Source: an uncultured Methylophaga sp. | Lineage (GTDB): Bacteria > Pseudomonadota > Gammaproteobacteria > Nitrosococcales > Methylophagaceae | Length of the DNA stretch: 64,000 nt | Direction: 5' to 3' | Assembly: GCF_947259025.1 (NCBI RefSeq) | Contig: NZ_CAMYKO010000001.1 | Coordinates: forward strand, 1-64,000 | Part shown: piece after piece, positions 1 through 64,000 of the stretch | Layout of the letters: each line of letters starts with the position of its first letter | How positions within the stretch are numbered: the first letter of the stretch is position 1 | Notes under the pieces: generated by a model | Told to the model about the DNA's origin: nothing | Database searches by the model: none | What the model saw: the letters and a program-made list of their open reading frames with translations, nothing else | Translations under genes and position numbers: made by a program

Positions 1-122
1 AGTTGAGGCGTGTGGGGTTCTTGCTGGAATTAGCGAAGGAAACATGCACCAGCAGTAGGTGAAGCATCAACCAGATAATCCGATGAGATGCCGGTCTGTC
101 TCACTCTCATGCAAAGGTAAGA

Positions 123-1157
123 TCAACCATTTAATCCGCTTACCCGAATCAAATAAGACTTCGTCTTTTTATCTTGAGACCATTCAGACTTAGTCAGTTT
201 TAGGGGTAGCTCAGCGCTCTTACCTTTGTAACTCAAGTGGAATTTAATGCAACCATCCTCCAAATGGTTAATCTCTTCAACTTCCAGACTAAGTCCAATT
301 TTTGGCGGTGGTGGAATGTCTTTTAGTGGAATAGAACGTGCTTGATGCAGCTCAATCTTGGGCTTGATTACATGCTCCGGGTAGACATAGTCAGGTAGCT
401 TTATAGTGCCCTGTTTCAAGAAGTAACTCCGAAGCTGTTCGCACCAAAGCTTGATGACTTTATTTCTCTCATTTACTTTCTCAATACATGCCTTGTCTGC
501 TAATTTTTTGATCGAACTTTTCAGTTCCTCACTAATGTTAATGAATTTCCAATTTGTTCTTTTATTGATAAATTCCTCGATAACATCAGGGGAGAGCTCT
601 TTAGCCTTGAAGAGTATTTTTGAGAGATCTATCTCAACCAGATTGACATCATTTTCTTTTATCTTATGAAGCTTATCTTCATCAACAAAATGAGTTACTG
701 CAAACTCAATAGCTAAATCGCAAACATCACCAAGGACTTCAAACTTAGCAAAGACGTCTGGTTTGATATTTATTTCAGGTAGATATTTTTCAGCTGTAGG
801 CTCAATGAGATCAACTGCTGATTCAAAGACTTCATAGCTTGCTGAAATCTCCTCACCCAGCTCATCTCGACTTGTACTTTTTTCAGAATATTTGGGGAGT
901 AGTAATTTCTTATTTTTTAGAACAATGAGTTTTGCTAGAACATGGAGTGCCGTCTCAGCGCAACTCTCCTTGTAGTCTTCTTTGCGATGATGGGCGAAGT
1001 AATGAGCCCGCTTTCTCCCCATACGTGCCTGCAATTGCCCACCGCAACCTATGCAGACACAATTACATTTAAGGCCTTTATGAAGTTCATCATCAAGGTC
1101 TTCAATCTGCCTTAATTGTCCTGTTTTGGAATCTTTACCAATTGGGATCTTTATCAT
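123..1157 (-). CDS. CoiA-like zinc-finger/nuclease family protein
   Basis: 344 aa. The N-terminus has a compact cysteine cluster (CNCVCIGCGG, about residues 31-40), followed by RKRAHYFAHH and an E-T-A-L-H-x-L-A-K helix, the usual start of CoiA-like proteins. A PD-(D/E)xK-like core follows (KPDVFA, then LAIEFAVTH, about residues 130-155). CoiA proteins are cytoplasmic and linked to DNA uptake and recombination in Gram-positive bacteria; island-borne relatives are probably nucleases of unknown role. The C-terminal 150 residues are unrecognised. It is last in a minus-strand series behind the Abi_C and octad-repeat genes (97 bp from the former), so co-transcription is possible. The family call is moderately sure; the nuclease role is inferred from motifs. 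Confidence 0.6.
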   Translation of the reverse strand: MIKIPIGKDSKTGQLRQIEDLDDELHKGLKCNCVCIGCGGQLQARMGRKRAHYFAHHRKEDYKESCAETALHVLAKLIVLKNKKLLLPKYSEKSTSRDELGEEISASYEVFESAVDLIEPTAEKYLPEINIKPDVFAKFEVLGDVCDLAIEFAVTHFVDEDKLHKIKENDVNLVEIDLSKILFKAKELSPDVIEEFINKRTNWKFINISEELKSSIKKLADKACIEKVNERNKVIKLWCEQLRSYFLKQGTIKLPDYVYPEHVIKPKIELHQARSIPLKDIPPPPKIGLSLEVEEINHLEDGCIKFHLSYKGKSAELPLKLTKSEWSQDKKTKSYLIRVSGLNG

Positions 1158-1254
1158 TTAATCGTGAGCAATCCTTTGCAGTGGTGGTTTTATAGTTCTA
1201 TGCCTCAAATGATACATCTGAAGAAGTATGATTTGCTTGATGTCATGAATGAGG

Positions 1255-2088
1255 TTAGTTCTGCACTCTAACTTTTCTTTCGTCCCATGTCTCGATCACA
1301 AATAATGCTATGGTGTGGGCTGAGTGAATGGCTAAGCGGGCATGTCTTGGTTTTAGGTTATAGACTTTCCTTCCTTGGCCATGTGCTGAGCTAGCGTGAG
1401 TTCTAAAAGCACCAATACCATCAACCACCGATATTATTCCTGAAAGAATTCTTTTCAAATCGTTATCTTCTAGAGAACCGGGCTCAAAGCCTAAATCAGA
1501 GCGCACAACTTTCCATACATTTTGCAAATCTTGCTTTTGAGGCATTTCCAAATGTTCATCTTCAATGTATGTCTTGAATATTGATTCAAGTATGTTGCAT
1601 GCGGCTGAAACAGCTTCTCTGGGCTGTGAATTTACGTTTGAAATAGCCCTATTAAACTCAGCATCAATGGTGGGGATATCACGTCCTTGTATGAGCTCTG
1701 CCAAGGAACGGCTGGGAGTGTGGCTGCCATCTGAAATGAGCCCACCGGGAATATAATTGAGATTGCAGCGAGACAGTATTGCTTTTATCTTTTTTCTGAA
1801 CTCTATTTTTCCATCCACGTTAGGTTCACCAAACCAAGCAGAATCTTGACTCTCTAATTCTGGCAACTCCATGTAACCCTCGATCAGGCGGCCAAGTATT
1901 TCTAATGGCCTATCGGTTTCTTTATTGACTCTCCTGAGCCAAGCTTGAACTTTAACGGGCTTTGAACCTTCCGGGGGCTCCCCCGGAGCTTCTGCATAAG
2001 AAAAAAGGTTGTCTAAGCTAGCATGTGTTTCGAAATTTGGTAAGTTTTCAGACAGTACAGCTATTACAGGGGCTGGTATTTTTTTCAT
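1255..2088 (-). CDS. Abortive-infection family protein with Abi_C domain
   Basis: 277 aa. The C-terminal 130 residues (from ESIFKTYIEDE) fit the Abi_C family: a helical domain with R-T-H-A-S-S-A-H-G-Q-G and a final ARLAIHSAHTIALFVIETW helix. The R-x6-H spacing resembles HEPN ribonuclease motifs, although a HEPN relationship is inference. The N-terminal half is variable and probably senses or binds a partner. Abi_C proteins are usually tied to phage exclusion by growth arrest. It lies between the octad-repeat gene (71 bp upstream) and the CoiA-like gene (97 bp downstream), all on the minus strand. Confidence 0.7.
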   Translation of the reverse strand: MKKIPAPVIAVLSENLPNFETHASLDNLFSYAEAPGEPPEGSKPVKVQAWLRRVNKETDRPLEILGRLIEGYMELPELESQDSAWFGEPNVDGKIEFRKKIKAILSRCNLNYIPGGLISDGSHTPSRSLAELIQGRDIPTIDAEFNRAISNVNSQPREAVSAACNILESIFKTYIEDEHLEMPQKQDLQNVWKVVRSDLGFEPGSLEDNDLKRILSGIISVVDGIGAFRTHASSAHGQGRKVYNLKPRHARLAIHSAHTIALFVIETWDERKVRVQN

Positions 2089-2159
2089 CGTGCTGACTAT
2101 AGCAATTCAAATTCTGTATTCTGGCAAATAATTCTGTATCAGGATTGTCGAGAAAGTAC

Positions 2160-2618
2160 CTAAAAATAATTCTCAGGCCACAGATGTTCTGGTAAGTGCT
2201 CCCGTATTAAGTCAGAAGCCCAATTATACCCTCTTGCTTCAAGCTCTCTCACAAAATAAGGCCATGGTGGAATATTGCTCTGATATACCTGAAGATTTGA
2301 TGTAGACATCCCGCCGCCTGGTAAGGTCGATAAACCGCCGTACTGAGAAGTAGACAAGCCACCATATTGGGATGTTGATAAACCACCATATTGGGAAGTC
2401 GAGAGGCCACCGTATTGGGAGGTGGATAAACCGCCATATTGAGACGTGGACATGCCTCCATATTGTGATGTTGAAAGGCCACCAAATTGTGCTGTCGAAG
2501 CCCCTCCATATTGAGAAGTTGACATGCCTCCATACTGAGAGGTGGAGAGTCCGCCTCCTTGCGTAGTGCTTAAATTTCTCGGCCAAGTGCGTAGATTGGG
2601 AATAGTTGGTCTGTTCAT
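2160..2618 (-). CDS. Octapeptide-repeat protein (GGLSTSQY repeats)
   Basis: 152 aa. A 15-residue basic N-terminus is followed by 11 tandem octads of the form L/M-S-T-S-Q-Y-G-G (residues 16-103) and a unique C-terminus rich in W, P and acidic residues that ends PEHLWPENYF. Such short Gly/Ser/Thr periodicity suggests a stacked beta-roll or solenoid. There is no signal peptide, so a cytoplasmic location is likely. The start is supported by AAGGA about 8 nt upstream of ATG. Short proteins with GGLSTxxxGG repeats occur in many bacteria, but I know of no function. It is first of a three-gene minus-strand series with the Abi_C and CoiA-like genes. The overlapping 127- and 94-aa frames are shadows of the repeat. 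Confidence 0.7.
   Translation of the reverse strand: MNRPTIPNLRTWPRNLSTTQGGGLSTSQYGGMSTSQYGGASTAQFGGLSTSQYGGMSTSQYGGLSTSQYGGLSTSQYGGLSTSQYGGLSTSQYGGLSTLPGGGMSTSNLQVYQSNIPPWPYFVRELEARGYNWASDLIREHLPEHLWPENYF
2310..2573 (-). repeat. Eleven 24-bp tandem coding repeats
   Basis: The octads correspond to 11 units of 24 bp, some nearly identical at DNA level and some diverged (ASTAQF, LSTTQG, LSTLPG). The array keeps frame under gain or loss of whole units, so copy number could vary between strains. It is coding sequence, not a CRISPR array, since there are no spacers. Confidence 0.85.
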
Positions 2619-2738
2619 GCATCCATCCTTGTTACTTGGGTATGTTTGAGAGGTGCTAGCTATCCGTAGCTATCCGAATAACGTGAGCACAATGACAATA
2701 ATGTTATGAACAATTGCGCTGATTTGACCTCAAAAATG

Positions 2739-2855
2739 CCCCTCTAAAAGCCTAGGTTAGAGGGGAAAGTTTATATTGTATAATATAAATCGCAAGACCC
2801 TGATTTAAAAAGGATTAATCCTTAATTTACAGTGATTTTCAACGGGTTGCAACCC
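2739..2855. promoter_or_regulatory. Cluster of four palindromes in a divergent promoter region
   Basis: Between the divergent octad-repeat gene and the 106-aa gene lie four perfect inverted repeats. The first has CCCCTCTAA/TTAGAGGGG arms with a 9-nt loop (2739-2765). The second is TTTATATT-GTAT-AATATAAA, which also contains TATAAT (2770-2789). The third is AAGGATTAATCCTT (2810-2823) and the fourth GGGTTGCAACCC (2844-2855). The second looks like an operator over a -10 element. The first could be a minus-strand terminator because its complement is followed by ATTTTTG. No regulator can be assigned. Confidence 0.5.
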
Positions 2856-2907
2856 CGCTCTCTTTTCTGCTTTTATGTATATCCACCAAGCCTAAATTAG
2901 GTAAAAA

Positions 2908-3228
2908 ATGGATATACAATTGATCCCACCAGGCCATGCTCAGATGAAGGCATGGAATGTCATAAAGCTAAAAAAGCTCGGCACATTTCACATCGCTGGT
3001 TTCGAAATTTCAGGTCGGAGATGGAGAATCAGTACAGAAATTAGAGAGCTAGACACCATGAACCTCACTGCTAAGACACGCTCAGGTTCTCAGTATAAGT
3101 TCACTGAGCCCCGGGGAGTAATGCATCCCACTGTGATGGTAGTCCTCGGCACGATTGAGGAAGGTTACTCCATTGCAACCGATGAAGAGCTAATCCAATT
3201 CAAACCTCAGACAACTGGGGAGGCATAA
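2908..3228 (+). CDS. Hypothetical protein, first gene of metallophosphoesterase operon
   Basis: 106 aa, not recognised. It is soluble, basic in the middle (GRRWRISTEIRELD) and likely mostly beta, with no signal or membrane segment. Its stop is one base before the start of the next gene, which is 9 bp before the phosphoesterase, so the three genes form a tight operon. The start follows a palindrome-rich leader. Confidence 0.55.
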   Translation: MDIQLIPPGHAQMKAWNVIKLKKLGTFHIAGFEISGRRWRISTEIRELDTMNLTAKTRSGSQYKFTEPRGVMHPTVMVVLGTIEEGYSIATDEELIQFKPQTTGEA

Positions 3229-3229
3229 G

Positions 3230-3634
3230 ATGAACAAAAGTCTCACAGAGAGGTTGTTTGAGGAATGTCCTCTAATCTATAGGACAAACAGTGATGGGAC
3301 TCAAACTATCGTTAACCGAAGAGAATTTGAATGTGGTGACGGTTGGTTCGATACCATCTACCAACTCTCTACTAAGATCGAATCCATAGCAAAGGTAATG
3401 CAACAAAATGGAACCCCAATATCTGGGTTGCCTCAGGTCCGTCAGGTTAAAGAAAAATTTGGCGGGCTAAGGTTTTATATGAACCGAAGCACTGAAGAAA
3501 TAGAAGAACTCATTCAGCAGGCTAGTCTCCAAGCCTCTATTACATGTGAGTGTTGTGGCGAGGCGGGCTATAAGCAGGCAACTTCATCTGGATGGATAAT
3601 GGTTGTGTGTGATAACTGTGCCAGGGAATATTGA
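3230..3634 (+). CDS. Hypothetical protein with C-terminal zinc ribbon
   Basis: 134 aa. The C-terminus has two cysteine knuckles, CECCGEAG and CDNCAREY, about 26 residues apart, consistent with a zinc ribbon. The upstream part carries FECGDGWFDTIYQL and VKEKFGGLRFY, blocks I recall from small uncharacterised bacterial and phage proteins. No enzymatic residues are evident. Its place between the 106-aa gene and the metallophosphoesterase gene suggests an accessory role. Confidence 0.6.
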   Translation: MNKSLTERLFEECPLIYRTNSDGTQTIVNRREFECGDGWFDTIYQLSTKIESIAKVMQQNGTPISGLPQVRQVKEKFGGLRFYMNRSTEEIEELIQQASLQASITCECCGEAGYKQATSSGWIMVVCDNCAREY

Positions 3635-3643
3635 GAAAGAAAC

Positions 3644-4402
3644 ATGAAAATTCAGCTTTACTCGGATTTGCACATAGAACAGATTGGCTTTTTCAGTCTC
3701 CCAGCATTAGACACAGATTTAATTATCCTGGCCGGTGATATTGATACTGGACTATATGGCTTGGAATGGGCGGAAGAGCTCAGAAGACTTCACAAGAAGC
3801 CCGTTATCTATGTTGCAGGTAATCATGAATATTACAAACATGAATATCATGCATTAACACAAGAAATGAGAGATTACGCTGCTCAGTACGACAAGCTGCA
3901 CTTTCTGGAGAAAGATGAAGTCATTATTGATGGGGTGCGTTTCTTAGGTACAACACTATGGACCAACTACTTTGATGAATACGGGCCATTCGAGCGTGAC
4001 AAAAATATCAAAATATTAGATGCAGCACTTATGGATCATAAAGTCATTAGGATCGATGAGCGCCGCTTCAGTGCTCAGGATGCTTATAAAGAGCATCTAA
4101 CTTCTCTATCATGGCTTAAAGAGAAGTTACGCGAGAGCTTTTCCGGCAAAACAGTGGTAGTTACGCATCACGCCCCATCATTTCTCTGCAATCACAAAGA
4201 TTTCGGCATGAATGAAATGAGCCCTGGCTTCGTTTCAAACCTTGAACATTTAATGAATGGGGTAGATTTATGGTGTTATGGGCATACTCATTCAAATCTA
4301 GATACTGAGGTTCAGGGCTGCAGGTTGGTGAGTAATCAGAAAGGATATAAACCTGAAAAAATTCCTGTCCCTTTCAAGTCGCAACTTATTATCTCTATCT
4401 GA
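3644..4402 (+). CDS. Calcineurin-like metallophosphoesterase
   Basis: 252 aa, complete. The dinuclear metal-site blocks of the MPP superfamily are in order: YSDLHIE (residues 6-12), LAGDID (about 29-34), VAGNHEYY (about 57-64), THHAPS (about 170) and GHTHSN (about 215). The family hydrolyses phosphoesters, including nucleic acid ends and cyclic nucleotides; the substrate cannot be read here. It has no signal peptide, so it is cytoplasmic. It is the third gene of the operon that starts at 2908. Confidence 0.85.
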   Translation: MKIQLYSDLHIEQIGFFSLPALDTDLIILAGDIDTGLYGLEWAEELRRLHKKPVIYVAGNHEYYKHEYHALTQEMRDYAAQYDKLHFLEKDEVIIDGVRFLGTTLWTNYFDEYGPFERDKNIKILDAALMDHKVIRIDERRFSAQDAYKEHLTSLSWLKEKLRESFSGKTVVVTHHAPSFLCNHKDFGMNEMSPGFVSNLEHLMNGVDLWCYGHTHSNLDTEVQGCRLVSNQKGYKPEKIPVPFKSQLIISI

Positions 4403-4638
4403 CTGTTCATTTTAGTGTGGACCCAAGCAAAATTAGATTTCTGATACATAAAATCAAGATGTTATAGAGGGCTGACACCACTGTTCTAGATTTGGCATGA
4501 AACAACCACCTAATTTCTGGATTCAGATTGATCAAGTTTCATTGCCGGATTGTGGTCGTATTAAGAGCAAGCCCGCTTTTGATGCAGGCTTAATCTATGG
4601 TTATTTGAGCTTACAGGTTCTTGTATTCAGTGCTTGGA
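4403..4638. other. Non-coding stretch between phosphoesterase and integron remnant
   Basis: No convincing frame, RNA or clear terminator. It is probably eroded flank of the integron remnant. Confidence 0.4.
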
Positions 4639-4860
4639 TTAAAACTCATCTAAAGGACTGTTAATTGCTTGGGCACCTTTAGGTAGAACATGCGTTTTAA
4701 AAATTGTCGTTTTTATGTCCTTGTGACCGATTAACCCTTGTCGAGCTCAGTAAAAATAAGCTTTTTCAGTCTTAGGGCCATAGTTACGACGTCGAATTTC
4801 TAGCCGCATTGCTCCCAGAAGCTCCGGTTTCTTGGTTACGGTCCGCTCATCACCCCATAA
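4639..4860 (-). pseudogene. Remnant of an integron-type tyrosine integrase (intI-like)
   Basis: Two pieces of one gene survive, read on the minus strand. The higher-coordinate piece gives ELLGAMRLEIRRRNYGPKTE, the N-terminal SAM-like DNA-binding helix of integron integrases, and hits a stop after EKAYFY. Straight after, in another frame, comes LIGHKDIKTTIFKTHVLP and then INSPLDEF, matching the GH-x-D-x-x-TTM-IYTHVL end of IntI proteins. The middle of the protein, including the first catalytic Arg and HxxR, is deleted, and the nucleophile position reads F-K instead of I-Y. It is transcribed away from the cassette-like genes, as a real intI would be. Not in the ORF track. Confidence 0.75.
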
Positions 4861-5040
4861 AAATACCTTCAATAGTGACTTAAAGGGTTGATAAAAAGGG
4901 AAAAGTTGATGATTATAGATTCATCAAGAAAAATGATAAGCAGACTTTAATTCCTGAATTATCATTTTACACGCCAAAGGATTGAGGTAACACTATGTTT
5001 CATAGTGAGAAAAGGACTTACACCTATCAAAATAAAAATT

Positions 5041-5080
5041 GTTTAACGGTTCTCTAGATCCACTAAACATGCTGTTAGGT
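5041..5080 (+). other. Candidate attI / first cassette junction
   Basis: A GTTAGGT core (GTTRRRY consensus) sits at 5074-5080, between the integrase remnant and the first cassette-like ORF, preceded by an AAC-containing leader. Layout (intI divergent, then attI, then cassettes) and core agree with an integron. The 200 bp towards the integrase remnant hold no other recognisable element. Confidence 0.55.
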
Positions 5081-5087
5081 GTACTTG

Positions 5088-5333
5088 ATGGAGTCTGGAA
5101 TGGAAGCACTCTTCGTCGGCGTAGGGACAATCATCCAGTCAGTAGGTCCTTGGGTGGCTCTAGCACTTGCGATAGTTTTGCCAGTTGCAGTAGGTAGCAT
5201 TGTGTCGAAACTGACCTTTGGTTCTTATGCGCTGAATCGAAACAAGTACATCTTGGCTTCAACGCTTCTGGTCGCTGCTCTAATGTTTTCGACGGCGTCG
5301 GTATCGGCCATTGTTATGGGGCAGTGGGGTTAG
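5088..5333 (+). CDS. Small two-helix membrane protein (cassette 1)
   Basis: 81 aa from ATG at 5088; the track begins at a GTG nine bases earlier inside the attI-like core, and a later ATG at 5100 is also possible. Two hydrophobic helices (about VGPWVALALAIVLPVAVG and ILASTLLVAALMFSTASV) are separated by a short polar loop with NRNK. AGGT lies about 8 nt before ATG 5088. No family recognised. It would be the first cassette after attI, so it is the best placed for expression. Confidence 0.55.
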   Translation: MESGMEALFVGVGTIIQSVGPWVALALAIVLPVAVGSIVSKLTFGSYALNRNKYILASTLLVAALMFSTASVSAIVMGQWG

Positions 5334-5392
5334 GTTCAGGCAAAACAGCAGGGGGGGATAGTGCTCTACGGCGAGTACGCACACCTAACAAG

Positions 5393-5443
5393 TAAGGGCT
5401 ACGGACGCGCTAACAGCATGCGCCGCAGCCTTCGGCGTTACCT
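5393..5443 (+). repeat. attC-like site 1 (degenerate)
   Basis: Starts with ACCTAAC (RYYYAAC consensus, complementary to the GTTAGGT core at 5074) and ends with GGCGTTACCT. The inner arms (GGCTACGGACGCG / CGCCGCAGCC) are only partly complementary. Called from its place between cassette-like ORFs as much as from sequence. Confidence 0.5.
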
Positions 5444-5467
5444 GTAGACAGATAAGTATGAGGGATA

Positions 5468-6004
5468 ATGAAAAGATCACTTCACCAAACTCTTAAATGC
5501 ATCTATGACTTTGATGATCTTGGCGTTAGGAAGTTATCCGAAAAAATGCACCGGAAACATGGTGATCATCGTGATTTCTATGGGTTGTCTGCACTATTAG
5601 AGGCTGGATATATTGGTTTCACTGGTCCAATTTTTGAAACTGAATCTGGCAAATTAGATACGTACAGGCAAGTTAGGCTTTTTCAAGCGTATTCGCAGGG
5701 CTACGGAGAACAGTCCTATGATGGTGTCACTATATGTGAATCTGAACATTTTGATTCATTTTTATATATTGGCCCCAAAGCTATAACCTACTTCCAAAGT
5801 AAATCAGAAATGCGAAATGGCTGGCTTATAACAGCAGTCCTGAGTTTGGTGGTAGCAATAATATCAGGCGTGTCGGTAGCTTATCTAACGAGTGCTGACA
5901 CTAAATGTTGCCCTGTTTCAGAGGCTCACCTCACAAGTCAATCAAGTTCGCCCGTAAAAGACGCGACCCGGACGCACTACGTGCGCCGCATGTTGAGGCG
6001 ATAG
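5468..6004 (+). CDS. Hypothetical protein with one membrane helix (cassette 2)
   Basis: 178 aa. Residues 1-110 are soluble, with a helix-rich start (KRSLHQTLKCIYDFDDLGVRK) that may be a winged-helix-like fold. One transmembrane segment follows (WLITAVLSLVVAIISGVSVAYL, about 119-140), then a short tail. The last residues (RTHYVRRMLRR) are encoded inside the attC-like site, so the tail is probably a product of cassette structure. No family recognised. Confidence 0.55.
   Translation: MKRSLHQTLKCIYDFDDLGVRKLSEKMHRKHGDHRDFYGLSALLEAGYIGFTGPIFETESGKLDTYRQVRLFQAYSQGYGEQSYDGVTICESEHFDSFLYIGPKAITYFQSKSEMRNGWLITAVLSLVVAIISGVSVAYLTSADTKCCPVSEAHLTSQSSSPVKDATRTHYVRRMLRR
5926..6000 (+). repeat. attC-like site 2 overlapping the end of cassette 2
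   Basis: Runs from CCTCACAAG to TGTTGAGGCG; the ends are roughly complementary. A central imperfect hairpin GACGCAC-TAC-GTGCGCC lies inside. The segment CAAGTCAATCAAGTTCG resembles the left half of many chromosomal attC sites. The site lies inside the 3' end of the 178-aa ORF. Confidence 0.5.
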
Positions 6005-6025
6005 GTCGTAAGGATAAGAAGCAAC

Positions 6026-6820
6026 GTGATAGACCTCTGGAATCCAGGAACTTTTAATGCTGAGCTAAAGCGCACGCTCACAGCGGAATCACAGTTGATT
6101 TTCGACTATTACTCTGAAGACCAAAGATTGATGGATGAGCATTTGAATAGCTCGCCTTACCAAAAACTAAAGCCGAACAGGTTTTCCGCAGACTTCTTCT
6201 CGTTCCGAGAATATGAGCTGACACCGATATTGGCGGGATGTCGAATACGAGCTTGGCACTACGCCAGGTTGTTAGACCATGAGGTGGCGGCGATGCAACA
6301 GGGACTAGTTCCTTCGTCATTAGAGTTTTTAAAGAAACGGCTTAATGACCTAGTTGCTATGAACCTTCTGAGTCAGGAAGAAGCCGACAAAGTCTTTCTA
6401 TATAGCCCCTTTCAATCGCAAGAGGCTATAAGGCCAGGGAGGTTTTGGATTGTCACCTTGCCACTGCATTATAGCGACAAAGGCGTATTGCCTCTCCTTG
6501 GAAGCTGGGGCGGGGAATCAGCGTATTTTCGCCTTTCCGATAAGGCACTGGCTAATAAGCTGGGAAATCTCGGAATGTCACGAATTCTCGAGATTGGGGC
6601 CGCCCTCTCTGACGGTCACAACGCATTCAGTGTTTCTAGTACAGTGCTGGAGGCATGGGCCAAGAAGCTAGGAGTCCCCATGGTTCCGACTGGATGTGAT
6701 CTTGCAATCACCAATAGTCTCGGCACTGCTAAATTGGTTCGGGTACACACGAAAGGCGAAAGCACTTTTGCGACGATATCTAAAACATACCCTAAAGGTG
6801 TGTCTGAAAAGATCATCTAA
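6026..6820 (+). CDS. Hypothetical protein (cassette 3)
   Basis: 264 aa from a GTG start that follows a purine-rich AAGGATAAGAAG. It is soluble, with no signal peptide or clear catalytic motif. It alternates helical segments (SLEFLKKRLNDLVAMNLLSQEEAD) with a beta-rich middle (PGRFWIVTLPLHYSDKGVL). Not recognised. Bounded on both sides by attC-like sites and in the same direction as the other cassettes. Confidence 0.55.
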   Translation: MIDLWNPGTFNAELKRTLTAESQLIFDYYSEDQRLMDEHLNSSPYQKLKPNRFSADFFSFREYELTPILAGCRIRAWHYARLLDHEVAAMQQGLVPSSLEFLKKRLNDLVAMNLLSQEEADKVFLYSPFQSQEAIRPGRFWIVTLPLHYSDKGVLPLLGSWGGESAYFRLSDKALANKLGNLGMSRILEIGAALSDGHNAFSVSSTVLEAWAKKLGVPMVPTGCDLAITNSLGTAKLVRVHTKGESTFATISKTYPKGVSEKII

Positions 6821-6824
6821 AATC

Positions 6825-6892
6825 GGCTAAACGGCGACCACTTTACCGCCGCTTCGCGGCTACAAACCCGCGCTTGAGACGGGCGTTAGGGC
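6825..6892 (+). repeat. attC-like site 3
   Basis: Runs from GGCTAAAC to GGGCGTTAGGGC. It contains a clean central hairpin GCCGC-TTC-GCGGC and the GCTTGAGACGGGCGTTAGG tail that is common in chromosomal attC sites. It is one of the two clearest attC candidates here. Confidence 0.65.
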
Positions 6893-6913
6893 TCAAGAGG
6901 ACAACGAATTCTG

Positions 6914-7381
6914 ATGAACAAATTTGTCTGGGATACATCTGCAATAGTAAATATTAAAGAGCCGAATGCTGAGGGATACTCTCCGGGACATAGCTTGATT
7001 AGAGACTTATCGGATGGCTGGATAAAAGGAGAGTATTTAAATATTTTCCCAACCCTTGCTGTTTTTGAAGTCAACGCGACGGTCTCAAAAATGCACAGGA
7101 AAGGAATTAATATTCTGAGAGAGTTTTACATATTTGATAAACATGCCCAGTTATATGCTGTCGATCGAGATTTAGTCTCTAAATCCTATGAGTTCTTTAC
7201 TATCGACGGTTTCGATAAGTTGTACGGTGCTGATTTGGTTTTTGCTTGTATAGCTCATATTGAAAATGCCTATCTTGTAACAAAAGACAGTAAATTAGCA
7301 CTTCACGCATCTAAACATGTCAGAGTTATTGACTTAAATGAGAGTTTAGAAAGCGCCAATTATCGTGATCTATTTGAGTAG
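6914..7381 (+). CDS. PIN-domain ribonuclease-like protein (cassette 4)
   Basis: 155 aa, a full-length single PIN domain. Acidic residues lie where expected: VWDTSAIVN (residues 5-13), a Glu in AVFEVNAT (about 54), YGADLVFACIAH (about 113-124) and the final VTKDSKLAL (about 131-139). PIN proteins are Mg-dependent RNases, often VapC-type toxins. No antitoxin-like ORF sits directly upstream, so it may be an orphan toxin, a cassette split from its partner, or a stand-alone RNase. Confidence 0.75.
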   Translation: MNKFVWDTSAIVNIKEPNAEGYSPGHSLIRDLSDGWIKGEYLNIFPTLAVFEVNATVSKMHRKGINILREFYIFDKHAQLYAVDRDLVSKSYEFFTIDGFDKLYGADLVFACIAHIENAYLVTKDSKLALHASKHVRVIDLNESLESANYRDLFE

Positions 7382-7385
7382 GAAA

Positions 7386-7456
7386 GCCCCAACAAATCGC
7401 TTAAGCCGACCAAAAACCGCGATGCGGTTTTCGTCTGCTGAGATTAAGCGTTAGAT
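7386..7456 (+). repeat. attC-like site 4
   Basis: The best attC in the array. It starts GCCCCAACAAATCGCTTAAG and ends ATTAAGCGTTAGAT, with complementary ends and a GTTRRRY core (GTTAGAT at 7450-7456). A strong central hairpin AAAACCGC-GAT-GCGGTTTT lies between. Confidence 0.75.
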
Positions 7457-7469
7457 TTCAGGAATTTTA

Positions 7470-7967
7470 ATGGAACAATTAGTACTAGTGATTGGGTTAA
7501 TAAGTGGTGCTGCTACCATAATCAGCTTCTTGATGGAAAAAGCTGGTGTACGTGGCAACTGGGTTCATGCTGCTTACGGTTTTTTTATTGCTCTTTTTGC
7601 TTCAGTTCTCGTAGCAAATTTTGCAAGCTTTTCAGCTGAGCAGGAAGTATTGAAAAAACAAATTACCCAATTAACAAGCATTCAATACCAAGCGGCTAAA
7701 ATTCTCAAATATACACCTAGGAATAATGACGGTGAGAGAAGAGGTTTTATGTTTGCAGGTTTATCATTTCTTGAATCCCATAAGGCAGAACTTCCAGATA
7801 CATATGATATGGCTCGCCAATTTTCAATTTCCTCTGGAATATTAGAAAATAAACAAGAGGATGGTTCAGAGCGTCTTTATCAAGGTTGGGCACTTATTGA
7901 CGGTGCAAATGCAATGGAATCCTTATTAAAAGGCGTAGCGGCAGGAGTTCAAGAAGATGAAATCTAA
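7470..7967 (+). CDS. Hypothetical membrane-anchored protein (cassette 5)
   Basis: 165 aa. Two N-terminal hydrophobic segments (LVLVIGLISGAATIISFLM and AAYGFFIALFASVLVANFA) are followed by a short coiled coil (AEQEVLKKQITQL) and a soluble helical C-terminal domain. This suggests an inner-membrane anchor with a cytoplasmic domain. No family recognised. It starts 13 bp after the attC-like site 4 core. Confidence 0.55.
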   Translation: MEQLVLVIGLISGAATIISFLMEKAGVRGNWVHAAYGFFIALFASVLVANFASFSAEQEVLKKQITQLTSIQYQAAKILKYTPRNNDGERRGFMFAGLSFLESHKAELPDTYDMARQFSISSGILENKQEDGSERLYQGWALIDGANAMESLLKGVAAGVQEDEI

Positions 7968-8035
7968 ACATACTCGGACAGTCAAAAGCGTCGCTTCGCT
8001 CGGTTTTTCCTGCTGGTGATTTGCAGCGTTCCGTA
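7961..8035 (+). repeat. Degenerate attC-like site 5, end of cassette array
   Basis: After the fifth cassette ORF comes TCTAAACATACTCGG, an imperfect central hairpin AAAGCG-TCGCTT and GCAGCGTTCCG. The outer core is eroded (GTTCCG instead of GTTRRRY). It probably marks the distal end of the array. Confidence 0.4.
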
Positions 8036-8193
8036 ATACTGGCAAATCTCATTACAATGCTACTCAGTATTAAGTTAGCAATGAATAATCCAAGTCAGGC
8101 TGTTTACTTACGATTTGAGACGTATGGAAGATAAAATGCTAGAACAGTATTGTTATTGATTTTTAATTACATAGGATCAAGGAGCGATCTCAC

Positions 8194-8364
8194 ATGCTTA
8201 TCATGACGAGAAGAGTGGGTGAAACTATCATCATCAATGATGATATTGAACTAACAGTGCTTGGAGTCAAGGGCAACCAAATTAAGATTGGCATCACTGC
8301 CCCAGATGACGTCTCTGTCCATCGTGAAGAGATTTATCTAAGGATAAATGGTGAAGAAGACTAG
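8194..8364 (+). CDS. csrA: CsrA/RsmA carbon storage regulator, island copy
   Basis: 56 aa, missing from the ORF track because it is short. The protein starts [20 protein letters not shown], contains the [13 protein letters not shown] core and VSVHREEIY, so both RNA-binding faces of CsrA (the LTRR-type strand and the VHREE helix start) are intact. CsrA dimers bind GGA motifs in mRNA leaders and block or stabilise translation. Its own leader has AGGATCAAGGAG, two GGA motifs over the ribosome site, allowing self-repression. The stop shares a CTAG with the stop of the convergent PIN-like gene. Extra csrA copies are known on mobile elements; the target here is unknown. Confidence 0.9.
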
Positions 8365-9161
8365 ATCAGTTTATTCGCTTCAGCAAGAGCTTGAACTAAC
8401 TCCTCTGGAGAAACGACATTAACTGGAAACTTCTGTTCGAGCTGCTGCAAATTGCTTGCGTGAAAAATTGATGTGCTTCCAGCACCGCTAGCCCTATCAT
8501 TTGTGCAGAAATAATCTATTCCATAGCCATAACTTGCAGCTAAAGCATCGCCATCTGTCCATTCACTAACTGCCTTGGAATAATTCTTAACAGTTATTGA
8601 ATTATCATTTTTGGTATGTGGAACAAGCCCACCATTTTGTGCGCCTAGTTCATTCATTAGCTTGCCTTTGCCTGCGCCAAGGCTTTCGATAAAACGCGCG
8701 CACTCGAAAGAGCGCTTTAGCCTCTCTTTATCACTATATTTATTGCTGGGAGCCCAGTATTTATCAGACAGATTTAATTTCGGCGCTCCTATTCTGGGTA
8801 AAGCCGTAAATCTAAATCCCATCTCAAGCGCTTGAGGAATAACTCTTTTTAAGTATTCTGATATTTCAGGGGCATTGGCACCATTTTTTGATGAGACTTC
8901 TTCACCATCAGCACACATGGAAACTCCTGCGCTGTAGTTAGCATAATATCCTTTCCTATCTCCCTTCTTGATTGTTTCTATTGTAGCTATCCCCTCAAAA
9001 AAGTATGGCTCGATTGCGCCCCTGATTATTAATTCATAAAGTTTAGTGTAAACATCATCTGAGTTGTTACGCTTGTTCTCATCTACGATGCTTTCCCAAA
9101 CATTAGAATCGAAAGTGACTAAAGTACTCATTGCTTTCTTATTGTTTATTGTGTGGAACAC
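8361..9161 (-). CDS. PIN-like nuclease domain protein
   Basis: 266 aa from GTG; an internal ATG (residue 11, [12 protein letters not shown]) just before the first beta strand is an equally good start. PIN-type acidic positions are the Asp in LVTFDSNVW, Glu in FFEGIATIE and the C-terminal [10 protein letters not shown]...CTNDRASG. A long insertion (about residues 60-190) separates them, larger than in VapC toxins. It is probably an RNase effector. It is last of a minus-strand trio with DUF4145 and trypsin-like genes (51 bp behind the protease gene). Confidence 0.65.
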
Positions 9162-9212
9162 TCACCTGAATTTACTTTAAAGCACTGTTTCTGTGCTGTT
9201 GCCAATTTTTTA

Positions 9213-9974
9213 CTACAGGAGCCCAGAATAACCTCTCATTTCTCCTAACGCTGTGGCAGTTAAGTAGGGTAACAATGTTGTGCCCACAAAAAGCCCCTCT
9301 TTTTCTTTATAGCTATGCAAAATCCCTACTAGCATAGGTAGACGCCAATCCTGGGAGAACTCTTGTCCATAAGGCCATGCAAATATCGCCCCTCCACTCA
9401 CTCCTCGTGGACTTGGAGGGTTCATTTTCTGCCCATTATCTGGATTAAGAGCATTTTTTTTATGGAAGTGAATGATTATATTTTGGTCAGTAAGGAGATT
9501 ATGCTTTTCATAAAGTTCATTGTCTGCAGCAATCCCCCGGTAATAGGCTAGTTCAGAGGAGAAGCTGCCTCCATTCTTCTTACTTTTACTTGCCGGATAT
9601 CCAACAACTGATAGAACGTTTAACTCCAACGAACTCTCAACCAGTTCGATTTTTTTTATGAGAGGTTGAAAATAAACGAACAGCTTTCTAGCGAAATCAT
9701 TGCTTAAACGATAGTAAGCCATATCTATGCTGTCATCGTTTCTTGATAACTCCGGCAGTAAATCAAGATGTGCCAGGTATCCTTCTATCTCTTCAAGCCC
9801 CTCTATTGTTGGCACTAACAGTTTCCCGTTTTGAAGAGAATCCGTTACATGAGCTGCTGTAAATAGGAAAGGTTGAGAGCGAAAATCTATAAATACGCCT
9901 GTTCCTATTTGTTTTATGCCTTTGGGTATTTCTGTTTCAATAAATATTGGGATTAAAGCCTGATTAACTTCCAT
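9213..9974 (-). CDS. Trypsin-like serine protease, cytoplasmic
   Basis: 253 aa. The chymotrypsin-fold triad is readable: His42 in FTAAHV, Asp84 in DDSIDMAYY and Ser193 in RGVSGGAIF, with GTGVFID before the His. There is no signal peptide or membrane segment, so it is likely cytoplasmic, unlike DegP-type proteases. Such proteases occur in anti-phage systems, where they cut a partner to activate it. It lies between the DUF4145 gene (47 bp upstream) and the PIN-like gene (51 bp downstream), which makes either a candidate substrate. The protease call is strong; the defence role is inferred. Confidence 0.75.
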   Translation of the reverse strand: MEVNQALIPIFIETEIPKGIKQIGTGVFIDFRSQPFLFTAAHVTDSLQNGKLLVPTIEGLEEIEGYLAHLDLLPELSRNDDSIDMAYYRLSNDFARKLFVYFQPLIKKIELVESSLELNVLSVVGYPASKSKKNGGSFSSELAYYRGIAADNELYEKHNLLTDQNIIIHFHKKNALNPDNGQKMNPPSPRGVSGGAIFAWPYGQEFSQDWRLPMLVGILHSYKEKEGLFVGTTLLPYLTATALGEMRGYSGLL

Positions 9975-10021
9975 AATTTGTCTGAAAAACTAACTATGAA
10001 CTAGTCTATGGTACGTAATAG

Positions 10022-10711
10022 CTACGCACCTTGATGGGGAGCATTGTCACGGTCTAATAGGCCTTCTAAACTATTTATTTCCTTAGGAAGCACGTGTAAG
10101 TAATCGATAAGGTTCTCAAGAAGTTTTAGCATCTGGAGGGCCATTTGCTCATCTGGTTCCTTCTCCGCATCAAAGTGAGCGCCGAGATTGCCTCCGTGAC
10201 GCAGAACATCTGCCAGCTTTCTGATCGGTTCTGAGAGATCAACGGACTCTGCCACGGCTCGTATTGCTCTCGCCAATGTTTGGTTCGTTTCATTGTCTGG
10301 TAGCAAACCTTGAAACAATCCCTCAAGTGTTCGTCTACAACATACGGCAGTTGCGACATAGTTACCTGAGTTGTATGCATCCACCGTTGACAAATAAGAA
10401 CGGAACAAGGCTTCTGGTACTAGAGAGGATATAGGTTTGCTTGGGCGTGGCTCACCAGTGTTTGGATGTATAAATACTTCAGCTGACTCTGGGCCATGCA
10501 TACCAAAAGACCAAACCCCTACATGGTGGTCACAACCTGGACATTTTGACGAAGCGATCGCGCATGCTCTCGGTTTATCTAGATATTGCTGGGTCGTGGC
10601 GAAAGTAACCTTTTCAGAACAGTGAGGACACCATGTGGAGAAAGATGCCGGGATATAAATGTTTCCTAAATTCGTCCACTTTCTGACTTGACTGTGTGTG
10701 ATTTGCCGCAT
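10022..10711 (-). CDS. DUF4145 protein with N-terminal zinc ribbon
   Basis: 229 aa. Residues 27-65 hold CPHC and CPGC, a zinc ribbon. The C-terminal half (about 100-210) is a helical DUF4145 domain: ALFRSYLSTVDAYNSGNY, CCRRTLEGLFQ and VLRHGGNLGAHF. DUF4145 is HEPN-like, and the Arg...His in RHGGNLGAH is its conserved motif. Such domains are often fused to nucleases or act as sensors in conflict systems. First gene of the candidate operon with the trypsin-like and PIN-like genes. Confidence 0.75.
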   Translation of the reverse strand: MRQITHSQVRKWTNLGNIYIPASFSTWCPHCSEKVTFATTQQYLDKPRACAIASSKCPGCDHHVGVWSFGMHGPESAEVFIHPNTGEPRPSKPISSLVPEALFRSYLSTVDAYNSGNYVATAVCCRRTLEGLFQGLLPDNETNQTLARAIRAVAESVDLSEPIRKLADVLRHGGNLGAHFDAEKEPDEQMALQMLKLLENLIDYLHVLPKEINSLEGLLDRDNAPHQGA

Positions 10712-10826
10712 GTTATTCTCTTTTATGTCTTACGTTTGCTTATCTGCAAGCGTTGTCACCCTGGTGGAGGTCTAGCTTTGAGGTGGCCAGAATGAATTTG
10801 AGCGATTTGTCATGTGACTATGGCTA

Positions 10827-10838
10827 CCCCCCCCCCCC
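10827..10838 (+). repeat. Poly-C tract of 12
   Basis: A run of 12 C in the 198-bp space between the 78-aa gene and the DUF4145 gene. Such tracts slip during replication. Here it could alter spacing upstream of the DUF4145 operon, or reflect a sequencing length error. Confidence 0.7.
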
Positions 10839-10909
10839 TCAGGTACTACCTCCAAACGGTTAAAAATAAACTTGACCAGAAATTAGTCCTCGCAGAGCCC
10901 CTGATGAAG

Positions 10910-11146
10910 TCAGTTAGATATTTTTACTTTACTTATTAACTCTATCGCAAAGTCTTTAGGTAACCGGTAATGAGTGAGATCAAGAGATTCAATATCATGT
11001 AATGGATGATTGGCGAGATTGTGCAAACGTATCACATCATCTTTAGGGAAAAGGTTTACACCCAGACGAATACGTTCTTCGACCCTAATAAGAAAATCGT
11101 GGTCGTTCAAATTGCTGAGACTGTCTATTTCCATGTCCAGTGCCAT
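10910..11146 (-). CDS. Small hypothetical protein downstream of XRE regulator
   Basis: 78 aa, soluble and acidic-helical (MALDMEIDSLSNLNDHDF). It starts 4 bp after the stop of the XRE regulator frame, so the two were probably translated together. It looks complete (ends FAIELISKVKISN). Not recognised; it may be a partner of the regulator. Confidence 0.5.
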   Translation of the reverse strand: MALDMEIDSLSNLNDHDFLIRVEERIRLGVNLFPKDDVIRLHNLANHPLHDIESLDLTHYRLPKDFAIELISKVKISN

Positions 11147-11150
11147 TCCT

Positions 11151-11403
11151 TTACTTGAAGAGTTTGAGCACGAACTCGATCTTAGTTTCTAGCTTCTCAT
11201 ATGCTAATTTCAATAGGTCGAGCGGGTGCGTATCTAGAGTAGAGCACATTTCTTCAATTTTTTCTAATGTCGGACTTTTTATGCCTCTCTCTAGTGAGCT
11301 AAATGTAGGTTCTGCTGGAGATGAGCGAAAAATCCTCCTGGCTTAAGTTTCTTGATTTTCTTATTTCTCGCAGTGCTAGACCGAAGGCCTGACTGATATT
11401 CAT
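11151..11403 (-). pseudogene. XRE-family helix-turn-helix regulator, frameshifted
   Basis: Reads MNISQAFGLALREIRKSRNL then SQEDF...SRTYI and stops at TAG after 34 codons. Skipping one T of the ATTT run continues the same protein, SSLERGIKSPTLEKIEEM to VLKLFK, a standard XRE domain ending. The break falls inside the recognition region, so the protein should be inactive unless frameshifting or a sequencing error is involved. Total about 83 aa if repaired. It precedes the 78-aa gene and lies upstream of the DUF4145 operon, and would be its natural regulator. Not in the ORF track. Confidence 0.75.
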
Positions 11404-11938
11404 GTCTTTCCATTTCATTAGAAAAGATCATGTAGCCAAAATGAACACTATAGGGCTAGAATCTAAAACGTTCATTATGGATTTTCCCTGTACTACAATG
11501 ACAAACACTACTACTGATACAAATGCTGAGAAGCTCTTTTTGTTACCGCCCTGGTCTCAGCCATATACCAAAAACCAGAGCAAGTTTTTCATGGCTGTTT
11601 TATATGAAGGGGGTATCGAAGGTGAGCAAAAATTTGATACCAAGTATCTGGCTGATGGAAATGAGCTAGTTTTGCTGATGCTCTCGAATGATGTCACCGT
11701 AGACAGTGTTTATGTCGTCTCATTCCCTGAGCCTGCAACCGAACAAGTGCTGATGGAGTTCGTAGATGAGATTTGGATGGGGGTAATCAGCGAAGAGAGC
11801 AAAGAAAAAAGTGTTTGCTACATTGTCAGAACCATGAACGACACTCATCATGTGTTCTCTAAGTTAGGTGAAGTATCTGAAAGCTTGATTAAGCATAAAT
11901 CTCTATTCTTCAGTAGCACACAGCAACTACTCGAGTAA
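11402..11938 (+). CDS. Hypothetical protein divergent from XRE regulator
   Basis: 178 aa in the track, but the ATG at 11402 overlaps the regulator start on the other strand and has no ribosome site; ATG at 11441 (MNTIGLES) is a likely alternative. Soluble; beta-rich middle (NELVLLMLSNDVTVDSVYVV) and a final helix. No recognised family. Its promoter would overlap that of the XRE gene, a common plan for a regulated target. Confidence 0.45.
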   Translation: MSFHFIRKDHVAKMNTIGLESKTFIMDFPCTTMTNTTTDTNAEKLFLLPPWSQPYTKNQSKFFMAVLYEGGIEGEQKFDTKYLADGNELVLLMLSNDVTVDSVYVVSFPEPATEQVLMEFVDEIWMGVISEESKEKSVCYIVRTMNDTHHVFSKLGEVSESLIKHKSLFFSSTQQLLE

Positions 11939-12088
11939 AAATCAGAGCTCACATACACTTGGCTGCTATATGCCAGAGGTTTCAGTATTGCTACCCATGA
12001 CCTTGCCTAAAAAATTCCCCGTCCCTGTGGATTAGTTAAAGTGACATGGATGGGGATTCGACATAAATTACAGCTCGTATAAGCTATA

Positions 12089-14713
12089 TTACTCCAGAGC
12101 AACATCTATATCCTCCAAGGCAGAAATGATTGCTTCAACAGTATGCCTATCGAACTCTGTACGATCATTTTCTTCATGGGTTCCTTTGTTGAGATATCGC
12201 CATTCGCGTGAATCACCACTGAATCCTAGCAAGGTATCAATTGGGGTAAAGACTGCTTCTTTGTTAGGTGCAGAGAATTCTTGTTTACCAATTTTGCTCC
12301 TCAATTGTTCTGTAAGATTTCTCAAATCTATTGGTGCTGATGGTGAACGTAGTTTCAGGCTCAGGTTGCCATCACCGTACTTAGTGACATATCTCCACAC
12401 TTTGACTTTTGCGAGCGACTCTAAAGCTTGGCGTGACTTAGTTAGAGCTTCTCTGATTTCGTTATGATTTATGTGTCCTCGAGCAGCAAGAATATAGTTC
12501 CGGGGAGCACAGTTAAAGTCTATCCGGATGTGGGGCTCTTCGAGACGAGGCAAGAAAGAGAATAATTTAACTAGTCTGGCTTCCTGCGCAGGTAATAGAG
12601 TCTGAATATCCTTGAAGAATTCCTCACCATGACAGGTCAATAGTATTTGTTTATGTGAGAAATAATGATCCTCGAAAAGCGTTCGTCGAATAGATTCCCT
12701 GTGATCATCGTCAATAGCATTTACTGGATCATCGAAAATTAAGACAGGAGCATTTTCCTTGAGATTTTTCGCCAGCAAAATTGCTAGGCCAAGACATCGT
12801 ATATGCCCTTCACTAAGTACATGAAGGGCGTCGTAATTCTGGTGAGGGTTATTGCAAAATGCAATTTGAAGTCTCTCGTTCTGCGTCAGTGGTAACGTAA
12901 CGTTTGCTAATTGCTCTGAGTTTGAATCATTCCGGTTGAAGGCGTTATAAAGAGTGACAACCCTTTCACCGAGGTCTGCCACTAACTGTGAAGGTAAATT
13001 ATTATTGTAATTGCTCAGCTTTCGGACGAATGAAGCATATGCACTAGCGATCGACTGGTTCCTAGATATCAAGGCCTTTTCTGCTTCAACATCCGCAATT
13101 AATTGTGCATTTTTATTCTGGAAATTATCTATCAGTTTTTGGGCTGATGAAATGGTCGTGTTTGCTGTCTGCCTTCGAGTTTGAAGCACTGTAATTTGAT
13201 GGCTGTATTCACGAAGTCTGTTCAGTTCATCTAGCTTGTGACTTTTCTGTGCGGTAGCTTGGTCAAGCTTTTTGTCATTATCCTCAAGATGCTTAACTTG
13301 GCCGGCTAAATGCTGCCATGGTGTGTAGCCATCAGCCATTCTGCAAAGAAGGGAGTTCCACCATTCGATGCCGGGTTGTCCATTACCTTCTATTTCATAT
13401 GGTTTTAAAGGATTGTTTTGCGGGAGGTATTTCAAGCACGTGTTAATGATTTGTGAGACTTGAAACAAGGACTGTCTTGTGCTCTGCTCAAGCCGCATTG
13501 TATCTTGCTGGGTAAGAGCCAGTTTCTGGAGCTTTTGTAGCTCTTGGCCTGCGTGCGTGTAGGGGTTTACGTTGGCCTCGCTTAGAGGTGTTTTGCATGC
13601 AGGACATTCGCTCGGGCTACTTTGCTCCAGTTGCAAAACCGTTTCATATAGTTGTTTAAATGAGACTTGAAGGCTGGCTGCGGCTAGCTCTCTCTGCTTT
13701 ATGGTCAGCTCTTGGATGGTCGTTGTAATTGTATTACCCAACGTTTCCAAGGATACACTGGCTAAATTGCTTCTAGTCATCGCTGGTTGCTGCAGCTCAT
13801 TTTCAAGAAGCTCAATTCTCCCAGGCGCTTCGTCACTTCCATTTAGTTCTGATACCATCAGATTGAAGCTAGTGCCTTCTCTGTATTGATGGGCTAGCCT
13901 CAATTCCTCAGCAGTAATTTTTTGGAGCTCATTGTTGCAGTCTTGAATTTGTTGCTGTGCACCATTTAGAGCCTGCCGCTTCTTTGCGAGGAGTATTGCG
14001 TTTCTCCCCTCCAGGTCTATGTAACGGCCGTCTATTTCTGCAGTGAAATTACGAACAAACTCTGCAAACGAGTCAAGACCAAACAAGGTGGAAATCAATT
14101 CCATCTGTTTTGCAGGCGCCTGAGCTGCAATTCGGGAGAAACTATCAATGCGATTCTTTTCTATAAAGCAAAAACGATAACCTGATTCATTGGGAGCAAC
14201 ATCTATTTCGTTACCTTCGCCATCAAACCCATAAATACTCGGCGGTGAAAACTGATTTACGTATGCGTTCTTCAGATATTCATTTTGGTCTCGAAATCGT
14301 TTATTTTCAGCTTCGACAACATAACCCAGCAAGCCATATTCCAGTGCTTCGCAGAAACTAGATTTACCAGAACCATTTGGACCGTATATGAGCACTAGGC
14401 GGCTTGCTAGATCAAAAGTTTCCTCTTTGGCAAAGCCACGAAAGGGGCCTACTGTTATACGGTTGAGCTGGGAAAATTTCGCCACGTGCTCTTCATCATA
14501 TTGGGGAACTGGCTGAATGATGGTGCTAATTGTTTCCCAATTACCTTGGGCTAGCTCAACAATTCGTTTGATTCGTTGGCCTTGATAAGTGCTCAGAGGT
14601 AATAGTTGATCTAAATTGGTTGCGACCAAATTGGCGATTTTACGGACAGCTTCAGGCTCTGATGGTGTGTCTAGCGTCTGCAAAAAGCGAAAGTACTCAG
14701 ACCTGATCATCAA
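12089..14713 (-). CDS. SMC/Rad50-like AAA ATPase with zinc-hook CPxC, defence-type
   Basis: 874 aa. An N-terminal helical region (1-80) precedes the ATPase: Walker A YGPNGSGKSS (about 109-118), a long coiled coil (about 240-600) with a CPAC half-hook near its tip, signature LSEGHIRCLGLAILLAK and Walker B VLIFDDPVNAIDDDH. The C-terminal 170 residues extend past the ATPase and contain WRYLNKGTHEE, an R-x6-H pattern like HEPN RNases. The design resembles stand-alone conflict ATPases such as RloC or the SMC-like parts of Lamassu- and Septu-type systems, but I cannot assign it to one. No partner gene lies beside it. Confidence 0.75.
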   Translation of the reverse strand: MMIRSEYFRFLQTLDTPSEPEAVRKIANLVATNLDQLLPLSTYQGQRIKRIVELAQGNWETISTIIQPVPQYDEEHVAKFSQLNRITVGPFRGFAKEETFDLASRLVLIYGPNGSGKSSFCEALEYGLLGYVVEAENKRFRDQNEYLKNAYVNQFSPPSIYGFDGEGNEIDVAPNESGYRFCFIEKNRIDSFSRIAAQAPAKQMELISTLFGLDSFAEFVRNFTAEIDGRYIDLEGRNAILLAKKRQALNGAQQQIQDCNNELQKITAEELRLAHQYREGTSFNLMVSELNGSDEAPGRIELLENELQQPAMTRSNLASVSLETLGNTITTTIQELTIKQRELAAASLQVSFKQLYETVLQLEQSSPSECPACKTPLSEANVNPYTHAGQELQKLQKLALTQQDTMRLEQSTRQSLFQVSQIINTCLKYLPQNNPLKPYEIEGNGQPGIEWWNSLLCRMADGYTPWQHLAGQVKHLEDNDKKLDQATAQKSHKLDELNRLREYSHQITVLQTRRQTANTTISSAQKLIDNFQNKNAQLIADVEAEKALISRNQSIASAYASFVRKLSNYNNNLPSQLVADLGERVVTLYNAFNRNDSNSEQLANVTLPLTQNERLQIAFCNNPHQNYDALHVLSEGHIRCLGLAILLAKNLKENAPVLIFDDPVNAIDDDHRESIRRTLFEDHYFSHKQILLTCHGEEFFKDIQTLLPAQEARLVKLFSFLPRLEEPHIRIDFNCAPRNYILAARGHINHNEIREALTKSRQALESLAKVKVWRYVTKYGDGNLSLKLRSPSAPIDLRNLTEQLRSKIGKQEFSAPNKEAVFTPIDTLLGFSGDSREWRYLNKGTHEENDRTEFDRHTVEAIISALEDIDVALE

Positions 14714-15112
14714 AGATCTCCTTATTTAAGGGTTACTTGTCCGTTTATTCCAGACCGCTAAAAGACGCATCTATACTTGATCAGCACACGGGCCAGATAG
14801 TATTGAATCTAAAAGGGACCATTACCAAAGATTATTTTTGGTATCCATAGCAGAAACAATTCATCATTACTGCAGATTAACTTAAGTACGCTATGAACAT
14901 TAGCAAAAGACATATAGTCTGTTGAGTCCAGTTTTTGTCTTTCTGAATTAGCAATCTAGCCTTAAATTTAGGCATATTGTATGTCTCTTACTTCCACCCT
15001 GGTGTTTTACACCTACTCATGGAATATGGGAGTTTCCTAATTTTTTACACCGATAAATGTTGCTCTTGCGCAGACTTGCGTATGTGTCTAATTTTTCCAG
15101 AGCACTGGAATT
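14714..15112. other. Gene-poor stretch upstream of the SMC-like gene
   Basis: About 400 bp with scattered stops in all frames and no RNA recognised. The part next to 14713 must hold the ATPase gene promoter; the rest appears to be decayed DNA leading to the IstB remnant. Confidence 0.4.
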
Positions 15113-15313
15113 TCAGAATGTTCTCAGCAGTCTATTATTGACTCTCCCATGCGGTCTACCTATTTTACGTTGGACGGTTACCAGCGCAATGTAGGCGGCC
15201 CTCTCCTTCAAGACATAACTGTTGTTTAGGTTCTTCACTGTATGAGCGCGATGCAGTAACAGGTTGAGTAATGCAGCTATCAGCTTCTGGTCATGAGCAA
15301 AGCAGTCGCTCAC
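15113..15313 (-). pseudogene. Remnant of IS21-type IstB helper ATPase (C-terminus)
   Basis: A 66-codon frame whose start, FAHDQKLIAALLNLLLHRAH, and following TVKNLNNSYVLKE resemble the final helix of IstB proteins (the F-x-D-x-x-L-x-A-ALL-D-R-LLHHAH...SYRLKE region). The ATPase core and the partner transposase are absent, as are visible terminal repeats. It is best read as a decayed IS21-family insertion. Confidence 0.5.
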
Positions 15314-15724
15314 TTAAGGACCAGTTAGATTACTGGTTACAGTCACGCTACCTTGCTCATAGCTTTAAGCAATTACATTGAATAATATCAGAAGCTCTCT
15401 TATTACTATCTCGGTGAATACCTGAGCCTAATTCGTTGCTAAAAGCCTTCCGCCCGTTCAGGTTGGGCTTTTCCAATATTCTTCATAAACACAATGTCCT
15501 CGAACTCTTGCACCATAGTTAACTAGTCATATATGACGATCTTTTTTAGGCACTTTTTCCTCAAGTCACTAGCAAATAACTCATTCGAAAAATGCCTATA
15601 TTGTATTAAATATGCATGGCTGGGATGTTAATATTAACCATCTTAATCAATAACTTACGTGCAAAATAATTTTGCACCAGGCTGATGAGTGTGTCAACTT
15701 ATTCCCCTGAAAGCATGAGGTCGG
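15314..15724. other. Non-coding stretch upstream of the KfrA-like gene
   Basis: No frame with family resemblance. A weak stem (AAAAGCC...GGCTTTT, about 15449-15476) could be an old terminator. The rest is A+T-rich promoter DNA for the KfrA-like gene. Confidence 0.35.
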
Positions 15725-15738
15725 ATGCTTCATGCATT

Positions 15739-15770
15739 TAGTAGTAATACTACTACTATCAATACTACTA
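15739..15770. promoter_or_regulatory. Candidate KfrA-type operator
   Basis: A perfect inverted repeat TAGTAGT-AAT-ACTACTA (15739-15755) followed by a second copy of its half, AATACTACTA (15761-15770; first copy 15746-15755, 15-bp phase). It lies 15-46 bp before the preferred start of the KfrA-like gene, where KfrA proteins usually repress themselves. Confidence 0.6.
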
Positions 15771-15784
15771 ACAGGGATAAATGG

Positions 15785-16435
15785 ATGGACACGAGAAGAC
15801 GCAGAGAACCAGTCAGTAAAGATCAGGTATTTGATTTCATTGAGGCATATATGCAGGAACACAGTGTGATGCCCACCCAGCAGCTGATCATCGACAAGTT
15901 AGGCGGCTCACTTACAACGATAGGTAAGCATGTAAGAGAGTGGCAGCAAAGCGCCAAGAACCAAGTCAAAAGCATGATAGAAATGCCAGAACAAATCCGA
16001 GAGGCATCCCTAAAAGTGGGCGCCCAATGGTGGTCTATTGCTGAAAAGATGATGTCTGAGTCGATCCAAGTTGCCCAGGATTCGGCAGCCAAAGCTGTGG
16101 AACAGGCAAATCAAAATTATCACCTTTACCAAAATGAATGTGAGCAGCTCGAAAGCCTGGCTGAACGACTTCAGTCAGATTTAGATGAAGCTCTGACAGC
16201 ACTCAATCATAAAAACGTTGAGGTGTCTGAGATGAGAGAAAGGTTAATCAAGGCTGAACAGAAGAATGAGCATGATGCTGACACAATAAAGCGACTTAAT
16301 GAGGAGATTCTAAGAAGCAAAGAGCTTCAATCAGAGGCTGTCAAACAAGTAACTAGAATCTATGAAGAACGCCTCCTTGCTGCAGATGCACAGTTTGAGA
16401 AGCTGACCTCTAAACAACAACTGTCCAAGTTATGA
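15785..16435 (+). CDS. KfrA-like DNA-binding coiled-coil protein
   Basis: 216 aa from ATG 15785 (MDTRRRREPV), preferred over the track start at 15725 because AGGGA lies 7 nt upstream and the extension runs through the operator-like repeat. The N-terminal KfrA-type helix-turn-helix (VSKDQVFDFIEAYMQEH...LGGSLTTIGKHVREW, about 10-60) is followed by long alpha-helical coiled coil to the end. KfrA proteins are plasmid-type autorepressors that may form filaments; island relatives probably regulate or organise the element. It overlaps the HAD gene by 4 bp. Confidence 0.75.
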   Translation: MDTRRRREPVSKDQVFDFIEAYMQEHSVMPTQQLIIDKLGGSLTTIGKHVREWQQSAKNQVKSMIEMPEQIREASLKVGAQWWSIAEKMMSESIQVAQDSAAKAVEQANQNYHLYQNECEQLESLAERLQSDLDEALTALNHKNVEVSEMRERLIKAEQKNEHDADTIKRLNEEILRSKELQSEAVKQVTRIYEERLLAADAQFEKLTSKQQLSKL

Positions 16436-16884
16436 GTAACTTAATTCTCGCTCTTGACCTTGAGGGCGTACTCATTACCAACGCCATAAGTCAGTTTCCT
16501 CGCCCTGGATTGAGGCAGTTTTTAACGCAGTGTGAGGAAGTGTTTGGTCATGAGAATATCTGTATTTTTACAAAAGTACCTGAGAGACGGTTCAGGGTAA
16601 TAGCATCCACGCTGGTTAAGGAGAATAATGCACCCAGGTGGTTTGAAAACATCCGTTACATAGACTGGGTAGGAGAGCACAAAGATTTACGCTTTGTTCA
16701 TGACGATATTGAAAAAGTCATTATTGTTGATGATTACCCGCCATACATAAAGCAAACGCAAAAACACCGATTGATTCAGACACAAGAATACAAACAGCCA
16801 TATACCCACGCAATGCCAGATATTACCGATAAGGAGCTTGAATTTCTCGCAGAGAAACTAAAAGAACTGGTTTTGATGCAGTAA
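16432..16884 (+). CDS. HAD-superfamily protein (small phosphatase type)
   Basis: 150 aa. Motif I appears as LALDLEGVLI (first Asp kept, the usual second Asp is Glu), motif II likely IFTKVPER and motif IV VIIVDDYPPY, in the order of small NIF/SCP-like HAD phosphatases. There is no cap domain. The DxE change may weaken phosphatase activity. Translationally coupled to the KfrA-like gene through an ATGA overlap. Confidence 0.6.
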   Translation: MSNLILALDLEGVLITNAISQFPRPGLRQFLTQCEEVFGHENICIFTKVPERRFRVIASTLVKENNAPRWFENIRYIDWVGEHKDLRFVHDDIEKVIIVDDYPPYIKQTQKHRLIQTQEYKQPYTHAMPDITDKELEFLAEKLKELVLMQ

Positions 16885-16993
16885 TGAATTCCAAATCAGC
16901 TTCACAGCTCATTAGCGACTTGTGAGGGATGCGTAGCCAGAAACAAAAATTGAGAAAACGAATCATGGAATAAAGTTGCTAGACTTAAACACT

Positions 16994-17590
16994 TTAATTC
17001 TTCTCCATCCACTTGAAATACTCAGGAAGAGTACTTTGGTCAAACAAAATTGAATGGTCATAAGTATCAGTAACTACTCTTAATTGCTTATCAATGTCGG
17101 TCCCTAGCCTTTCTAAAAGCATATTTATTATTCGACAAAACCGATCTACTGAGTCATTAATCGGGACTTTTCTGGTTGAACTATTTTGGCCTTCATTTTC
17201 AAGCAAAGCGATGTTAGAGAGGCTCTTTTCAAGCAACCTATTCAGGTGCTCATTTTCCTTTCGAAGCTCACGAATCTCAAGCTGTGCTGATAGAAGATTG
17301 TTTTGGGCTCCTTTATTTTTTTGAGTAACGACATATCCACTATCTGACATGAACTGTTCGATAAGACGCCCATACACCTTACTTCTCAAGATTGTAGTAT
17401 TAGAACAGGGCTTACCCTCAACTTCGGAAATTTTTTCGGCAAGCAGCTTACTGATCGCTGTTCGGTTATCTGGCTTGATTTTTGCGTTTAACAATTGATT
17501 TAACATTTTCGTTATAACTGCAGCGCGGGCTCGAGTTTGCTCATTCTGCTTTGCATGCATTGCTTCAGTTTTTCTGCGTAATGTGCTCAC
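16994..17590 (-). CDS. gmtX: Gamma-mobile-trio protein GmtX
   Basis: 198 aa from a GTG start that shares GTGA with the gmtZ stop; a GGGGGAGG ribosome site lies 7 nt upstream, so this start is better than the track start at 17614. The N-terminus is basic and helical (STLRRKTEAMHAKQNEQTRA), the middle has a possible helix-turn-helix, and residues 110-145 form a coiled coil (LRKENEHLNRLLEK). The size and place as third gene behind two recombinases match GmtX; Tn554 TnpC plays a similar part. Role in mobilisation is known for the system, but its mechanism is not. Confidence 0.7.
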   Translation of the reverse strand: MSTLRRKTEAMHAKQNEQTRARAAVITKMLNQLLNAKIKPDNRTAISKLLAEKISEVEGKPCSNTTILRSKVYGRLIEQFMSDSGYVVTQKNKGAQNNLLSAQLEIRELRKENEHLNRLLEKSLSNIALLENEGQNSSTRKVPINDSVDRFCRIINMLLERLGTDIDKQLRVVTDTYDHSILFDQSTLPEYFKWMEKN

Positions 17591-20500
17591 TTGAGAGCCT
17601 CCCCCCATAACCAACTATTGAAATTGTTAGATAGTCGCTGCAAATGTTTGGGATGTGAATCATCTAGTAACCTTTTGACATCCTCACTGGAGATTTTGTG
17701 CATGCCCGCAACTTTCTGAAGAAGTGCTATTGAAATTTCTAGAGGGTTAATATCAGGAACCTCATAGTCATCAGCTTCAATCTGTCTGAGAATCTTTCGA
17801 CTTAATTTTTGAGCGGCACGCTTGAGATAGCCGCTTTGTAAAGTTGGACTAGACTGAACCTCCATAAGCCTGGCGTACAATTCTTCGCCATTAGAGAGGT
17901 TACTGATACTTTTGAGTGTCCGTTTTACCTCATCAAGACCATCATCCAGAACAATAAAACCTTGCTCATCCTGGGATGCGATTCTTATAAATTCATACCT
18001 CGAATGCCAACTGGCAGCCTGCTCACACTCATGGACACGCTGCTTGATAAGCACTGAGCGTTGACTGTTGCTAATTTTCAAGTCTGCGATTTGGCTATTA
18101 AGCTCCTGAATATTATCAGCATGGAACCTTATTTGAGCTGCAATGGCAACTAGGTCACTTGGGGTTGAGACAGCAATTGGACACAAGCCACAATCTTTCT
18201 TGCCAAGTTGATCCAATATAACCTTGGGGCACTCATTACCGTAGATACAAATGTGCGTAGCATTGACTGCGATGTCATTAGGATTGACTTGCTCTGGCAG
18301 TTCTTCATGATTTAATTTTTTTACAGAGAGACGAAAGCCACCGAGCCCCTCCAACCCTCGTTCCATGAATACTTTTCGTACATGGTCTTCATTTTTTAAT
18401 AAGCTTTGAACGCTGGCGACTGTTGGCATTTCTGAGGATATTTGCCCCTTGATCTCCATAGCTCTCTCATATCGCTCTGGCGTTGCTTCCATGTAATACT
18501 CGACTGTAGCTTTAGTTTGCCCTGTCATTATCCCACCAACAAATTCAGCTCCAAGAATGAGTCCAAGATGAGTATCAAGCGTTTTTCTGAGTGAGTGAGG
18601 CGTGATCAACGTTCGAGGAGCTACCGGTGTGAAATAGGCACTTCTCTCTCCAAGAATGTGAAGAGCGTAATCATCAAAGCCAGTATCAAACAACATGGCC
18701 TTTGTTTCTGGTGTCCTTGTAGCGGTTTGTTTGTGCTTGATTGGTGCAAGGAATACGTGAGATCCCACTTGTGAGACTTTATTAGGACCCAGTTGGTGCT
18801 CAAAATCATAGAGCAATTGAGTCAGTAAGCCTGAGGCGACATTGTCATAGTTGTTATTACTATGCCCAACACCAAGAAAAGGAACCAACTCACCCCATTT
18901 TGAGTTTTCAGAGCCTTTGTACTGAATGGCTTTTTTTGGCGAGTTTGCCAATTCAGCTCTCAGGCCCTCAAACCTCTTAAGCAGGTTATATGTTCGTCGT
19001 TTAACAACTGATTTAAATACCCCCTCTTTTACTTTATCAGTCGATACGACTATATCTGCACACTCTCTTTTATTATCAATTTGATCGTTATCCCAAATAG
19101 AGTCCTCTAACCACATAGTGTTGGATAAACGCAGTCCAGATGACGCCATTATGGTCAGTGCTAATGCATATTGCGGTGCTAGGACTAATTGCCCATCTAA
19201 TGTTTTCGTTCTAGGAAGATACAGTGGTAATGTTATTCCCAGTTCTAATTCATAATCTAGGGCCTTTATCGTCCCGGATAACTCCACCCCAATCGGACCT
19301 TGGTGGGGAATAGTACATCTTTCATCGATCATCGACAGAAGCTTTTCAGAAAAGGAATTGAGGTATTCTGAAAATAGAAGCCAATAATCAATTTCGAATA
19401 TCGCCTTACTGCTTTTACCCCTATAAGATGGAGCCTTAATAGACCTTGCTACGGTTTCGTCTATAGGATTATGCTTTATTTCGAATCCTTTTATGCCAAC
19501 GTACTTAACCAAGCAATAATCAAAGTACTTTCTGACCCTATGCATTTTTGCTTGTAATGTATGCTCATTAGCGCTTGAGTTTATTATTTTAAAAAATCTC
19601 ATAAACGAGATTGGATAAACACCAAACTTCCCATAGAGGCTCTGGTTAACAATTTCACTCGTTGATATAAAGATGGCCGAGAAAAAGAGGCTTGGACAAC
19701 TTGGAAATGAGTATGGAAGATCTTTGTGTGAATCAAAAAACCAACTTAGGTAAGAGAACAGATAAATATTAAGATCTCTCAATGCTGAGCGAGCATTTTT
19801 ACGGGTGCCTTCCTCTCGTAATGACTCGATATATTCTAGCTCGCTCATCACCCAAGGGTTTTCAGCCATTGTCTCAGCTAGCCGGTGAGGTCTATATCTT
19901 GATAACTCAACAGTGTTGATCGACCACTCATCCTCTTCGTAAGAAATGCTCTCGGTTCGCTTTTTTGTGACAAGGTAAGTGGATTTTTCTAAGCCAGACG
20001 TTCCAAAGAGCTCAGGCATTCGAATATGTTCAAAATTAGCTTTATCTTCAATTCTGTGGTCTATCTCATCATGACAAACATCAAGATCACTTACTGAACT
20101 AATCCCCGGACTTGCATACCCTACAATTAGGCTGAAATCTATTTTTGATCCTAACTCATTGAGTACAGGAACGAGCCTCCCCCACGGCAGAGCAGCTTCG
20201 TAGGGAACTAAGCGCCTATAATCAATAAAAGATGAGGTTTTCAGCTCCCCAAATGAAGTAGCATTTGTGCGCAATGCAACTTTTCGCCAACAATTGACGA
20301 TATTTCCCAGGTTTCGATAATTCTCGGAGGATAAATATTTATCAAATGACGACCTCCACTCATCAGGTATCGCGTATGCATATTCAGAGGAGGTTTTTGG
20401 GCTTCTGAAAAGAATAAAGAACTTCTGAAATTGGGGGAAAACGGACCAAAGTTTCGAACTCATAAGTTCGTGACTTACAAAATCAGTCAGAGGGAGGTCA

Positions 20501-20904
20501 TTAGTCTTTAGAACAAGTATCCCCTCATTCACTAAGAAGTGAAGTAGAAGGTCAATACACTGATTAATGAGTGAGTGGATGCGCTTAATAGGCTTGGATT
20601 TCAATGATGTGTAGTTCACTTGACGAGAGATGTTTCTTTTTAGGTAATCACTGGTCAACTCATCTTTTTTTCTACATTCAGGGTTACTTGTTTTCCTAAA
20701 ACTTAAGAGATTGATGAGTCTTCTTGACTTACCAGGCTCTGTTTCAGTTGATATATGTTGGAGTTCATTTTTGACATGAATGGCTATTGAAGAGAACGAT
20801 GGAACTGAGATATCGACACTTTCCGCGTTACTCAAGAACGAAATCGAAGCCTGTATTACAGTGTCAGAATCATGGATTTCAAAGTCTCTAATTTCAGAGT
20901 TCAT
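17587..20904 (-). CDS. gmtZ: Gamma-mobile-trio integrase-like protein GmtZ
   Basis: 1105 aa. The second half holds a tyrosine-recombinase catalytic domain: Arg in SSGLRLSNTMW, HSLRKT and a candidate nucleophile in TVEYYMEATPE. A cysteine group (CIYGNECPK...KKDCGLCPI, about residues 890-920) follows, then helical coiled coil. The first 500 residues are unrecognised and probably bind DNA or the partners. Starts with a 4-bp ATGA overlap with gmtY and ends overlapping gmtX, so the three are translated together. Layout and sizes fit the Gamma-Mobile-Trio family, needed together with GmtY and GmtX for island movement. Confidence 0.75.
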   Translation of the reverse strand: MNSEIRDFEIHDSDTVIQASISFLSNAESVDISVPSFSSIAIHVKNELQHISTETEPGKSRRLINLLSFRKTSNPECRKKDELTSDYLKRNISRQVNYTSLKSKPIKRIHSLINQCIDLLLHFLVNEGILVLKTNDLPLTDFVSHELMSSKLWSVFPQFQKFFILFRSPKTSSEYAYAIPDEWRSSFDKYLSSENYRNLGNIVNCWRKVALRTNATSFGELKTSSFIDYRRLVPYEAALPWGRLVPVLNELGSKIDFSLIVGYASPGISSVSDLDVCHDEIDHRIEDKANFEHIRMPELFGTSGLEKSTYLVTKKRTESISYEEDEWSINTVELSRYRPHRLAETMAENPWVMSELEYIESLREEGTRKNARSALRDLNIYLFSYLSWFFDSHKDLPYSFPSCPSLFFSAIFISTSEIVNQSLYGKFGVYPISFMRFFKIINSSANEHTLQAKMHRVRKYFDYCLVKYVGIKGFEIKHNPIDETVARSIKAPSYRGKSSKAIFEIDYWLLFSEYLNSFSEKLLSMIDERCTIPHQGPIGVELSGTIKALDYELELGITLPLYLPRTKTLDGQLVLAPQYALALTIMASSGLRLSNTMWLEDSIWDNDQIDNKRECADIVVSTDKVKEGVFKSVVKRRTYNLLKRFEGLRAELANSPKKAIQYKGSENSKWGELVPFLGVGHSNNNYDNVASGLLTQLLYDFEHQLGPNKVSQVGSHVFLAPIKHKQTATRTPETKAMLFDTGFDDYALHILGERSAYFTPVAPRTLITPHSLRKTLDTHLGLILGAEFVGGIMTGQTKATVEYYMEATPERYERAMEIKGQISSEMPTVASVQSLLKNEDHVRKVFMERGLEGLGGFRLSVKKLNHEELPEQVNPNDIAVNATHICIYGNECPKVILDQLGKKDCGLCPIAVSTPSDLVAIAAQIRFHADNIQELNSQIADLKISNSQRSVLIKQRVHECEQAASWHSRYEFIRIASQDEQGFIVLDDGLDEVKRTLKSISNLSNGEELYARLMEVQSSPTLQSGYLKRAAQKLSRKILRQIEADDYEVPDINPLEISIALLQKVAGMHKISSEDVKRLLDDSHPKHLQRLSNNFNSWLWGEALK

Positions 20905-22334
20905 CCACTAAATTCCTGTCCCACTGACGAAATCTTGGTCAATGCAGTATGTATTTGCTCCAGTAGCAAATCATTACTGACAGCATCATCAATACTCAAA
21001 CCTTCGCCAGTTACGAGCTTATTAAACCTTTCAAGCTCCCCTCGCACCTTTTCTTTGTCATTTTTTGCGTAGTGTGAGGTTGTCTTAATTGATGCATGCC
21101 CCATCATGATTTGGACAACCTCAAGAGGTAGTCCTGCACCATAGCTAGTGGGCAAGAAATTAACTACAAAAACCCCGTACATGTGTCTCAAAGAATGAAC
21201 CGTGTACCTAGTTACACCAGCTCTTTCAGCAGCTTTTTTAAAAGCTTTATTGTATGTATTCGCGTTGCTTATGAGATAGCATGGCTCTCCTAAAACATTC
21301 TTTTCTAATTTTACAAAAAGGACTGAGTGCGAAGTCACCGGACGTTCATGGTCCAAATAATGCCTTAGTGACTTAAAGAAAATAGAACGAAATGGCTCGA
21401 TAAAAAATGTTTCTTTCGTTTTCCTACCTTTGTGAGCCAAGCGAGAATTATGACCTTTCTTTAGCGGAAACTTATCAATTCTTGTGTTTGGATCAATCAC
21501 ATACACTTTTTCATCAATTGGCAGGACATCTTCCATTAAGATTGTGTAAGCCTCACTTATGCGAATTCCAGTACCCATGAGCAGAGCCCATAAAGCTTGA
21601 TCTCTCGCTAACCTTGCATTGTTAAGAGTGTCTATAGAGCGCTCAATTGGAAACGCTTTTATTTCATCAACCTCATTCTCCCCCCCAGCTTTCTTGAACT
21701 TAAAGAAGGTAGAACTGATCAGTGATGGCCCCCCAGAAACAACTCCGGCCAAGAATGAATTGTGTAACAAAGCAAGGCGCTCATTTGACGAAATATTTCT
21801 CTTGGCCAGGAGATCCTTTGCAAAGATCTCTTTGGAATTAGTAACCTCGACCAACCCTAGCTGTGAAAGCTCAAGTTGAGTGCGTTGATAGCTCGCGCTT
21901 GATTTAATGAACTCATTCAGGGTAGATAACATTCTATTCTTGGAGCTTGAGCTTACAGGCGTCCAACCAAGACGATGAGAGACTTCTCTTACCAACTTGT
22001 TTGAAGACCTATCAGCCACCATAAGAAAATCGGGAAACACACTCACAACTCCGAATAATGGAGTAGTGTTTTCCACTAGCATGTCTTCAACAACCTCAGA
22101 AGAAGTGGTCAAGTAATTGAAAAACACGCTCAGGTCATATGCATAGGCATCAATTGAGTTGGGAGCACTACCTAAACTCTTTCTGTGACTCAAAAAATCA
22201 GTGAAGAAGGGAATGGTTTCCAGGGTTTTTAGGTGAATGAGCCTGTAGGCATTTCCACCAAAAATAGGATCTGGATATTTAACCATTCTCAGAGCTGGTG
22301 TTTTAAAGCCCATTAACGCGCGCATCCACAACAA
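20901..22334 (-). CDS. gmtY: Gamma-mobile-trio tyrosine recombinase GmtY
   Basis: 477 aa. A SAM-like core-binding region (about 40-110, SIDAYAYDLSVFFNYL) precedes a full catalytic set: Arg in GTGIRISEAY, Lys near KGRKTKE, HSLRHMYG, MGHASIKTTSHYA with the nucleophile Tyr. It should cut and rejoin DNA at the island ends. The start is TTG with AAAGG 7 nt upstream; ATG codons at residues 4 and 8 are alternatives. It is the first gene of the trio and begins 110 bp from the island tRNA-Arg, the usual distance for an integrase next to its attachment site. Confidence 0.8.
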   Translation of the reverse strand: MLWMRALMGFKTPALRMVKYPDPIFGGNAYRLIHLKTLETIPFFTDFLSHRKSLGSAPNSIDAYAYDLSVFFNYLTTSSEVVEDMLVENTTPLFGVVSVFPDFLMVADRSSNKLVREVSHRLGWTPVSSSSKNRMLSTLNEFIKSSASYQRTQLELSQLGLVEVTNSKEIFAKDLLAKRNISSNERLALLHNSFLAGVVSGGPSLISSTFFKFKKAGGENEVDEIKAFPIERSIDTLNNARLARDQALWALLMGTGIRISEAYTILMEDVLPIDEKVYVIDPNTRIDKFPLKKGHNSRLAHKGRKTKETFFIEPFRSIFFKSLRHYLDHERPVTSHSVLFVKLEKNVLGEPCYLISNANTYNKAFKKAAERAGVTRYTVHSLRHMYGVFVVNFLPTSYGAGLPLEVVQIMMGHASIKTTSHYAKNDKEKVRGELERFNKLVTGEGLSIDDAVSNDLLLEQIHTALTKISSVGQEFSG

Positions 22335-22360
22335 GGTCTACCTTTCACAGTAAACAGAGC

Positions 22361-22550
22361 TGCACCTTTCTGCAAGCGTTAAGCACAATTTGAAATAAAA
22401 TTAGTTAATTTCTGTTATGGAAATTACCTTTAAGTGCAGTTAAATGGCGGGGTGAGCGGAACTCGAATCCGCAACCTTGAGCTTAGGAGGCCCATGCTCT
22501 ATCCAATTGAGCTACCACCCCTTGAATTCATACTATACGCATGCACTTTA
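22361..22550. repeat. TGCAC(C/T)TT repeats around the island end
   Basis: TGCACCTTT at 22361, its inverted relative ACCTTTAAGTGCA at 22426-22438, and TGCACTTTA at 22542, with ACCTTT again at 22340. These short direct and inverted copies on both sides of the island tRNA could be arm-type binding sites for the recombinases. Their shortness keeps the call weak. Confidence 0.35.
22445..22521 (-). tRNA. tRNA-Arg(CCU), complete, island-borne
   Basis: A 77-nt cloverleaf with encoded CCA: acceptor GGGGTGG / TCACCCC, D-arm GCTC...GAGC, anticodon stem TGGGC / GCTCA with loop CTCCTAA (anticodon CCT), T-arm GCGGA-TTCGAGT-TCCGC. It has its own promoter straddling the island border (TAGACC, 17 bp, TATAGT, 11 bp before the gene). 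Its sequence differs strongly from the truncated host tRNA-Arg beside it, so it is not a simple reconstitution. Confidence 0.93.
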
Positions 22551-22572
22551 TAATGGTCTACTTAAGAACCTT

Positions 22573-22621
22573 GACCTTCCCCTTAGGAGGGGGATGCTCT
22601 ATCCAGCTGAGCTACGGGGAC
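22573..22621 (-). pseudogene. Truncated host tRNA-Arg(CCU), 5' 49 nt only
   Basis: GTCCCCGTAGCTCAGCTGGA continues through D-arm, anticodon stem TCCCC / GGGGA with loop CTCCTAA, and variable AGGTC, then homology ends: no T-arm (GTTCRA) or 3' acceptor follows. The intact promoter TATAAT remains 11 nt upstream. This marks the right border of the island at about 22,572. The missing 3' part, which should end with CGGGGAC plus discriminator and CCA, is expected at the other island end. Confidence 0.85.
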
Positions 22622-22632
22622 AGTGGCTGTGC

Positions 22633-22660
22633 ATTATAACAGGCGTTGATAAGGGCTTCG
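22633..22660 (-). promoter_or_regulatory. Promoter of the truncated tRNA-Arg
   Basis: A perfect TATAAT (ATTATA on the plus strand at 22633-22638) lies 11 nt before the truncated tRNA; the -35 region is weak (TTCGAA at about 18-bp spacing). Transcripts from here would run through the fragment into the island tRNA. Confidence 0.65.
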
Positions 22661-22852
22661 AATCAAGTTGAGCTCAACCGGTGACTAAGCGGCTGATCAT
22701 TAAAAAGGCTCATTTTCTGCGCTTCATGACCTTTTTGTAGAGTTTCTGGTGTCTGACTGTTGAAACGTCCACACCGAAATACCTCACCGATGTTGTCCTG
22801 TCGACTTGGATGTTAAAGTCTTCATAAATTCATAACGCGGTGAGTTCAGGCC

Positions 22853-24526
22853 ATGACAGATAAGCGAAAACATTCATCCCCAGTCGTCGACGGAACCGGT
22901 AAAGCACCGGCCAGAGCGATGTTAAGGGCGGTTGGTTTCAATGATGCTGATTTTCAAAAGCCTCAAATCGGCATCGCCTCGACCTGGAGCATGGTCACGC
23001 CCTGCAATATGCATATCAAGCAACTGGCTGATTTTGCCTGTGAGGGTGCTGACAAAGCAGGCGCTAAAGGGGTGATTTTTAACACCATCACCATTTCTGA
23101 CGGCATTGCTAATGGCACCATTGGCATGAAATATTCTTTGGTGTCGCGTGAGGTGATTGCCGACTCAATTGAGACGGTTGCCGGCTGTGAGGGCTTCGAT
23201 GGACTGGTCGCCATCGGTGGCTGCGATAAAAACATGCCTGGCTGCCTTATTGGCCTGGCCCGCTTAAACCGCCCATCGGTCTTTGTTTATGGTGGCACCA
23301 TCCAGCCTGGTGCTAACCACACTGATATCGTTTCTGTATTTGAGGCCGTGGGAAAACATGCACGCGGTGATATCTCAGCGGCGGAGTTAAAGCAGATTGA
23401 AGAAACGGCGATTCCCGGCGCCGGCTCCTGCGGTGGCATGTACACAGCTAATACCATGGCTTCAGCGATTGAAGCGCTGGGCATGAGTCTGCCCAACAGC
23501 TCTGCGCAGGAAGCAGTCTCTCCTTCAAAGGCTGAGGATTGCCGCCGGGCCGGCGCTGCCGTGATGGCATTGCTGGAACAGGACATCAAACCCGCCGATA
23601 TCATGACCCGGCAGGCCTTTGAGAATGCCATTACCACGTTAATCGCACTGGGTGGCTCGACCAATGCGGTTTTGCATCTATTAGGTATGGCCCATGCCGT
23701 GGATGTGGATCTCAGCCTGGATGATTTTGCCCGTATTGGGCGTCGTGTCCCGGTATTGGCGGACTTACGTCCCAGCGGCAAATACATGATGTCGGAACTC
23801 ATTGCCATCGGCGGTATTCAGCCCTTGATGAAAAGCCTGCTAGACCGGGGACTGCTTCATGGTGATTGTCTGACAGTGACCGGCAAAACCCTGGCAGAGA
23901 ATCTGGCTGGTGTTGCGCCCTACCCAGCTGATCAAAACATTATTCGCCCCTTTGACCAGCCCATTAAAAAAGACAGCCATTTAGTCATTCTCAAGGGAAA
24001 TCTGGCACCAGAGGGCGCCGTCGCGAAAATTAGCGGTAAAGAAGGCTTACGGTTTACCGGTAAAGCCCGGGTATTTCACTCTGAAGAAGAGGCGCAACGG
24101 GATATTCTCAATGGCACCGTCGTAAAAGGGGATGTCATCGTTATCCGCTATGAAGGTCCCAAAGGCGGGCCGGGCATGCGGGAAATGCTCAGCCCCACTT
24201 CTGCCGTTATTGGTAAAGGCCTGGGTAACGATGTGGCCCTGATCACCGACGGCCGTTTCTCTGGCGGCAGCCACGGCTTTGTGGTTGGGCACATCACCCC
24301 CGAAGCTTTTGATGGCGGTCCGATTGCACTGGTTGAGAATGGTGATGAAATAACCATAGACGCCGAAAACGCTGTCATGCAGCTTCATCTGAGCGATACA
24401 GAAATACAACAAAGACGCGAAGCCTGGCAGCCTGTTCCACCGCGCTACACACGCGGTGTGCTGGCGAAATACGCCAAAACGGTCTCCTCTGCCTCTGAAG
24501 GTGCCGTCACCGATAAAAATCTGTGA
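22853..24526 (+). CDS. ilvD: Dihydroxy-acid dehydratase IlvD
   Basis: 557 aa, the shorter IlvD/Edd class. It converts 2,3-dihydroxy-3-methylbutanoate and its homologue into the 2-oxo acids before valine, leucine and isoleucine, in the cytoplasm. Fe-S cluster cysteines are visible in [16 protein letters not shown] and [13 protein letters not shown]; the last block is the family signature. C-terminal [12 protein letters not shown] and [10 protein letters not shown] are also typical. First core gene beside the island; no attenuator is evident in its 230-bp leader. Confidence 0.95.
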
Positions 24527-24768
24527 GCAAGCGGCAAGCGATGCATCATCTGTAGAGATTCAAGGTGACTCTGGAAGCTATTTCAGTCGCCCCCCTGAAC
24601 TTATAACTCAACGAAAACCTGCATTAATACGCATGTTTGATAGCTATTTGATCGTCAAAAAACATGTTTGCAACAAAAAAGTCGTCTCTGTTACGTTGAC
24701 CCATTTTTTGGCCTTCCATTGTGTGGCGCCATAGGGAAATGAATCACGGTTAAAAGGAGGCGCGTATC

Positions 24769-27105
24769 ATTCTTGTTGAACACACACCCAAAATTCTCTC
24801 AATTGCCATTTCACTGACACTCAGCTCTCCAGGCTATGCTGCAAGCTTTACGATTCAGGATGGTGAGACGGTCACAGCAGGACAAACACTGAATGACAAT
24901 GAAACTGGCACTATTGAAACGGGTGGTGAGCTGAGCACATCAGGCGTCATCGCGATTGATGCACCCGGGGATAATATCAGTAGTGATAACAACGGAATAA
25001 TCTCTACCACTGGAGATTATGCATATGGCATTGGGTCAACTGGCATCAGTGCAACCATCAATAATAGCGGCAGCATCGATACCACTGGTGATTATGCAAA
25101 TGGCATTCGGTCAACTGGGATCAGTGCCACTATCGACAATAGCGGCAGCATCGGCACCAACGGTTTTTATGCAAGTGGCATTCGGTCAACAGGCAATCAT
25201 GCGTCCATCAACAATAACGGCCGCATTGACACCATTGGGTACGGCTCATTCGGCATATTATCTGCAGGCATTGAGGACACCATCAATAACAGTGGCATAA
25301 TCACCACTAACTCGGGCTTTGGTCTTGGGATTCATTCTAATAACAGAGATGCCACAATCAATAATAGTGGGACAATCACCACTAATGGAGGGAGCAGCTG
25401 GGCTATTAGATCATTAGGTATTAACGCTGATATCAACAATAGTGGCGGTATATTCACCAGCGGCAATTTAAGTTACGGGATTTTCTCATTCGAGAGCAAC
25501 GCCAACATCAGCAATAGCGGTATCATCGCCACCAGTGGTAGTGGCGCAGACGGCATTACTTCACAGGGTAGTTCTGCCATTATCAACAACAATGGCAAGA
25601 TACTCACCAGCGGTAATACTGCCTCTGGCATCAAATCTGTTGGCGATAACGCCACCATGGAGAATACAGGCAGCATATCCACCAGCGGCAGTGATGCACA
25701 TGGGATCTGGGCACAAGCCAGCGGCGCAACTATTGATAACAGCGGCCACATCACAACCAGTGGTTTTAATGCTAGCGGGATTCGGTCAGATAGCATTGAC
25801 ACCACTATCAACAACAGCGGTAGCATATCTACCAGCGGTCAACAGCGCATCGCTATTGAATCACTGGGCAGCAATGCCACTATCAATAATAGTGGCTCTA
25901 TTTTGACGGGCAGTTCCGACTCTTATGCCATTATGGGCCATTCTAATGACATCACACTTAATCTGCGGCCGGGGTCTCAAATCATAGGTCGCATTGATCT
26001 GGGAGATGATGGTGGCGATAACGATACGGCGAACATCTATGATATCGGCTCTGCAAACCTGACCTTTGAGAATGTGGAAAACATAAACCTGTTGGGCACC
26101 GGAGTAGTCGACGGAAACTCAGTTATCAGCATTGATCCGACTGTTGAGTCCACCCGTGGGGTCGCATTAGCCAGTATGACTTCAGCCATTCACAATGTGA
26201 TTGGTCAACGTATGGCGCAGTCGAAGTCACTGAAACCTATACAACTGACGTCTCTTGAGTTGTCTCCGGGAATGTATGCCAGAAAAACAGAGCCAGTGAC
26301 CTGGGCACAGGTCTTCGGGGGACGCTTTAGTCGTGACGCCGAAGGCAGGGCTCTTGGCTATGATCATAATCACGTCGGGATGAATTTCGGCTATGAATGG
26401 AATCGAAATGGTTATCGTGCTGGTGTCACTGGCGGCATCGTGAGCACTAGCACAAACACTCAGACCACATCCTTTGAGACTGATGCGGACAACTATTACG
26501 TCGGTGCTTATGCCAATCGCAAAATGCATAGTGTCAATATCACAGGCTCACTCATTGCCGGTTATGGTGATCATAACAACGACCGGTCAGTGGTCGATAA
26601 CCTGAACGGTTATGAGACAGCACAGTCTGGCTTCAATAGCTGGTTTATAAGCCCTGGACTGTCTATCGGTTCAGCCTTCAGCGTCGATGACAGACTGGAG
26701 CTACGTCCGTCCGTCAGTGTAAATTACAGCGTCGCCTGGTTGGATGATTACCGTGAGACGGGTACTACAAACTCCAATCTGACTGTTGATAGCCGACAAG
26801 CCAGGGCATTTACTGTCAAGGCACAACTTGCCACTGCCTATCAATTCGACGAGGCAAGTGAGTTGGAAATCAGAGTGGGTATCCATTCACGTCATACCGA
26901 TGATGATGACACCGCTGTCAGTGTTGCCGGTAATCAATTCAAGTTTGCTACTGTGGGTGACGAAAATGTGACTGATGGATTTGCTGGTGCCAGCTTACGT
27001 GTTGCGAATGAAAATAATCTCAGTCTGATCGCTGATATCGAGTTTGGCGGTGACAGTAACGAGAGCTATGCGACAGGTAGTATTAGTCTGGAGTATGTAT
27101 TGTAA
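24769..27105 (+). CDS. Autotransporter adhesin-like protein, probable ATT start
   Basis: 778 aa; the track shows only the 482-aa C-terminal part from an internal ATG. The frame is open from the stop at 24751, and no ATG, GTG or TTG occurs before 25657. AGGAGG at 24755-24760 lies 8 nt before ATT (5 before ATC), and the next residues form a signal peptide (KILSIAISLTLSSPGYA-A). Domains: signal (1-24), passenger with 13 repeats of 25 aa (about 74-398), linker, then a C-terminal beta-barrel (about 510-778) ending SISLEYVL. The passenger should form a beta-helix on the cell surface. A mutated ATG (lost start) is the main alternative. Confidence 0.75.
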   Translation: MLVEHTPKILSIAISLTLSSPGYAASFTIQDGETVTAGQTLNDNETGTIETGGELSTSGVIAIDAPGDNISSDNNGIISTTGDYAYGIGSTGISATINNSGSIDTTGDYANGIRSTGISATIDNSGSIGTNGFYASGIRSTGNHASINNNGRIDTIGYGSFGILSAGIEDTINNSGIITTNSGFGLGIHSNNRDATINNSGTITTNGGSSWAIRSLGINADINNSGGIFTSGNLSYGIFSFESNANISNSGIIATSGSGADGITSQGSSAIINNNGKILTSGNTASGIKSVGDNATMENTGSISTSGSDAHGIWAQASGATIDNSGHITTSGFNASGIRSDSIDTTINNSGSISTSGQQRIAIESLGSNATINNSGSILTGSSDSYAIMGHSNDITLNLRPGSQIIGRIDLGDDGGDNDTANIYDIGSANLTFENVENINLLGTGVVDGNSVISIDPTVESTRGVALASMTSAIHNVIGQRMAQSKSLKPIQLTSLELSPGMYARKTEPVTWAQVFGGRFSRDAEGRALGYDHNHVGMNFGYEWNRNGYRAGVTGGIVSTSTNTQTTSFETDADNYYVGAYANRKMHSVNITGSLIAGYGDHNNDRSVVDNLNGYETAQSGFNSWFISPGLSIGSAFSVDDRLELRPSVSVNYSVAWLDDYRETGTTNSNLTVDSRQARAFTVKAQLATAYQFDEASELEIRVGIHSRHTDDDDTAVSVAGNQFKFATVGDENVTDGFAGASLRVANENNLSLIADIEFGGDSNESYATGSISLEYVL
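24988..25962 (+). repeat. Thirteen 75-bp tandem coding repeats of the passenger
   Basis: 13 consecutive units of exactly 25 codons, consensus N-S-G-x-I-x-T-S/T-G...G-I-R-S-x-G...A-T-I-N. No unit has an insertion or deletion, which suggests each is one beta-helix turn or pair. Units are diverged enough at DNA level to look old. Confidence 0.85.
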
Positions 27106-27129
27106 ATCAGATCAACAATGACCGTAGGT

Positions 27130-27157
27130 AAAGCCTCAACAATGTTGGGGCTTTTTT
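27130..27157 (+). terminator. Intrinsic terminator of the autotransporter gene
   Basis: AAGCCTCAAC-AAT-GTTGGGGCTT followed by TTTTT, 24 bp after the stop; one G-T pair in the stem. Confidence 0.85.
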
Positions 27158-27342
27158 GTGTGAATGCGATATTGAGCTGACTTCAGGAAAGCGACAATAA
27201 CTGAGTGCCGGATAATAAAAATCAATTTTTACAGATCCTCCACTTTTATGAGCTCGAGAGATGAATAAAACTTGATTAATTTCAGCAATCTATTAAATTC
27301 ATAGTCAGGTTTATTGTTGACTCACCTCAAGGAGCACGAGCT

Positions 27343-27738
27343 GTGAAAAATCTTCATCTCCCCCTGATAATGTCTTTTGCGTTTACCACTGCGCCTGTTA
27401 TGGCAGAAGAAAGTGATGTTATTCATGTCACTCAGCCCGGCGATGGTCAAATGAGCTGCCAGCAAATCACTGATGAAATCAGCGCGATGGAAACGGTTAT
27501 TGAAACCTCCAAATCCAGCCAGTCTAAAAGTGATATGGCCGGGATTGGTGCCAGTATCGCCGGTCATTTTGCTGGCTGGGCCGGTGGAGGTATCGGCGCG
27601 GCCGTGGCGACCAATGGGGCCAACGCAGTGATTGGCAAAAACAAACAATCCGCAGAAGAACGAATGAAAGCCGCAGAACAACGTCGGACCATGCTGATGG
27701 GCATATATGCGGGCAAAGGCTGCGACGACAGCCCCTGA
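27343..27738 (+). CDS. Secreted hypothetical protein with Gly-rich segment
   Basis: 131 aa from GTG, with AAGGAG 10 nt upstream. A signal peptide (KNLHLPLIMSFAFTTAPVMA) is likely cleaved before EESD. A Gly/Ala segment (GIGASIAGHFAGWAGGGIGAAVA) resembles a glycine zipper, and a lone Cys lies in each end of the mature protein. Probably periplasmic or membrane-associated; no family named. Confidence 0.65.
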   Translation: MKNLHLPLIMSFAFTTAPVMAEESDVIHVTQPGDGQMSCQQITDEISAMETVIETSKSSQSKSDMAGIGASIAGHFAGWAGGGIGAAVATNGANAVIGKNKQSAEERMKAAEQRRTMLMGIYAGKGCDDSP

Positions 27739-27914
27739 TTTTCTGCCAGTGCCGGTTGACTTGAAACCGGGGTCGGAGAACAATTCCGCAATACACGTGT
27801 CTAGCTAATGAGTCTGCTTTTAATATGGATGGACTTACTGGCTCAGGTGCTTGTGTTGCTTCATGAGTCAGCTAGACTCTCAAAGCGCCATCCCACAACC
27901 GGATAACTCTAATT

Positions 27915-28283
27915 ATGAAATACAAACTTTCTCTGACGGTATTAACCTCTGTTGCGGCCATGGCACTCGCTCCCGCCAGCTACGCTCAACTCCCACTTTC
28001 ATATAACGATATTCTGCAAGCCGAATACTCACGCATGAAAGCCAATCACCCCCAGCAGAATGATACTCGTGCTGTTACCAAAATGACTGAGGAGCAAAGG
28101 CTATTGAAGACGCCTGGCACATGGGGTTACCTGGTCAATAAAGAAAAATTGCGGATGCAGAAATCCCAGCCTGTGGTCAAAGCAGCAGCAAGCAATACAG
28201 CTCGCCAACAAAAACCGAATCGTATGCCTACCACATGGAGCGAAGGTATTCGCATGCAGCAGCAGAAATCTTCAAACAAATAG
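27915..28283 (+). CDS. Secreted hypothetical protein
   Basis: 122 aa. A clear Sec signal (KYKLSLTVLTSVAAMALAPASYA, cut before QLPL) leads a basic, Gln-rich, probably disordered mature chain with two similar ends (KTPGTWGYLVNKEKLRMQ and MPTTWSEGIRMQ). This T-W...R-M-Q doublet may be a short internal repeat. Not recognised. Confidence 0.6.
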   Translation: MKYKLSLTVLTSVAAMALAPASYAQLPLSYNDILQAEYSRMKANHPQQNDTRAVTKMTEEQRLLKTPGTWGYLVNKEKLRMQKSQPVVKAAASNTARQQKPNRMPTTWSEGIRMQQQKSSNK

Positions 28284-28303
28284 AACCAGCCACTGAATAT
28301 TTA

Positions 28304-28325
28304 TGCCGGTCAGCGCTGACCGGCA
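28304..28325. terminator. Perfect 11-bp palindrome after secreted hypothetical gene
   Basis: TGCCGGTCAGC / GCTGACCGGCA with no loop and no T-run, 20 bp after the 122-aa gene and 13 bp before tRNA-Gly. It may act as a transcript 3' end or Rho-dependent stop, or as cruciform DNA. Confidence 0.45.
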
Positions 28326-28338
28326 CCCGGCTTTATTC

Positions 28339-28412
28339 GCGGGTGTAGTTCAATGGCAGAACCTCAGCCTTCCAAGCTGATGATGTGGGTTCGATTCCCA
28401 TCACCCGCTCCA
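28339..28412 (+). tRNA. tRNA-Gly(UCC)
   Basis: GCGGGTG acceptor pairs with CACCCGC; anticodon loop CTTCCAA gives TCC; T-loop TTCGATT; CCA is encoded. Its 3' end is 2 bp from the stop of convergent actP. No strong own promoter seen, so it may be read from upstream. Confidence 0.95.
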
Positions 28413-28414
28413 GT

Positions 28415-30076
28415 TTAATGATCGGCGTTCGCGCCGTGGGCACCGATACCGGTTTGTGAACGAATAAACTGGTGCTCGAACAAGGCCCGTTCATCTTTGC
28501 CACGCTGACTGTTATCGGTCACGGAAAACAACCAGATCAATATAAACGCTGTCAGCACCGAGAATAATGCCGGGTACTTGTAGGGGAAGATGGCTTCAGC
28601 ATTGCCAAGAATATCGACCCAGACTATCGGCCCCAGGATCACCAGCACAATCGCTGTCGCCAGCCCGGCAAAACCGCCAATCAGGGCACCACGAGTGGTC
28701 AGGCGATGCCAGTACATCGACAGGAACAGAATCGGGAAGTTGGCACTCGCAGCAATGGCAAAAGCCAGCCCCACCATAAAGGCAACATTCTGTTTTTCGA
28801 ATAAAATCCCCAGCACGATGGCTACAATCCCCAGCACCACCGTGGCAATGCGGGACACTCTGATTTCGTCACGATGCGAGGCTTCACCTTTTCTGATCAC
28901 ACTGGCATAAAGATCATGAGAGATAGCCGAAGCCCCAGCCAGCGTTAGCCCGGACACCACCGCGAGAATAGTGGCAAAAGCTACGGCTGAAATAAAGCCC
29001 AGGAAGATATCACCACCGACAGCCTGAGACAGATGTATCGCCGCCATATTATTGCCGCCGATAAGCAGGCCTTGCTGATCAAAAAAGTCCGGGTTGGCGG
29101 TGAGCAACACAATGGCGCCGAAACCAATGACAAAGGTCAGAATATAAAAGTAGCCGATAAAGCCGGTTGCAAAGAACACTGAACGTCTGGCCTGTTTGGC
29201 ATCAGCCACAGTGAAAAAGCGCATCAATATATGCGGCAGACCAGCAGTACCGAAGATTAAAGCCACACCCAGCGAAATCGCTGATATCGGATCAGACACC
29301 AGTCCGCCCGGCCCCATGATCTGGTCACCTTTGTCATGTACGGCCACCGCCTGCTCAAATAACAGGTTCAAATCAAAGCCGACATGACGCAAAACCATCA
29401 CCGCAATAAAGGTGGCACCGGATAACAACAACACCGCCTTGATAATCTGCACCCAGGTGGTAGCAATCATGCCGCCGAAGGTCACATAAAGCATCATCAA
29501 AACACCGACCACAACTACGGCAAACTCATAAGGCAGCCCGAACAAAAGCTGGATCAGCTTACCCGCCCCGACCATCTGCGCAATCAGGTACAAAGCGACC
29601 ACGGCTAAAGCACCAAATGCTGAGAGGGTTCGGATAGGCAATTGCGCCAGCCGATAGGAGGCCACATCGGCAAAGGTATAGCGGCCCAGATTACGCAGCC
29701 GTTCGGCAATCAGAAACAGGATTAATGGCCAGCCGATCAGAAAACCGATGGAATAAATCAGGCCGTCATAACCGGATAAATACACCAGCCCGGAAATGCC
29801 CAGGAAAGAGGCCGCCGACATATAGTCACCGGCAATCGCCAGACCATTCTGCAGGCCGGTAATGCCGCCGCCGGCAGCATAGTAATCCGAAGTTGAGCGG
29901 GTGTTTTTCGCCGCCCAGTAAGTAATGATCAGCGTGGCAGCCACAAACAGCAGAAACATCAGCACGGCAGGCAGGTTTAATGGTTGCTGTTCCACCTGCC
30001 CCTTTATCGCCTCTGCAGCAGACACCGGCAACGCTGAAAAAGCCAGGAAAAATATCGCAATCTGACGCAGGCTCAT
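28415..30076 (-). CDS. actP: Cation/acetate symporter ActP
   Basis: 553 aa sodium:solute symporter with an N-terminal signal-like segment and about 13 membrane helices, as in ActP. Diagnostic blocks: [36 protein letters not shown] and [16 protein letters not shown]. It takes up acetate and similar short acids with a cation across the inner membrane. Overlaps yjcH by 4 bp, the standard yjcH-actP pair. No acs is visible in this window. Confidence 0.93.
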
Positions 30077-30384
30077 TGTTCTGTCTCGCTGATAATTTGC
30101 TGGTTGATACGATCAAAATCGCTGTTGGCCTTGTGCACATAGACACCGGTGAGCACAAACGCCACGATGATGACCAGCACGCCTATGGGTATGCCGAGTG
30201 TAATCACGCTGCCCGTCGCAATCGGCTGTGCCAGCCACTGAGGGGTAAAGGCAATCAGCATGATAAAGGCGAAGTACATCAGCAGAATGAGGCTGGCCAG
30301 CCCCCATGCCCATCGGGCCCGGCGTCTGACAAGTTGCTGAAACTTGGGGTTGCGTTTGACCTGCTCGTAAAGATCCGCGCTCAT
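30073..30384 (-). CDS. yjcH: DUF485 inner-membrane protein YjcH
   Basis: 103 aa, two membrane helices ([16 protein letters not shown] and [23 protein letters not shown]) and a short N-terminal cytoplasmic helix with [16 protein letters not shown]485 proteins are encoded just before acetate symporters and are thought to help them. Overlaps actP by ATGA. Confidence 0.9.
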
Positions 30385-30589
30385 TGTTTTCTCTCTCGGC
30401 TGTTGTTTTTGATTATGTATTCAGCTTCTGGCCGATTATGCGGGCTTTAAATCGGCAATACAAACCACCGTCAGCCCCGTGAAGTTGTGCTTTGATGCCC
30501 GAAGATTCAAAATAACGCCATTTGAATGCGACTTATTGAAAGCCATCTCCAGCCGCACTAACAGCCTGTCCCCAGAGAACACAAGCGCT

Positions 30590-32848
30590 ATGAGCACACA
30601 GCCACCGATTGATAAATCCCAAAAAAATGTCCCTGCCGTGATGAACAGCAGGCTATTACTGAGTGCGCTGAAACAGGTGTTTAAAGGCGGGCTGCGTTTC
30701 CCGGGCGGGCATATACCGCCGGCTTTGCACGAAGTCGCTGCAGACTTTACCGGTGTCGGCGTGGCGGCCTCGGCAGACCCGGCCGTTGATGATTTTATTC
30801 TGCAACAGCTCAAATCACTGGGTGTCCGCAATGTGCGCCTGGACTTCAGTTACGGCGATGAAAACGGCCCGGCTGCCCGCCTGCTGGAAAAGTTACTGAA
30901 CACTGACCTGCAAGTGCTGCTGCACCTGGTTCAGCCCTTTGAAGCAGCCTTCACCATGACAGAGACTGAGGCGCAACAAACCTGGCGTGAGTTCGTCAGC
31001 GAAGTCTGCGACCGCTTCGGCAGCCAGTTACACGCGATTGAAGTCGGCTCCACCATCAACCGCCGCCGCTGGGCCGGTTACAATACCGAGGGTTTTTTTG
31101 CCGCCTGGGATATTGCCCATCAGGAAATCAAATCCCGACACATCACCCTGGCCGGTCCCAATATCTCGGACTTTGAGCCTTTTTATACCTTCTCGGTGCT
31201 GGCGCAGATGAAGGATGACGCCATGCTGCCCGACGTCCATACCAACAACCTGTTCTGTGAGCGGGTCACGGAACCCGAGCGTTATGACCACCGCATTATC
31301 GGCTTCCAGTGGGCGACCCGGCTCAAGGTGAACCTGGTTAAAAAAGCGCGGCTGATACAGCGGATTGGGCACAGAAACGGTGTCGATAAAATGATTTCCC
31401 CGGCTGCTTTCTGGACCTTGCCACGCATTGAAAGGCTGCTGGCGGAAAAAGAACAGAAACAGGCAGACTACCTGACACGTTACATGGTTTTATTAGCCGC
31501 ATCCGGCGCACTGAAACAGGCTTTCTGGGGCCCTTTGCTGTGCTGGCGTGAAGGCCTGATTGATGATGGCAGTGGGCGTTACCCCGAGCTTGAGCGTATC
31601 ACCCATTACCAGAGCGTTCTGGGCCAATTGCCGGACTTCCGACTGCGTCCCGGCTTTGATGCGCTCAAACAGTTCAATAGTCTGATTCCCGGTAGTCACT
31701 ACCTGGGGCCACTGTCCACCAGCAACAATGTGGAAGTGCATGCTTTCCGTAATCAGACCCAGCTTATCCACGTGGCCTGGACTATTAATGGTAAGGCCTG
31801 TTCGCTGGATGCACTATACGAATCGCGGGACTGGCAGCGGGCCAGCTTCTTCAGCCGCGATGGCGAGCAGGCAGACGAGACGCCCTGCTTTATTACTGAA
31901 AGTCCCACTTACCTTGCCTGGCCGGCAACCCATGCGGTAGCCGTTAAAGACTGGGCGCAAAGCGGGCCACTGGAATCAATCTTCGCCCACCGCCGTCATG
32001 GCCGCTATTATCCTATCCGACAAAATGGCTGGCAGGGCGTGGTCATTGCTGATAATGCCAAACAGGCTGAGCAAATCATCAGCCAGATGCGCCCCGATAA
32101 CCTGCCTCAGGCCAGCGAGGGCAACACGCTTCGCAAAGCCCGAAACCTGATCTGGACCGTGCCCGGCCCAGGTGGCTTTGAGGTGGTAGCGAAGAAGCCA
32201 ATAAAAATGCATCCACATAAACGCTTGCTGGACAGACTCAAGCCCAGTAAGGCCCGGCGCAGCTGGATTGCCGCTGCAGAGCTGTCACGCCGAGGCATTG
32301 CAACCGCCCAACCACTGGCCTATTTCGAAAAACAGGGTGGTTCGATGTTGGACAATTTATTTGTCTGTGAAAAAGTCGATCACGACTTCTCAGCCCGTGA
32401 CATGCTGATCGCTTTTCATGACGGGGCCAGTGAGTTTCAGGGTATCGCCAGTGAAGAGGCCTATCGTCAGCTCGCTGCCTTCCTGCTGCGCATGCATGAA
32501 CATGGCGTGTTTTTCCGTGATCTGGCCGGCGGCAATATTTTGATCAAAAAGCAAGCTGATCAGCAGCTCACCTTCACTCTGATAGATATCAACCGGGCGC
32601 GTTTTTACAACCGCAGCACCCCGCTCAAACAGCGACTGTCGGATCTGACGCGGATCTGTCACAAACTGCACTGGCCGGGCCGAGAGTTTCTGGTTGAGCA
32701 TTATCTGCAGAGCATGCTCAAGCCCAAAACCTTCACGGCGCGGCGACGCCTGCCTTTTTACCTTTATGACTTTAAAGTTAATTTCAAACGCCGTTATGGT
32801 CGTAAAGCGATTCAACGCTGGTGGCAGGCAATCAGGCAAAAGCACTGA
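30590..32848 (+). CDS. TIM-barrel (glycosidase-like) / WaaP-type kinase fusion
   Basis: 752 aa from ATG 30590 (MSTQPPIDKS); the track begins at an upstream GTG with an unlikely extension. Residues about 40-400 look like a clan GH-A TIM barrel (VRNVRLDFSYGDENG, IEVGSTINRRRWAGYN, AFWGPLLCWREGL). The C-terminal 230 residues are a Kdo/WaaP-type LPS kinase: FRDLAGGNILIKK as catalytic loop and TLIDINRARF as metal-binding DxN-like block. The pair suggests a role in envelope sugar metabolism, but no substrate can be named. Cytoplasmic; no neighbours of LPS synthesis are present. Confidence 0.65.
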   Translation: MSTQPPIDKSQKNVPAVMNSRLLLSALKQVFKGGLRFPGGHIPPALHEVAADFTGVGVAASADPAVDDFILQQLKSLGVRNVRLDFSYGDENGPAARLLEKLLNTDLQVLLHLVQPFEAAFTMTETEAQQTWREFVSEVCDRFGSQLHAIEVGSTINRRRWAGYNTEGFFAAWDIAHQEIKSRHITLAGPNISDFEPFYTFSVLAQMKDDAMLPDVHTNNLFCERVTEPERYDHRIIGFQWATRLKVNLVKKARLIQRIGHRNGVDKMISPAAFWTLPRIERLLAEKEQKQADYLTRYMVLLAASGALKQAFWGPLLCWREGLIDDGSGRYPELERITHYQSVLGQLPDFRLRPGFDALKQFNSLIPGSHYLGPLSTSNNVEVHAFRNQTQLIHVAWTINGKACSLDALYESRDWQRASFFSRDGEQADETPCFITESPTYLAWPATHAVAVKDWAQSGPLESIFAHRRHGRYYPIRQNGWQGVVIADNAKQAEQIISQMRPDNLPQASEGNTLRKARNLIWTVPGPGGFEVVAKKPIKMHPHKRLLDRLKPSKARRSWIAAAELSRRGIATAQPLAYFEKQGGSMLDNLFVCEKVDHDFSARDMLIAFHDGASEFQGIASEEAYRQLAAFLLRMHEHGVFFRDLAGGNILIKKQADQQLTFTLIDINRARFYNRSTPLKQRLSDLTRICHKLHWPGREFLVEHYLQSMLKPKTFTARRRLPFYLYDFKVNFKRRYGRKAIQRWWQAIRQKH

Positions 32849-32945
32849 TCCTGTTAACGCAGTAATTCAGTTTCAGCGGCTGTCAATTTGATTAGAGCCC
32901 GCGCTGCTGCATATTGGCGCATGAATCTTGTTAATGGAGTTTGCC

Positions 32946-33437
32946 ATGACTCAGCACCCACTTCGACTGATGCTTCTTATTGCCCTGATTCTGCCGCTGC
33001 TTTATGCCTGTGCTTCTCGCTCTCAGAGCAGCTACTATGCCAGTGAAGTCGGGCAAACCATGGCAATTGAAGATGTGCGGGTCATTTCTTCCCGCCTGGT
33101 GAAAATTGAAGGTCTGGACGAGTCCGGTCGTCCTGGCTGGGGTACGGCGGTGGGGGCCACCGTGGCCGGTGCCACGGCCTATGGTATTACCGAAAGCGAC
33201 AACCCGGCGGGGGTCGCCATTACTATCATTGCCCTGGTTGGGGGTGCCATTGCCGGCCAGTTCCTGGATGAGAAGATCAAATCGTCATTGGGCGTGGAAT
33301 ATATTCTGCGTCAGCAAGACGGCGATAAAATTGCTGTCGTTCAGGCCGTCAACAGTGACAAAGAGCGCCTGGCTCCCGGCACCTATGCATCGCTGATTCG
33401 TGGCAACCGCGGTTATGTCAGAGTGGTGCCACAGTAA
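32946..33437 (+). CDS. SlyB-like outer-membrane lipoprotein
   Basis: 163 aa from ATG 32946, which has GGAG 7 nt upstream; the track start six codons earlier is less likely. A lipoprotein signal ends in LLYAC-ASRS. The middle is a glycine-zipper segment (WGTAVGATVAGATAYG...IIALVGGAIAGQFLDE) typical of the SlyB/17-kDa antigen family, followed by a beta-rich end. Probably in the outer membrane, where SlyB-like proteins stabilise the bilayer. Confidence 0.8.
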   Translation: MTQHPLRLMLLIALILPLLYACASRSQSSYYASEVGQTMAIEDVRVISSRLVKIEGLDESGRPGWGTAVGATVAGATAYGITESDNPAGVAITIIALVGGAIAGQFLDEKIKSSLGVEYILRQQDGDKIAVVQAVNSDKERLAPGTYASLIRGNRGYVRVVPQ

Positions 33438-33460
33438 ATGTCAGTCCGTACGATATTCCT

Positions 33461-34441
33461 ATGACAACCGTAGCCATTATTGGTGCCGGTATGGCAGGGC
33501 TGACGCTGGCCCGTCATCTTAGCACAGACCATAAGATTACCCTGTTTGAAAAATCATCCCGTCCCGGTGGTCGTGTTGCCAGTCGAGACGGGACCGGCGT
33601 GGTATTTGATCATGGTGCCCAATTCTTCACTGCCCGCTCACCGCAGTTTCAGGATTTCCTCACAACATTGATTGAAGCCGGCGTTGTCGCTGACTGGCAT
33701 GCCGATTTTGTAGAGATGGAGGCCGGCCATATCACTGCCCGGCGGCGCTGGACCGAGGAGTTTCCTCATTATGTGGGTGTCCCCAATATGGCGGCTATTG
33801 GCGACCACCTGGCGCAGGGGCTGGATATCCGCTATCAGACCCGGATCAACGAACTCAGCAGGCAGAATCAATCCTGGCTGTTAACCGACGACGATGACAG
33901 ACAATATGGGCCCTTCGACCGGGTGATTGTTTCCCTGCCTTCAGTGCAAACGGCTCAGTTGATGCCTGCTGAATTCTGTCACCATGACGTCATCAGCCAG
34001 ATCCCGATGAAACCCTGCTATGCGCTGATGCTCGGCCTCAAACAAGATCCGCGGCTGCCGTTCCAGGCGGCGTTGGTCAAACAGGCTGATATCAGCTGGG
34101 TTTCAGTTAACAGCAGTAAGCCACAGCGTGATGGCTTTGCCTTACTGGCCCATTCGACCAACAAATGGGCCGGCCAGCATCTGGATTCTGATCTTGAAAA
34201 GGTCAAACAGATGATGATTGACAATGTGATGGCGGTGACCGGTATCAGCCCGGATTTGATTGCATCTGCCGATATCAAGCGCTGGCACTATGCCAATCTG
34301 CCCAAACAGGCACCGCCCGGCTTTTATGATGATCCCAGCCTGAAGCTCGCTGCCTGTGGTGACTGGTGTATCAAGGGGCGGGTTGAAGCGGCCTTTACCA
34401 GCGCGAGGCTGCTGGCTGAACAGTTAAATAACGGCCACTGA
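33461..34441 (+). CDS. Renalase-like FAD-dependent oxidase
   Basis: 326 aa. N-terminal dinucleotide fold VAIIGAGMAGLTLARHL and LFEKSSRPGGRVASR, then FDHGAQFFTARS, a block shared with bacterial renalase-like amine oxidases. The C-terminus has AACGDWCIKGRVEAAFTSA, the FAD-binding end. It likely oxidises a reduced nicotinamide by-product or a small amine; the substrate is not visible. alkB starts one base after its stop, so the two form an operon. Confidence 0.8.
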   Translation: MTTVAIIGAGMAGLTLARHLSTDHKITLFEKSSRPGGRVASRDGTGVVFDHGAQFFTARSPQFQDFLTTLIEAGVVADWHADFVEMEAGHITARRRWTEEFPHYVGVPNMAAIGDHLAQGLDIRYQTRINELSRQNQSWLLTDDDDRQYGPFDRVIVSLPSVQTAQLMPAEFCHHDVISQIPMKPCYALMLGLKQDPRLPFQAALVKQADISWVSVNSSKPQRDGFALLAHSTNKWAGQHLDSDLEKVKQMMIDNVMAVTGISPDLIASADIKRWHYANLPKQAPPGFYDDPSLKLAACGDWCIKGRVEAAFTSARLLAEQLNNGH

Positions 34442-34442
34442 G

Positions 34443-35057
34443 ATGTCCAGACAAAACATCGGCCCCGACAGCGTGATTTTACGAGGCTTTGTTGCCAGTC
34501 AGGCAACAGCGCTGCTGGATCTGATTGAAACGGTGACCCGGCAGTCCCCCCTGAGACAAATGACAACCCCGGGTGGCTTCAAAATGAAAGCACAGTTGAG
34601 TAACTGCGGCCAGCGGGGCTGGGTCACTGACGCAAAAGGTTATCGTTACCAAGCGACTGATCCCCTGACCGAACAGCCCTGGCCGCCCATGCCGGACCTG
34701 ATCTCAGCACTGGCTCGCGATGCCGCCGGTGAGACGGGCTTTGCCGACTTCAGCCCCGATGTCTGCCTGATTAACTGTTATCAGCCGGGTGCCGGCATGG
34801 GGCTGCATCAGGACAAAGATGAACGCGACTTCAATCAACCTATCGTATCCATTTCACTGGGCGTGCCGGCCATCTTTCTGTTCGGTGGTCTTAGACGCAA
34901 AGACAAACCTGATGCCTACCTGCTTGAGCATGGCGATGTCGTGGTCTGGGGCGGGGAAGATCGGCTGCGCTTTCATGGCATCCGTCCACTAAAACTGGCT
35001 CATCACCCGGATACCGGCCAAAAACGCTTTAACCTCACTTTGCGACAAGCAGATTGA
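34443..35057 (+). CDS. alkB: Alpha-ketoglutarate-dependent DNA repair dioxygenase AlkB
   Basis: 204 aa, usual AlkB length. Fe(II) and 2-oxoglutarate ligands are visible: GLHQDKDE (HxD), FHGI (second His) and the closing RFNLTLRQ with the paired arginines. NCYQPGAGMG is the lid before the site. It removes 1-methyladenine and 3-methylcytosine lesions in DNA oxidatively. Co-transcribed with the renalase-like gene. No Ada-type operator was seen. Confidence 0.92.
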   Translation: MSRQNIGPDSVILRGFVASQATALLDLIETVTRQSPLRQMTTPGGFKMKAQLSNCGQRGWVTDAKGYRYQATDPLTEQPWPPMPDLISALARDAAGETGFADFSPDVCLINCYQPGAGMGLHQDKDERDFNQPIVSISLGVPAIFLFGGLRRKDKPDAYLLEHGDVVVWGGEDRLRFHGIRPLKLAHHPDTGQKRFNLTLRQAD

Positions 35058-35210
35058 GACCCAGTTACTAGACGAAATAATATTCACTAGCGATAATAGC
35101 TGTAATCGCTTATTTCCCCCGGAACACAGGGAATTTTAACCGCCGGGCTTTGTAGTGGCATTATTGCAGGATGCACGGTCAGACACGCCACGATACTGAG
35201 GTACGTAATC

Positions 35211-36356
35211 TTGACTGGCGAAAAAAATAAACAGCAGGGCCAGCAACCATATATTTCTGCCAGGAGGCAAAGTATTCTGAACAGAAAAAAGAATGTACTG
35301 ATCATTGATGATCAAACTACCGGCCGTGCGATCCTTCAAAAGGTCATCGAGCAAATCGCTGACAACCTGCAAGTCACTGCCTTTGGCAGCCCGACTGAAG
35401 CCCTCGACTGGATAAGCAATAACGACCCGGACCTTATCATCACTGACTACCGGATGCCGGAAATGGATGGCATCGCGTTTATCCGCAGTGTTCGCCAACA
35501 GGCACACTGTGAAAACGTGCCGATCATGATGATCACCGTGGTCAGTGAAAAAGCAGTTCGCTACGAAGCACTGGAAGCCGGCGCTACCGCGTTTCTGACC
35601 CGCCCCATCGATCAGATAGAATGCCGAACCAGTTGCCGCAACCTGCTGAAAATGCAGGAACAAAACCTGATTATTCAGGATCGGGCCGAGTGGCTGGCCA
35701 GACAGGTCGATGTCGCCACCGAACAGATCATCCAGCGTGAAAAAGAGACTATCCTGCGGCTGGCCCGGGCCGGTGAATACCGTGATGAAGGCACGGGTAA
35801 TCATGTCCTGCGGATGGCAAAATACTCACGCCAGATTGCTGAAGCCATGGGCACGTTCAGTGAACAGGACTGTGAAGATCTGGAATATGCCGCGCCGATG
35901 CATGATATCGGCAAGATAGGCATCCCCGACGGTATTCTGCTCAAACCCGGCAAGCTCAATGGTTACGAGTGGGAAATTATGCAATCCCATACCACGATTG
36001 GACACGCCATTCTCTCTGACAGCCAGTCACGCTACATGCAGATCGGGGCCATCATTGCCCTCAATCACCATGAACGTTTTGACGGTAAAGGCTATCCGAA
36101 TGGACTGGCCGGTGACGATATTCCCCTGATTGCCCGTGTCGTTGCCGTCGCCGACGTGTTTGATGCTTTGGTGTCAGCCCGCCCTTATAAAGAGGCCTGG
36201 GACACGGATGAGGCCATCGCTTACATACAGCAGCAATCGGGCACGCATCTGGATCCACAATGTGTCGATGCATTTATGCAACGACTGGATGCGATACGAC
36301 AGATTCAGCAAGATTACAGCGATACGCCGGCATCAGAGACTGAGCCAAATGTCTGA
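35211..36356 (+). CDS. rpfG: RpfG-like response regulator, HD-GYP c-di-GMP phosphodiesterase
   Basis: 381 aa, close to RpfG. The receiver domain (about 28-150) has LIIDDQ and the phospho-acceptor Asp in LIITDYRMPEMDG. The HD-GYP domain (about 190-360) shows HVLRMAKYS, MHDIGKIGIPD and HHERFDGKGYPNGL, all needed for c-di-GMP breakdown. Start is TTG with GAGG upstream; no in-frame ATG precedes the receiver. Its end overlaps rpfC by 8 bp, so signal from RpfC should pass to it. Confidence 0.88.
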   Translation: MTGEKNKQQGQQPYISARRQSILNRKKNVLIIDDQTTGRAILQKVIEQIADNLQVTAFGSPTEALDWISNNDPDLIITDYRMPEMDGIAFIRSVRQQAHCENVPIMMITVVSEKAVRYEALEAGATAFLTRPIDQIECRTSCRNLLKMQEQNLIIQDRAEWLARQVDVATEQIIQREKETILRLARAGEYRDEGTGNHVLRMAKYSRQIAEAMGTFSEQDCEDLEYAAPMHDIGKIGIPDGILLKPGKLNGYEWEIMQSHTTIGHAILSDSQSRYMQIGAIIALNHHERFDGKGYPNGLAGDDIPLIARVVAVADVFDALVSARPYKEAWDTDEAIAYIQQQSGTHLDPQCVDAFMQRLDAIRQIQQDYSDTPASETEPNV

Positions 36357-38892
36357 AACCCGCGAGACGGAACAAACAAAAAAGACATCACGCCTCTTAC
36401 CTGAAACAGGTGACAGTGAACCTGAACAGGCAATCAAAGTCCGCCTGGGCATTGGACTGGCCATACTGCTCTATTTCTGTGTGCCATGGGGAGCAGATGA
36501 ACAGTTTCTGACAACCCTGCTCTCCACCCCCAGCCTGGTTACCATGGTCTACTACGCGGGTGCCATTGCTATTGCCATTGCTATTTATCTCAGACCAAGA
36601 CCTTCACCTGTCAGGCGTGTCGCCGGTATCTGGCTGGATCTGACATCGCTCTCCATTCTGATGATTTACTCCGGTGATGAGAGTGTTTTTCTATTTGTCA
36701 TTTATTTGTGGGTTATTCTCGGCAACGGCTTTCGTTTTGGCAGTCATTACCTTTACATATCACTGGCCATCGGTATCCTTGGCTTCACTACCGCACTGAG
36801 CACAGGCGATTACTGGCAGGATATTCAACACAAGCCAATCGGCTACAGTCTGCTTTTGTTATTGCTACTCATCCCGCTCTACTCCGCGTTCCTGATCAAC
36901 AAACTCCACGCAGCCATCCGCTCAGCAAAACTTGCCAATGAGGCCAAAAGCCGCTTTCTGGCGAATATGTCACATGAGTTGCGTACGCCCTTGAATGGCG
37001 TCATTGGTATTGCTGACTTGCTGGGTGAGACCTCGATGAGCCGTCAACAGCATGAATTCGTCAGCATTATGCGTAGTTCGGCCAATACACTGCTGGGGCT
37101 GATCGAAAACGTCCTCGATATCTCAAAAATTGAGGCTGGTAAAATCAACATCGCCAGAGAACCCTTCGATTTACACAGTCTTACCAACAACATCACTCAG
37201 TTACAGTCAACGATGGGCACGGCTAAAGGCTTGAGAGTCACGCAATGCATCGACTCCAGAATCGACTTCCACTTACTGGGTGACCCGCAGCACCTGAGGC
37301 AGGTACTGATCAACCTGATGGGGAATGCGATAAAGTTTACAAATACAGGCAGCGTCAAGCTGCTCATTCAGCAACTTGATGCTGATAAAATGGCGAATAA
37401 AGTGAGAATCCGCTTTGAAATTCAGGATACCGGCATTGGTATTTCAGAGGATAATATTGAAACAATTTTTGAAGATTTCACTCAAGCGAACAACAGCGGC
37501 GCCGTTAAATATCAGGGGACGGGACTCGGCACCACTATTTCAAAACAACTCGTTGAACTCATGGGAGGAGAGATAGGCGTAGAAAGCGAATTGGGCTCAG
37601 GTACCACATTCTGGTTCGAGCTCGCTTTTGACACCGACTCTAGTCACGCATTGCAACTAACTGACCAAAAAGTACTCCTGTTAACCAGTGAACAATCAGC
37701 CCATGAGCTGCGACAAAACCTTGACAGCTGGCATGTTCAACACCAGACAGTCACTTCCTCAGCACAGGCCATGGCTGCGCTAATGAATGCTGACAGTCAT
37801 AACCAACCCTTTGATACGCTGATTGTTGAACAAAACAGTATGTCGGGCATCACCCCTGTGCAATACGCTCAGATGCTCTCCCAGGAACAACAACTTGAAC
37901 AGCTATCGCTCATCCTGATTCATCCCGAAGACGATTTGTTAACGGATGATGCGCTTAACCTCTATTACCTGTCATCAATTCGGGATTTAGCCGATAAACG
38001 CACGTTGTTCAATGCACTGCATGCTTCAGAAGCCTCACATCAATCATCCAGCAATGTGGTCAGCCTGAACGATTTCTATCACTCACAAGCAACCAGTAAA
38101 AAAGCCCTCACTATTCTGGTAGCCGAGGACAATCATGTTAACCAGCGGGTACTGGAAGGCATGCTTGGCAAGTTGGGCCATCATGTTTTACTCGCTGATA
38201 ATGGTGAAATCGCGATGGATATCATCAGCGACAGACACGATGATATTGATTTGATGATACTGGATATGAATATGCCGGAGTACTCGGGCGCCGAGATCCT
38301 CAAGGCAATGCGTTTTATCGACTCATCCAGAAAAATTCCCTCTATTATGCTGACGGCTGATGCCACGCCCGAGGCAGAACAACGTAGCAAAGAGGCCGGT
38401 GCCGATTTGTTTTTGACCAAACCCATAGACTCAAAAAAACTGCTCGCCCACATTGCAGTTATCTCGAATCAGCTTGCTGAACTGCAGCCAGATGTTACGG
38501 AAACGGCAACACAGGATGAGTCAAAAGAAGCGCTTATCAATCACCGCCATCTGCAGGATCTTGAGGCGCTGGGTGGTGGTGCTCATTTCATGGCAGATTT
38601 GGTTGAGGGGTTTTCCATGGACGGCAGAAAACATCTGACAATCATCAATCGGTCATGGTCAGATGACTACTATCAGTACCGCGAAAGCCTGCACGCCCTG
38701 AAAGGTACTTCAACCGAGTTGGGGGCACAGCGCTTATCTTCGCTGTGCCGAGAAGCAGAGCAACTGAAGCCTGATCAAATCAACTCTGACGAGATGCAGG
38801 GCCTGGTACAGGAAATCAACCAAGTGTTTGAAGACACGCTCTCGGGACTCAAGAGCGCGCTTCAAACCGAGGCCCATCAAACTAGCCAGTAA
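36349..38892 (+). CDS. rpfC: RpfC-like hybrid sensor histidine kinase for DSF
   Basis: 847 aa from ATG 36349 (MSETRETEQT); the 920-aa track version starts inside rpfG in another frame and is wrong. Order: five membrane helices (about 35-185) as in RpfC, kinase with MSHELRTPLNGV, LINLMGNAIKF and GTGLGTTISKQL, receiver (ILVAEDNHVNQR, ILDMNMPEYSG) and a C-terminal HPt with HALKGTSTELG. In Xanthomonas RpfC senses diffusible signal factor and drives RpfG. It converges on rpfF with an 11-bp overlap. Confidence 0.87.
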   Translation: MSETRETEQTKKTSRLLPETGDSEPEQAIKVRLGIGLAILLYFCVPWGADEQFLTTLLSTPSLVTMVYYAGAIAIAIAIYLRPRPSPVRRVAGIWLDLTSLSILMIYSGDESVFLFVIYLWVILGNGFRFGSHYLYISLAIGILGFTTALSTGDYWQDIQHKPIGYSLLLLLLLIPLYSAFLINKLHAAIRSAKLANEAKSRFLANMSHELRTPLNGVIGIADLLGETSMSRQQHEFVSIMRSSANTLLGLIENVLDISKIEAGKINIAREPFDLHSLTNNITQLQSTMGTAKGLRVTQCIDSRIDFHLLGDPQHLRQVLINLMGNAIKFTNTGSVKLLIQQLDADKMANKVRIRFEIQDTGIGISEDNIETIFEDFTQANNSGAVKYQGTGLGTTISKQLVELMGGEIGVESELGSGTTFWFELAFDTDSSHALQLTDQKVLLLTSEQSAHELRQNLDSWHVQHQTVTSSAQAMAALMNADSHNQPFDTLIVEQNSMSGITPVQYAQMLSQEQQLEQLSLILIHPEDDLLTDDALNLYYLSSIRDLADKRTLFNALHASEASHQSSSNVVSLNDFYHSQATSKKALTILVAEDNHVNQRVLEGMLGKLGHHVLLADNGEIAMDIISDRHDDIDLMILDMNMPEYSGAEILKAMRFIDSSRKIPSIMLTADATPEAEQRSKEAGADLFLTKPIDSKKLLAHIAVISNQLAELQPDVTETATQDESKEALINHRHLQDLEALGGGAHFMADLVEGFSMDGRKHLTIINRSWSDDYYQYRESLHALKGTSTELGAQRLSSLCREAEQLKPDQINSDEMQGLVQEINQVFEDTLSGLKSALQTEAHQTSQ

Positions 38893-39778
38893 CAGCTTCA
38901 GTGTGTTGTGTTCTCTGCGACTGTCTCTGCACCAGCCTTTGCATCATGCGCAAATCTTTGGGTCTTAACTTCAAAGCTGATTCGACCCAGATCTTGGTGA
39001 TATTCAATAGCTCATCGTAACTCACCGGGTTACATAGATCGCGCACTCTGCGCAGGGCCTGATGACTGTTCTGATTTTTGGAAGCTTTGTTGATGTAGCG
39101 ATAGACAGCAAGTTCACCGTCTCCGGCTTCAGCCAGTTCATCAACCACGCCCATCTCAAACAATTCTTCCGCGCTGTAAAGCTTGCCCGACAAAATCATC
39201 TGTTCCGCTCTCGCAGCGCCAATTTTTCTGGAGAGCAACGAGTACGCCCCCATCCCGGGGAATAAGTTAAACAACACCTCCGGCAGACCTAACTTAGTGC
39301 CCTTCTCTGCAATCAGCACGTTGCTGGACAAAGCTGCCTCAAAACCGCCACCCAGTGCATCGCCTTTCACCAGGGCAATGGTCGTCAGATCAGTATTGAG
39401 GTGAATCATGTTCGCATACAGCACATCAATACAACTGACGGCATACCGTAGCAGGCCATCCGCATCCTGTTCGGCAATAAGTTTAGAAAACAACTCCAGG
39501 TCACCGCCCAGATTGAAAACACCATCAATATCTGATGCCAGCACCAGATAGTCATATTTTTCGCCCTGGCTTGCCAGCATTTCCTGTCTGACACTGGAAA
39601 AGTAAGAGGAAATACTGCTCAGCAGTGTTGGGGTGAAGCACGGCCGCGGCGTTCCTTTCATTGAAAACCAGCCAGCTTTGTACTTGGCATCATAAAAAGT
39701 CTTCAGTTGTTCATATTCAGACGTGCTTGCTGTCTGCACATCTGACACATTTTGTTTCAATTGGGCAGTGGCGTTCAT
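38882..39778 (-). CDS. rpfF: RpfF-like DSF synthase (crotonase fold)
   Basis: 298 aa. The blocks FNLGGDLELF, GDALGGGFEAALSSNV and LGLPEVLFNLFPGMGAYS are those of RpfF rather than ordinary enoyl-CoA hydratases; both catalytic Glu (in GFEAAL and GLPEVL) are present. RpfF makes cis-2-unsaturated fatty acid signals from acyl-ACP. It is convergent with rpfC as in Xanthomonas. The 240-bp space before HDAC should hold its promoter. Confidence 0.88.
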   Translation of the reverse strand: MNATAQLKQNVSDVQTASTSEYEQLKTFYDAKYKAGWFSMKGTPRPCFTPTLLSSISSYFSSVRQEMLASQGEKYDYLVLASDIDGVFNLGGDLELFSKLIAEQDADGLLRYAVSCIDVLYANMIHLNTDLTTIALVKGDALGGGFEAALSSNVLIAEKGTKLGLPEVLFNLFPGMGAYSLLSRKIGAARAEQMILSGKLYSAEELFEMGVVDELAEAGDGELAVYRYINKASKNQNSHQALRRVRDLCNPVSYDELLNITKIWVESALKLRPKDLRMMQRLVQRQSQRTQHTEAVTG

Positions 39779-40021
39779 TGCGTTCTCCTTGAACCTATTG
39801 TCTTGACCTTGAAGCCAGCTGGAAACTGTATTCTCGGCGTGTACAACAGATTATTTGCAGAAGCTGTGCCACCCCGACACTACGCCTTTATAGAAACCTG
39901 CCGACAAGGAATAAAATCAATAAATATCAATAACTTAAAAACAAGCGTAGTTTATTGAGATTAGCAGGGACAAACGCTGAAAAATGTGATCGAAACGATC
40001 TGTCAGAAAATTGACTTTTAC

Positions 40022-40999
40022 TTATTGCTGTGTCAATGCCTCAAGATGACTGACTGCAGCCCGGGCATTGCCCTGAATGTTATATCCACCTTCAAGCACC
40101 GAAACCAGACGCCCATCACAAAACTCATCCGCCAGTTGCATGACCCAGCGCGTCAGTTGCGCAAAGCCCTGATCAGTGATGGCAAAACAGCCCAGTAAAT
40201 CATCCACGCGGCTATCAAACCCGGCAGAGACCAGGATTAGATCTGGTTTGAATTTGGTCAGTGCGGGTCGCAGGTGTTGCTCAAAGGCGGCCAGAATGGC
40301 TTTATCGTCCGTACCACAACCAAGGTGCACATTAATATTGAAGCCCTCACCATCCCCCTCACCGGTTCGGGATGGGCTGCCGGTGCCGGGATAGGCATAC
40401 TGATCATGGGTGGAGAAAAACAGCACCGAGGGGTCACTGTAAAAAGCCCACTCTGTGCCATTGCCATGGTGATAGTCCCAGTCAATGATCAGCACTTTTT
40501 CCGCTTCATATTTTTGCTGAGCATAGCGGGCGGCAATCGCAATGTGGTTGAAATAGCAGAAACCTTCTTCACGGCCGGTGTTCAGCGCGTGGTGGCCCGG
40601 TGGCCGGGACGCACAAAAAGCATTTCTGACTTTCCCCTGCATGACGGCATCAACGGCAGCAAGACATGCAGCGGTAGCTGGCAGGACATTATTGTATGTC
40701 TCAGCGTCTGATTTTATCGCGTCAATATGTTGCTTACTGTGGATCTGCAACAGCCAGGGTTCTACCTGTTCAGTAGCCAGTGGTTCCATTTTTTCCAGCA
40801 CAGGCTGCTCGGGCATGGCCATAACAGCCTTTTTTAGTGTCCGGTATCGTGCTGGCGACTCAGGGTGAGCCGGAGAGATTTGATGCTGACTGAAACGATC
40901 ATCAAGCAGGACAGCAGTGTGACTTTTTTGTCCCGCATTAGCATATCGGTTGAATGCAACCGACCCTAATATGACTGATATAAAATCACGTCGATTCAT
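40022..40999 (-). CDS. Histone-deacetylase-like amidohydrolase with Tat-type signal
   Basis: 325 aa. The active site of class II type HDAC/acetylpolyamine amidohydrolases is intact: RPPGHHA, GFCYFNHIAIAA, WDYHHGNGTEW (zinc Asp/His) and SAGFDSRVDD, GGYN. The N-terminus MNRRDFISVILGSVAFNRYA is a short Tat-type signal, which would place the enzyme in the periplasm, unusual for this family. Likely removes acetyl groups from small amines or other acylated compounds. Sits 19 bp after the GGDEF-EAL gene end on the same strand. Confidence 0.8.
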   Translation of the reverse strand: MNRRDFISVILGSVAFNRYANAGQKSHTAVLLDDRFSQHQISPAHPESPARYRTLKKAVMAMPEQPVLEKMEPLATEQVEPWLLQIHSKQHIDAIKSDAETYNNVLPATAACLAAVDAVMQGKVRNAFCASRPPGHHALNTGREEGFCYFNHIAIAARYAQQKYEAEKVLIIDWDYHHGNGTEWAFYSDPSVLFFSTHDQYAYPGTGSPSRTGEGDGEGFNINVHLGCGTDDKAILAAFEQHLRPALTKFKPDLILVSAGFDSRVDDLLGCFAITDQGFAQLTRWVMQLADEFCDGRLVSVLEGGYNIQGNARAAVSHLEALTQQ

Positions 41000-41018
41000 T
41001 TCGTTTGCCTATCTGTTT

Positions 41019-43421
41019 TCAGGCTAGTTTCGAAGTATTCATCCAACTGACACTGTCGGGGTGAAGAATAAAATCAATCGGCATGGGTTTGCCAAGGTAG
41101 TAACCCTGGCCATAGTCGACGCCGATCGACTTTAGTTTTGCCCAGATGTCTTCACTCTCAACAAATTCTGCAATGGTTTCCAGCCCCATTACATGACCGA
41201 TATCGTTAATTGATTTAACCATCTCGAGGTCAATAGGATCACTCATCATATCCCGCACGAACATGCCATCGATTTTGATGCTTTGCACAGGCAGGTTTTT
41301 GAGATAGCCAAATGATGATAAACCACTGCCAAAATCATCGAGCGAGAACTGACAACCTATTTCTGACAAGGCTTTGATAAAAGCGTTGGCATTACGCATA
41401 TTACCGATGGCTGCCGTTTCTGTAATTTCAAACTTTATCAACGAAGCACTGAAACCAGCTGTGGCGAGCTTGCTGGTAATATAAGCCAGCATATCAGTAT
41501 GCCCCAATGAGGCACCCGACAGATTAATCGCCATTGTTTTGAGAAAAGGTAACGTTTGTATATGCGTTTCCAACCAATCAAACACATTGTCGATAACCCA
41601 TTTATCGATCTTATCTGACAAGTTATAACGCTCGGCCGAAGGAAGAAATGCGCCCGGCGGATACTGCTCTCCCTGTCTTCCCCGCAGACGAACCAGAACC
41701 TCAAAAGCATCCAACTGGTTAGATCCGGTGTGGATAATTGGCTGAACTTCCAGTTCCAGTCGCTCTTCCAGCAAAGCTTCTCTTATCTCATTGACCCACT
41801 TGAACTCACCTTCCTGTTCTGCGAGACGCGAATCCTGGTGCTCGTAAAGATAGACACGGTTTCTGCCTGCATTCTTAGCTGCATAGCACGCAGTATCTGC
41901 TTGTTTGAGTACTTCTGTGCGGTTGGCCGAGCGGCGATCAATCACCGTAACGCCAATACTCACGCCAATGGTAAAGACCTGTGAATCCCAGATAAACTGA
42001 AACGCCTCAATCAATTCTCTGAATTTATCAGCGATCTGCTGAGCCTGTTGAGACTGGCAATCAGGAATCAAAATAGCAAACTCATCTCCTCCCAGCCTGG
42101 CCAGAGTGTCAGTTTTTCTGGTAGAGCCACTCAGTAACTTACCAAGTTGACGTAACAATTCATCGCCAGCGATATGGCCACAGGTATCGTTGATAATTTT
42201 AAATTGGTCCAAATCCAGAAAGCACAGTGCATGTTCCGATTCATGGCGCTTAGCATCGGCCACCATCTCCGTGAGTCTGTTCTCAAACTCAACCCTGTTA
42301 ATCAGACCAGTCAAGTCATCATGCGTCGCCTGATAGGACAGCCTTTCAGCGAGCTGTTTTGAATTGGTGATGTCTTCATAAATAACAACGTAATGAGTCA
42401 CCTTGCCGCTATCCTGGACCGCGGCCAGATAGACTTTTATCCAGTGGTGCGTTTGATCCTTTCTGAGGTTACGGATTTCACCACTCCACTCACCGCGTCT
42501 GGCGAGTGTCGACCAAATCTGTTTTAACTTTCTGCGCGGAAAAGTAGTGGACATGTAACTGTCCAGCTTTTTTCCTAGTACTTCATCTGAGCTGTAACCC
42601 GAGACCTGCTCACACTTTTTGTTCGTATACTCGATATAACCATCAGCATCCGTGATCAAAATAGGGTTGGGACTCGATTCCACCGCACGTGAGAGTTTCA
42701 GCATATGCCCCTGACTGGACTTGAGCTTTTTGTTTGCCTCTAGCAGCGCTTGTGTTCGCTCCTTAACCAATTGATCACGCTGTCTGGCTTCATGGTTAAG
42801 CTTATCCAGCAGACTCTGATTCCTTCGCTGTAACAACAACCCCTGAACCACATTCACGTTGGCTTTTTTTGCCAGTGACATCATCATCAGGTAATAGGCG
42901 ACAAAGGCAAAAGTCAGGAAATAGAGCAGACTCTGGGCTTGCGTAGACTGCATCTGGTAAAAGGACATTGAAGTCAGTAAAACCAACTGGGGAACGGTAT
43001 AGGCAAGATAAGCAGGGAACCATGCTGATAGAACAGGCACGGCTGCTGCCACTACCGTACAAATTAGAATATAAAAGAGCGTATTGATTTGTATCTCATT
43101 AATGAGCACATAAAAAATACTAGAACTTCCCCAGGCCAGACCAATCAAGAAGGTCACGAACACGTAGGCATGAATCCACTTCAGCGGTTCAATTGTTCTA
43201 TTCTTTGAATGAAATTTGAACCGAAACAGTAACAGCAGACGTGAAAATGCCAATACACTGATTACAATACTCCAAACCATCAGCAAATGACCCTGACTGT
43301 GGTCATGGAATAAGTAAGACATCAACACCGCAACACCAATAACGGTCACGTTGGAAGACAGTGCTTGCTGATAGAGTAACAGTGCCTGCTGTTTTAATAT
43401 CTGTGGATCATCCCTGTTCAT
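41019..43421 (-). CDS. Membrane GGDEF-EAL protein with PAS sensor
   Basis: 800 aa. About six membrane helices (1-190), a coiled linker, a PAS domain (about 235-355), GGDEF (LARLGGDEFAIL, with an RxxD inhibitory site five residues before) and EAL (begins FEVLVRLRG, later DDFGSG and KIDGMF). The catalytic Glu is kept though the triplet reads EVL. It may both make and break c-di-GMP. Encoded 18 bp after its larger paralogue. Confidence 0.87.
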   Translation of the reverse strand: MNRDDPQILKQQALLLYQQALSSNVTVIGVAVLMSYLFHDHSQGHLLMVWSIVISVLAFSRLLLLFRFKFHSKNRTIEPLKWIHAYVFVTFLIGLAWGSSSIFYVLINEIQINTLFYILICTVVAAAVPVLSAWFPAYLAYTVPQLVLLTSMSFYQMQSTQAQSLLYFLTFAFVAYYLMMMSLAKKANVNVVQGLLLQRRNQSLLDKLNHEARQRDQLVKERTQALLEANKKLKSSQGHMLKLSRAVESSPNPILITDADGYIEYTNKKCEQVSGYSSDEVLGKKLDSYMSTTFPRRKLKQIWSTLARRGEWSGEIRNLRKDQTHHWIKVYLAAVQDSGKVTHYVVIYEDITNSKQLAERLSYQATHDDLTGLINRVEFENRLTEMVADAKRHESEHALCFLDLDQFKIINDTCGHIAGDELLRQLGKLLSGSTRKTDTLARLGGDEFAILIPDCQSQQAQQIADKFRELIEAFQFIWDSQVFTIGVSIGVTVIDRRSANRTEVLKQADTACYAAKNAGRNRVYLYEHQDSRLAEQEGEFKWVNEIREALLEERLELEVQPIIHTGSNQLDAFEVLVRLRGRQGEQYPPGAFLPSAERYNLSDKIDKWVIDNVFDWLETHIQTLPFLKTMAINLSGASLGHTDMLAYITSKLATAGFSASLIKFEITETAAIGNMRNANAFIKALSEIGCQFSLDDFGSGLSSFGYLKNLPVQSIKIDGMFVRDMMSDPIDLEMVKSINDIGHVMGLETIAEFVESEDIWAKLKSIGVDYGQGYYLGKPMPIDFILHPDSVSWMNTSKLA

Positions 43422-43439
43422 GGCTCAGTGTCCGTCAAC

Positions 43440-46400
43440 TTAATCTTTGAGAATATCATCAATCGGCATCGGTTTGCCGATAGCGTAGCCCTGCACATAA
43501 TCCACACCTACTTCGCGCAGGCGCTCCAGAATAGCGTTATTCTCGACAAACTCGGCGATGGTTTTAAGTCCCATGACATGGCCGATTTCATTAATTGATT
43601 TCACCATTTCAAAATCCAGCCGGTCACTGAGCATGTCCTTGACGAACATACCATCAATTTTCAGCGCATCCACCGGTAACTTTTTCAGGTAGGCAAAGGA
43701 AGACAGGCCGCTGCCAAAGTCATCCAAAGCGAAGCGGATGCCATACCCCAGCAAAGTTTCTATGAACTGGGTGGCCGCTCTCAGGTTGGCGATGGCGGCG
43801 GTTTCGGTGATTTCAAACTTGATTTTCTCGGCCGGGACCGAGCCCTGTTCCAGCGTTTCGATAATAAAGCGCAACATAGACTCATCACTGAGCGTCAGTC
43901 CCGACAGGTTGATTGAAATCGACGCGACACGGTTCAAATCAGCGGCGTTTCGAGTCAGCCAGTCCAGGGTATGGCTGACCACCCAACGGTCGATACGGGT
44001 GATCGAGTTATAGCGTTCTGCCGCCGGCAGGAAGGCACCGGGGGGAGATATCTCGCCATCTTTTCGCAGCATCCTGATCAGCACTTCATAACTCATGCCC
44101 TGATCCGGCGACTGCAGTGGCATAATCGGCTGCGCGTAGAGCAGAAAGCGGTCATCATCCAGCGCTTCACTGATTTCAGTGCTCCATTGTATTTCACCGC
44201 GTCGCTGTTGCAGACGCAGACTGTCCTCACGATGCACTTCAACCCGGTTACGGCCGGCATCCTTGGCGGAGTAACAGGCAGTGTCCACATAACGTAATGC
44301 TTCGTTGGCGTCACGCGTGTGCTGGTCAATGATGGCCAGGCCTATGCTGGCACCGATGGTAAACGTATAGTCCTGCCAGTGAAAACGAAAATCCTGCAGC
44401 AAGGTCAGAATTTGCTGGCAGGCTTGATGAGCCTGGTCAATGCCGCAATGCTCCATCAGAATGCCAAATTCATCACCGCCCAGGCGCGCAATGGTGTCAC
44501 GCGAGCGCACATTACCCTGCAGCAGGCTGCCAATTTGTCTCAGCAATTCATCACCGGCAATATGGCCACAGGTATCGTTGATCAACTTGAACTGATCCAG
44601 GTCCATAAAACACAGCGCATGTTCAGTCAGGTTGTGTCTGGCGGCGACAATCACCCGGTTCAGACGTTGATCAAATTCATAGCGGTTAATCAGCCCGGTT
44701 AACTGATCATGGGTGGCCTGATAAGACGTTTCCTCGCTGAGTCGCCTCGCTTCGGTGATATCCACCTGGGTAGCAACAAAGTGTGTGACCTCACCCGTTT
44801 CATCCATCATCGGCGCGATCAGCTCCTGCGCCCAGTACAAGTCACCATTTTTCTTGCGGTTCTGCAACTCGCCCTGCCACTCCTGCCCTGCCAGCATCAG
44901 GCGCCAGATTTCCTCATAAATACCGGGCGCGTTGATGCCCGAATTAATCAGGTCAGGCCACTGTCCCAGCTCTTCATCGTTACTAAAGCCCGTGATGGCG
45001 GTAAATTTGGGATTCACATATTCCACCTGACCATTTTTATCCATGATCAGCACGGCGTTAGGGCTGTGCTCAACAGCCAGTGACAGCTTTTCCAGCTTCT
45101 GTTGAGACACCTTGAACTCGGTAATATCGCGGGCAATACCTTCGACACCGACGACCTCCCCGGCATCGTTATAGCTGGGCATTTCTGTCACTGCCAGGGT
45201 ATGCAGCTTGCCGGATTTATTGAAGATATCCAGTTCGTAGTTACTTTTGCTTCCTGCCAGCGTTGAGGCTGTGTATGACGCCACATCACGGTTTCTGTCG
45301 TTGTCAGGCATAAACCGCGAATAATGAGTCATAAATTCTGCCTGACTATAGCCGAGCATCGGCGTTATTGAGGGGCTGATATAGTGGAATATGCCCTCTT
45401 TGTCATGGCTGTAAAGGAAATATTCATCCTGAATATTCTCCACCAGCCGCCGGTATTTTTCCTCACTGACGGCGAGCAACTCACTGCGACTATTGAGTTC
45501 GCGAGTTTTATCCGCCACCTCCTCTTCAACCAGACTGACACGGCCGCTCATCGCCAGCAGCCAGGTCAGCATCAGTGACACTGACAGCAATGTCAGCACG
45601 GCAACCCAATAAAACAACCAACTGGCATAGCTACGAACAAATAATTCAGAGGGCTGATAATCAATACGCCAGCGCTGTTCCGCCAGACTGATAATGCGGG
45701 AAGCCTGCAATGGCGTCTGCCAGCCTGATGCTTCACCAGCTTTATTGATGCCATCATGAATCAGTCTGCCTTCATTCAGGTTGGTCACCGTGAAATCCAC
45801 CCAGCTCTGCGGCAGCCGCTGATTCAAATCAGCAAACAGGGTGACATAATTGACCGTCTGCATCAGCCAGCCCAGAGGCTGACCATCAGGACTATCCAGG
45901 CGCTGAAACAGACTGTAATCCCCTTCGTTACCACCCAGTAAAGTCGCCAATCGTTCACTGTTGAGCAACAGGCGCTTGCGTTGAGGCAGCATCTGACACA
46001 TCGCTTTGCCCAATAGAGGACACAGGTCCCGACCCTGGTGAGCGGTGATCGATTCGCTGGGCTCAAAATGACTGAGATATTGAACGGTCAGCGCTGGCGT
46101 GGTGTCCTGAGCTCGAAAATGCAGCCAGGCCAGATAACTGATGTCATGAGTATGTGAAGAATAATCCTGCACGAACTGCTGGAATTCGCGGCCAGAGACC
46201 TGTTCACTGTGATTGAAATAAGCCTGCAGGGATTGCAGCAGCGACTGGTGGTAGTTGATTTCATTTTCTACCAGGGTCTGAACCACCTTGATACTGGATT
46301 CAAAGCGGGTTTTATTGAGTGCCGCATCGCGGTCACGGGCTACGATCACCACCACCAGCACCGCTATCAGCAGACACACCACAGGCAAGCAGACACTGAA

Positions 46401-46958
46401 GATCCTCGGCTGCCAGTCTCTGCGTGGCTGAGCAAACCCGCTCAGCATCAGCGGCGTCACGATTCCCACACCCACCGCACTACTCAGCCACCATTGCAAA
46501 ATCAGATGCAGCAGTTGAGATAAAGTTTGACTCTCTGGCAGCCACTGCGCCAGTGCCAGCAAACAGGCAGGGACAAGGGGCGCAATCAAAGCCGCCTGTA
46601 TCAGAAAACGGATGATCTGTTTTTCACGCAGCAGCGCATCCGGCCAAAGCCGCTTGCGGCGCAATAGGGTTCTGGCAATCAGCGCCAGTAAGCTTACCCA
46701 GACACCGGACAGCAGCCCGGCTACCCACCAGGATATACCGGCATCGGCATGGTGCTGGCTGATGCCCAATATCACCGCGCCGATAATCAGGCCGGGTAAT
46801 AAGGCATATCGCCAGAGCAGCACCGCAGCCACCGCAATACCCGCTGGCAGCCAGAACGGTGAGGCACCGTGCGGTGGCAAAGTCAGCAGGCTGGCAAGCT
46901 CTCCGCTCACCAGCAGACTCAATGCCATCAGGCCATTGTTGACAATAGTTTTATTCAC
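43440..46958 (-). CDS. Large MASE1-CHASE-PAS-GGDEF-EAL protein
   Basis: 1172 aa. An N-terminal MASE1-like bundle (LPPHGASPFWLPAGIAVAAVLLWRY, about 1-210), a periplasmic CHASE-like region (about 230-440), another helix, two PAS domains (about 505-740), GGDEF (IARLGGDEFGIL with RSRD upstream) and EAL (YEVLIRMLRK, DDFGSG, KIDGMF). Catalytic residues of both domains look intact. The C-terminal halves of this and the next gene are clearly paralogous, so the pair arose by tandem duplication with different sensors. Confidence 0.87.
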   Translation of the reverse strand: MNKTIVNNGLMALSLLVSGELASLLTLPPHGASPFWLPAGIAVAAVLLWRYALLPGLIIGAVILGISQHHADAGISWWVAGLLSGVWVSLLALIARTLLRRKRLWPDALLREKQIIRFLIQAALIAPLVPACLLALAQWLPESQTLSQLLHLILQWWLSSAVGVGIVTPLMLSGFAQPRRDWQPRIFSVCLPVVCLLIAVLVVVIVARDRDAALNKTRFESSIKVVQTLVENEINYHQSLLQSLQAYFNHSEQVSGREFQQFVQDYSSHTHDISYLAWLHFRAQDTTPALTVQYLSHFEPSESITAHQGRDLCPLLGKAMCQMLPQRKRLLLNSERLATLLGGNEGDYSLFQRLDSPDGQPLGWLMQTVNYVTLFADLNQRLPQSWVDFTVTNLNEGRLIHDGINKAGEASGWQTPLQASRIISLAEQRWRIDYQPSELFVRSYASWLFYWVAVLTLLSVSLMLTWLLAMSGRVSLVEEEVADKTRELNSRSELLAVSEEKYRRLVENIQDEYFLYSHDKEGIFHYISPSITPMLGYSQAEFMTHYSRFMPDNDRNRDVASYTASTLAGSKSNYELDIFNKSGKLHTLAVTEMPSYNDAGEVVGVEGIARDITEFKVSQQKLEKLSLAVEHSPNAVLIMDKNGQVEYVNPKFTAITGFSNDEELGQWPDLINSGINAPGIYEEIWRLMLAGQEWQGELQNRKKNGDLYWAQELIAPMMDETGEVTHFVATQVDITEARRLSEETSYQATHDQLTGLINRYEFDQRLNRVIVAARHNLTEHALCFMDLDQFKLINDTCGHIAGDELLRQIGSLLQGNVRSRDTIARLGGDEFGILMEHCGIDQAHQACQQILTLLQDFRFHWQDYTFTIGASIGLAIIDQHTRDANEALRYVDTACYSAKDAGRNRVEVHREDSLRLQQRRGEIQWSTEISEALDDDRFLLYAQPIMPLQSPDQGMSYEVLIRMLRKDGEISPPGAFLPAAERYNSITRIDRWVVSHTLDWLTRNAADLNRVASISINLSGLTLSDESMLRFIIETLEQGSVPAEKIKFEITETAAIANLRAATQFIETLLGYGIRFALDDFGSGLSSFAYLKKLPVDALKIDGMFVKDMLSDRLDFEMVKSINEIGHVMGLKTIAEFVENNAILERLREVGVDYVQGYAIGKPMPIDDILKD

Positions 46959-47027
46959 TCAAGCATCAGTCCCTGATCATGCTGATGCTCCAGTGTAAAT
47001 CAGAATGGCCTGTGATGGGGAGTCAGA

Positions 47028-47984
47028 CTAGATGGCATTGCGCAGGCTGAGGTCATCAGGATACGGCTGAAGATAGGCCTGTCGGTTAATGTAGGGATCA
47101 GGGTGGTTATTGAAATGGTGTTTGAGCAGGGTCATCGGAACGATAAGCGGCACTTGAGCCGTTCGGTATTGCTCAATGATGCCTTTCAGCTCCGCTTTTT
47201 CATGGCTGCTGATTTTCTTTTTCAGATAGCCCTGCAGGTGCATCAATACGTTGGTGTGGGTCTTACGCGATGCCAGGCTGCGCAGTGTTTCCATCAACGC
47301 GGCAAAGTAGCGCTCGCCCAGTTCCTCCGGATCATGGTTGCCGGCATCGGCCAGCATCCGCCCCAACTCTCCATATTTATCCGGCGAGTGTGCCATCAGG
47401 CAATATTTATAACGCGAGTGAAAATCAATGATACGGTTGGCAGTCAGCCCTTCCCTCCTCAGCGCCTGCCAGTTGGCATAAGCAAACACCCGGGTAATAA
47501 AGTTTTCCCGTAGCATGGGGTCACAGAGACGGCCGGATTCTTCTACCGGCAGCAGCGGGTGGGCATCGATAAAAGCCCGGGCATAGAGCCCACGTCCCGG
47601 TGTCTGAGCGGGATAACCATTTTCCTGATAAACCTTGACTCGAAACACGCCGCAGCTGGGCGAGTTTTTCATGAAGATATAACCTGACAAGTCATCATGC
47701 TCATCTGCTTTTTGCTGAGCAAAGGCTGTCAGGGCGTCGGTATATTCCAGGCTTTCATCGTGGACCGCTACGGCACGGGGCTTGTCCACATCACCCACCA
47801 GCCGGATAGGTTTGCGTGGCACGCCCATGCCAATGCCCATTTCCGGGCATTCGGGAACAAAGTCGAAATAGCGGGACAGGCTTTCTGTGGCCAGACGCAA
47901 GTGCTTGTGACTGCCGTCATAACGCACAGACTCACCCAACAGGCAACTGCTGATGCCGACCTTGATTTTCATGTCTTCTGTCAC
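47028..47984 (-). CDS. TudS (DUF523) / DUF1722 fusion protein
   Basis: 318 aa. The N-terminal DUF523 domain has the three cysteine sites ISSCLLGE, PECPEMGIGMGVPR and KNSPSCGVF, which in TudS bind an Fe-S cluster that removes sulfur from thiouracil. The C-terminal DUF1722 (about 190-310) has LMHLQGYLKK and PLIVPMTLLKHH, as in YbgA. Start GTG has AGGTGAGG upstream; an in-frame ATG follows four codons later. Likely cytoplasmic; this fusion is common in proteobacteria. Confidence 0.85.
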   Translation of the reverse strand: MTEDMKIKVGISSCLLGESVRYDGSHKHLRLATESLSRYFDFVPECPEMGIGMGVPRKPIRLVGDVDKPRAVAVHDESLEYTDALTAFAQQKADEHDDLSGYIFMKNSPSCGVFRVKVYQENGYPAQTPGRGLYARAFIDAHPLLPVEESGRLCDPMLRENFITRVFAYANWQALRREGLTANRIIDFHSRYKYCLMAHSPDKYGELGRMLADAGNHDPEELGERYFAALMETLRSLASRKTHTNVLMHLQGYLKKKISSHEKAELKGIIEQYRTAQVPLIVPMTLLKHHFNNHPDPYINRQAYLQPYPDDLSLRNAI

Positions 47985-48139
47985 TGTTGCCTCACCTGCT
48001 TAGCCATGGTTGCTCTAATCGCGAATGTAATGGGCCTGAGTGCAAAATCCTGTGAAAGCCTGACACTATCTTATCACCGTGCAAACTTTAGCTGAGAAGC
48101 GATGTTCTATAATTCAGACAATCAATAAATGGATGACTT

Positions 48140-49036
48140 ATGAATTATCTGATTACCGGCGGTACCGGGCTTATCGGCACCCGCCTCTGCCAAAAACTGC
48201 AGGCGGCCGGACATACCGTGATTGTGCTCAGCCGCAGCCGTGACAAAGTCCACCGCCGCTGTGGCCTTTCTGCCGTGGCGATTACCAGCCTTGATGAAAT
48301 CGGCCACCATGAGCAGGTCGATGTCATTATCAACCTGGCCGGTGCGCCCATTGCAGATGCACGCTGGAGCGAGCGTCGCAAGCAGATCCTGGAACAAAGC
48401 CGCATCGGCATCACCGAGCAACTGGTCAGCTGGATCGCCAAGCGCGACAAAAAACCCCTGACGCTGATCAGCGGTTCGGCCGTGGGCTGGTATGGCGATC
48501 AGCAGGACAAGCTGATCAACGAGCAAAGCAGTTTCAACGATGAATATGCTCACCAGTTGTGTGAGCGCTGGGAACAGGCCGCGCTTAAAGCCAAAGACCT
48601 CGGTGTGCGGGTCTGCATTGTCCGCACCGGGCTGGTACTTGCGCCAGATGACGGCTTTTTGCAGCGACTGTTGCTGCCATTCAAACTGGGCCTGGGCGGC
48701 CCGGTCTCTGATGGTCAGCAGTATATGCCCTGGATCCATCTGGAAGATATTGCCAACCTGTTTATTTTCCTCAGCAAACAACCGCAGGCAGAGGGCGTCT
48801 TTAACGGCACTGCGCCAATGCCGGTCAATAATGCTGAGTTCAGCCGCACACTCGCACAAAAACTTCACAGACCCGCTTTTATGATGGTGCCCGCTTGTGT
48901 GTTGAAGCTGGCTCTGGGTGAAATGTCGCAACTGCTCTTAGGGGGGCAACGTGCCCAGCCGGAAAAAGCCCGGGCAGCCGGATTCCAGTTTGAATATACT
49001 GATCTGAAATCCGCTTTGGATAACGTTTTGCAATAA
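48140..49036 (+). CDS. yfcH: TIGR01777-family epimerase YfcH
   Basis: 298 aa. N-terminal NAD(P)-binding YLITGGTGLIGTRLCQ, then NLAGAPIADARWSERRK and GSAVGWYGD, the family blocks; the C-terminal DUF1731 end has GGQRAQPEKARAAGFQF. An SDR-like enzyme of unknown substrate. Sits 16 bp before hemH, so a shared operon is likely. Confidence 0.9.
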   Translation: MNYLITGGTGLIGTRLCQKLQAAGHTVIVLSRSRDKVHRRCGLSAVAITSLDEIGHHEQVDVIINLAGAPIADARWSERRKQILEQSRIGITEQLVSWIAKRDKKPLTLISGSAVGWYGDQQDKLINEQSSFNDEYAHQLCERWEQAALKAKDLGVRVCIVRTGLVLAPDDGFLQRLLLPFKLGLGGPVSDGQQYMPWIHLEDIANLFIFLSKQPQAEGVFNGTAPMPVNNAEFSRTLAQKLHRPAFMMVPACVLKLALGEMSQLLLGGQRAQPEKARAAGFQFEYTDLKSALDNVLQ

Positions 49037-49052
49037 ATAATCACGGAGACAC

Positions 49053-50060
49053 ATGACAAAACGCGCAGTGTTACTGGCCAACCTTGGCTCGCCCGATGCG
49101 CCCGAAACCCGGGCCGTTCGCCGTTACCTCAATCAGTTTTTAATGGATCGCTATGTGATTCAATTGCCGTGGCTGCTGCGACGGCTGATCGTCAGCCTGT
49201 TTGTACTGCCCACCCGGCCCAAAGCCTCGGCCGAGGCTTATCAGAGCGTATGGCTGGATGACGGGTCGCCGCTGATCGTTTTGTCTGATCAGCTCAAACA
49301 GGCGGTTCAGAAAAAAGTCGATCTGCCATTGGAAATGGCGATGCGTTACGGCAACCCCAGCATTGAAAAGCAATTGCTCAAACTGTGCCAAGACCCTGAT
49401 ATCAGCGAAATCCTGTTTGTAACGCTCTATCCGCATTTTGCCGACTCTACGGTCACCACCGCTGTGGCCGAAGCCGAGCGCGTGATCGCCAAGCATCAGC
49501 TTGATATCAAACTGACTATCATCGAACCGTTTTACGAACACCCGGGCTATATCAATGCCCTGGTCGAGAGCACTCAGCCCTATCTTGAGCAGGATTATGA
49601 CCACATTCTGTTCAGTTACCACGGCCTGCCGGAAACACATATCACCAAACTGGATAAAAGCGGTAGCCACTGCCTGCAACGGTCAGATTGCTGTCAGGTA
49701 CCGCACCCTGCTCACAAAACCTGCTATCGCCATCAGGTGATGCGCACCACCCAGCTTTTCGCTGAGCAGGCAGGCCTGCCGGCAGAGCGTTATTCGGTGG
49801 CTTTTCAATCCAGGCTGGGGCGGGCCAAGTGGCTCGGCCCCAGTACTGAAGACAGGCTCAAAGAACTGGCCGCACAAGGCGTTAAGAAAGTGCTGGTGTT
49901 ATGTCCGGCTTTTGTTACCGACTGTCTGGAAACATTGGAAGAAATTGCGATCCAGGGCGAAGAAGTGTTCAAAGAGGCGGGCGGGGAAAAACTGCAGTTA
50001 ATTCCCTGCATGAACGACCACCCGGTGTGGGTGGACTTGTTGGCTGACTGGTGCCGCTGA
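49053..50060 (+). CDS. hemH: Ferrochelatase HemH
   Basis: 335 aa. Inserts Fe(II) into protoporphyrin IX, the last heme step, at the inner face of the membrane. Seen: LLANLGSPDAPE at the start, FSYHGLPETHI with the catalytic His, TCYRHQVMRTTQ, FQSRLGRAKWLGPSTED and PAFVTDCLETLEEI. Normal length. A GGAG ribosome site precedes the ATG. Convergent with flgN (3 bp between stops). Confidence 0.95.
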   Translation: MTKRAVLLANLGSPDAPETRAVRRYLNQFLMDRYVIQLPWLLRRLIVSLFVLPTRPKASAEAYQSVWLDDGSPLIVLSDQLKQAVQKKVDLPLEMAMRYGNPSIEKQLLKLCQDPDISEILFVTLYPHFADSTVTTAVAEAERVIAKHQLDIKLTIIEPFYEHPGYINALVESTQPYLEQDYDHILFSYHGLPETHITKLDKSGSHCLQRSDCCQVPHPAHKTCYRHQVMRTTQLFAEQAGLPAERYSVAFQSRLGRAKWLGPSTEDRLKELAAQGVKKVLVLCPAFVTDCLETLEEIAIQGEEVFKEAGGEKLQLIPCMNDHPVWVDLLADWCR

Positions 50061-50063
50061 GGC

Positions 50064-50552
50064 TCAGACCCGACCTATCAACGGTTGCCTGACCACTTGA
50101 CTGGTATATTCACCGCCGGGGCCATAGGCACTGCTTTCCGGATCGCGGCCCCTTAAAATGCTCAGAGCTCTTACCAGGTGCTGACGGTTGACGTTAAGAA
50201 TGCCGCCGTTTATCTGATTATTGTCGCGGCAATCTTTTGCCGCCTGACGCAGTTGCGTGACCAGCGCCGTGACCGGCTCAGCTTGTTCTGGAGGATGGTT
50301 GGCAATAAATGCCTGCAAACCGGATTTGCCGCCGGGAAATCCTGCCGCTTTCAGTAGTTGTTCGCGTTGACGGCCCAGTTGTTCAAGTTGCACCAGGTGC
50401 GGCTGTTTTTCGCGGGTCAGATGGTTGACCTGTTCAAGGTTGGCGGCTTTCAGCGCTTCGCGCTCCTGTTGCAGCAGTTGCGCCAGTTTGACGCTGTGAT
50501 TGAGCTCGGCTTGCAGGATAGAACTCACTTGTTGCAGCGCATTCATCGACAT
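50064..50552 (-). CDS. flgN: Flagellar export chaperone FlgN
   Basis: 162 aa all-helical protein; N-terminal LQAELNHSVKLAQLLQQEREALKAANLEQ is the FlgN coiled coil. FlgN carries hook-associated proteins FlgK and FlgL to the export gate. It follows flgM by 18 bp, the standard flgMN pair. Confidence 0.87.
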   Translation of the reverse strand: MSMNALQQVSSILQAELNHSVKLAQLLQQEREALKAANLEQVNHLTREKQPHLVQLEQLGRQREQLLKAAGFPGGKSGLQAFIANHPPEQAEPVTALVTQLRQAAKDCRDNNQINGGILNVNRQHLVRALSILRGRDPESSAYGPGGEYTSQVVRQPLIGRV

Positions 50553-50570
50553 GATGGGGTGTCCTTTGGT

Positions 50571-50867
50571 TTACAGGTCTCCCTCAAAATCAATCATTTT
50601 TCGTGCCAGTTCCTGGCTATCAATGCTGTAAGAGCCATCCTCAATCGCATTTTTGATAGCTTCGACTTTGGCGCTATCCACTTCCGGCACCTCAGCCAGC
50701 GTCTGTTCGAGCTGGGCTAGAGCATCACTCAAACTGACTTTATCTGTTTGTGCGCTTGCCTGTGAAACGTCTGTCGACTGCGAGGTACGCCCACCCCGCT
50801 CGCTGACGTTACGCGAGGAACCGACATCCGGTTGCAGAGTCGGTTTGATGTTATTGATTTCAGCCAT
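50571..50867 (-). CDS. flgM: Anti-sigma-28 factor FlgM
   Basis: 98 aa. A disordered N-terminus (residues 1-45, rich in S, T and R) and a C-terminal helix pair with DKVSLSDALAQLEQTL and VEAIKNAIEDGSYSIDSQELARKMI, the FliA-binding part. FlgM holds sigma-28 until the hook is finished, then is exported. Preceded by a strong sigma-28 promoter. Confidence 0.9.
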   Translation of the reverse strand: MAEINNIKPTLQPDVGSSRNVSERGGRTSQSTDVSQASAQTDKVSLSDALAQLEQTLAEVPEVDSAKVEAIKNAIEDGSYSIDSQELARKMIDFEGDL

Positions 50868-50899
50868 TTATGCTGTCTCCGAATACATTTATGTTTCAG

Positions 50900-50926
50900 T
50901 TATCGGTCGCCCCGGATAAAACTTGA
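50900..50926 (-). promoter_or_regulatory. Sigma-28 (FliA) promoter of flgMN
   Basis: On the minus strand TCAAGTTT, 11 nt, ACCGATAA; each half has one mismatch to TAAAGTTT-N11-GCCGATAA. It lies 33 bp before the flgM start. Confidence 0.85.
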
Positions 50927-50956
50927 GCCTTTTCCACGATTGTCTGAATTTTGACG

Positions 50957-51652
50957 CTACATGGTCACTTTCACAATGCCCGGGGCCTGAACGATGCCTT
51001 CCACCACACGCTCTGACGAACTGTTTTTCACTTTGACCCTGTCACCGATGCTGGCATCATCCAGCGCGGTACCGTTCATCCGCACCTCCATTGAGCCAGC
51101 AGCAGCCACCAGTACAATCTGTTCTCCGCGACGGACTATTTTTTCCAGCTTCAGGCTGCGGCCGGGTACCACCCGACCCACCGCCAGCGGATACTTGAGT
51201 TGCTGGCCTACCACCTGCTGAGGTGAACTGATGTATCCTTGTCTCAAATCGGCAATATCCATCGCCTGCAGCCTGACATCCTGGCGGGTGAGGTTGCGAT
51301 TGGCGGCCAGTGGTCTGGCAGCCACCACCACCTGCTTCATCACCTTGACCCTGACCGGCACATACACCGTCCACTCGCTGGGATGCTGGCATTTCACACC
51401 GATAGTACGGTTGCCGACGCTATTTGCCGAGGAGTTGGAAAAGGTATGCAAAGGCTGCTCACATTGATTGAGACGCAAGCGTTTATCCAAGGGTTCCACC
51501 ACCACCTGTGGCTGACTGTAGCTGGCCTGCGCATCGTTCAAGGCATGCTCATAAGCTGCTTGTTCAATGCCCGGCAGTGGCTGCAATGACTCTGCCTGCA
51601 GTGGTGTCAGAAAAACGACAGTGAAACTCAGTATAATTTTTAACAAACGCAT
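50957..51652 (-). CDS. flgA: Flagellar P-ring assembly protein FlgA
   Basis: 231 aa with a Sec signal (RLLKIILSFTVVFLTPLQA). The C-terminal SAF domain (about 105-230) has ARPLAANRNLTRQDV, VVGQQLKYPLAVGRVVPGRSL and RMNGTALDDASIGDRVKVKN, as in FlgA. It is a periplasmic chaperone for FlgI. Lies 89 bp upstream of flgM on the same strand. Confidence 0.92.
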   Translation of the reverse strand: MRLLKIILSFTVVFLTPLQAESLQPLPGIEQAAYEHALNDAQASYSQPQVVVEPLDKRLRLNQCEQPLHTFSNSSANSVGNRTIGVKCQHPSEWTVYVPVRVKVMKQVVVAARPLAANRNLTRQDVRLQAMDIADLRQGYISSPQQVVGQQLKYPLAVGRVVPGRSLKLEKIVRRGEQIVLVAAAGSMEVRMNGTALDDASIGDRVKVKNSSSERVVEGIVQAPGIVKVTM

Positions 51653-51738
51653 GATGGCTGACCTCGGAAAAGCGCATCCAGTGGATTCAGCAATTCATCT
51701 GCAAAGACCATGCCTGTATTTGATGATAGCGGACTGGC

Positions 51739-51765
51739 TCAAGACTTTGCCGCTAAGGCCGATAG
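51739..51765 (+). promoter_or_regulatory. Sigma-28 promoter of cheV
   Basis: TCAAGACT, 11 nt, GCCGATAG; the -10 half has one mismatch to GCCGATAA and the -35 half three. It lies 27 bp before cheV on the plus strand. Confidence 0.65.
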
Positions 51766-51792
51766 CGTTATAACAGCTTCTCGGGAGTTTTT

Positions 51793-52713
51793 ATGGACAG
51801 TCTGATTGATGGTATCGACCAGCGTACCAACCTGGCCGGTAACAACCGCCTGGAATTACTATTATTTCGTCTCGGTGGCAGCCAGCTCTACGGGATTAAT
51901 GTATTCAAAGTTCGCGAAGCCATTCCCTGCCCCTCTCTGACCAAAATACCCGGTGGCCATCGCTTCAGCAGAGGTGTCGCCTCGATCCGTGGACAGACTG
52001 TCAATATTGTGGACTTGTCACAAAGCATTGGCCGCGCCGCGGTCAATGAGCCCAACAACAACTTTGTCATTCTGACCGAGTATAACCGCTCGGTGCAGGG
52101 CTTTCTGGTCAGTGCCGTGGACCGCATCATCAATATCAGTTGGTCAGATGTATTGCCGCCCCCGGCAGCCTCGGGCAGCGATAACTACATGACGGCGATT
52201 ACCCGGGTTGATGAGCAACTGGTGCAGATTATTGATGTGGAGCAGGTTCTGGCCGAGGTCATGGGCAGCAATACGGCAGTATCGGCCGATATTGCCGAAC
52301 AGGCTTCGGAGCAGAACAGCGAACAACGCAAAAGGGTGCTGGTCGCCGAAGATTCCAGTGTCGCCCGTAACCAAATCAAACGTACATTGGAGCAAATAGG
52401 CGTCGACACCACCATCGCTAAAAATGGCCGTGAAGCTTTACAGATCCTGCAGAACTGGGCAGCTGAAGGGCTCAAAGTCGCAGACCATGTCTCGCTGTTG
52501 ATATCTGATATTGAAATGCCGGAAATGGATGGTTACACACTGACCTCGGAAATCAGAAAGGACCCGGCACTGAGAGATCTGCAGGTCTTACTGCATACCT
52601 CGATGAGCGGCACGTTCAATCAGGCGCTGGTAAAAAAAGTCGGGGCCGACAAGTTTCTGCCCAAGTTCTCGGCCGATGAACTGGCAGCCGAAGTGCAAAA
52701 ACTCATCGCCTGA
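51793..52713 (+). CDS. cheV: Chemotaxis coupling/adaptation protein CheV
   Basis: 306 aa. A CheW-like domain (about 15-165: LFRLGGSQLYGINVFKVREAI, FSRGVASIRGQTVNIVDL) is joined to a receiver (about 183-305) with VLVAEDSSVARNQIKR and the acceptor Asp in LLISDIEMPEMDG. It links chemoreceptors to CheA and may buffer phosphate. GGGAG precedes ATG by 7 nt. Divergent from flgA. Confidence 0.93.
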   Translation: MDSLIDGIDQRTNLAGNNRLELLLFRLGGSQLYGINVFKVREAIPCPSLTKIPGGHRFSRGVASIRGQTVNIVDLSQSIGRAAVNEPNNNFVILTEYNRSVQGFLVSAVDRIINISWSDVLPPPAASGSDNYMTAITRVDEQLVQIIDVEQVLAEVMGSNTAVSADIAEQASEQNSEQRKRVLVAEDSSVARNQIKRTLEQIGVDTTIAKNGREALQILQNWAAEGLKVADHVSLLISDIEMPEMDGYTLTSEIRKDPALRDLQVLLHTSMSGTFNQALVKKVGADKFLPKFSADELAAEVQKLIA

Positions 52714-52715
52714 TC

Positions 52716-52742
52716 AAAAAAGGCTCCCGCAGGAGCCTTTTT
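52716..52742. terminator. Bidirectional terminator between cheV and DUF4340 gene
   Basis: AAAAAAGGCTCC-CGCA-GGAGCCTTTTT; A- and T-runs on both sides serve both convergent genes. Confidence 0.93.
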
Positions 52743-52762
52743 CTTGTCTGAGCCAATTCCAA

Positions 52763-53899
52763 TCAGCGTGGGCCGAAACCGGTCATATCCGGCGGCATCG
52801 GTATCGCATTGTTGCGTTCGGTAACGATATCCGCTTTGGCACGCATCAGGTTAGTACCGACAAAGCCACTGACGCGGTAGACCCAGGGTGACAGCTTCTT
52901 GTTGAGCTTGGCGACTTCTTCACGCACCGCATCGGCTTTTTTGGTGACATCCAATTCCTGAATGTCACTGGGCGCCGGCTCAATCGCCTTGGCATTAAAG
53001 TCGGCGCTGAGCGTGGTGTAGTAAAAACCATCGATGAAAGAGGTTTTGGTGGTGACCTCCAGCCCATCAAAAGTAATGAAGGTTGCGGTCACCACATCGG
53101 CATCGCCACGTGAGAATTCATCCACCGGTTTCACGTCTTCCATACGCATCTGATGCAGCGAACCGGCAATGTCATAACCCAGTTGCGGGTATTTGAAAAC
53201 GGTTTTCTCACCAGCTTCAGGCGTGCCGAACTGGTCTTTCTTGCCGATGTTTTCGATGACTGCGGTATCGCCGTTGGGCTGGCTAATCTCAACCCGGGCA
53301 ATGCGCTCACGCGCCAGATTGATAATTTCACCCTGGATCCAGTTGAGCATCACCGGATTGATCTGTAAGTAACCCTCTGCCAGCCAGCTTTGCTGTTCAC
53401 CGTCACGGCGCACATAAAACTGTCTGGGGCCCGCCTGCATGGTCACTTCACGCTGCTCGCCCAGGATCAGACCGGCGACCTGCTCGTCACCGTTTTTCAT
53501 GCTGATTTTCACTGATTCACCACCCTCGGTGTCGGGGGCTGCGCCCTCAACGCCCAGCAGGGGAAACTCGTCAGGATTATCGGTTTTACGCTCCAGCAAT
53601 TCTGCTTCGGCAATATCGATCAGCGTGCGTTTGACCTCGTCAAAATTGGCGGGATAGTTGTAATGCTCACGAATAAACCAGTCTTCGCCTTCACGGTAGA
53701 GCGTGAACTCATCCTCGGCACTGGTGAAATGCACATTATCAACGTCACCGAGCTGTTCAAACAGATCCGGGAACAGCAGACCATAGCTATCCTGACTGTC
53801 CTCCGCCCGATAGATGGTCACCAGCATCAGCACCACCATCAGTGCAGTGAGGATAAACAGGATAGTCAGACTATTGAGTTTTTTTGTCATCGTTTTCAA
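52763..53899 (-). CDS. DUF4340 domain protein of ABC/gliding-type operon
   Basis: 378 aa. An N-terminal membrane helix (LNSLTILFILTALMVVLMLVTIY) anchors a large periplasmic DUF4340 region with repeated beta units (DNVHFTSAEDEFTLYREGEDWFI). Last of four minus-strand genes with GldG-, GldF- and GldA-like products, 34 bp behind the GldG-like gene. Likely a periplasmic part of that transporter complex; its cargo is unknown. Confidence 0.85.
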   Translation of the reverse strand: MKTMTKKLNSLTILFILTALMVVLMLVTIYRAEDSQDSYGLLFPDLFEQLGDVDNVHFTSAEDEFTLYREGEDWFIREHYNYPANFDEVKRTLIDIAEAELLERKTDNPDEFPLLGVEGAAPDTEGGESVKISMKNGDEQVAGLILGEQREVTMQAGPRQFYVRRDGEQQSWLAEGYLQINPVMLNWIQGEIINLARERIARVEISQPNGDTAVIENIGKKDQFGTPEAGEKTVFKYPQLGYDIAGSLHQMRMEDVKPVDEFSRGDADVVTATFITFDGLEVTTKTSFIDGFYYTTLSADFNAKAIEPAPSDIQELDVTKKADAVREEVAKLNKKLSPWVYRVSGFVGTNLMRAKADIVTERNNAIPMPPDMTGFGPR

Positions 53900-53933
53900 C
53901 CTAGTTTGTCTTATCGACTGAGTTTGTTATCGC

Positions 53934-55847
53934 TTATTGCTGGCCCCGGGCCTTGTTACGCTTGCGGATCCGCATCCAGCCGGTGAATACGGCCAGTAAG
54001 GCAACAAGGATGGGCACCAGGCCGATGTTGAAAAACTTGAGCTGGGTATCCAGCTTGTCGATATCTTTACGCAGGTTCGCCTGCACCTCACGCAGTTGCT
54101 GTTCGGTCTTGTTGGCGGTGAGGCGGAACTGAGCGATTTCTTTTTGCTGTTCCGGCGTCATGATTTGCTCACCACTACCACTACGCTGAACCTGCATGCG
54201 GGCAATGCGCTGCTGGGTTTCTTTCAGTTTTTGCTGAAGTTCACGCTCTTTGGTACGGAAGCGTTTTTCAGCATCACGCTGTAAGGCAATGACCTTATGG
54301 AACGGACGTGAGAATCCCGCCCGCGAGCGGACACTGATAAGACCTTCACTGCCGGTCAAATCCTCAATGGTGTTGATCAGGAAATCAATATTATTAGAGG
54401 TATTGAACGCCAGTTGCTCACCATAGAAGTCCTGAGTCTGCACCCAGAAACGGTCGTCCAGCATATCGACATCGGCAATCGCCACCACATCAATCGGCTG
54501 TTTGGCCTCATCAATATGACCTGACATTTTCTTGATTTCACCAGTCATGGCTTTGGCGCCGTCGGGGAATGCAGTTTTAGTTGTGCCTTCCACCCTGACA
54601 GCAAAGGGGTAACTCAACGTGCCGGGGGCATATTTGGTGAGCAGCGCGACCGGATCATTACGGAACTGCACCACGCGCTTATCAACCAGCATGGCCTCGT
54701 TGCTTGATGACAGCAGTGGCGTGATCTCGGTGGTGCGATCATCCAGCAGTTTGAAATAACCCGGCGTCGCCAGGTTAATCCGGTTCAACGCTGAAGTAAT
54801 GCGCTGTTCACTGTTAAAGTTGTTTTCATCCAGCCCCTGCCATAGCACATAATCAATCGGCTTATGGTCAGTCTTGGCACCGAAGTCCACCTTGGTGGCA
54901 GTTTTGCGATCAGCCACCACATCAGCCGGTGCCCGCTCAATGCCCCAGGCCTGGAACAGCTTATCCATATTGGAACTGCGTGAGGCCAGCATGGCCGACA
55001 TCGGATTGTCAGGATCTTTCTCCGGCTCATCCAGTTCGGCATACGGATCAACAAAGCTCACCAGCTTGCCGCCATTCAGCACGTACTGATCAATGGCATA
55101 GAGCGTGGTTTCAGCAAACTCCTTGGGATGCACCACTACAAGCAAATCAATGCTCGACGGAATGCGGCGGATGTCCTTAGGCAGCGTGGTGACATTGAAC
55201 ATATCACGCAGCTCATCCATCATCGCCCAGGGCTTGGCACCGCTATCAGAAGACACTTCGCCCTTGAGTGGATCGTATTGCTCGCCATCGACTTCCAGCG
55301 CGCTGACCACACCGACGGTTTTACGATCATCGTTGGAAAGCTTGTAGATCAGCTTGGTCAGGTCGTATTCCAGCGTGTCTTCCTTCTCCGGCTGGAAAAA
55401 CGGAATGGTTTCAACGCCGTCGAGCGTGTTGGTTCCGGCCAGACCGAAATACAAAGGATCAGGCTCGCCTTCAATCGGCACTGATTGCAGGCCGTATTGT
55501 TTGGCGCGCTGTTCGTCATCTGAGAATGGCTGCGGCTCCATCACATAAAGACGAATCATGCCGTTAGAAGCACGCTGATATTCCTGCAGCAGCTCCTGCA
55601 CCCGCTGGGCATAAGCCTTCAGACTGGGCAGTGCCTGCGCCACCTTGTCCGTGTAATAAAAGCGCAGTGTCACAGGCTCATCGATCGAGGACAAAATCTG
55701 CAGAGAGCCTTCGGACAGGGTATAGAGATTATCTTCCGTCAAATCCACCCGTGCGGATTTGAAGTTGCCGTTCACCACGATATTGAAGGAGATGAACAGA
55801 ATAATGGCCAGTAGCAGACCGGTTGTTGATAAGAGTTGTTTGTTCAT
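53934..55847 (-). CDS. GldG-like ABC transporter auxiliary protein
   Basis: 637 aa. One N-terminal helix (TTGLLLAIILFISFNIVVNG), a periplasmic GldG/ABC-auxiliary region (LTEDNLYTLSEGSLQILSSID, PVTLRFYYTDK, FVDPYAELDEPEKDPDNP), a coiled coil (about 530-610) and a C-terminal helix (VPILVALLAVFTGWMRIRKRN). Such proteins occur with two-gene ABC-2 exporters; in gliding Bacteroidetes the related set is GldAFG, but no gliding is implied here. Confidence 0.85.
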   Translation of the reverse strand: MNKQLLSTTGLLLAIILFISFNIVVNGNFKSARVDLTEDNLYTLSEGSLQILSSIDEPVTLRFYYTDKVAQALPSLKAYAQRVQELLQEYQRASNGMIRLYVMEPQPFSDDEQRAKQYGLQSVPIEGEPDPLYFGLAGTNTLDGVETIPFFQPEKEDTLEYDLTKLIYKLSNDDRKTVGVVSALEVDGEQYDPLKGEVSSDSGAKPWAMMDELRDMFNVTTLPKDIRRIPSSIDLLVVVHPKEFAETTLYAIDQYVLNGGKLVSFVDPYAELDEPEKDPDNPMSAMLASRSSNMDKLFQAWGIERAPADVVADRKTATKVDFGAKTDHKPIDYVLWQGLDENNFNSEQRITSALNRINLATPGYFKLLDDRTTEITPLLSSSNEAMLVDKRVVQFRNDPVALLTKYAPGTLSYPFAVRVEGTTKTAFPDGAKAMTGEIKKMSGHIDEAKQPIDVVAIADVDMLDDRFWVQTQDFYGEQLAFNTSNNIDFLINTIEDLTGSEGLISVRSRAGFSRPFHKVIALQRDAEKRFRTKERELQQKLKETQQRIARMQVQRSGSGEQIMTPEQQKEIAQFRLTANKTEQQLREVQANLRKDIDKLDTQLKFFNIGLVPILVALLAVFTGWMRIRKRNKARGQQ

Positions 55848-55862
55848 GGTCGCGATTGTCTC

Positions 55863-56603
55863 CTAGTCGGCCTTGCGTGCGTTGACGATCAGCGCATTGG
55901 CAAACAGCCAGATGGCAATCAGAGAGATGAAATAAAACATATCCCGCAGGTCAATAACGCCTTTGCTGATGGCATCGAAATGGGTCAGGAAACTGAAAGA
56001 ACTGATGGCATCCACCAGCGTTTGCGGCGCCCAACCGGCAAAGAAATCAATCACAATGCCAAACCCTGACAGAACGAAAATCAGGCTAATGACCAGACTA
56101 ATTACAAAGGCAATCACCTGATTCTTGGTAATGGCGGAGATGCACGAGCCAATCGCCAGAAAACCGCCCGCCATCAACAGGCTGCCCAGGAAGCTGGCAA
56201 TGATCACGCCGTTATCCGGGTTACCCAGGTAATTAACGGTAATCCACAGCGGGAAGTTGAGCAGTAAGGCCAGACCGGTAAACGCCCAGGCAGCCATAAA
56301 CTTGCCCAGCACGGCCTCGAACACAGACACAGGCAGGGTCATCAGCAGTTCGACTGAACCACTTTTGCGCTCTTCCGCCCAAAGCCGCATCGAGATGGCC
56401 GGTATCAGCAGGATATAGAGCCAGGGGTGCAGGGAGAAAAACGGATAAAGATCCGCTTCGCCGCGTTCAAAAAAGTTACCGACATAAAAGGTCGAGAAAC
56501 CGGTCAGCAACAAGAAAATGATAATGAATACGTAAGCCACCGGCGTCGCAAAGTAGCCGTTGAACTCACGCTTCATAATGAACCAGATATTTTGCATATT
56601 CAT
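55863..56603 (-). CDS. ABC-2 type permease, GldF-like
   Basis: 246 aa, six membrane helices (VAYVFIIIFLLLTGFSTFYV, LYILLIPAISMRLWAEE, FMAAWAFTGLALLLNFPLWI, ASFLGSLLMAGGFLAIG, VIAFVISLVISLIFVLSGFGIVI, FISLIAIWLFANALIV). MRLWAEERKSGSVELLMTLP is the ABC-2 motif. Two bases separate it from the ATPase gene. Confidence 0.88.
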   Translation of the reverse strand: MNMQNIWFIMKREFNGYFATPVAYVFIIIFLLLTGFSTFYVGNFFERGEADLYPFFSLHPWLYILLIPAISMRLWAEERKSGSVELLMTLPVSVFEAVLGKFMAAWAFTGLALLLNFPLWITVNYLGNPDNGVIIASFLGSLLMAGGFLAIGSCISAITKNQVIAFVISLVISLIFVLSGFGIVIDFFAGWAPQTLVDAISSFSFLTHFDAISKGVIDLRDMFYFISLIAIWLFANALIVNARKAD

Positions 56604-56605
56604 TA

Positions 56606-57553
56606 TTATTTTGACTCCGCGTTGGGCATGGTAATGCTACGGAAAACTTCATCCAAGCGGCCGGCCTCGGCATGCAGAGCATCGATGTCCCAGCCGTTGG
56701 CGCGGATTTTTTCCGACAGTTCAGCGGTAATCTGCTGACCATCTCGCGGATACACCCGGAAGCCCTCAGCGCCAGACAGTGGCTCGACACTGGCCACAAA
56801 CTCCAGTGAGCTGAGGAAGCTTTCAAAAGTCTGCTGCTCGATATTGGCGACATTGACGCAGACCGCATTGTAGTATCGCGAACGTGATTCCAGTTCCTGC
56901 GGGCTGCCGTCGAATTTAATCTTGCCGCTGGAGATCACCACATTGCGGTTACAGAGCGCGTGCACTTCTTCCAGGATGTGAGTGGAAATGATGATGGCCT
57001 TGTCTTCGGCCATTTCGTTAATCAGGGTGCGCACTTCGTGTTTCTGGTTGGGATCCAGACCGTCGGTGGGCTCATCCAGAATCAGTACCGGTGGGTTGTG
57101 CAGAATCGCCTGTGCCAGACCGACACGGCGTTTGTAACCTTTAGACAGGGTTTCGATGGGTTGGAACATCACCGTGGTGATGCGGGCCCGTTCAGCCGCC
57201 AGCGCCACCGCCTTTTTCTTATCGCTGCCTTTGAGGCCACGGATTTCAGCAATGAAGTGGAGAAAGCTGTCCGGGGTCATATCGGCATAGGCCGGCGCCC
57301 CTTCAGGCAGATACCCCAAGTTGGCTTTAACCGATATCGGATCGGTCAAGACGTCGTACCCACAGACCCGAACCGTACCCCGGGTGGGGCTCAGAAAGCC
57401 GGTGATCATCTTCATGGTGGTGGATTTACCGGCACCGTTAGGCCCGAGGAAACCCAGCACTTCACCTTTGCTGACCGAGAAAGACACGCCATCAACGGCT
57501 TTGATGGCACCAAAATGTTTGGCTAAGTCCTCAATCTCTATTCTAGTTGTCAT
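56606..57553 (-). CDS. ABC transporter ATP-binding protein, GldA-like
   Basis: 315 aa. Walker A GPNGAGKSTTMK, signature LSKGYKRRVGLAQAIL, Walker B VLILDEPTDGLDP and switch ISTHILEEV are all intact, followed by a C-terminal extension (about 220-315) as in ABC-2 exporters. First gene of the four-gene operon; it powers the membrane partner. Confidence 0.92.
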   Translation of the reverse strand: MTTRIEIEDLAKHFGAIKAVDGVSFSVSKGEVLGFLGPNGAGKSTTMKMITGFLSPTRGTVRVCGYDVLTDPISVKANLGYLPEGAPAYADMTPDSFLHFIAEIRGLKGSDKKKAVALAAERARITTVMFQPIETLSKGYKRRVGLAQAILHNPPVLILDEPTDGLDPNQKHEVRTLINEMAEDKAIIISTHILEEVHALCNRNVVISSGKIKFDGSPQELESRSRYYNAVCVNVANIEQQTFESFLSSLEFVASVEPLSGAEGFRVYPRDGQQITAELSEKIRANGWDIDALHAEAGRLDEVFRSITMPNAESK

Positions 57554-57717
57554 ACCCAGCGCGTCCCTAGATTCCTAATCATTTTTGCAAACCTGTCATT
57601 ATTCTGATGTCACCGCGGCGAAGTCAAGTCGAACTCTGATGGCCAATGACTTTCACACATTGTTTTACCGGGAATTAGCGCATAAGCTGTTCCCAACAAC
57701 CACAACAAGAGTTTGCT

Positions 57718-58779
57718 ATGGCCCTGAAACGCTTATCCCAGAAATTCCGAGATCTCGGCTGGACTGTCAGTGACAGCATGGCCGACACCACCACCCGCAA
57801 GCAAATACTGAAAATCGGCGGATTCGTCATCGGCAGTATTGTCTTGCTGATGATCGTGCTGATGATGTGGTGGAGCATGGCCCCGGATCGCTTCGACCCG
57901 CTGCAGTCTGCCCAAAAGCAGGCCGGCAGCCAGCAACAGCAACTGGTGACCGGTTACACATCCACCGCCACAGTCATCCGCTTGGCGCAGAACCTGCTCG
58001 ACAAGCCGGGAGGCTACCTGTCGAACGATGTCATGCCGCCATCCGTGTGGATGGACAATATTCCCAACTGGGAGTTCGGTGTACTGGTGCAGATCCGTGA
58101 CTTCGCCCGCGCCTTGCGCAATGACATCAGTCGTAGCCAGTCGCAGTCTCTGGAAGACACCGACCTGGCGATTGCTGAACCTCAGTTCAATTTCAATTCC
58201 GAATCCTGGCTGTTCCCGCCTACCGAGCGCGAATATCGCACCGGGGTGGAAGCCTTGCAATCCTACCTGGAACGGCTGAGCAATAATTCCGATGATGCCC
58301 AGTTTTATGCCCGTGCCGATAACCTCTCGGCCTGGCTGGCGATAGTGGAAAAACGCTTGGGCAGTCTGTCACAGCGCCTCAGTGCCAGTGTCGGCCAGAA
58401 CCGGGTGAATACAGATCTGGCCGGCGAACCCGATGCCCAGCAATCCACCCCCAGCGCAGATGAACGGATCACCAAAACGCCCTGGTATGAAATTGATAAT
58501 GTGTTCTTTGAAGCCCGTGGCACGACCTATGCGCTGATCCATCTGCTCAAGGCAGTGGAGCACGATTTCGCCGATATCCTCAGAAAGAAAAACGCACTGG
58601 TCAGCCTGCGCCAGAGCATACGTGAGCTGGAAGCGACTCAGGCCGCGCTGTGGAGCCCCATCATCCTCAACGGCGGTGGCTTTGGCCTGTTTGCCAACCA
58701 CTCGCTGGTAATGGCGTCCTACATCTCGCGGGCCAATGCGGCGATCATTGATTTAAGGGACTTGTTAAGCCGGGGTTGA
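57718..58779 (+). CDS. DUF2333 family membrane protein
   Basis: 353 aa. A single N-terminal membrane helix (IGGFVIGSIVLLMIVLMMWWS, about 35-55) and a periplasmic helical domain with LLDKPGGYLSNDVMPPSVWMDNIPNWEFG, the DUF2333 block, and ARGTTYALIHLLKAVE. Function unknown; common in gammaproteobacteria. Divergent from the ABC operon. Confidence 0.85.
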   Translation: MALKRLSQKFRDLGWTVSDSMADTTTRKQILKIGGFVIGSIVLLMIVLMMWWSMAPDRFDPLQSAQKQAGSQQQQLVTGYTSTATVIRLAQNLLDKPGGYLSNDVMPPSVWMDNIPNWEFGVLVQIRDFARALRNDISRSQSQSLEDTDLAIAEPQFNFNSESWLFPPTEREYRTGVEALQSYLERLSNNSDDAQFYARADNLSAWLAIVEKRLGSLSQRLSASVGQNRVNTDLAGEPDAQQSTPSADERITKTPWYEIDNVFFEARGTTYALIHLLKAVEHDFADILRKKNALVSLRQSIRELEATQAALWSPIILNGGGFGLFANHSLVMASYISRANAAIIDLRDLLSRG

Positions 58780-58793
58780 TTGAGGCTACTGCT

Positions 58794-58827
58794 GGGTGAT
58801 TTGCCATAGGCTCGGGGCAAATCACCC
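58794..58827. terminator. Stem-loop after DUF2333 gene
   Basis: GGGTGATTTGCC / GGCAAATCACCC, a perfect 12-bp stem with a 10-nt loop, 14 bp after the stop. No T-run, so either a Rho-dependent end or an mRNA 3' stabiliser. Confidence 0.55.
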
Positions 58828-58912
58828 ATTCACAGAAGGGACTTATTCCTTACAGTTCTCAGCATTGAGCAGAGATGAGGTCTGCTCATTGTTTGAATGA
58901 GGAGAAACTGTA

Positions 58913-59302
58913 ATGACAACCCTGTTTAAATCTGCAGCCCTGGCGCTGTTAATGTTCACTGCTGCCAGCTTTGCTGAAGAAGCCCCCTACACGGTCACCA
59001 ACGAACATGAACTGGATGCCGAAACCTACAAAGGCTTCAAGCTCTACCGTAACTGGTGCGCGCGTTGCCATGGTACCTATGGTCAGGGCATGGTCGGCCC
59101 CAACCTGGCTGACAGCCTGAACGTTATCAGCAAAGAAGAATTTTTCAGCGTGGTGGAAAACGGTAAATCCGGCACCATCGGCAGCATGCCAGCCTGGGCT
59201 GCCAATCCCAAGGTGATGGAAGGCCGCGAGCAGCTTTACCGATACTTAAAAGCCCGCGCTGACGGAGCGATTGGTGAAGTCAAACCCCGTAAAGCCAAGT
59301 AA
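58913..59302 (+). CDS. Small periplasmic c-type cytochrome
   Basis: 129 aa with a Sec signal (FKSAALALLMFTAASFA). One heme site, NWCARCHGTYGQG, and a likely Met axial ligand in IGSMPAWAANP. It resembles the monoheme cytochromes that accept electrons near quinoprotein alcohol dehydrogenases, but no such enzyme is encoded nearby. GAGGAG precedes the ATG. Confidence 0.87.
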   Translation: MTTLFKSAALALLMFTAASFAEEAPYTVTNEHELDAETYKGFKLYRNWCARCHGTYGQGMVGPNLADSLNVISKEEFFSVVENGKSGTIGSMPAWAANPKVMEGREQLYRYLKARADGAIGEVKPRKAK

Positions 59303-59306
59303 ATGA

Positions 59307-59331
59307 GACCGGGCTGCGTCGCAGCCCGGTC
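59307..59331. terminator. Strong GC hairpin between cytochrome and tupA
   Basis: GACCGGGCTGC-GTC-GCAGCCCGGTC, perfect 11-bp stem directly after the cytochrome stop and before the convergent tupA stop. There is no long T-run on either side. Confidence 0.65.
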
Positions 59332-59339
59332 CCCTCAAC

Positions 59340-60146
59340 TCATTGGTCCAGCATATCCGGATGGAACAGAGTCTGATCCCGCAACCTGAAGTCGGCAATA
59401 ATCTTTTGCCCCTCGGCGCCAGTAATAAATTTGATATAACGCTTGGCGAGTTCATATTTTACGCTGTGCCTGGTCGGGTTCACGGCCATCACGTGGTAGG
59501 GGTTGAACAACACTTCATCGCCTTCAAACAGCACTTTCAGATCCATCTTGTCGGCATAGGCAATCTGCGTGCCCCGGTCAGCCAGCGCGTAAGCCTGCTT
59601 CTCATCAGCAATTTTCAATACCGCGCCCATGCCCTGACCGGCAGCCACGTACCAGCTTGCTGACGGTACCGGCAGATTGGCGTTATCCCATAATGTAATT
59701 TCTTTTTTATGAGTCCCCGAGTCATCGCCCCGCGAAACAAAGTCGGCTTTGGCACTGGCGATACGATTAAAGGCACCGGCCGCATTGCGGGCGCTGGCAA
59801 TGTTAGCCGGATCCGAAGCCGGCCCAACGATAACAAAATCGTTGTGCATCACCGCAGTACGGTCAATAAAATGGCCTGATTTGACATACTCCAGCTCGGC
59901 CTTGGGTGCATGCACCAGCACCACATCGACATCACCGTTTTCCCCCAAACGTAATGCTTTACCAGTGCCCACGGCGATGACATCGACTTTGACGCCGAAT
60001 TTGTCTTCAAATGCCGGGTTTAAAACAGCCAAAAGTCCTGAGTTATCAGTACTGGTGGTGGTAGCCAGTCGTAAACGATCCGCGGCCAGCACTGAACTGG
60101 TCATCAGCACTAAAAATAGAACGCTTATCCATTTTTTTAACATCAC
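59340..60146 (-). CDS. tupA: TupA-like tungstate/molybdate-binding protein
   Basis: 268 aa with a Sec signal (WISVLFLVLMTSSVLA). The anion pocket motif LATTTSTDNSGLLAVLNPAF and SRGDDSGTHKKEI are those of TupA, which binds tungstate in the periplasm for an ABC importer. The usual partners tupB and tupC are not next to it. Lies 58 bp behind the porin gene, possibly co-transcribed. Confidence 0.85.
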   Translation of the reverse strand: MMLKKWISVLFLVLMTSSVLAADRLRLATTTSTDNSGLLAVLNPAFEDKFGVKVDVIAVGTGKALRLGENGDVDVVLVHAPKAELEYVKSGHFIDRTAVMHNDFVIVGPASDPANIASARNAAGAFNRIASAKADFVSRGDDSGTHKKEITLWDNANLPVPSASWYVAAGQGMGAVLKIADEKQAYALADRGTQIAYADKMDLKVLFEGDEVLFNPYHVMAVNPTRHSVKYELAKRYIKFITGAEGQKIIADFRLRDQTLFHPDMLDQ

Positions 60147-60204
60147 GATTTCTCCTTTTCCGGTCTTATCCCGAATTTAGCATAAATTTAAGTGGAAACA
60201 ATGA

Positions 60205-61539
60205 CTAAAACGCCCACTGACTGCGGACCTGAAACACTCTGGGCTCATCGTTATCGTAGGTTCCGCCCTCGACATCGAGCACATTCACGTAGTTGGCCGA
60301 AAAGCGCAGTGTCGGTGTCGGGTACCAGTTGAGCCCCAGGGTCATCGAGTCGGCTTCGCCACCATCAATATCAGCATCGCTCAGATCCACCGTGCTGTAA
60401 CGCAGAGCCAGCTCCCAGGCACCGATGCCGCCTTCGCCGACGTTGGATTTGGGGGTAATGCTACCGAATTTGCCCTTGCTGTAGTTACGTGATTCGCCGG
60501 TGAGAAAATAACCCGCCTGAGCATACCAACCATCAAAATCCAGATTGTTGCCCATATCACGCTTCACCGAGGTGGTGATATATTCGGCCTGGGCTGAGAA
60601 CGGGCCTTGCACGGTGGCGATTTCAGCACCGACTTTATAAAAATCGCTGACGGCGTCAATCGTAGCGGTATCCACAATATTGACGCCGGCAATATGGGTT
60701 TCCGGCTGCTGGCGTAAGCGGGTCTGGTTGCTGCCTCCGGTTTCACGATAGTTCAGCCCCAGTCCCAGATGCACCACTTCGCTTTTGTTATTGACCGGTG
60801 CCCAGGTTGCCCGAGTGCCGGCGCCCCAGCCTTCATCATCCTGTCCGCCTTCAGCACTGACGGTATCAGCAAACAGACCAGCGGCCAGTGTCCAGTGCTG
60901 ATGAGCGGTGCTGGCCATCATGCCGATGTGCCGTCCGGCAGAAAACGCCGAGGGCAATGCCCGCTCAGTAAAGGTGACAAATTTGGAGCTGGTCTGCTCC
61001 TGCAGGCTGAATGGATCCTTGAAGTTACCGGCTTTGAGCTCAAGATTGTCAAAACCGTTATAACTCAGATAGGCGTCCTTGATGCCGCTGGCCCCGTCAT
61101 CCACAAAGTCATACTGCAGTTTAAAACCCCAGTCGTAGTACATGGTGCCCTGCAGGTAAAGCCGTGCACGGCGGATCTCGGTGCCATCCCCCATCTTCGG
61201 ATCGCCGCCGTAAGCCGCGGCATCGGCCTGAACCCGGCCTCCGATTTTGGTCGCGAACTTGCCGTCACGGGTCTGAATCTTAAGGCCGCCGTTGGTGCTG
61301 ACTTCGACATCAGACGGCTTGGTCGCTTCGGCCAGTTTTTCATCCACTTCGGCTTTCTCTGCTGCCGCCTGAGTCTGGTTCTGATTCAGCTCAGCCATTA
61401 AACGCTCGTATTGTTCATCGCTGACCGAGCCGTTCTCATGCAGCATGTTGATCAGTGTTTCAATTTCCGAGCCAGCGTAGGCCGGGCTCACTGTCATCAT
61501 TGCCAGCCCTGCCAGCAATACAGGTGTTTTGAGTTTCAT
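60205..61539 (-). CDS. Phosphate-selective-porin-like outer-membrane channel
   Basis: 444 aa. Signal KLKTPVLLAGLAMMTVSPAYA, an N-terminal coiled coil (about 25-75, ETLINMLHENGSVSDEQYERLMAEL) and a beta-barrel with RDGKFATKIGGRVQADAAAY, RARLYLQGTMYYDWGFKLQYDF, ending VFQVRSQWAF with terminal Phe. The family (porin O/P) passes anions. Next to tupA and the Mo/W regulator, oxyanion uptake is a fair guess. Confidence 0.85.
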   Translation of the reverse strand: MKLKTPVLLAGLAMMTVSPAYAGSEIETLINMLHENGSVSDEQYERLMAELNQNQTQAAAEKAEVDEKLAEATKPSDVEVSTNGGLKIQTRDGKFATKIGGRVQADAAAYGGDPKMGDGTEIRRARLYLQGTMYYDWGFKLQYDFVDDGASGIKDAYLSYNGFDNLELKAGNFKDPFSLQEQTSSKFVTFTERALPSAFSAGRHIGMMASTAHQHWTLAAGLFADTVSAEGGQDDEGWGAGTRATWAPVNNKSEVVHLGLGLNYRETGGSNQTRLRQQPETHIAGVNIVDTATIDAVSDFYKVGAEIATVQGPFSAQAEYITTSVKRDMGNNLDFDGWYAQAGYFLTGESRNYSKGKFGSITPKSNVGEGGIGAWELALRYSTVDLSDADIDGGEADSMTLGLNWYPTPTLRFSANYVNVLDVEGGTYDNDEPRVFQVRSQWAF

Positions 61540-61581
61540 AACTGATTCCTTGTGGTGAATTTTACTTATATGTTTTTATCT

Positions 61582-61596
61582 GCATATTAAATATGC
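61582..61596. promoter_or_regulatory. Palindromic operator candidate for the Mo/W region
   Basis: GCATATT-A-AATATGC, a perfect 15-bp palindrome between divergent porin and regulator genes. It covers the upstream ATG used by the ORF track at 61593, so it is likelier an operator for the ModE-like protein. Further ATAT-rich half sites follow to 61660. Confidence 0.6.
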
Positions 61597-61655
61597 TTAA
61601 AAGCCAGCTTATTTGGGATTTACCTGATTTAAAATATGAAATAAAATTCATAAAT

Positions 61656-62726
61656 ATGGATATCAAAATCAACTTTCACTGGCAGCTGTCACATCACGGC
61701 GAGACGTATAATATCGATTCGGTGCTGTTTCAAATGTTGGAGGCTGTGCAAACTGAAGGCTCACTGAAAAAGGCCACCGATAAAATCGGCGTGTCCTATC
61801 GCTTTGCCTGGGGCTTGCTCAATAAATGGCAGGACTTACTGGGTCAGCCACTGGTTTTGCTGGAACGGGGCCGCGGCGCAAAACTGGCTCCGGCAGGCGA
61901 GAAACTGATGCATGGCAACCGCCACCTGGCGGCGACCTTTTCACCGGAACTGGATAACTTTTCCACCCAGTTCAAACGCGACTTTGAATCCATCATCAAC
62001 CGCAGTGAGGCTGATGGCTTCAACATCTTTGCCAGTCACGGGCTGGCTGTCGGAGCGCTGCGGGATCTGATTAATCAGCAGTCCGATTTTCAGCTGGACC
62101 TGCACTTTCACGGCAGTCTGGAAAGTTTGCGGGCTTTGAGTAATGGCGACTGCCATATCGCCGGTTTTCATATCCCGGTGGGTGAGCTAGGTCATCACCT
62201 CAAACACGATTACCTGGATAACCTCAGCGAAGACAACCATCAGTTGATTTACGTGGTCAGACGCAATCAGGGCCTGATGGTCGCCGCCGGCAACCCCAAA
62301 CAAATACGGGACATTCATTCTTTGACCAAGCCCGGTCTGACCTTTATCAATCGCCAGGCCGATTCCGGCACCCGCCTGCTGCTGGATCAGCTGTTGCTCG
62401 CCAACAATGTGCCGGCCAGCCAGATCAACGGCTATCGACATGAAGAGTTCACCCATATGGCGGTAGCGGCGATGGTGGCCAGTGGCGCTGCTGATGTCGG
62501 TTTCGGCATTGCGCCGATGGCGGACAAGTTCAACCTGGAGTTTATCCCGCAGGTGTGGGAACACTACTGTCTGGCCGTGCCCAAGAAGCTGATTGATGAT
62601 GAAAGAGTTCAGGAAATCATTGCCCTGCTAAAAGGTGAGGCCTTTGATGACAAACTCGCTGGATTTAGCGGTTATGACACCGGCCGCTCCGGCGAACTGG
62701 TGAGTTTCAGCGAGATATTCGGCTAG
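61656..62726 (+). CDS. ModE-like HTH regulator with periplasmic-binding-type domain
   Basis: 356 aa from ATG 61656 (MDIKINFHWQL); the track start 63 bp earlier lies in the palindrome. A ModE-type winged helix (about 15-95: VLFQMLEAVQTEGSLKKAT, YRFAWGLLNKWQDLLGQPLV) is fused to a PBP-like effector domain (about 120-350: FNIFASHGLAVGALRDL, NRQADSGTRLLLDQLL). Regulators of this build sense molybdate, tungstate or a pterin cofactor product. Divergent from porin-tupA and 1 bp from the stop of convergent moaC. Confidence 0.82.
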   Translation: MDIKINFHWQLSHHGETYNIDSVLFQMLEAVQTEGSLKKATDKIGVSYRFAWGLLNKWQDLLGQPLVLLERGRGAKLAPAGEKLMHGNRHLAATFSPELDNFSTQFKRDFESIINRSEADGFNIFASHGLAVGALRDLINQQSDFQLDLHFHGSLESLRALSNGDCHIAGFHIPVGELGHHLKHDYLDNLSEDNHQLIYVVRRNQGLMVAAGNPKQIRDIHSLTKPGLTFINRQADSGTRLLLDQLLLANNVPASQINGYRHEEFTHMAVAAMVASGAADVGFGIAPMADKFNLEFIPQVWEHYCLAVPKKLIDDERVQEIIALLKGEAFDDKLAGFSGYDTGRSGELVSFSEIFG

Positions 62727-62727
62727 C

Positions 62728-63204
62728 TTAGTCTCTGGTCCAGTGACCACTCTTGCCACCGGCTTTTTCCAGCAGGCGAATATTACTCATCACCATGCCG
62801 CGATCGACCGCCTTGCACATATCGTAAATCGTCAGCAAAGCGACCTGCACGGCAGTCAGCGCTTCCATTTCCACGCCGGTCTGGCCGCTGGTGCCAACCC
62901 GACTCTGGCAATGGACTGTGGCGTTGTCAGCATCGAGTTCAAACTCGACTGTGACCTTAGTCAGGGCCAACGGATGGCACAAAGGCACCAGATCCGAGGT
63001 TTTCTTGGACGCCATGATGCCCGCTATCCGGGCAATGCCGAGCACATCGCCCTTTTTATGTCCGCCCTGTTCAATCAGTTTGAAGGTGTCGGCCAGCATG
63101 CTGATGCTACCAGCAGCAACGGCAACCCGGTCGGTCACGTCTTTGCCGCCGACATCGACCATATGGGCCTCACCGGACTGATTAAAATGGGTCAATTCAG
63201 ACAT
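62728..63204 (-). CDS. moaC: Cyclic pyranopterin monophosphate synthase MoaC
   Basis: 158 aa. Works after MoaA to form cyclic pyranopterin monophosphate, the first stable intermediate of molybdopterin. [29 protein letters not shown] and [28 protein letters not shown], with the catalytic Lys-Asp region, are all standard. Divergent from moaD. Confidence 0.95.
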
Positions 63205-63251
63205 GGCAGATGTTATCCTAGAGTTCTAATTTCGCTAAAACGATCAACCAG

Positions 63252-63479
63252 ATGAGTATTCAAGTCAAATTTTTTGCCAGCCTGCGGGAAAAAGTCGGTA
63301 AGGCCGAAGTCGAGCTGAATCAGGCCGCTAATGCCGCTGAAGCCTGGCAGCAGGCCACCGATAATGCACCGCGTCCCGATAATGTGCTGGTCGCGATCAA
63401 TCTCGACTATGCCAAGTTCGACTCCCCCGTGAAAGACGGTGATGAAGTGGCCTTTTTCCCACCGGTGACCGGAGGCTAG
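63252..63479 (+). CDS. moaD: Molybdopterin synthase small subunit MoaD
   Basis: 75 aa, ubiquitin-like fold. It ends in FFPPVTGG, the Gly-Gly tail that carries the thiocarboxylate sulfur. IQVKFFASLREKVGKAEVEL is the usual start. One base before moaE. Confidence 0.95.
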   Translation: MSIQVKFFASLREKVGKAEVELNQAANAAEAWQQATDNAPRPDNVLVAINLDYAKFDSPVKDGDEVAFFPPVTGG

Positions 63480-63480
63480 C

Positions 63481-63927
63481 GTGAGTAGCGGGATCAGCGA
63501 CAAGCCTGTTCAGCCCTGGCAGTTAATCATGGACGCTGAGGCGCAGCAGTCAGCTGGTGAAATCGGCGCCACCGCCACATTTATCGGCACCATGCGGGAT
63601 TTCAGCCAGCGAAAAAACCTTGAAAAGATGGTGCTGGAACACTATCCGCAAATGACCGAACGCTACCTCGAGAAGCTGGAAAAGCTGGCCCGCTGCCGCT
63701 GGCCTCTGCAGGATTGCCTGATCGTGCACCGGGTGGGAGATATCTACCCCGGCGATCCGATCGTGGTCATTGCCTGCTGGTCGTCCCACCGCCGCGCCGC
63801 ACTGGATGCCTGCGACTGGCTGATTGAAGAACTCAAACACAACGCCCCGCTGTGGAAGAAAGAATACGGGCCCGAGGGCGAACACTGGGTAGAAGAAAAC
63901 ACTGACGGACACAGCCAGGGAGCCTGA
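63481..63927 (+). CDS. moaE: Molybdopterin synthase large subunit MoaE
   Basis: 148 aa from GTG. Forms the heterotetramer with MoaD that makes molybdopterin from precursor Z. GATATFIGTMRDF, LEHYPQMTE, VIACWSSHRRAALDAC and PLWKKEYGPEGEHWV hold the conserved active-site Lys and Arg. Co-transcribed with moaD. Confidence 0.95.
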   Translation: MSSGISDKPVQPWQLIMDAEAQQSAGEIGATATFIGTMRDFSQRKNLEKMVLEHYPQMTERYLEKLEKLARCRWPLQDCLIVHRVGDIYPGDPIVVIACWSSHRRAALDACDWLIEELKHNAPLWKKEYGPEGEHWVEENTDGHSQGA

Positions 63928-63929
63928 TT

Positions 63930-64000
63930 ATGATTACTGCCCTTTATGCCAGCCTCTGCGCCCTGCTTCTGGTCAAACTCTCCCTGAGCGTGATTGCCCT
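63930..64000 (+). CDS. MAPEG-family membrane protein, partial
   Basis: Starts two bases after the moaE stop and runs off the window (23 residues seen). MITALYASLCALLLVKLSLSVI is like the first helix of YecN-type MAPEG proteins. Likely co-transcribed with moaDE. Confidence 0.6.
   Translation, partial: MITALYASLCALLLVKLSLSVIA

Follow-up and report, generated by a model that had tools for sequence, protein, structure and literature searches.

The window analyzed here, a stretch of 64,000 nucleotides from an uncultured Methylophaga species, carries three overlapping genes that we interpret as the module with which a mobile island transposes. Its family probably forms a sister group to the Gamma-Mobile-Trio (GMT) islands, inserts into the T-loop of tRNA genes and supplies a replacement for the tRNA gene that it splits (probability of about 0.85, a figure that excludes the possible self-protection of the replacement tRNA). 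With its ends and target defined exactly, this sister lineage of the GMT engine would allow such islands to be mapped to the base.

The gene trio, its relatives and the cargo

The sequence-only reading of this DNA proposed three overlapping genes, the first of them encoding a recombinase. Both points were confirmed: the three open reading frames (ORFs) are present on the minus strand, and the 477-aa product of the first one matches an integrase family of Pfam. The genes, named here Y, Z and X, are the following:

20901..22334, minus strand: Y, tyrosine recombinase of 477 aa (ORF; Pfam Phage_integrase, 1.8e-18; homologues in 12 relatives)
17587..20904, minus strand: Z, large tyrosine-recombinase-like protein of 1105 aa (ORF; relatives at E-values of 2e-72 and 4e-62)
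16994..17614, minus strand: X, small coiled-coil-type accessory protein of 206 aa (ORF; homologue in genome G664 at an E-value of 5e-7)

Neighboring genes overlap by a few bases and all three are in frame and full length. Searches of Pfam and NCBIfam returned no significant family match for Z and no family match for X. The family alignments reveal that Z possesses the core R...HxxR...Y, in which HxxR and the tyrosine are conserved, as well as a C-terminal motif C-x5-C...C-x2-C. The structure predicted by AlphaFold2 from the single 1105-aa sequence was uninformative (pLDDT of 33).

We then searched for relatives of the trio. No true relative of Z was found by tblastn of the 1105-aa protein against plasmids and phages, in 369 genomes of the class, or in two scans of genome contigs and in viral contigs; two matches from the contig scans proved false, and a class-level match (L030) was likewise false. 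A sample of the phylum yielded two strong relatives with 28-29% identity over about 740 residues (the E-values listed above), both belonging to whole trios. The profile built from the window and these two sequences was run on the genomes of two host families and detected members in five of the 196 genomes of one family and in seven of the 197 of the other (the two seeds counted). Relatives of the trio are found in a total of 12 other gammaproteobacterial genomes, which gives a family of 13 members with the window. Across these members, Y measures 447-510 aa, Z 1028-1280 aa and X 202-231 aa (in G1051, the ORF of X was not called by the ORF filter that we used). Because the whole trio is conserved in the same order in relatives found elsewhere, chance can be excluded as an explanation for its arrangement.

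The sequence-only reading described GMT islands as rich in anti-phage and toxin genes. Several genes of this island are defense-like, with PADLOC matches to Lamassu-type LmuB and to AbiJ:

1255..2088, minus strand: Abi_C / AbiJ-like protein, cargo (Pfam, 1.6e-18; PADLOC AbiJ, 7.5e-14)
3644..4402, plus strand: calcineurin-like phosphoesterase, PDC-S10-like, cargo (PADLOC)
12089..14713, minus strand: SMC-like ATPase with LmuB (Lamassu-type) as best PADLOC match (3.8e-24)
15725..16435, plus strand: KfrA_N-like DNA-binding coiled-coil protein, cargo or accessory (Pfam KfrA_N, 7.8e-9)
16432..16884, plus strand: NIF/HAD-type phosphatase, cargo (Pfam NIF, 3.8e-11)

In most relatives, X is followed by a VPA1267-type gene and/or a gene for a RecD2-like helicase; neither is present in the window. 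In G664, both come after X, and the VPA1267-type gene scores 137 bits, above the VPA1267 cut-off of 90.

Target site and element ends

The elements of 10 of the 13 members, including the window's, are located in tRNA genes. In all ten, the region upstream of Y presents the 5' fragment of a tRNA gene ending in GTTC and followed by TTA (GTTC|TTA left junction). The right ends were located by searching for the predicted 3' halves of the host tRNAs, which allowed us to map them in six members (elements of 12.9, 15.2, 16.3, 20.1, 23.8 and 24.3 kb). In each of them, a tip of roughly mirror-image sequence and then a 6-bp footprint come before the tRNA 3' half; the footprint is NNGTTC in 5/6 elements and GGGATC in G978. 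The tips form short imperfect inverted repeats, e.g., TTATATTAGG. When the host flanks were joined, ARAGORN recognized an entire tRNA of the predicted kind in all six cases. The insertion point falls in the T-loop of the tRNA gene, between C56 and R57 (GTTC|RA). The ten targets are tRNA-Arg(TCT) (n = 4), tRNA-Arg(CCT) (n = 2; the window and G664), a tRNA with the anticodon CAT that we read as tRNA-Ile2 (n = 3) and tRNA-Pro(GGG) (n = 1). The three remaining members (G865, G1088 and G1073) occupy other sites, and the last two share one place beside an nrdD-like gene. As judged by comparison of these junctions, the relatives insert into the T-loop at GTTC|RA, split the host tRNA gene and supply a complete replacement of the same kind.

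The corresponding region of the window contains these features:

22853..24526, plus strand: dihydroxy-acid dehydratase (ilvD)-like gene, host flank adjoining the tRNA (ORF; DNA match to genus-mates across the tRNA fragment and the gene start)
22566..22621, minus strand: 5' fragment of the host tRNA-Arg(CCT), ending in ...GGTTC at the crossover (95% identity to the genus consensus, tRNA positions 1-57)
22553..22565, minus strand: left tip of the element, TTAAGTAGACCAT (junction comparison with relatives)
22532..22560, minus strand: promoter-like site TAGACC-17-TATAGT, just upstream of the replacement tRNA (consensus scan, 9/12; weak)
22445..22521, minus strand: intact replacement tRNA-Arg(CCT) (ARAGORN; Rfam, 62.5 bits)

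Read on the minus strand from the putative ilvD, the order is the host tRNA-Arg(CCT) 5' fragment, TTAAGTAGACC..., a complete and different tRNA-Arg(CCT), and Y. At the matching loci of nine genus-mates, tRNA-Arg(CCT) is unbroken and mostly presents GTTCGACTCC at the position of the window's GTTC|TTAAG. The host fragment in the window is slightly decayed, with one deletion and one substitution. The core of the left tip, GTAGACC, is found again at 22335-22341, immediately before Y. At the sequence level, the window agrees with its tRNA-sited relatives in the left junction, the fragment of the host tRNA, the replacement tRNA and the trio, and the earlier idea that this junction marks the insertion site of the module was borne out.

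The insertion in the window is seen from one side only, because the right end and the 3' half of the host tRNA are absent from its assembly. We searched for the right end in the window and at all contig ends and found none; contig 1 starts within the island. An intact right tip would adjoin the host tRNA 3' half, predicted as GACTCCTGCCGGGGAC.... It is quite possible, at somewhat less than even odds, that the window harbors a dead remnant whose trio was stranded after the loss of its right end and whose cargo is now chromosomal. This would be consistent with the missing 3' half, with the slight decay of the left fragment and with the element's copy being the only tRNA-Arg(CCT) seen. However, Y, Z and X have each retained a full-length reading frame, and the lost end may sit past the contig break at a repeated piece of cadR.

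For a mobile element of this family, we propose that Y and Z would exchange strands across the 6-bp spacer with the help of X. Strand exchange over a 6-bp spacer has been discussed for Tn554 and for the strand-biased circularizing integrative elements (SE; PMC10214605). The replacement tRNA would then keep the host alive. Classical tRNA islands (Islander; PMC4383910) likewise split a tRNA target whose function is restored by island sequence, but there the island sequence repairs the broken gene, whereas the elements described here bring a whole extra tRNA gene with a promoter-like site.

Replacement tRNAs and group I introns

Each of the ten tRNA-sited elements brings a complete replacement of the same kind as its target. 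It lies toward the left end in nine of them, usually between the left tip and Y, and near the right end in G832. Seven of the ten replacements contain, in the anticodon loop and after the anticodon, a group I intron (about 230-245 nt; Rfam scores of 61-99 bits vs. a gathering score of 50), and these seven present the canonical GTTCRA. The intron is located about 20 bp from the crossover, and the site would be blocked only if recognition extended over that distance. The three replacements without intron (window, G664 and G832) all have unusual T-arms. That of the window is GCGGA-TTCGAGT-TCCGC, with A53-T61 in place of G53-C61, and that of G664 is GTGGG/ATCGTGC; in G832, the replacement is a 79-nt tRNA with two extra T-stem bases and a canonical loop, such that describing it as altered is a matter of judgement. 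The canonical T-arm (GTTCRANYC) was present in 40 of the 42 genuine tRNAs of the loci that we fetched, the exceptions being the replacements of the window and G664. Two more ARAGORN calls without GTTCRANYC were rejected, one as a junction hybrid and the other as a spurious call with a 650-nt intron. Introns and altered T-arms are distributed in a mutually exclusive manner (P = 0.008; Fisher test on ten non-independent elements, in a comparison formed post hoc).

This distribution could reflect self-protection. The replacement may be made a poor target by the intron of its anticodon loop (7/10) or by its changed T-arm (3/10), and the same element or a sibling would therefore not reinsert into it. 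Almost all tRNAs share the T-loop, yet each replacement matches its target, so recognition would have to extend beyond the T-loop. It plausibly reaches the anticodon arm, where an intron would spoil the site, as would a change of the T-arm. We give this interpretation about an even chance of being correct. If true, it would give the group I introns in the tRNA genes of bacteria a concrete role, and the old idea of tRNA introns as a guard against integration becomes directly testable.

Alternatively, the introns and odd T-arms may not be protective at all: the elements would have taken whatever tRNA adjoined them, and introns would be frequent passengers of these tRNA genes. Among the 197 genomes of the host family to which G728 belongs, 12 have introns that score above the gathering threshold, and these include all five genomes with tRNA-sited trios. 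Five of the seven other intron-bearing genomes present the intron in a tRNA-Arg(TCT) beside folD, its native site, with no element there. Since these solitary tRNAs harbor the intron without any element, we rejected the notion that such introns are exclusive to elements. The intron in the tRNA-Ile of Azoarcus, known independently, also fits the passenger interpretation. In contrast, introns are strongly enriched where a genome has a tRNA-sited element (5/5 vs. 7/192 other genomes of the family; P = 3 × 10−7) and they separate cleanly from the altered T-arms; both observations argue against this interpretation. We consider the absence of protection a serious contender, although it falls a little short of an even bet.

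Our searches of an open-access library retrieved nothing on group I introns within the replacement tRNAs of bacterial islands. A parallel comes from Archaea, where tRNA introns are delivered by integrating elements and the intron was proposed to guard the tRNA site from further insertion (PMC3293823). Both situations would involve an element-borne intron that shields a tRNA site. They differ in that the archaeal case combines an archaeal tRNA intron with a single integrase, whereas group I ribozymes and a trio are found here in bacteria.

Kinship with GMT islands and other recombinase systems

The sequence-only reading matched the trio to GmtY-GmtZ-GmtX, the module of GMT islands (Mahata et al. 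2024, cited in PMC12039261). We searched the three proteins with the NCBI models and all three cut-offs failed. Y scored 56 bits against the GmtY model (NF040693; cut-off of 340), below its NCBIfam scores for XerA (70) and XerC (60). The 1105-aa Z did not match the GmtZ model (NF047926; cut-off of 600 bits) and the 206-aa X did not match the GmtX model. Because no Gmt model matches above its cut-off, the trio is not GMT proper.

We compared the trio with genuine GMT trios from one genome and twelve plasmids. Their gene order is identical to the Y-Z-X order of the window, their sizes are similar and their genes overlap or abut. Profile comparisons started from the single sequences of the window gave a clear match for Y only; Z matched GmtZ at 29%, a value reached in 0 of 60 shuffles. 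The 13-member profiles settled the question, with matches of Y to GmtY (99.5%; E-value of 2e-23) and of Z to GmtZ (99.2%; E-value of 7e-20), and a weak match of X to GmtX (59%; E-value of 9e-5). In phylogenetic trees, the family and GMT form separate clades (support of 100/100 for Y and of 99 for Z, the latter in a quick tree).

The initial match to GMT is partly supported: the trio probably represents a family sister to GMT, unnamed in the sources that we searched, for which the label of GMT proper would be wrong. Of the initial match, the gene order, the profile kinship and the location at the end of a cargo island stood, and the identity with GMT, contradicted by the cut-offs and the separate clades, did not. 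The suggestion that a host resembling a methylotroph extends the range of these islands does not hold in that form: genuine GMT trios are already found in Betaproteobacteria.

It is unlikely that the window contains an ordinary GMT island for which the curated NCBI models are merely too narrow. The order and sizes shared with GmtY-GmtZ-GmtX and the alignment of the family profiles at 99% would fit, and so would the relative with both VPA1267 and a RecD2-like helicase, as some GMT loci possess VPA1267 and an AAA ATPase. However, all three model cut-offs were missed, both Y and Z fall into clades separate from GMT, and the three GMT loci that we scanned contained neither group I introns nor tRNAs. 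The family shares with GMT its gene order, protein sizes and profile homology of Y and Z, and its cargo may likewise be of a defense type; relatives of the window also have the VPA1267 gene in common with GMT. Its distinguishing feature would be a target in the tRNA T-loop, combined with a replacement tRNA that often bears an intron.

A Tn554-type TnpABC transposon is a very improbable alternative. Taken as a single sequence, Y does match a Tn554-type TnpA better than a GmtY (E-values of 2e-10 over 377 aa and 5e-5, respectively), and the right ends show a 6-bp footprint of the Tn554/SE kind (PMC10214605). The better match to Tn554, named from the outset as evidence against GMT kinship, holds for Y but fails for the module: the family profile of Z matches TnpB at 2%, against 99.2% for GmtZ, and that of X matches TnpC at 0.3% (one Tn554-type sequence each). 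In addition, Z is more than twice as long as the TnpB compared and X has no match to DUF6262. The two systems are similar in possessing two tyrosine recombinases, a small protein and a 6-bp footprint, but Z and X of this family are unrelated by profile to the TnpB and TnpC tested.

Membership in three other groups was rejected based on gene content. RIT elements encode three consecutive tyrosine recombinases, whereas the third protein of the trio is 206 aa long with no recombinase match. The core of SE consists of four genes, intA-tfp-intB-srap (PMC10214605), vs. three here; SE resemble the family in their left-end operon of several tyrosine recombinase genes, their imperfect inverted tips and their 6-bp spacer, which is present at the right end of six relatives. 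Finally, GInts rely on four essential genes, ginABCD, with three integrases and a site in an ABC-transporter gene in pseudomonads (PMC5385486), whereas the trio comprises two recombinases and one small protein. The likeness to GInts lies in a cargo island that has its recombinase operon at one extremity, the other end being short and AT-rich.

Truncated tRNA-Arg(CCT) copies in genus-mates

The tRNA-Arg(CCT) locus of the genus-mates presents arrays of promoter-bearing, truncated 5' copies of the same tRNA. These copies are spaced by 1-3 kb, and ordinary genes lie between them, among them groES-groEL and those for an oxidoreductase and a GGDEF protein. The arrays were found in the following genus-mate loci:

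Truncated tRNA-Arg(CCT) 5' copies
L022: 5436, 7723, 10574, 12259, 13895, 15102
Also in L029, L023, L021, L026

The copies break at tRNA positions ~25-40, whereas the trio targets the T-loop. This difference in breakpoints indicates that the arrays come from a process distinct from trio insertion.

Intron-bearing tRNA genes without elements and trio relatives outside tRNA genes

A group I intron was also observed in solo tRNA-Arg(TCT) genes at their native site adjoining folD (loci L144, L146, L149, L150 and L151), and neither an element nor a tRNA 5' fragment was found at any of these loci. These genes represent either host-side introns or the scars of lost elements.

Two trio relatives (L101 and L102; start region of Y) are inserted not in a tRNA but at one shared site next to an nrdD-like gene, and a third non-tRNA relative (L096) lies directly after an mscS-like gene.

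Internal layout of the elements and start of the contig

In genome G1112, ~6.7 kb of other genes separates the intron-bearing replacement tRNA from Y (L099 11470-19894; L111). Several trio elements contain small ORFs that, as read from their sequences, are resolvase-like:

Resolvase-like ORFs in trio elements
L094 12764-13330
L097 5296-5859
L100 3058-3639

These trio elements resemble in this respect the GMT locus L053, where a resolvase-like ORF adjoins GmtX.

Positions 1-155 of the window, at the start of contig 1, present ~98-100% identity to the cadR regions of many plasmids, and this repeat is the probable cause of the assembly break within the island.

What the first reader, a model, noticed from the sequence alone, without database searches (positions are those of the whole stretch)
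22445..22680. Island that breaks a host tRNA-Arg(CCU) and supplies a different complete one
The core-side fragment has promoter, D-arm and anticodon arm of a tRNA-Arg(CCU) but no T-arm or 3' acceptor. Fifty-one bp further into the island lies an intact tRNA-Arg(CCU) of clearly different sequence with its own promoter (TAGACC-N17-TATAGT) that spans the junction. Most tRNA-targeting elements restore the gene with a short identical piece; here the target is lost and replaced by an unrelated isoacceptor. It hints at strong selection for a rare AGG-reading tRNA and could make the island hard to lose.
Basis: partly seen in the sequence, partly recalled or inferred. Interest (0 to 1): 0.85.

Follow-up and report, generated by a model that had tools for sequence, protein, structure and literature searches.

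The report
Islands that swap out host tRNA genes
A family of bacterial mobile islands cuts a host tRNA gene in two and brings its own complete tRNA with the same anticodon, which probably keeps the cell alive but makes it depend on the island.

Summary
Next to ilvD, the genome's native tRNA-Arg(CCU) is cut at its T-loop (GGTTC|TTA). A different, complete tRNA-Arg(CCU) lies 44 bp inside the island, and no other CCU tRNA is in the assembly. All 16 relatives with an assembled gene have the native one whole.

It is not a one-off. The island's recombinase operon (two tyrosine recombinases plus a small coiled protein) has homologues in seven genomes from four other families. In all eight elements the host tRNA is cut at the same T-loop position, and a complete tRNA of the host's anticodon lies between that cut and the recombinase gene: Arg-CCU four times, Arg-UCU three, CAU once. 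Three hold a group I intron.

In six elements (not the window's) the far end carries the missing 3' half; joining the flanks gives an intact tRNA each time. Two 96%-identical elements carry the same tRNA in two different host genes, so the tRNA travels with the element. Terminal repeats and a 6-bp core fit SE/Tn554-type transposition.

Corrections: the cut is in the T-loop; the promoter lies wholly inside the element; the window's far end is unassembled. Expression, mobility and compensation were not tested.

The parts
22566..22621 (-). 5' part of the native tRNA-Arg(CCU), cut in the T-loop after GGTTC
   Evidence: Alignment with intact genes of relatives; same cut in seven homologous elements
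22632..22641 (-). Native tRNA promoter box TGTTATAATG (-10 TATAAT at 22633-22638), still in front of the broken gene
   Evidence: Conserved in relatives; coordinates
22546..22565 (-). Left end of the element, TTAAGTAGACCATTATAAAG; presumed terminal repeat
   Evidence: Position from the shared junction NRGTTC|TTA; its partner was not found in the window or the contig ends
22532..22560 (-). Promoter-like TAGACC-N17-TATAGT of the carried tRNA
   Evidence: Read from sequence; activity not tested
22445..22521 (-). Complete tRNA-Arg(CCU) carried by the element
   Evidence: ARAGORN, Rfam 62.5 bits; only CCU tRNA in the genome
20901..22334 (-). Tyrosine recombinase, 477 aa (first gene of the trio)
   Evidence: Pfam Phage_integrase 1.8e-18; R258, H380, R383, H413, Y422 invariant in eight homologues
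17587..20904 (-). Large second tyrosine-recombinase-like protein, 1105 aa
   Evidence: R592, H770, R773, Y804 invariant in eight homologues; no Pfam match
16994..17614 (-). Small coiled protein, 206 aa (third gene of the trio)
   Evidence: Homologues at the same place in G665 and G729
1..22565 (.). Body of the element, left (far) end not assembled
   Evidence: GC about 41% against 49-55% in the core; contig starts here
12089..14713 (-). Cargo: SMC/AAA ATPase, weak likeness to defence ATPases
   Evidence: Pfam, PADLOC
1255..2088 (-). Cargo: Abi_C protein, AbiJ-like
   Evidence: Pfam, PADLOC 50 bits
15725..16884 (+). KfrA_N DNA-binding protein and NIF-type phosphatase next to the trio
   Evidence: Pfam
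22853..24526 (+). ilvD, core gene flanking the site
   Evidence: Pfam; 90-95% identical in relatives at the same place

Best explanation
The island is a mobile element of a family that moves by a tyrosine-recombinase trio, in the manner of Tn554, SEs and GInts. It inserts through a short core, NRGTTC, in the T-arm of particular tRNA genes and so splits the host gene. Between its left end and the first recombinase gene it carries a complete tRNA with the anticodon of its target. Shown by sequence: the split host gene, the shared cut position, the carried isoacceptor, both ends in six relatives, and that the tRNA travels with the element. Inferred: that the carried tRNA is expressed (from its own promoter or by read-through from the native one), that it replaces the lost function, that the host thereby depends on the element, and that the element moves by a 6-bp footprint route.
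For: Native gene intact in 16 relatives and at an empty site, broken here, with no other CCU tRNA. Eight of eight homologous elements carry a complete tRNA with the anticodon of the host gene they cut. Cut always at NRGTTC|TTA. Missing 3' half at the far end in six elements; joined flanks give an intact tRNA in all six. G1011 and G920 elements are 96% identical over 5.9 kb with the same tRNA but sit in different tRNA-Arg(CCU) genes. Terminal inverted repeats, and right hexamer differing from left in four of six; G920's right hexamer equals G1011's left, as described for SE and Tn554 footprints (PMC10214605).
Against: The window's own far end is not assembled and the native 3' half is nowhere in the assembly. 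The window's proteins are distant from the rest (26-34% for the recombinase, 19-24% for the large protein). Only the window's genome was checked for spare copies of the target tRNA. tRNA-Arg(UCU) may read AGG, so CCU need not be essential. No expression, charging or movement was measured.
Confidence: 0.85

Rival explanations
1. Ordinary tRNA-targeting island: the complete tRNA is the host gene restored by a short identical piece on the element, and the fragment is the displaced leftover.
For: This is the usual arrangement (PMC8371274); integrase next to a complete tRNA.
Against: The complete tRNA does not match the native gene along its length, and the fragment, not the complete gene, has the native promoter and flank. 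In six relatives both halves of the host gene are found outside the element and rejoin to an intact tRNA.
Confidence: 0.03
2. The carried tRNA is passenger cargo that helps translate the island's AGG-rich genes, as phage tRNAs do, and does not serve to replace the broken host gene.
For: AGG is 10.0 per 1000 codons in the island and 2.7 in the core. tRNA-Arg(UCU) is present and may read AGG.
Against: The carried tRNA has the target's anticodon in eight of eight elements with three different anticodons, and always lies at the junction beside the broken gene.
Confidence: 0.1
3. The window's element is of the kind seen in relatives: insertion at the tRNA with an intact hybrid tRNA-Arg(CCU) at the unassembled far end, so the host gene is not lost and the carried tRNA is extra.
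For: Relatives carry tandem 5' parts of this gene upstream of an intact copy, many ending near the anticodon loop. The far end here is missing.
Against: The cut here is in the T-loop, at the junction shared with seven homologous elements, not near the anticodon loop. In six of those the far end has only the 3' half.
Confidence: 0.04
4. Assembly error joined two tRNA genes.
For: The contig starts inside the island and the far end is missing.
Against: The same structure with the same junction motif is found in seven other genomes from four other families, two of them in contigs of 3.6 and 4.6 Mb.
Confidence: 0.02

Closest known systems
[quoted passage not shown]
   Same: Tyrosine-recombinase operon at the left end, imperfect terminal inverted repeats, 6-bp spacer with left and right hexamers that can differ, few preferred sites, gammaproteobacterial hosts
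   Different: SEs have four core genes (intA, tfp, intB, srap); here two recombinase genes and a small one. The paper mentions no tRNA
Tn554 (TnpA, TnpB, TnpC), as described in PMC10214605
   Same: Three genes: two tyrosine recombinases and a small accessory protein; 6-bp footprint carried from the old site to the new
   Different: The large protein is 1100-1140 aa; target and cargo differ; no carried tRNA described in what I read; sequences not compared directly
GInts (ginABCD), PMC5385486
   Same: Recombinase operon at one end, variable cargo, short imperfect direct repeats, site-specific
   Different: Three recombinase-type genes plus ginD; [quoted passage not shown]
Gamma-mobile-trio (GmtY, GmtZ; NCBIfam)
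   Same: A recombinase similar in part to GmtY; trio with a large second integrase
   Different: 32-68 bits against a GmtY cut-off of 340; no GmtZ match to the large protein
Classical tRNA-targeting islands, phages and ICEs (Williams 2002, as cited in PMC8371274)
   Same: Site-specific insertion in a tRNA gene by a tyrosine recombinase
   Different: Those reconstitute the target tRNA; here it stays split and a whole different isoacceptor is supplied
Tycheposons (as described in PMC10872708)
   Same: Cargo-carrying islands bordered by a tRNA with a tyrosine recombinase
   Different: Whether the tRNA there is the restored target or a carried one was not established here; no sequence was compared

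Membership tests
SE | Four core genes intA-tfp-intB-srap | tested here: not met
   Only two recombinase-type genes and one small gene before the cargo in the window, G665 and G729; G665 and G729 add a 141-145 aa protein and a RecD2-like helicase
SE | 6-bp spacer with left hexamer from the host and right hexamer as footprint; terminal inverted repeats | tested here: met
   Left and right hexamers differ in 4 of 6; G920 right = G1011 left; inverted ends. Not testable in the window
SE | Strand-biased circle, no empty site left | not testable with these tools
   Needs PCR or reads
Tn554 | TnpA, TnpB, TnpC homologues | not tested
   Gene number and order fit (two recombinases, one small protein); no Tn554 sequence was compared directly
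GInt | ginABCD operon with three recombinase-type proteins | tested here: not met
   Two recombinase-type proteins only
Gamma-mobile-trio | GmtY and GmtZ at NCBIfam cut-off | tested here: not met
   GmtY 32-68 bits against 340; no GmtZ match to the large proteins tested
Classical tRNA-targeting island | Target tRNA reconstituted at one junction | tested here: not met
   Host gene split, halves at the two ends in six relatives; window far end not seen
Tycheposon | Homologous recombinase and the published end structure | not tested
   No tycheposon sequence was compared; only a secondary description was read

The most novel reading that the evidence does not exclude
A family of 'tRNA-hostage' transposons: each inactivates a minor tRNA gene and becomes the sole source of that anticodon, sometimes with a tRNA interrupted by a group I intron or with a mutated core, so that the element cannot be deleted imprecisely and is displaced only by another element that brings its own copy. 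Successive insertions then replace the species' tRNA with a horizontally travelling one.
Probability: 0.5. Interest if true: 0.88.

Novelty: new variant of a known kind. Interest (0 to 1): 0.8.

Why it matters
A review states that insertion into a tRNA gene leaves an intact host tRNA (PMC8371274). Here is a recurrent class in which it does not: the mobile element replaces the host's tRNA with its own isoacceptor. It offers a simple, testable form of dependence without a toxin, a route for horizontal replacement of tRNA genes, and a setting in which to ask why bacterial group I introns sit in tRNA genes. It also warns annotators: a foreign tRNA beside a fragment can be the only working copy.

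Tried and rejected
Searches with the window's recombinases found no close relative in viral contigs, phages, plasmids or GTDB contigs or in 369 class genomes at strict cut-offs. The 1105-aa protein against 399 phylum genomes at a loose cut-off opened the family, and a profile of three members in 395 genomes of G729's order added five more. The origin of the carried tRNA was sought in class genomes, GTDB, IMG/VR, phages, plasmids and E. coli without a close match. The native downstream genes (M48 peptidase and others) were sought to find the far junction: the M48 gene is absent or unassembled, and the contig ends in xoxF-like repeats could not be linked to the island. A self-immunity rule (carried tRNA lacks the core) was considered: by register it holds for the four CCU elements, not for the other four (the script's own yes/no for the window matched off-register). 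L176 and L177 show only part of a tRNA-Ser. No structure was predicted: the recombinase motifs were already clear. The search for earlier reports is limited to the open papers held here.

Full report
What is there. Near 22.5 kb the window changes from an AT-richer island (about 41% GC) to core sequence starting with ilvD. On the minus strand, reading from ilvD into the island, the order is: native promoter box TGTTATAATG (22632-22641); a tRNA-Arg(CCU) that runs to the T-loop and then ends (22566-22621); 44 bp of element DNA with a promoter-like TAGACC-N17-TATAGT (22532-22560); a complete tRNA-Arg(CCU) of different sequence (22445-22521); and an operon of a tyrosine recombinase (477 aa), a large second recombinase-like protein (1105 aa) and a small coiled protein (206 aa). 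All point the same way, so the native promoter could also read into the carried tRNA (inference).

The native state. The genome (2.7 Mb, 8 contigs) belongs to a genus with 23 other genomes in the collection, probably Methylophaga, judged from what I read as xoxF-type methanol dehydrogenase genes (inference). In the 16 relatives with an intact tRNA-Arg(CCU) at this locus it is the native type, starting GTCCCCG (five have a one-base variant there), uninterrupted, and ending in a normal T-arm and acceptor. G019 is a clean empty site: ilvD, 236 bp, intact native tRNA. In the window's genome all 38 tRNAs were accounted for and the only CCU anticodon is the island's. The native 3' half is nowhere in the assembly, but the contig begins inside the island.

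A family of such elements. The 1105-aa protein, used against 399 genomes of the phylum, found two distant homologues (G665, G729). A profile of the three, searched in 395 genomes of G729's order, added five (G1011, G920, G1075, G855, G1093). The seven hosts fall in four families other than the window's. In all eight elements, including the window's, a complete tRNA lies between the element's left end and the first recombinase gene: Arg(CCU) in the window, G665, G1011 and G920; Arg(UCU) in G729, G1075 and G855; CAU in G1093. ARAGORN calls the last one Met; by its sequence I take it for tRNA-Ile2 (inference). Just outside, every host tRNA of the same anticodon is cut at the same place, NRGTTC|TTA, in the T-loop. 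Catalytic residues R-H-R-H-Y of the recombinase and R-H-R-Y of the large protein are invariant in the eight.

Both ends. The far end with the missing 3' half, beginning TTC, was found for G729 (15.2 kb), G1093 (16.3 kb), G665 (23.8 kb), G1075 (24.3 kb), G920 (28.8 kb) and G855 (48.3 kb). Joining the two host flanks in a script gives an intact tRNA with the expected anticodon in all six; in G855 it is an intron-bearing tRNA-Arg(UCU). So the host gene is the split one, and the complete tRNA belongs to the element. G1011 and G920 make this plain: their elements are 96% identical over 5.9 kb and carry the same tRNA, but they sit in two different tRNA-Arg(CCU) genes.

How it probably moves. Terminal inverted repeats are clear (G920: TTATGTACTATAGGT at both ends). 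The six bases left and right of the element differ in four of six cases, and G920's right hexamer TGGTTC is the left hexamer of its near-twin in G1011. That is the footprint pattern described for SEs and Tn554-related elements (PMC10214605). The mechanism is inferred from sequence; no recombination was measured.

How it probably keeps the host alive. The carried tRNA has the anticodon of the gene it destroys in eight of eight cases, over three anticodons that by general knowledge read rare codons. The five uninterrupted ones score 56.9-67.6 bits against a cut-off of 29; the three intron-bearing ones are recognised when an intron is allowed for, and their group I introns score 61-99 bits. In the four CCU elements the carried T-arm no longer has the target hexamer in register, which would hinder self-insertion; the other four keep it, so this is not a general rule. 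In G855 the present element sits in an intron-bearing tRNA-Arg(UCU), which itself lies next to an older tRNA fragment cut at GGTTC|TTA: elements seem to stack, each replacing the previous tRNA. In the window AGG is 10.0 per 1000 codons in the island and 2.7 in the core, and no gene-label shuffle of 1000 reached the difference in AGG share, so the tRNA may also serve the cargo.

Limits. The window's own far end is unassembled, and its M48 neighbour gene is not found. Only the window's genome was checked for other copies of the target tRNA. A more distant viral-contig locus, L174, shows what looks like a degenerate tRNA-Ser(UGA) cut at GTTC|TTA followed by an intact tRNA-Ser(UGA), but two others (L176, L177) show only a partial tRNA. 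tRNA-Arg(UCU) may cover AGG. The literature search was confined to open papers; I found no description of such elements, which is weak evidence of absence.

Verdict. Real, general within a recombinase family, and at odds with the stated rule that integration leaves an intact host tRNA (PMC8371274). It works like SE and Tn554 elements but fails the gene-content tests for SEs, GInts and gamma-mobile-trios, and Tn554 was not compared directly, so I file it as a new variant of a known kind.

Noticed in passing
Relatives of the window: L056, L058, L059, L060, L061, L063, L066, L068, L069: Tandem, decaying 5' parts of the native tRNA-Arg(CCU), several ending at or near the anticodon loop, separate small cargo units (GroES-GroEL, zinc dehydrogenase with HxlR regulator, others) between ilvD and the intact tRNA. 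This suggests a second, different kind of serial insertion at the same gene, one that supplies a new 5' half each time.
   Followed up: partly
L129:5745-5944, L153:12753-12941, L159:11719-11975: Group I introns in the anticodon loop of element-carried tRNA-Arg(UCU) and tRNA(CAU): perhaps a reason why bacterial group I introns are known from such tRNA genes.
   Followed up: partly
L174:8590-8794 (IMGVR_UViG_2897957997_000002): Degenerate tRNA-Ser(UGA) cut at GTTC|TTA followed by an intact tRNA-Ser(UGA) upstream of a distant homologue of the recombinase: a possible fourth target anticodon.
   Followed up: partly
L126:13546-13622, L149:9127-9202, L150:14522-14597: Carried tRNA-Arg(CCU) with an unusual T-loop ATCGTGC in place of TTCRANN, so the universal T54 is A. 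Function unknown.
   Followed up: no
window 1-16884: Cargo with defence-like proteins: Abi_C/AbiJ-like, SMC-type ATPase, metallophosphatase, DUF4145 protein with weak PD-T7-4 likeness.
   Followed up: no
L114, L117 and contig ends L097, L102, L109: Tandem copies of a roughly 592-aa protein, which I read as xoxF-type methanol dehydrogenase, downstream of the same tRNA in some relatives; the window's genome breaks into contigs at such copies.
   Followed up: no
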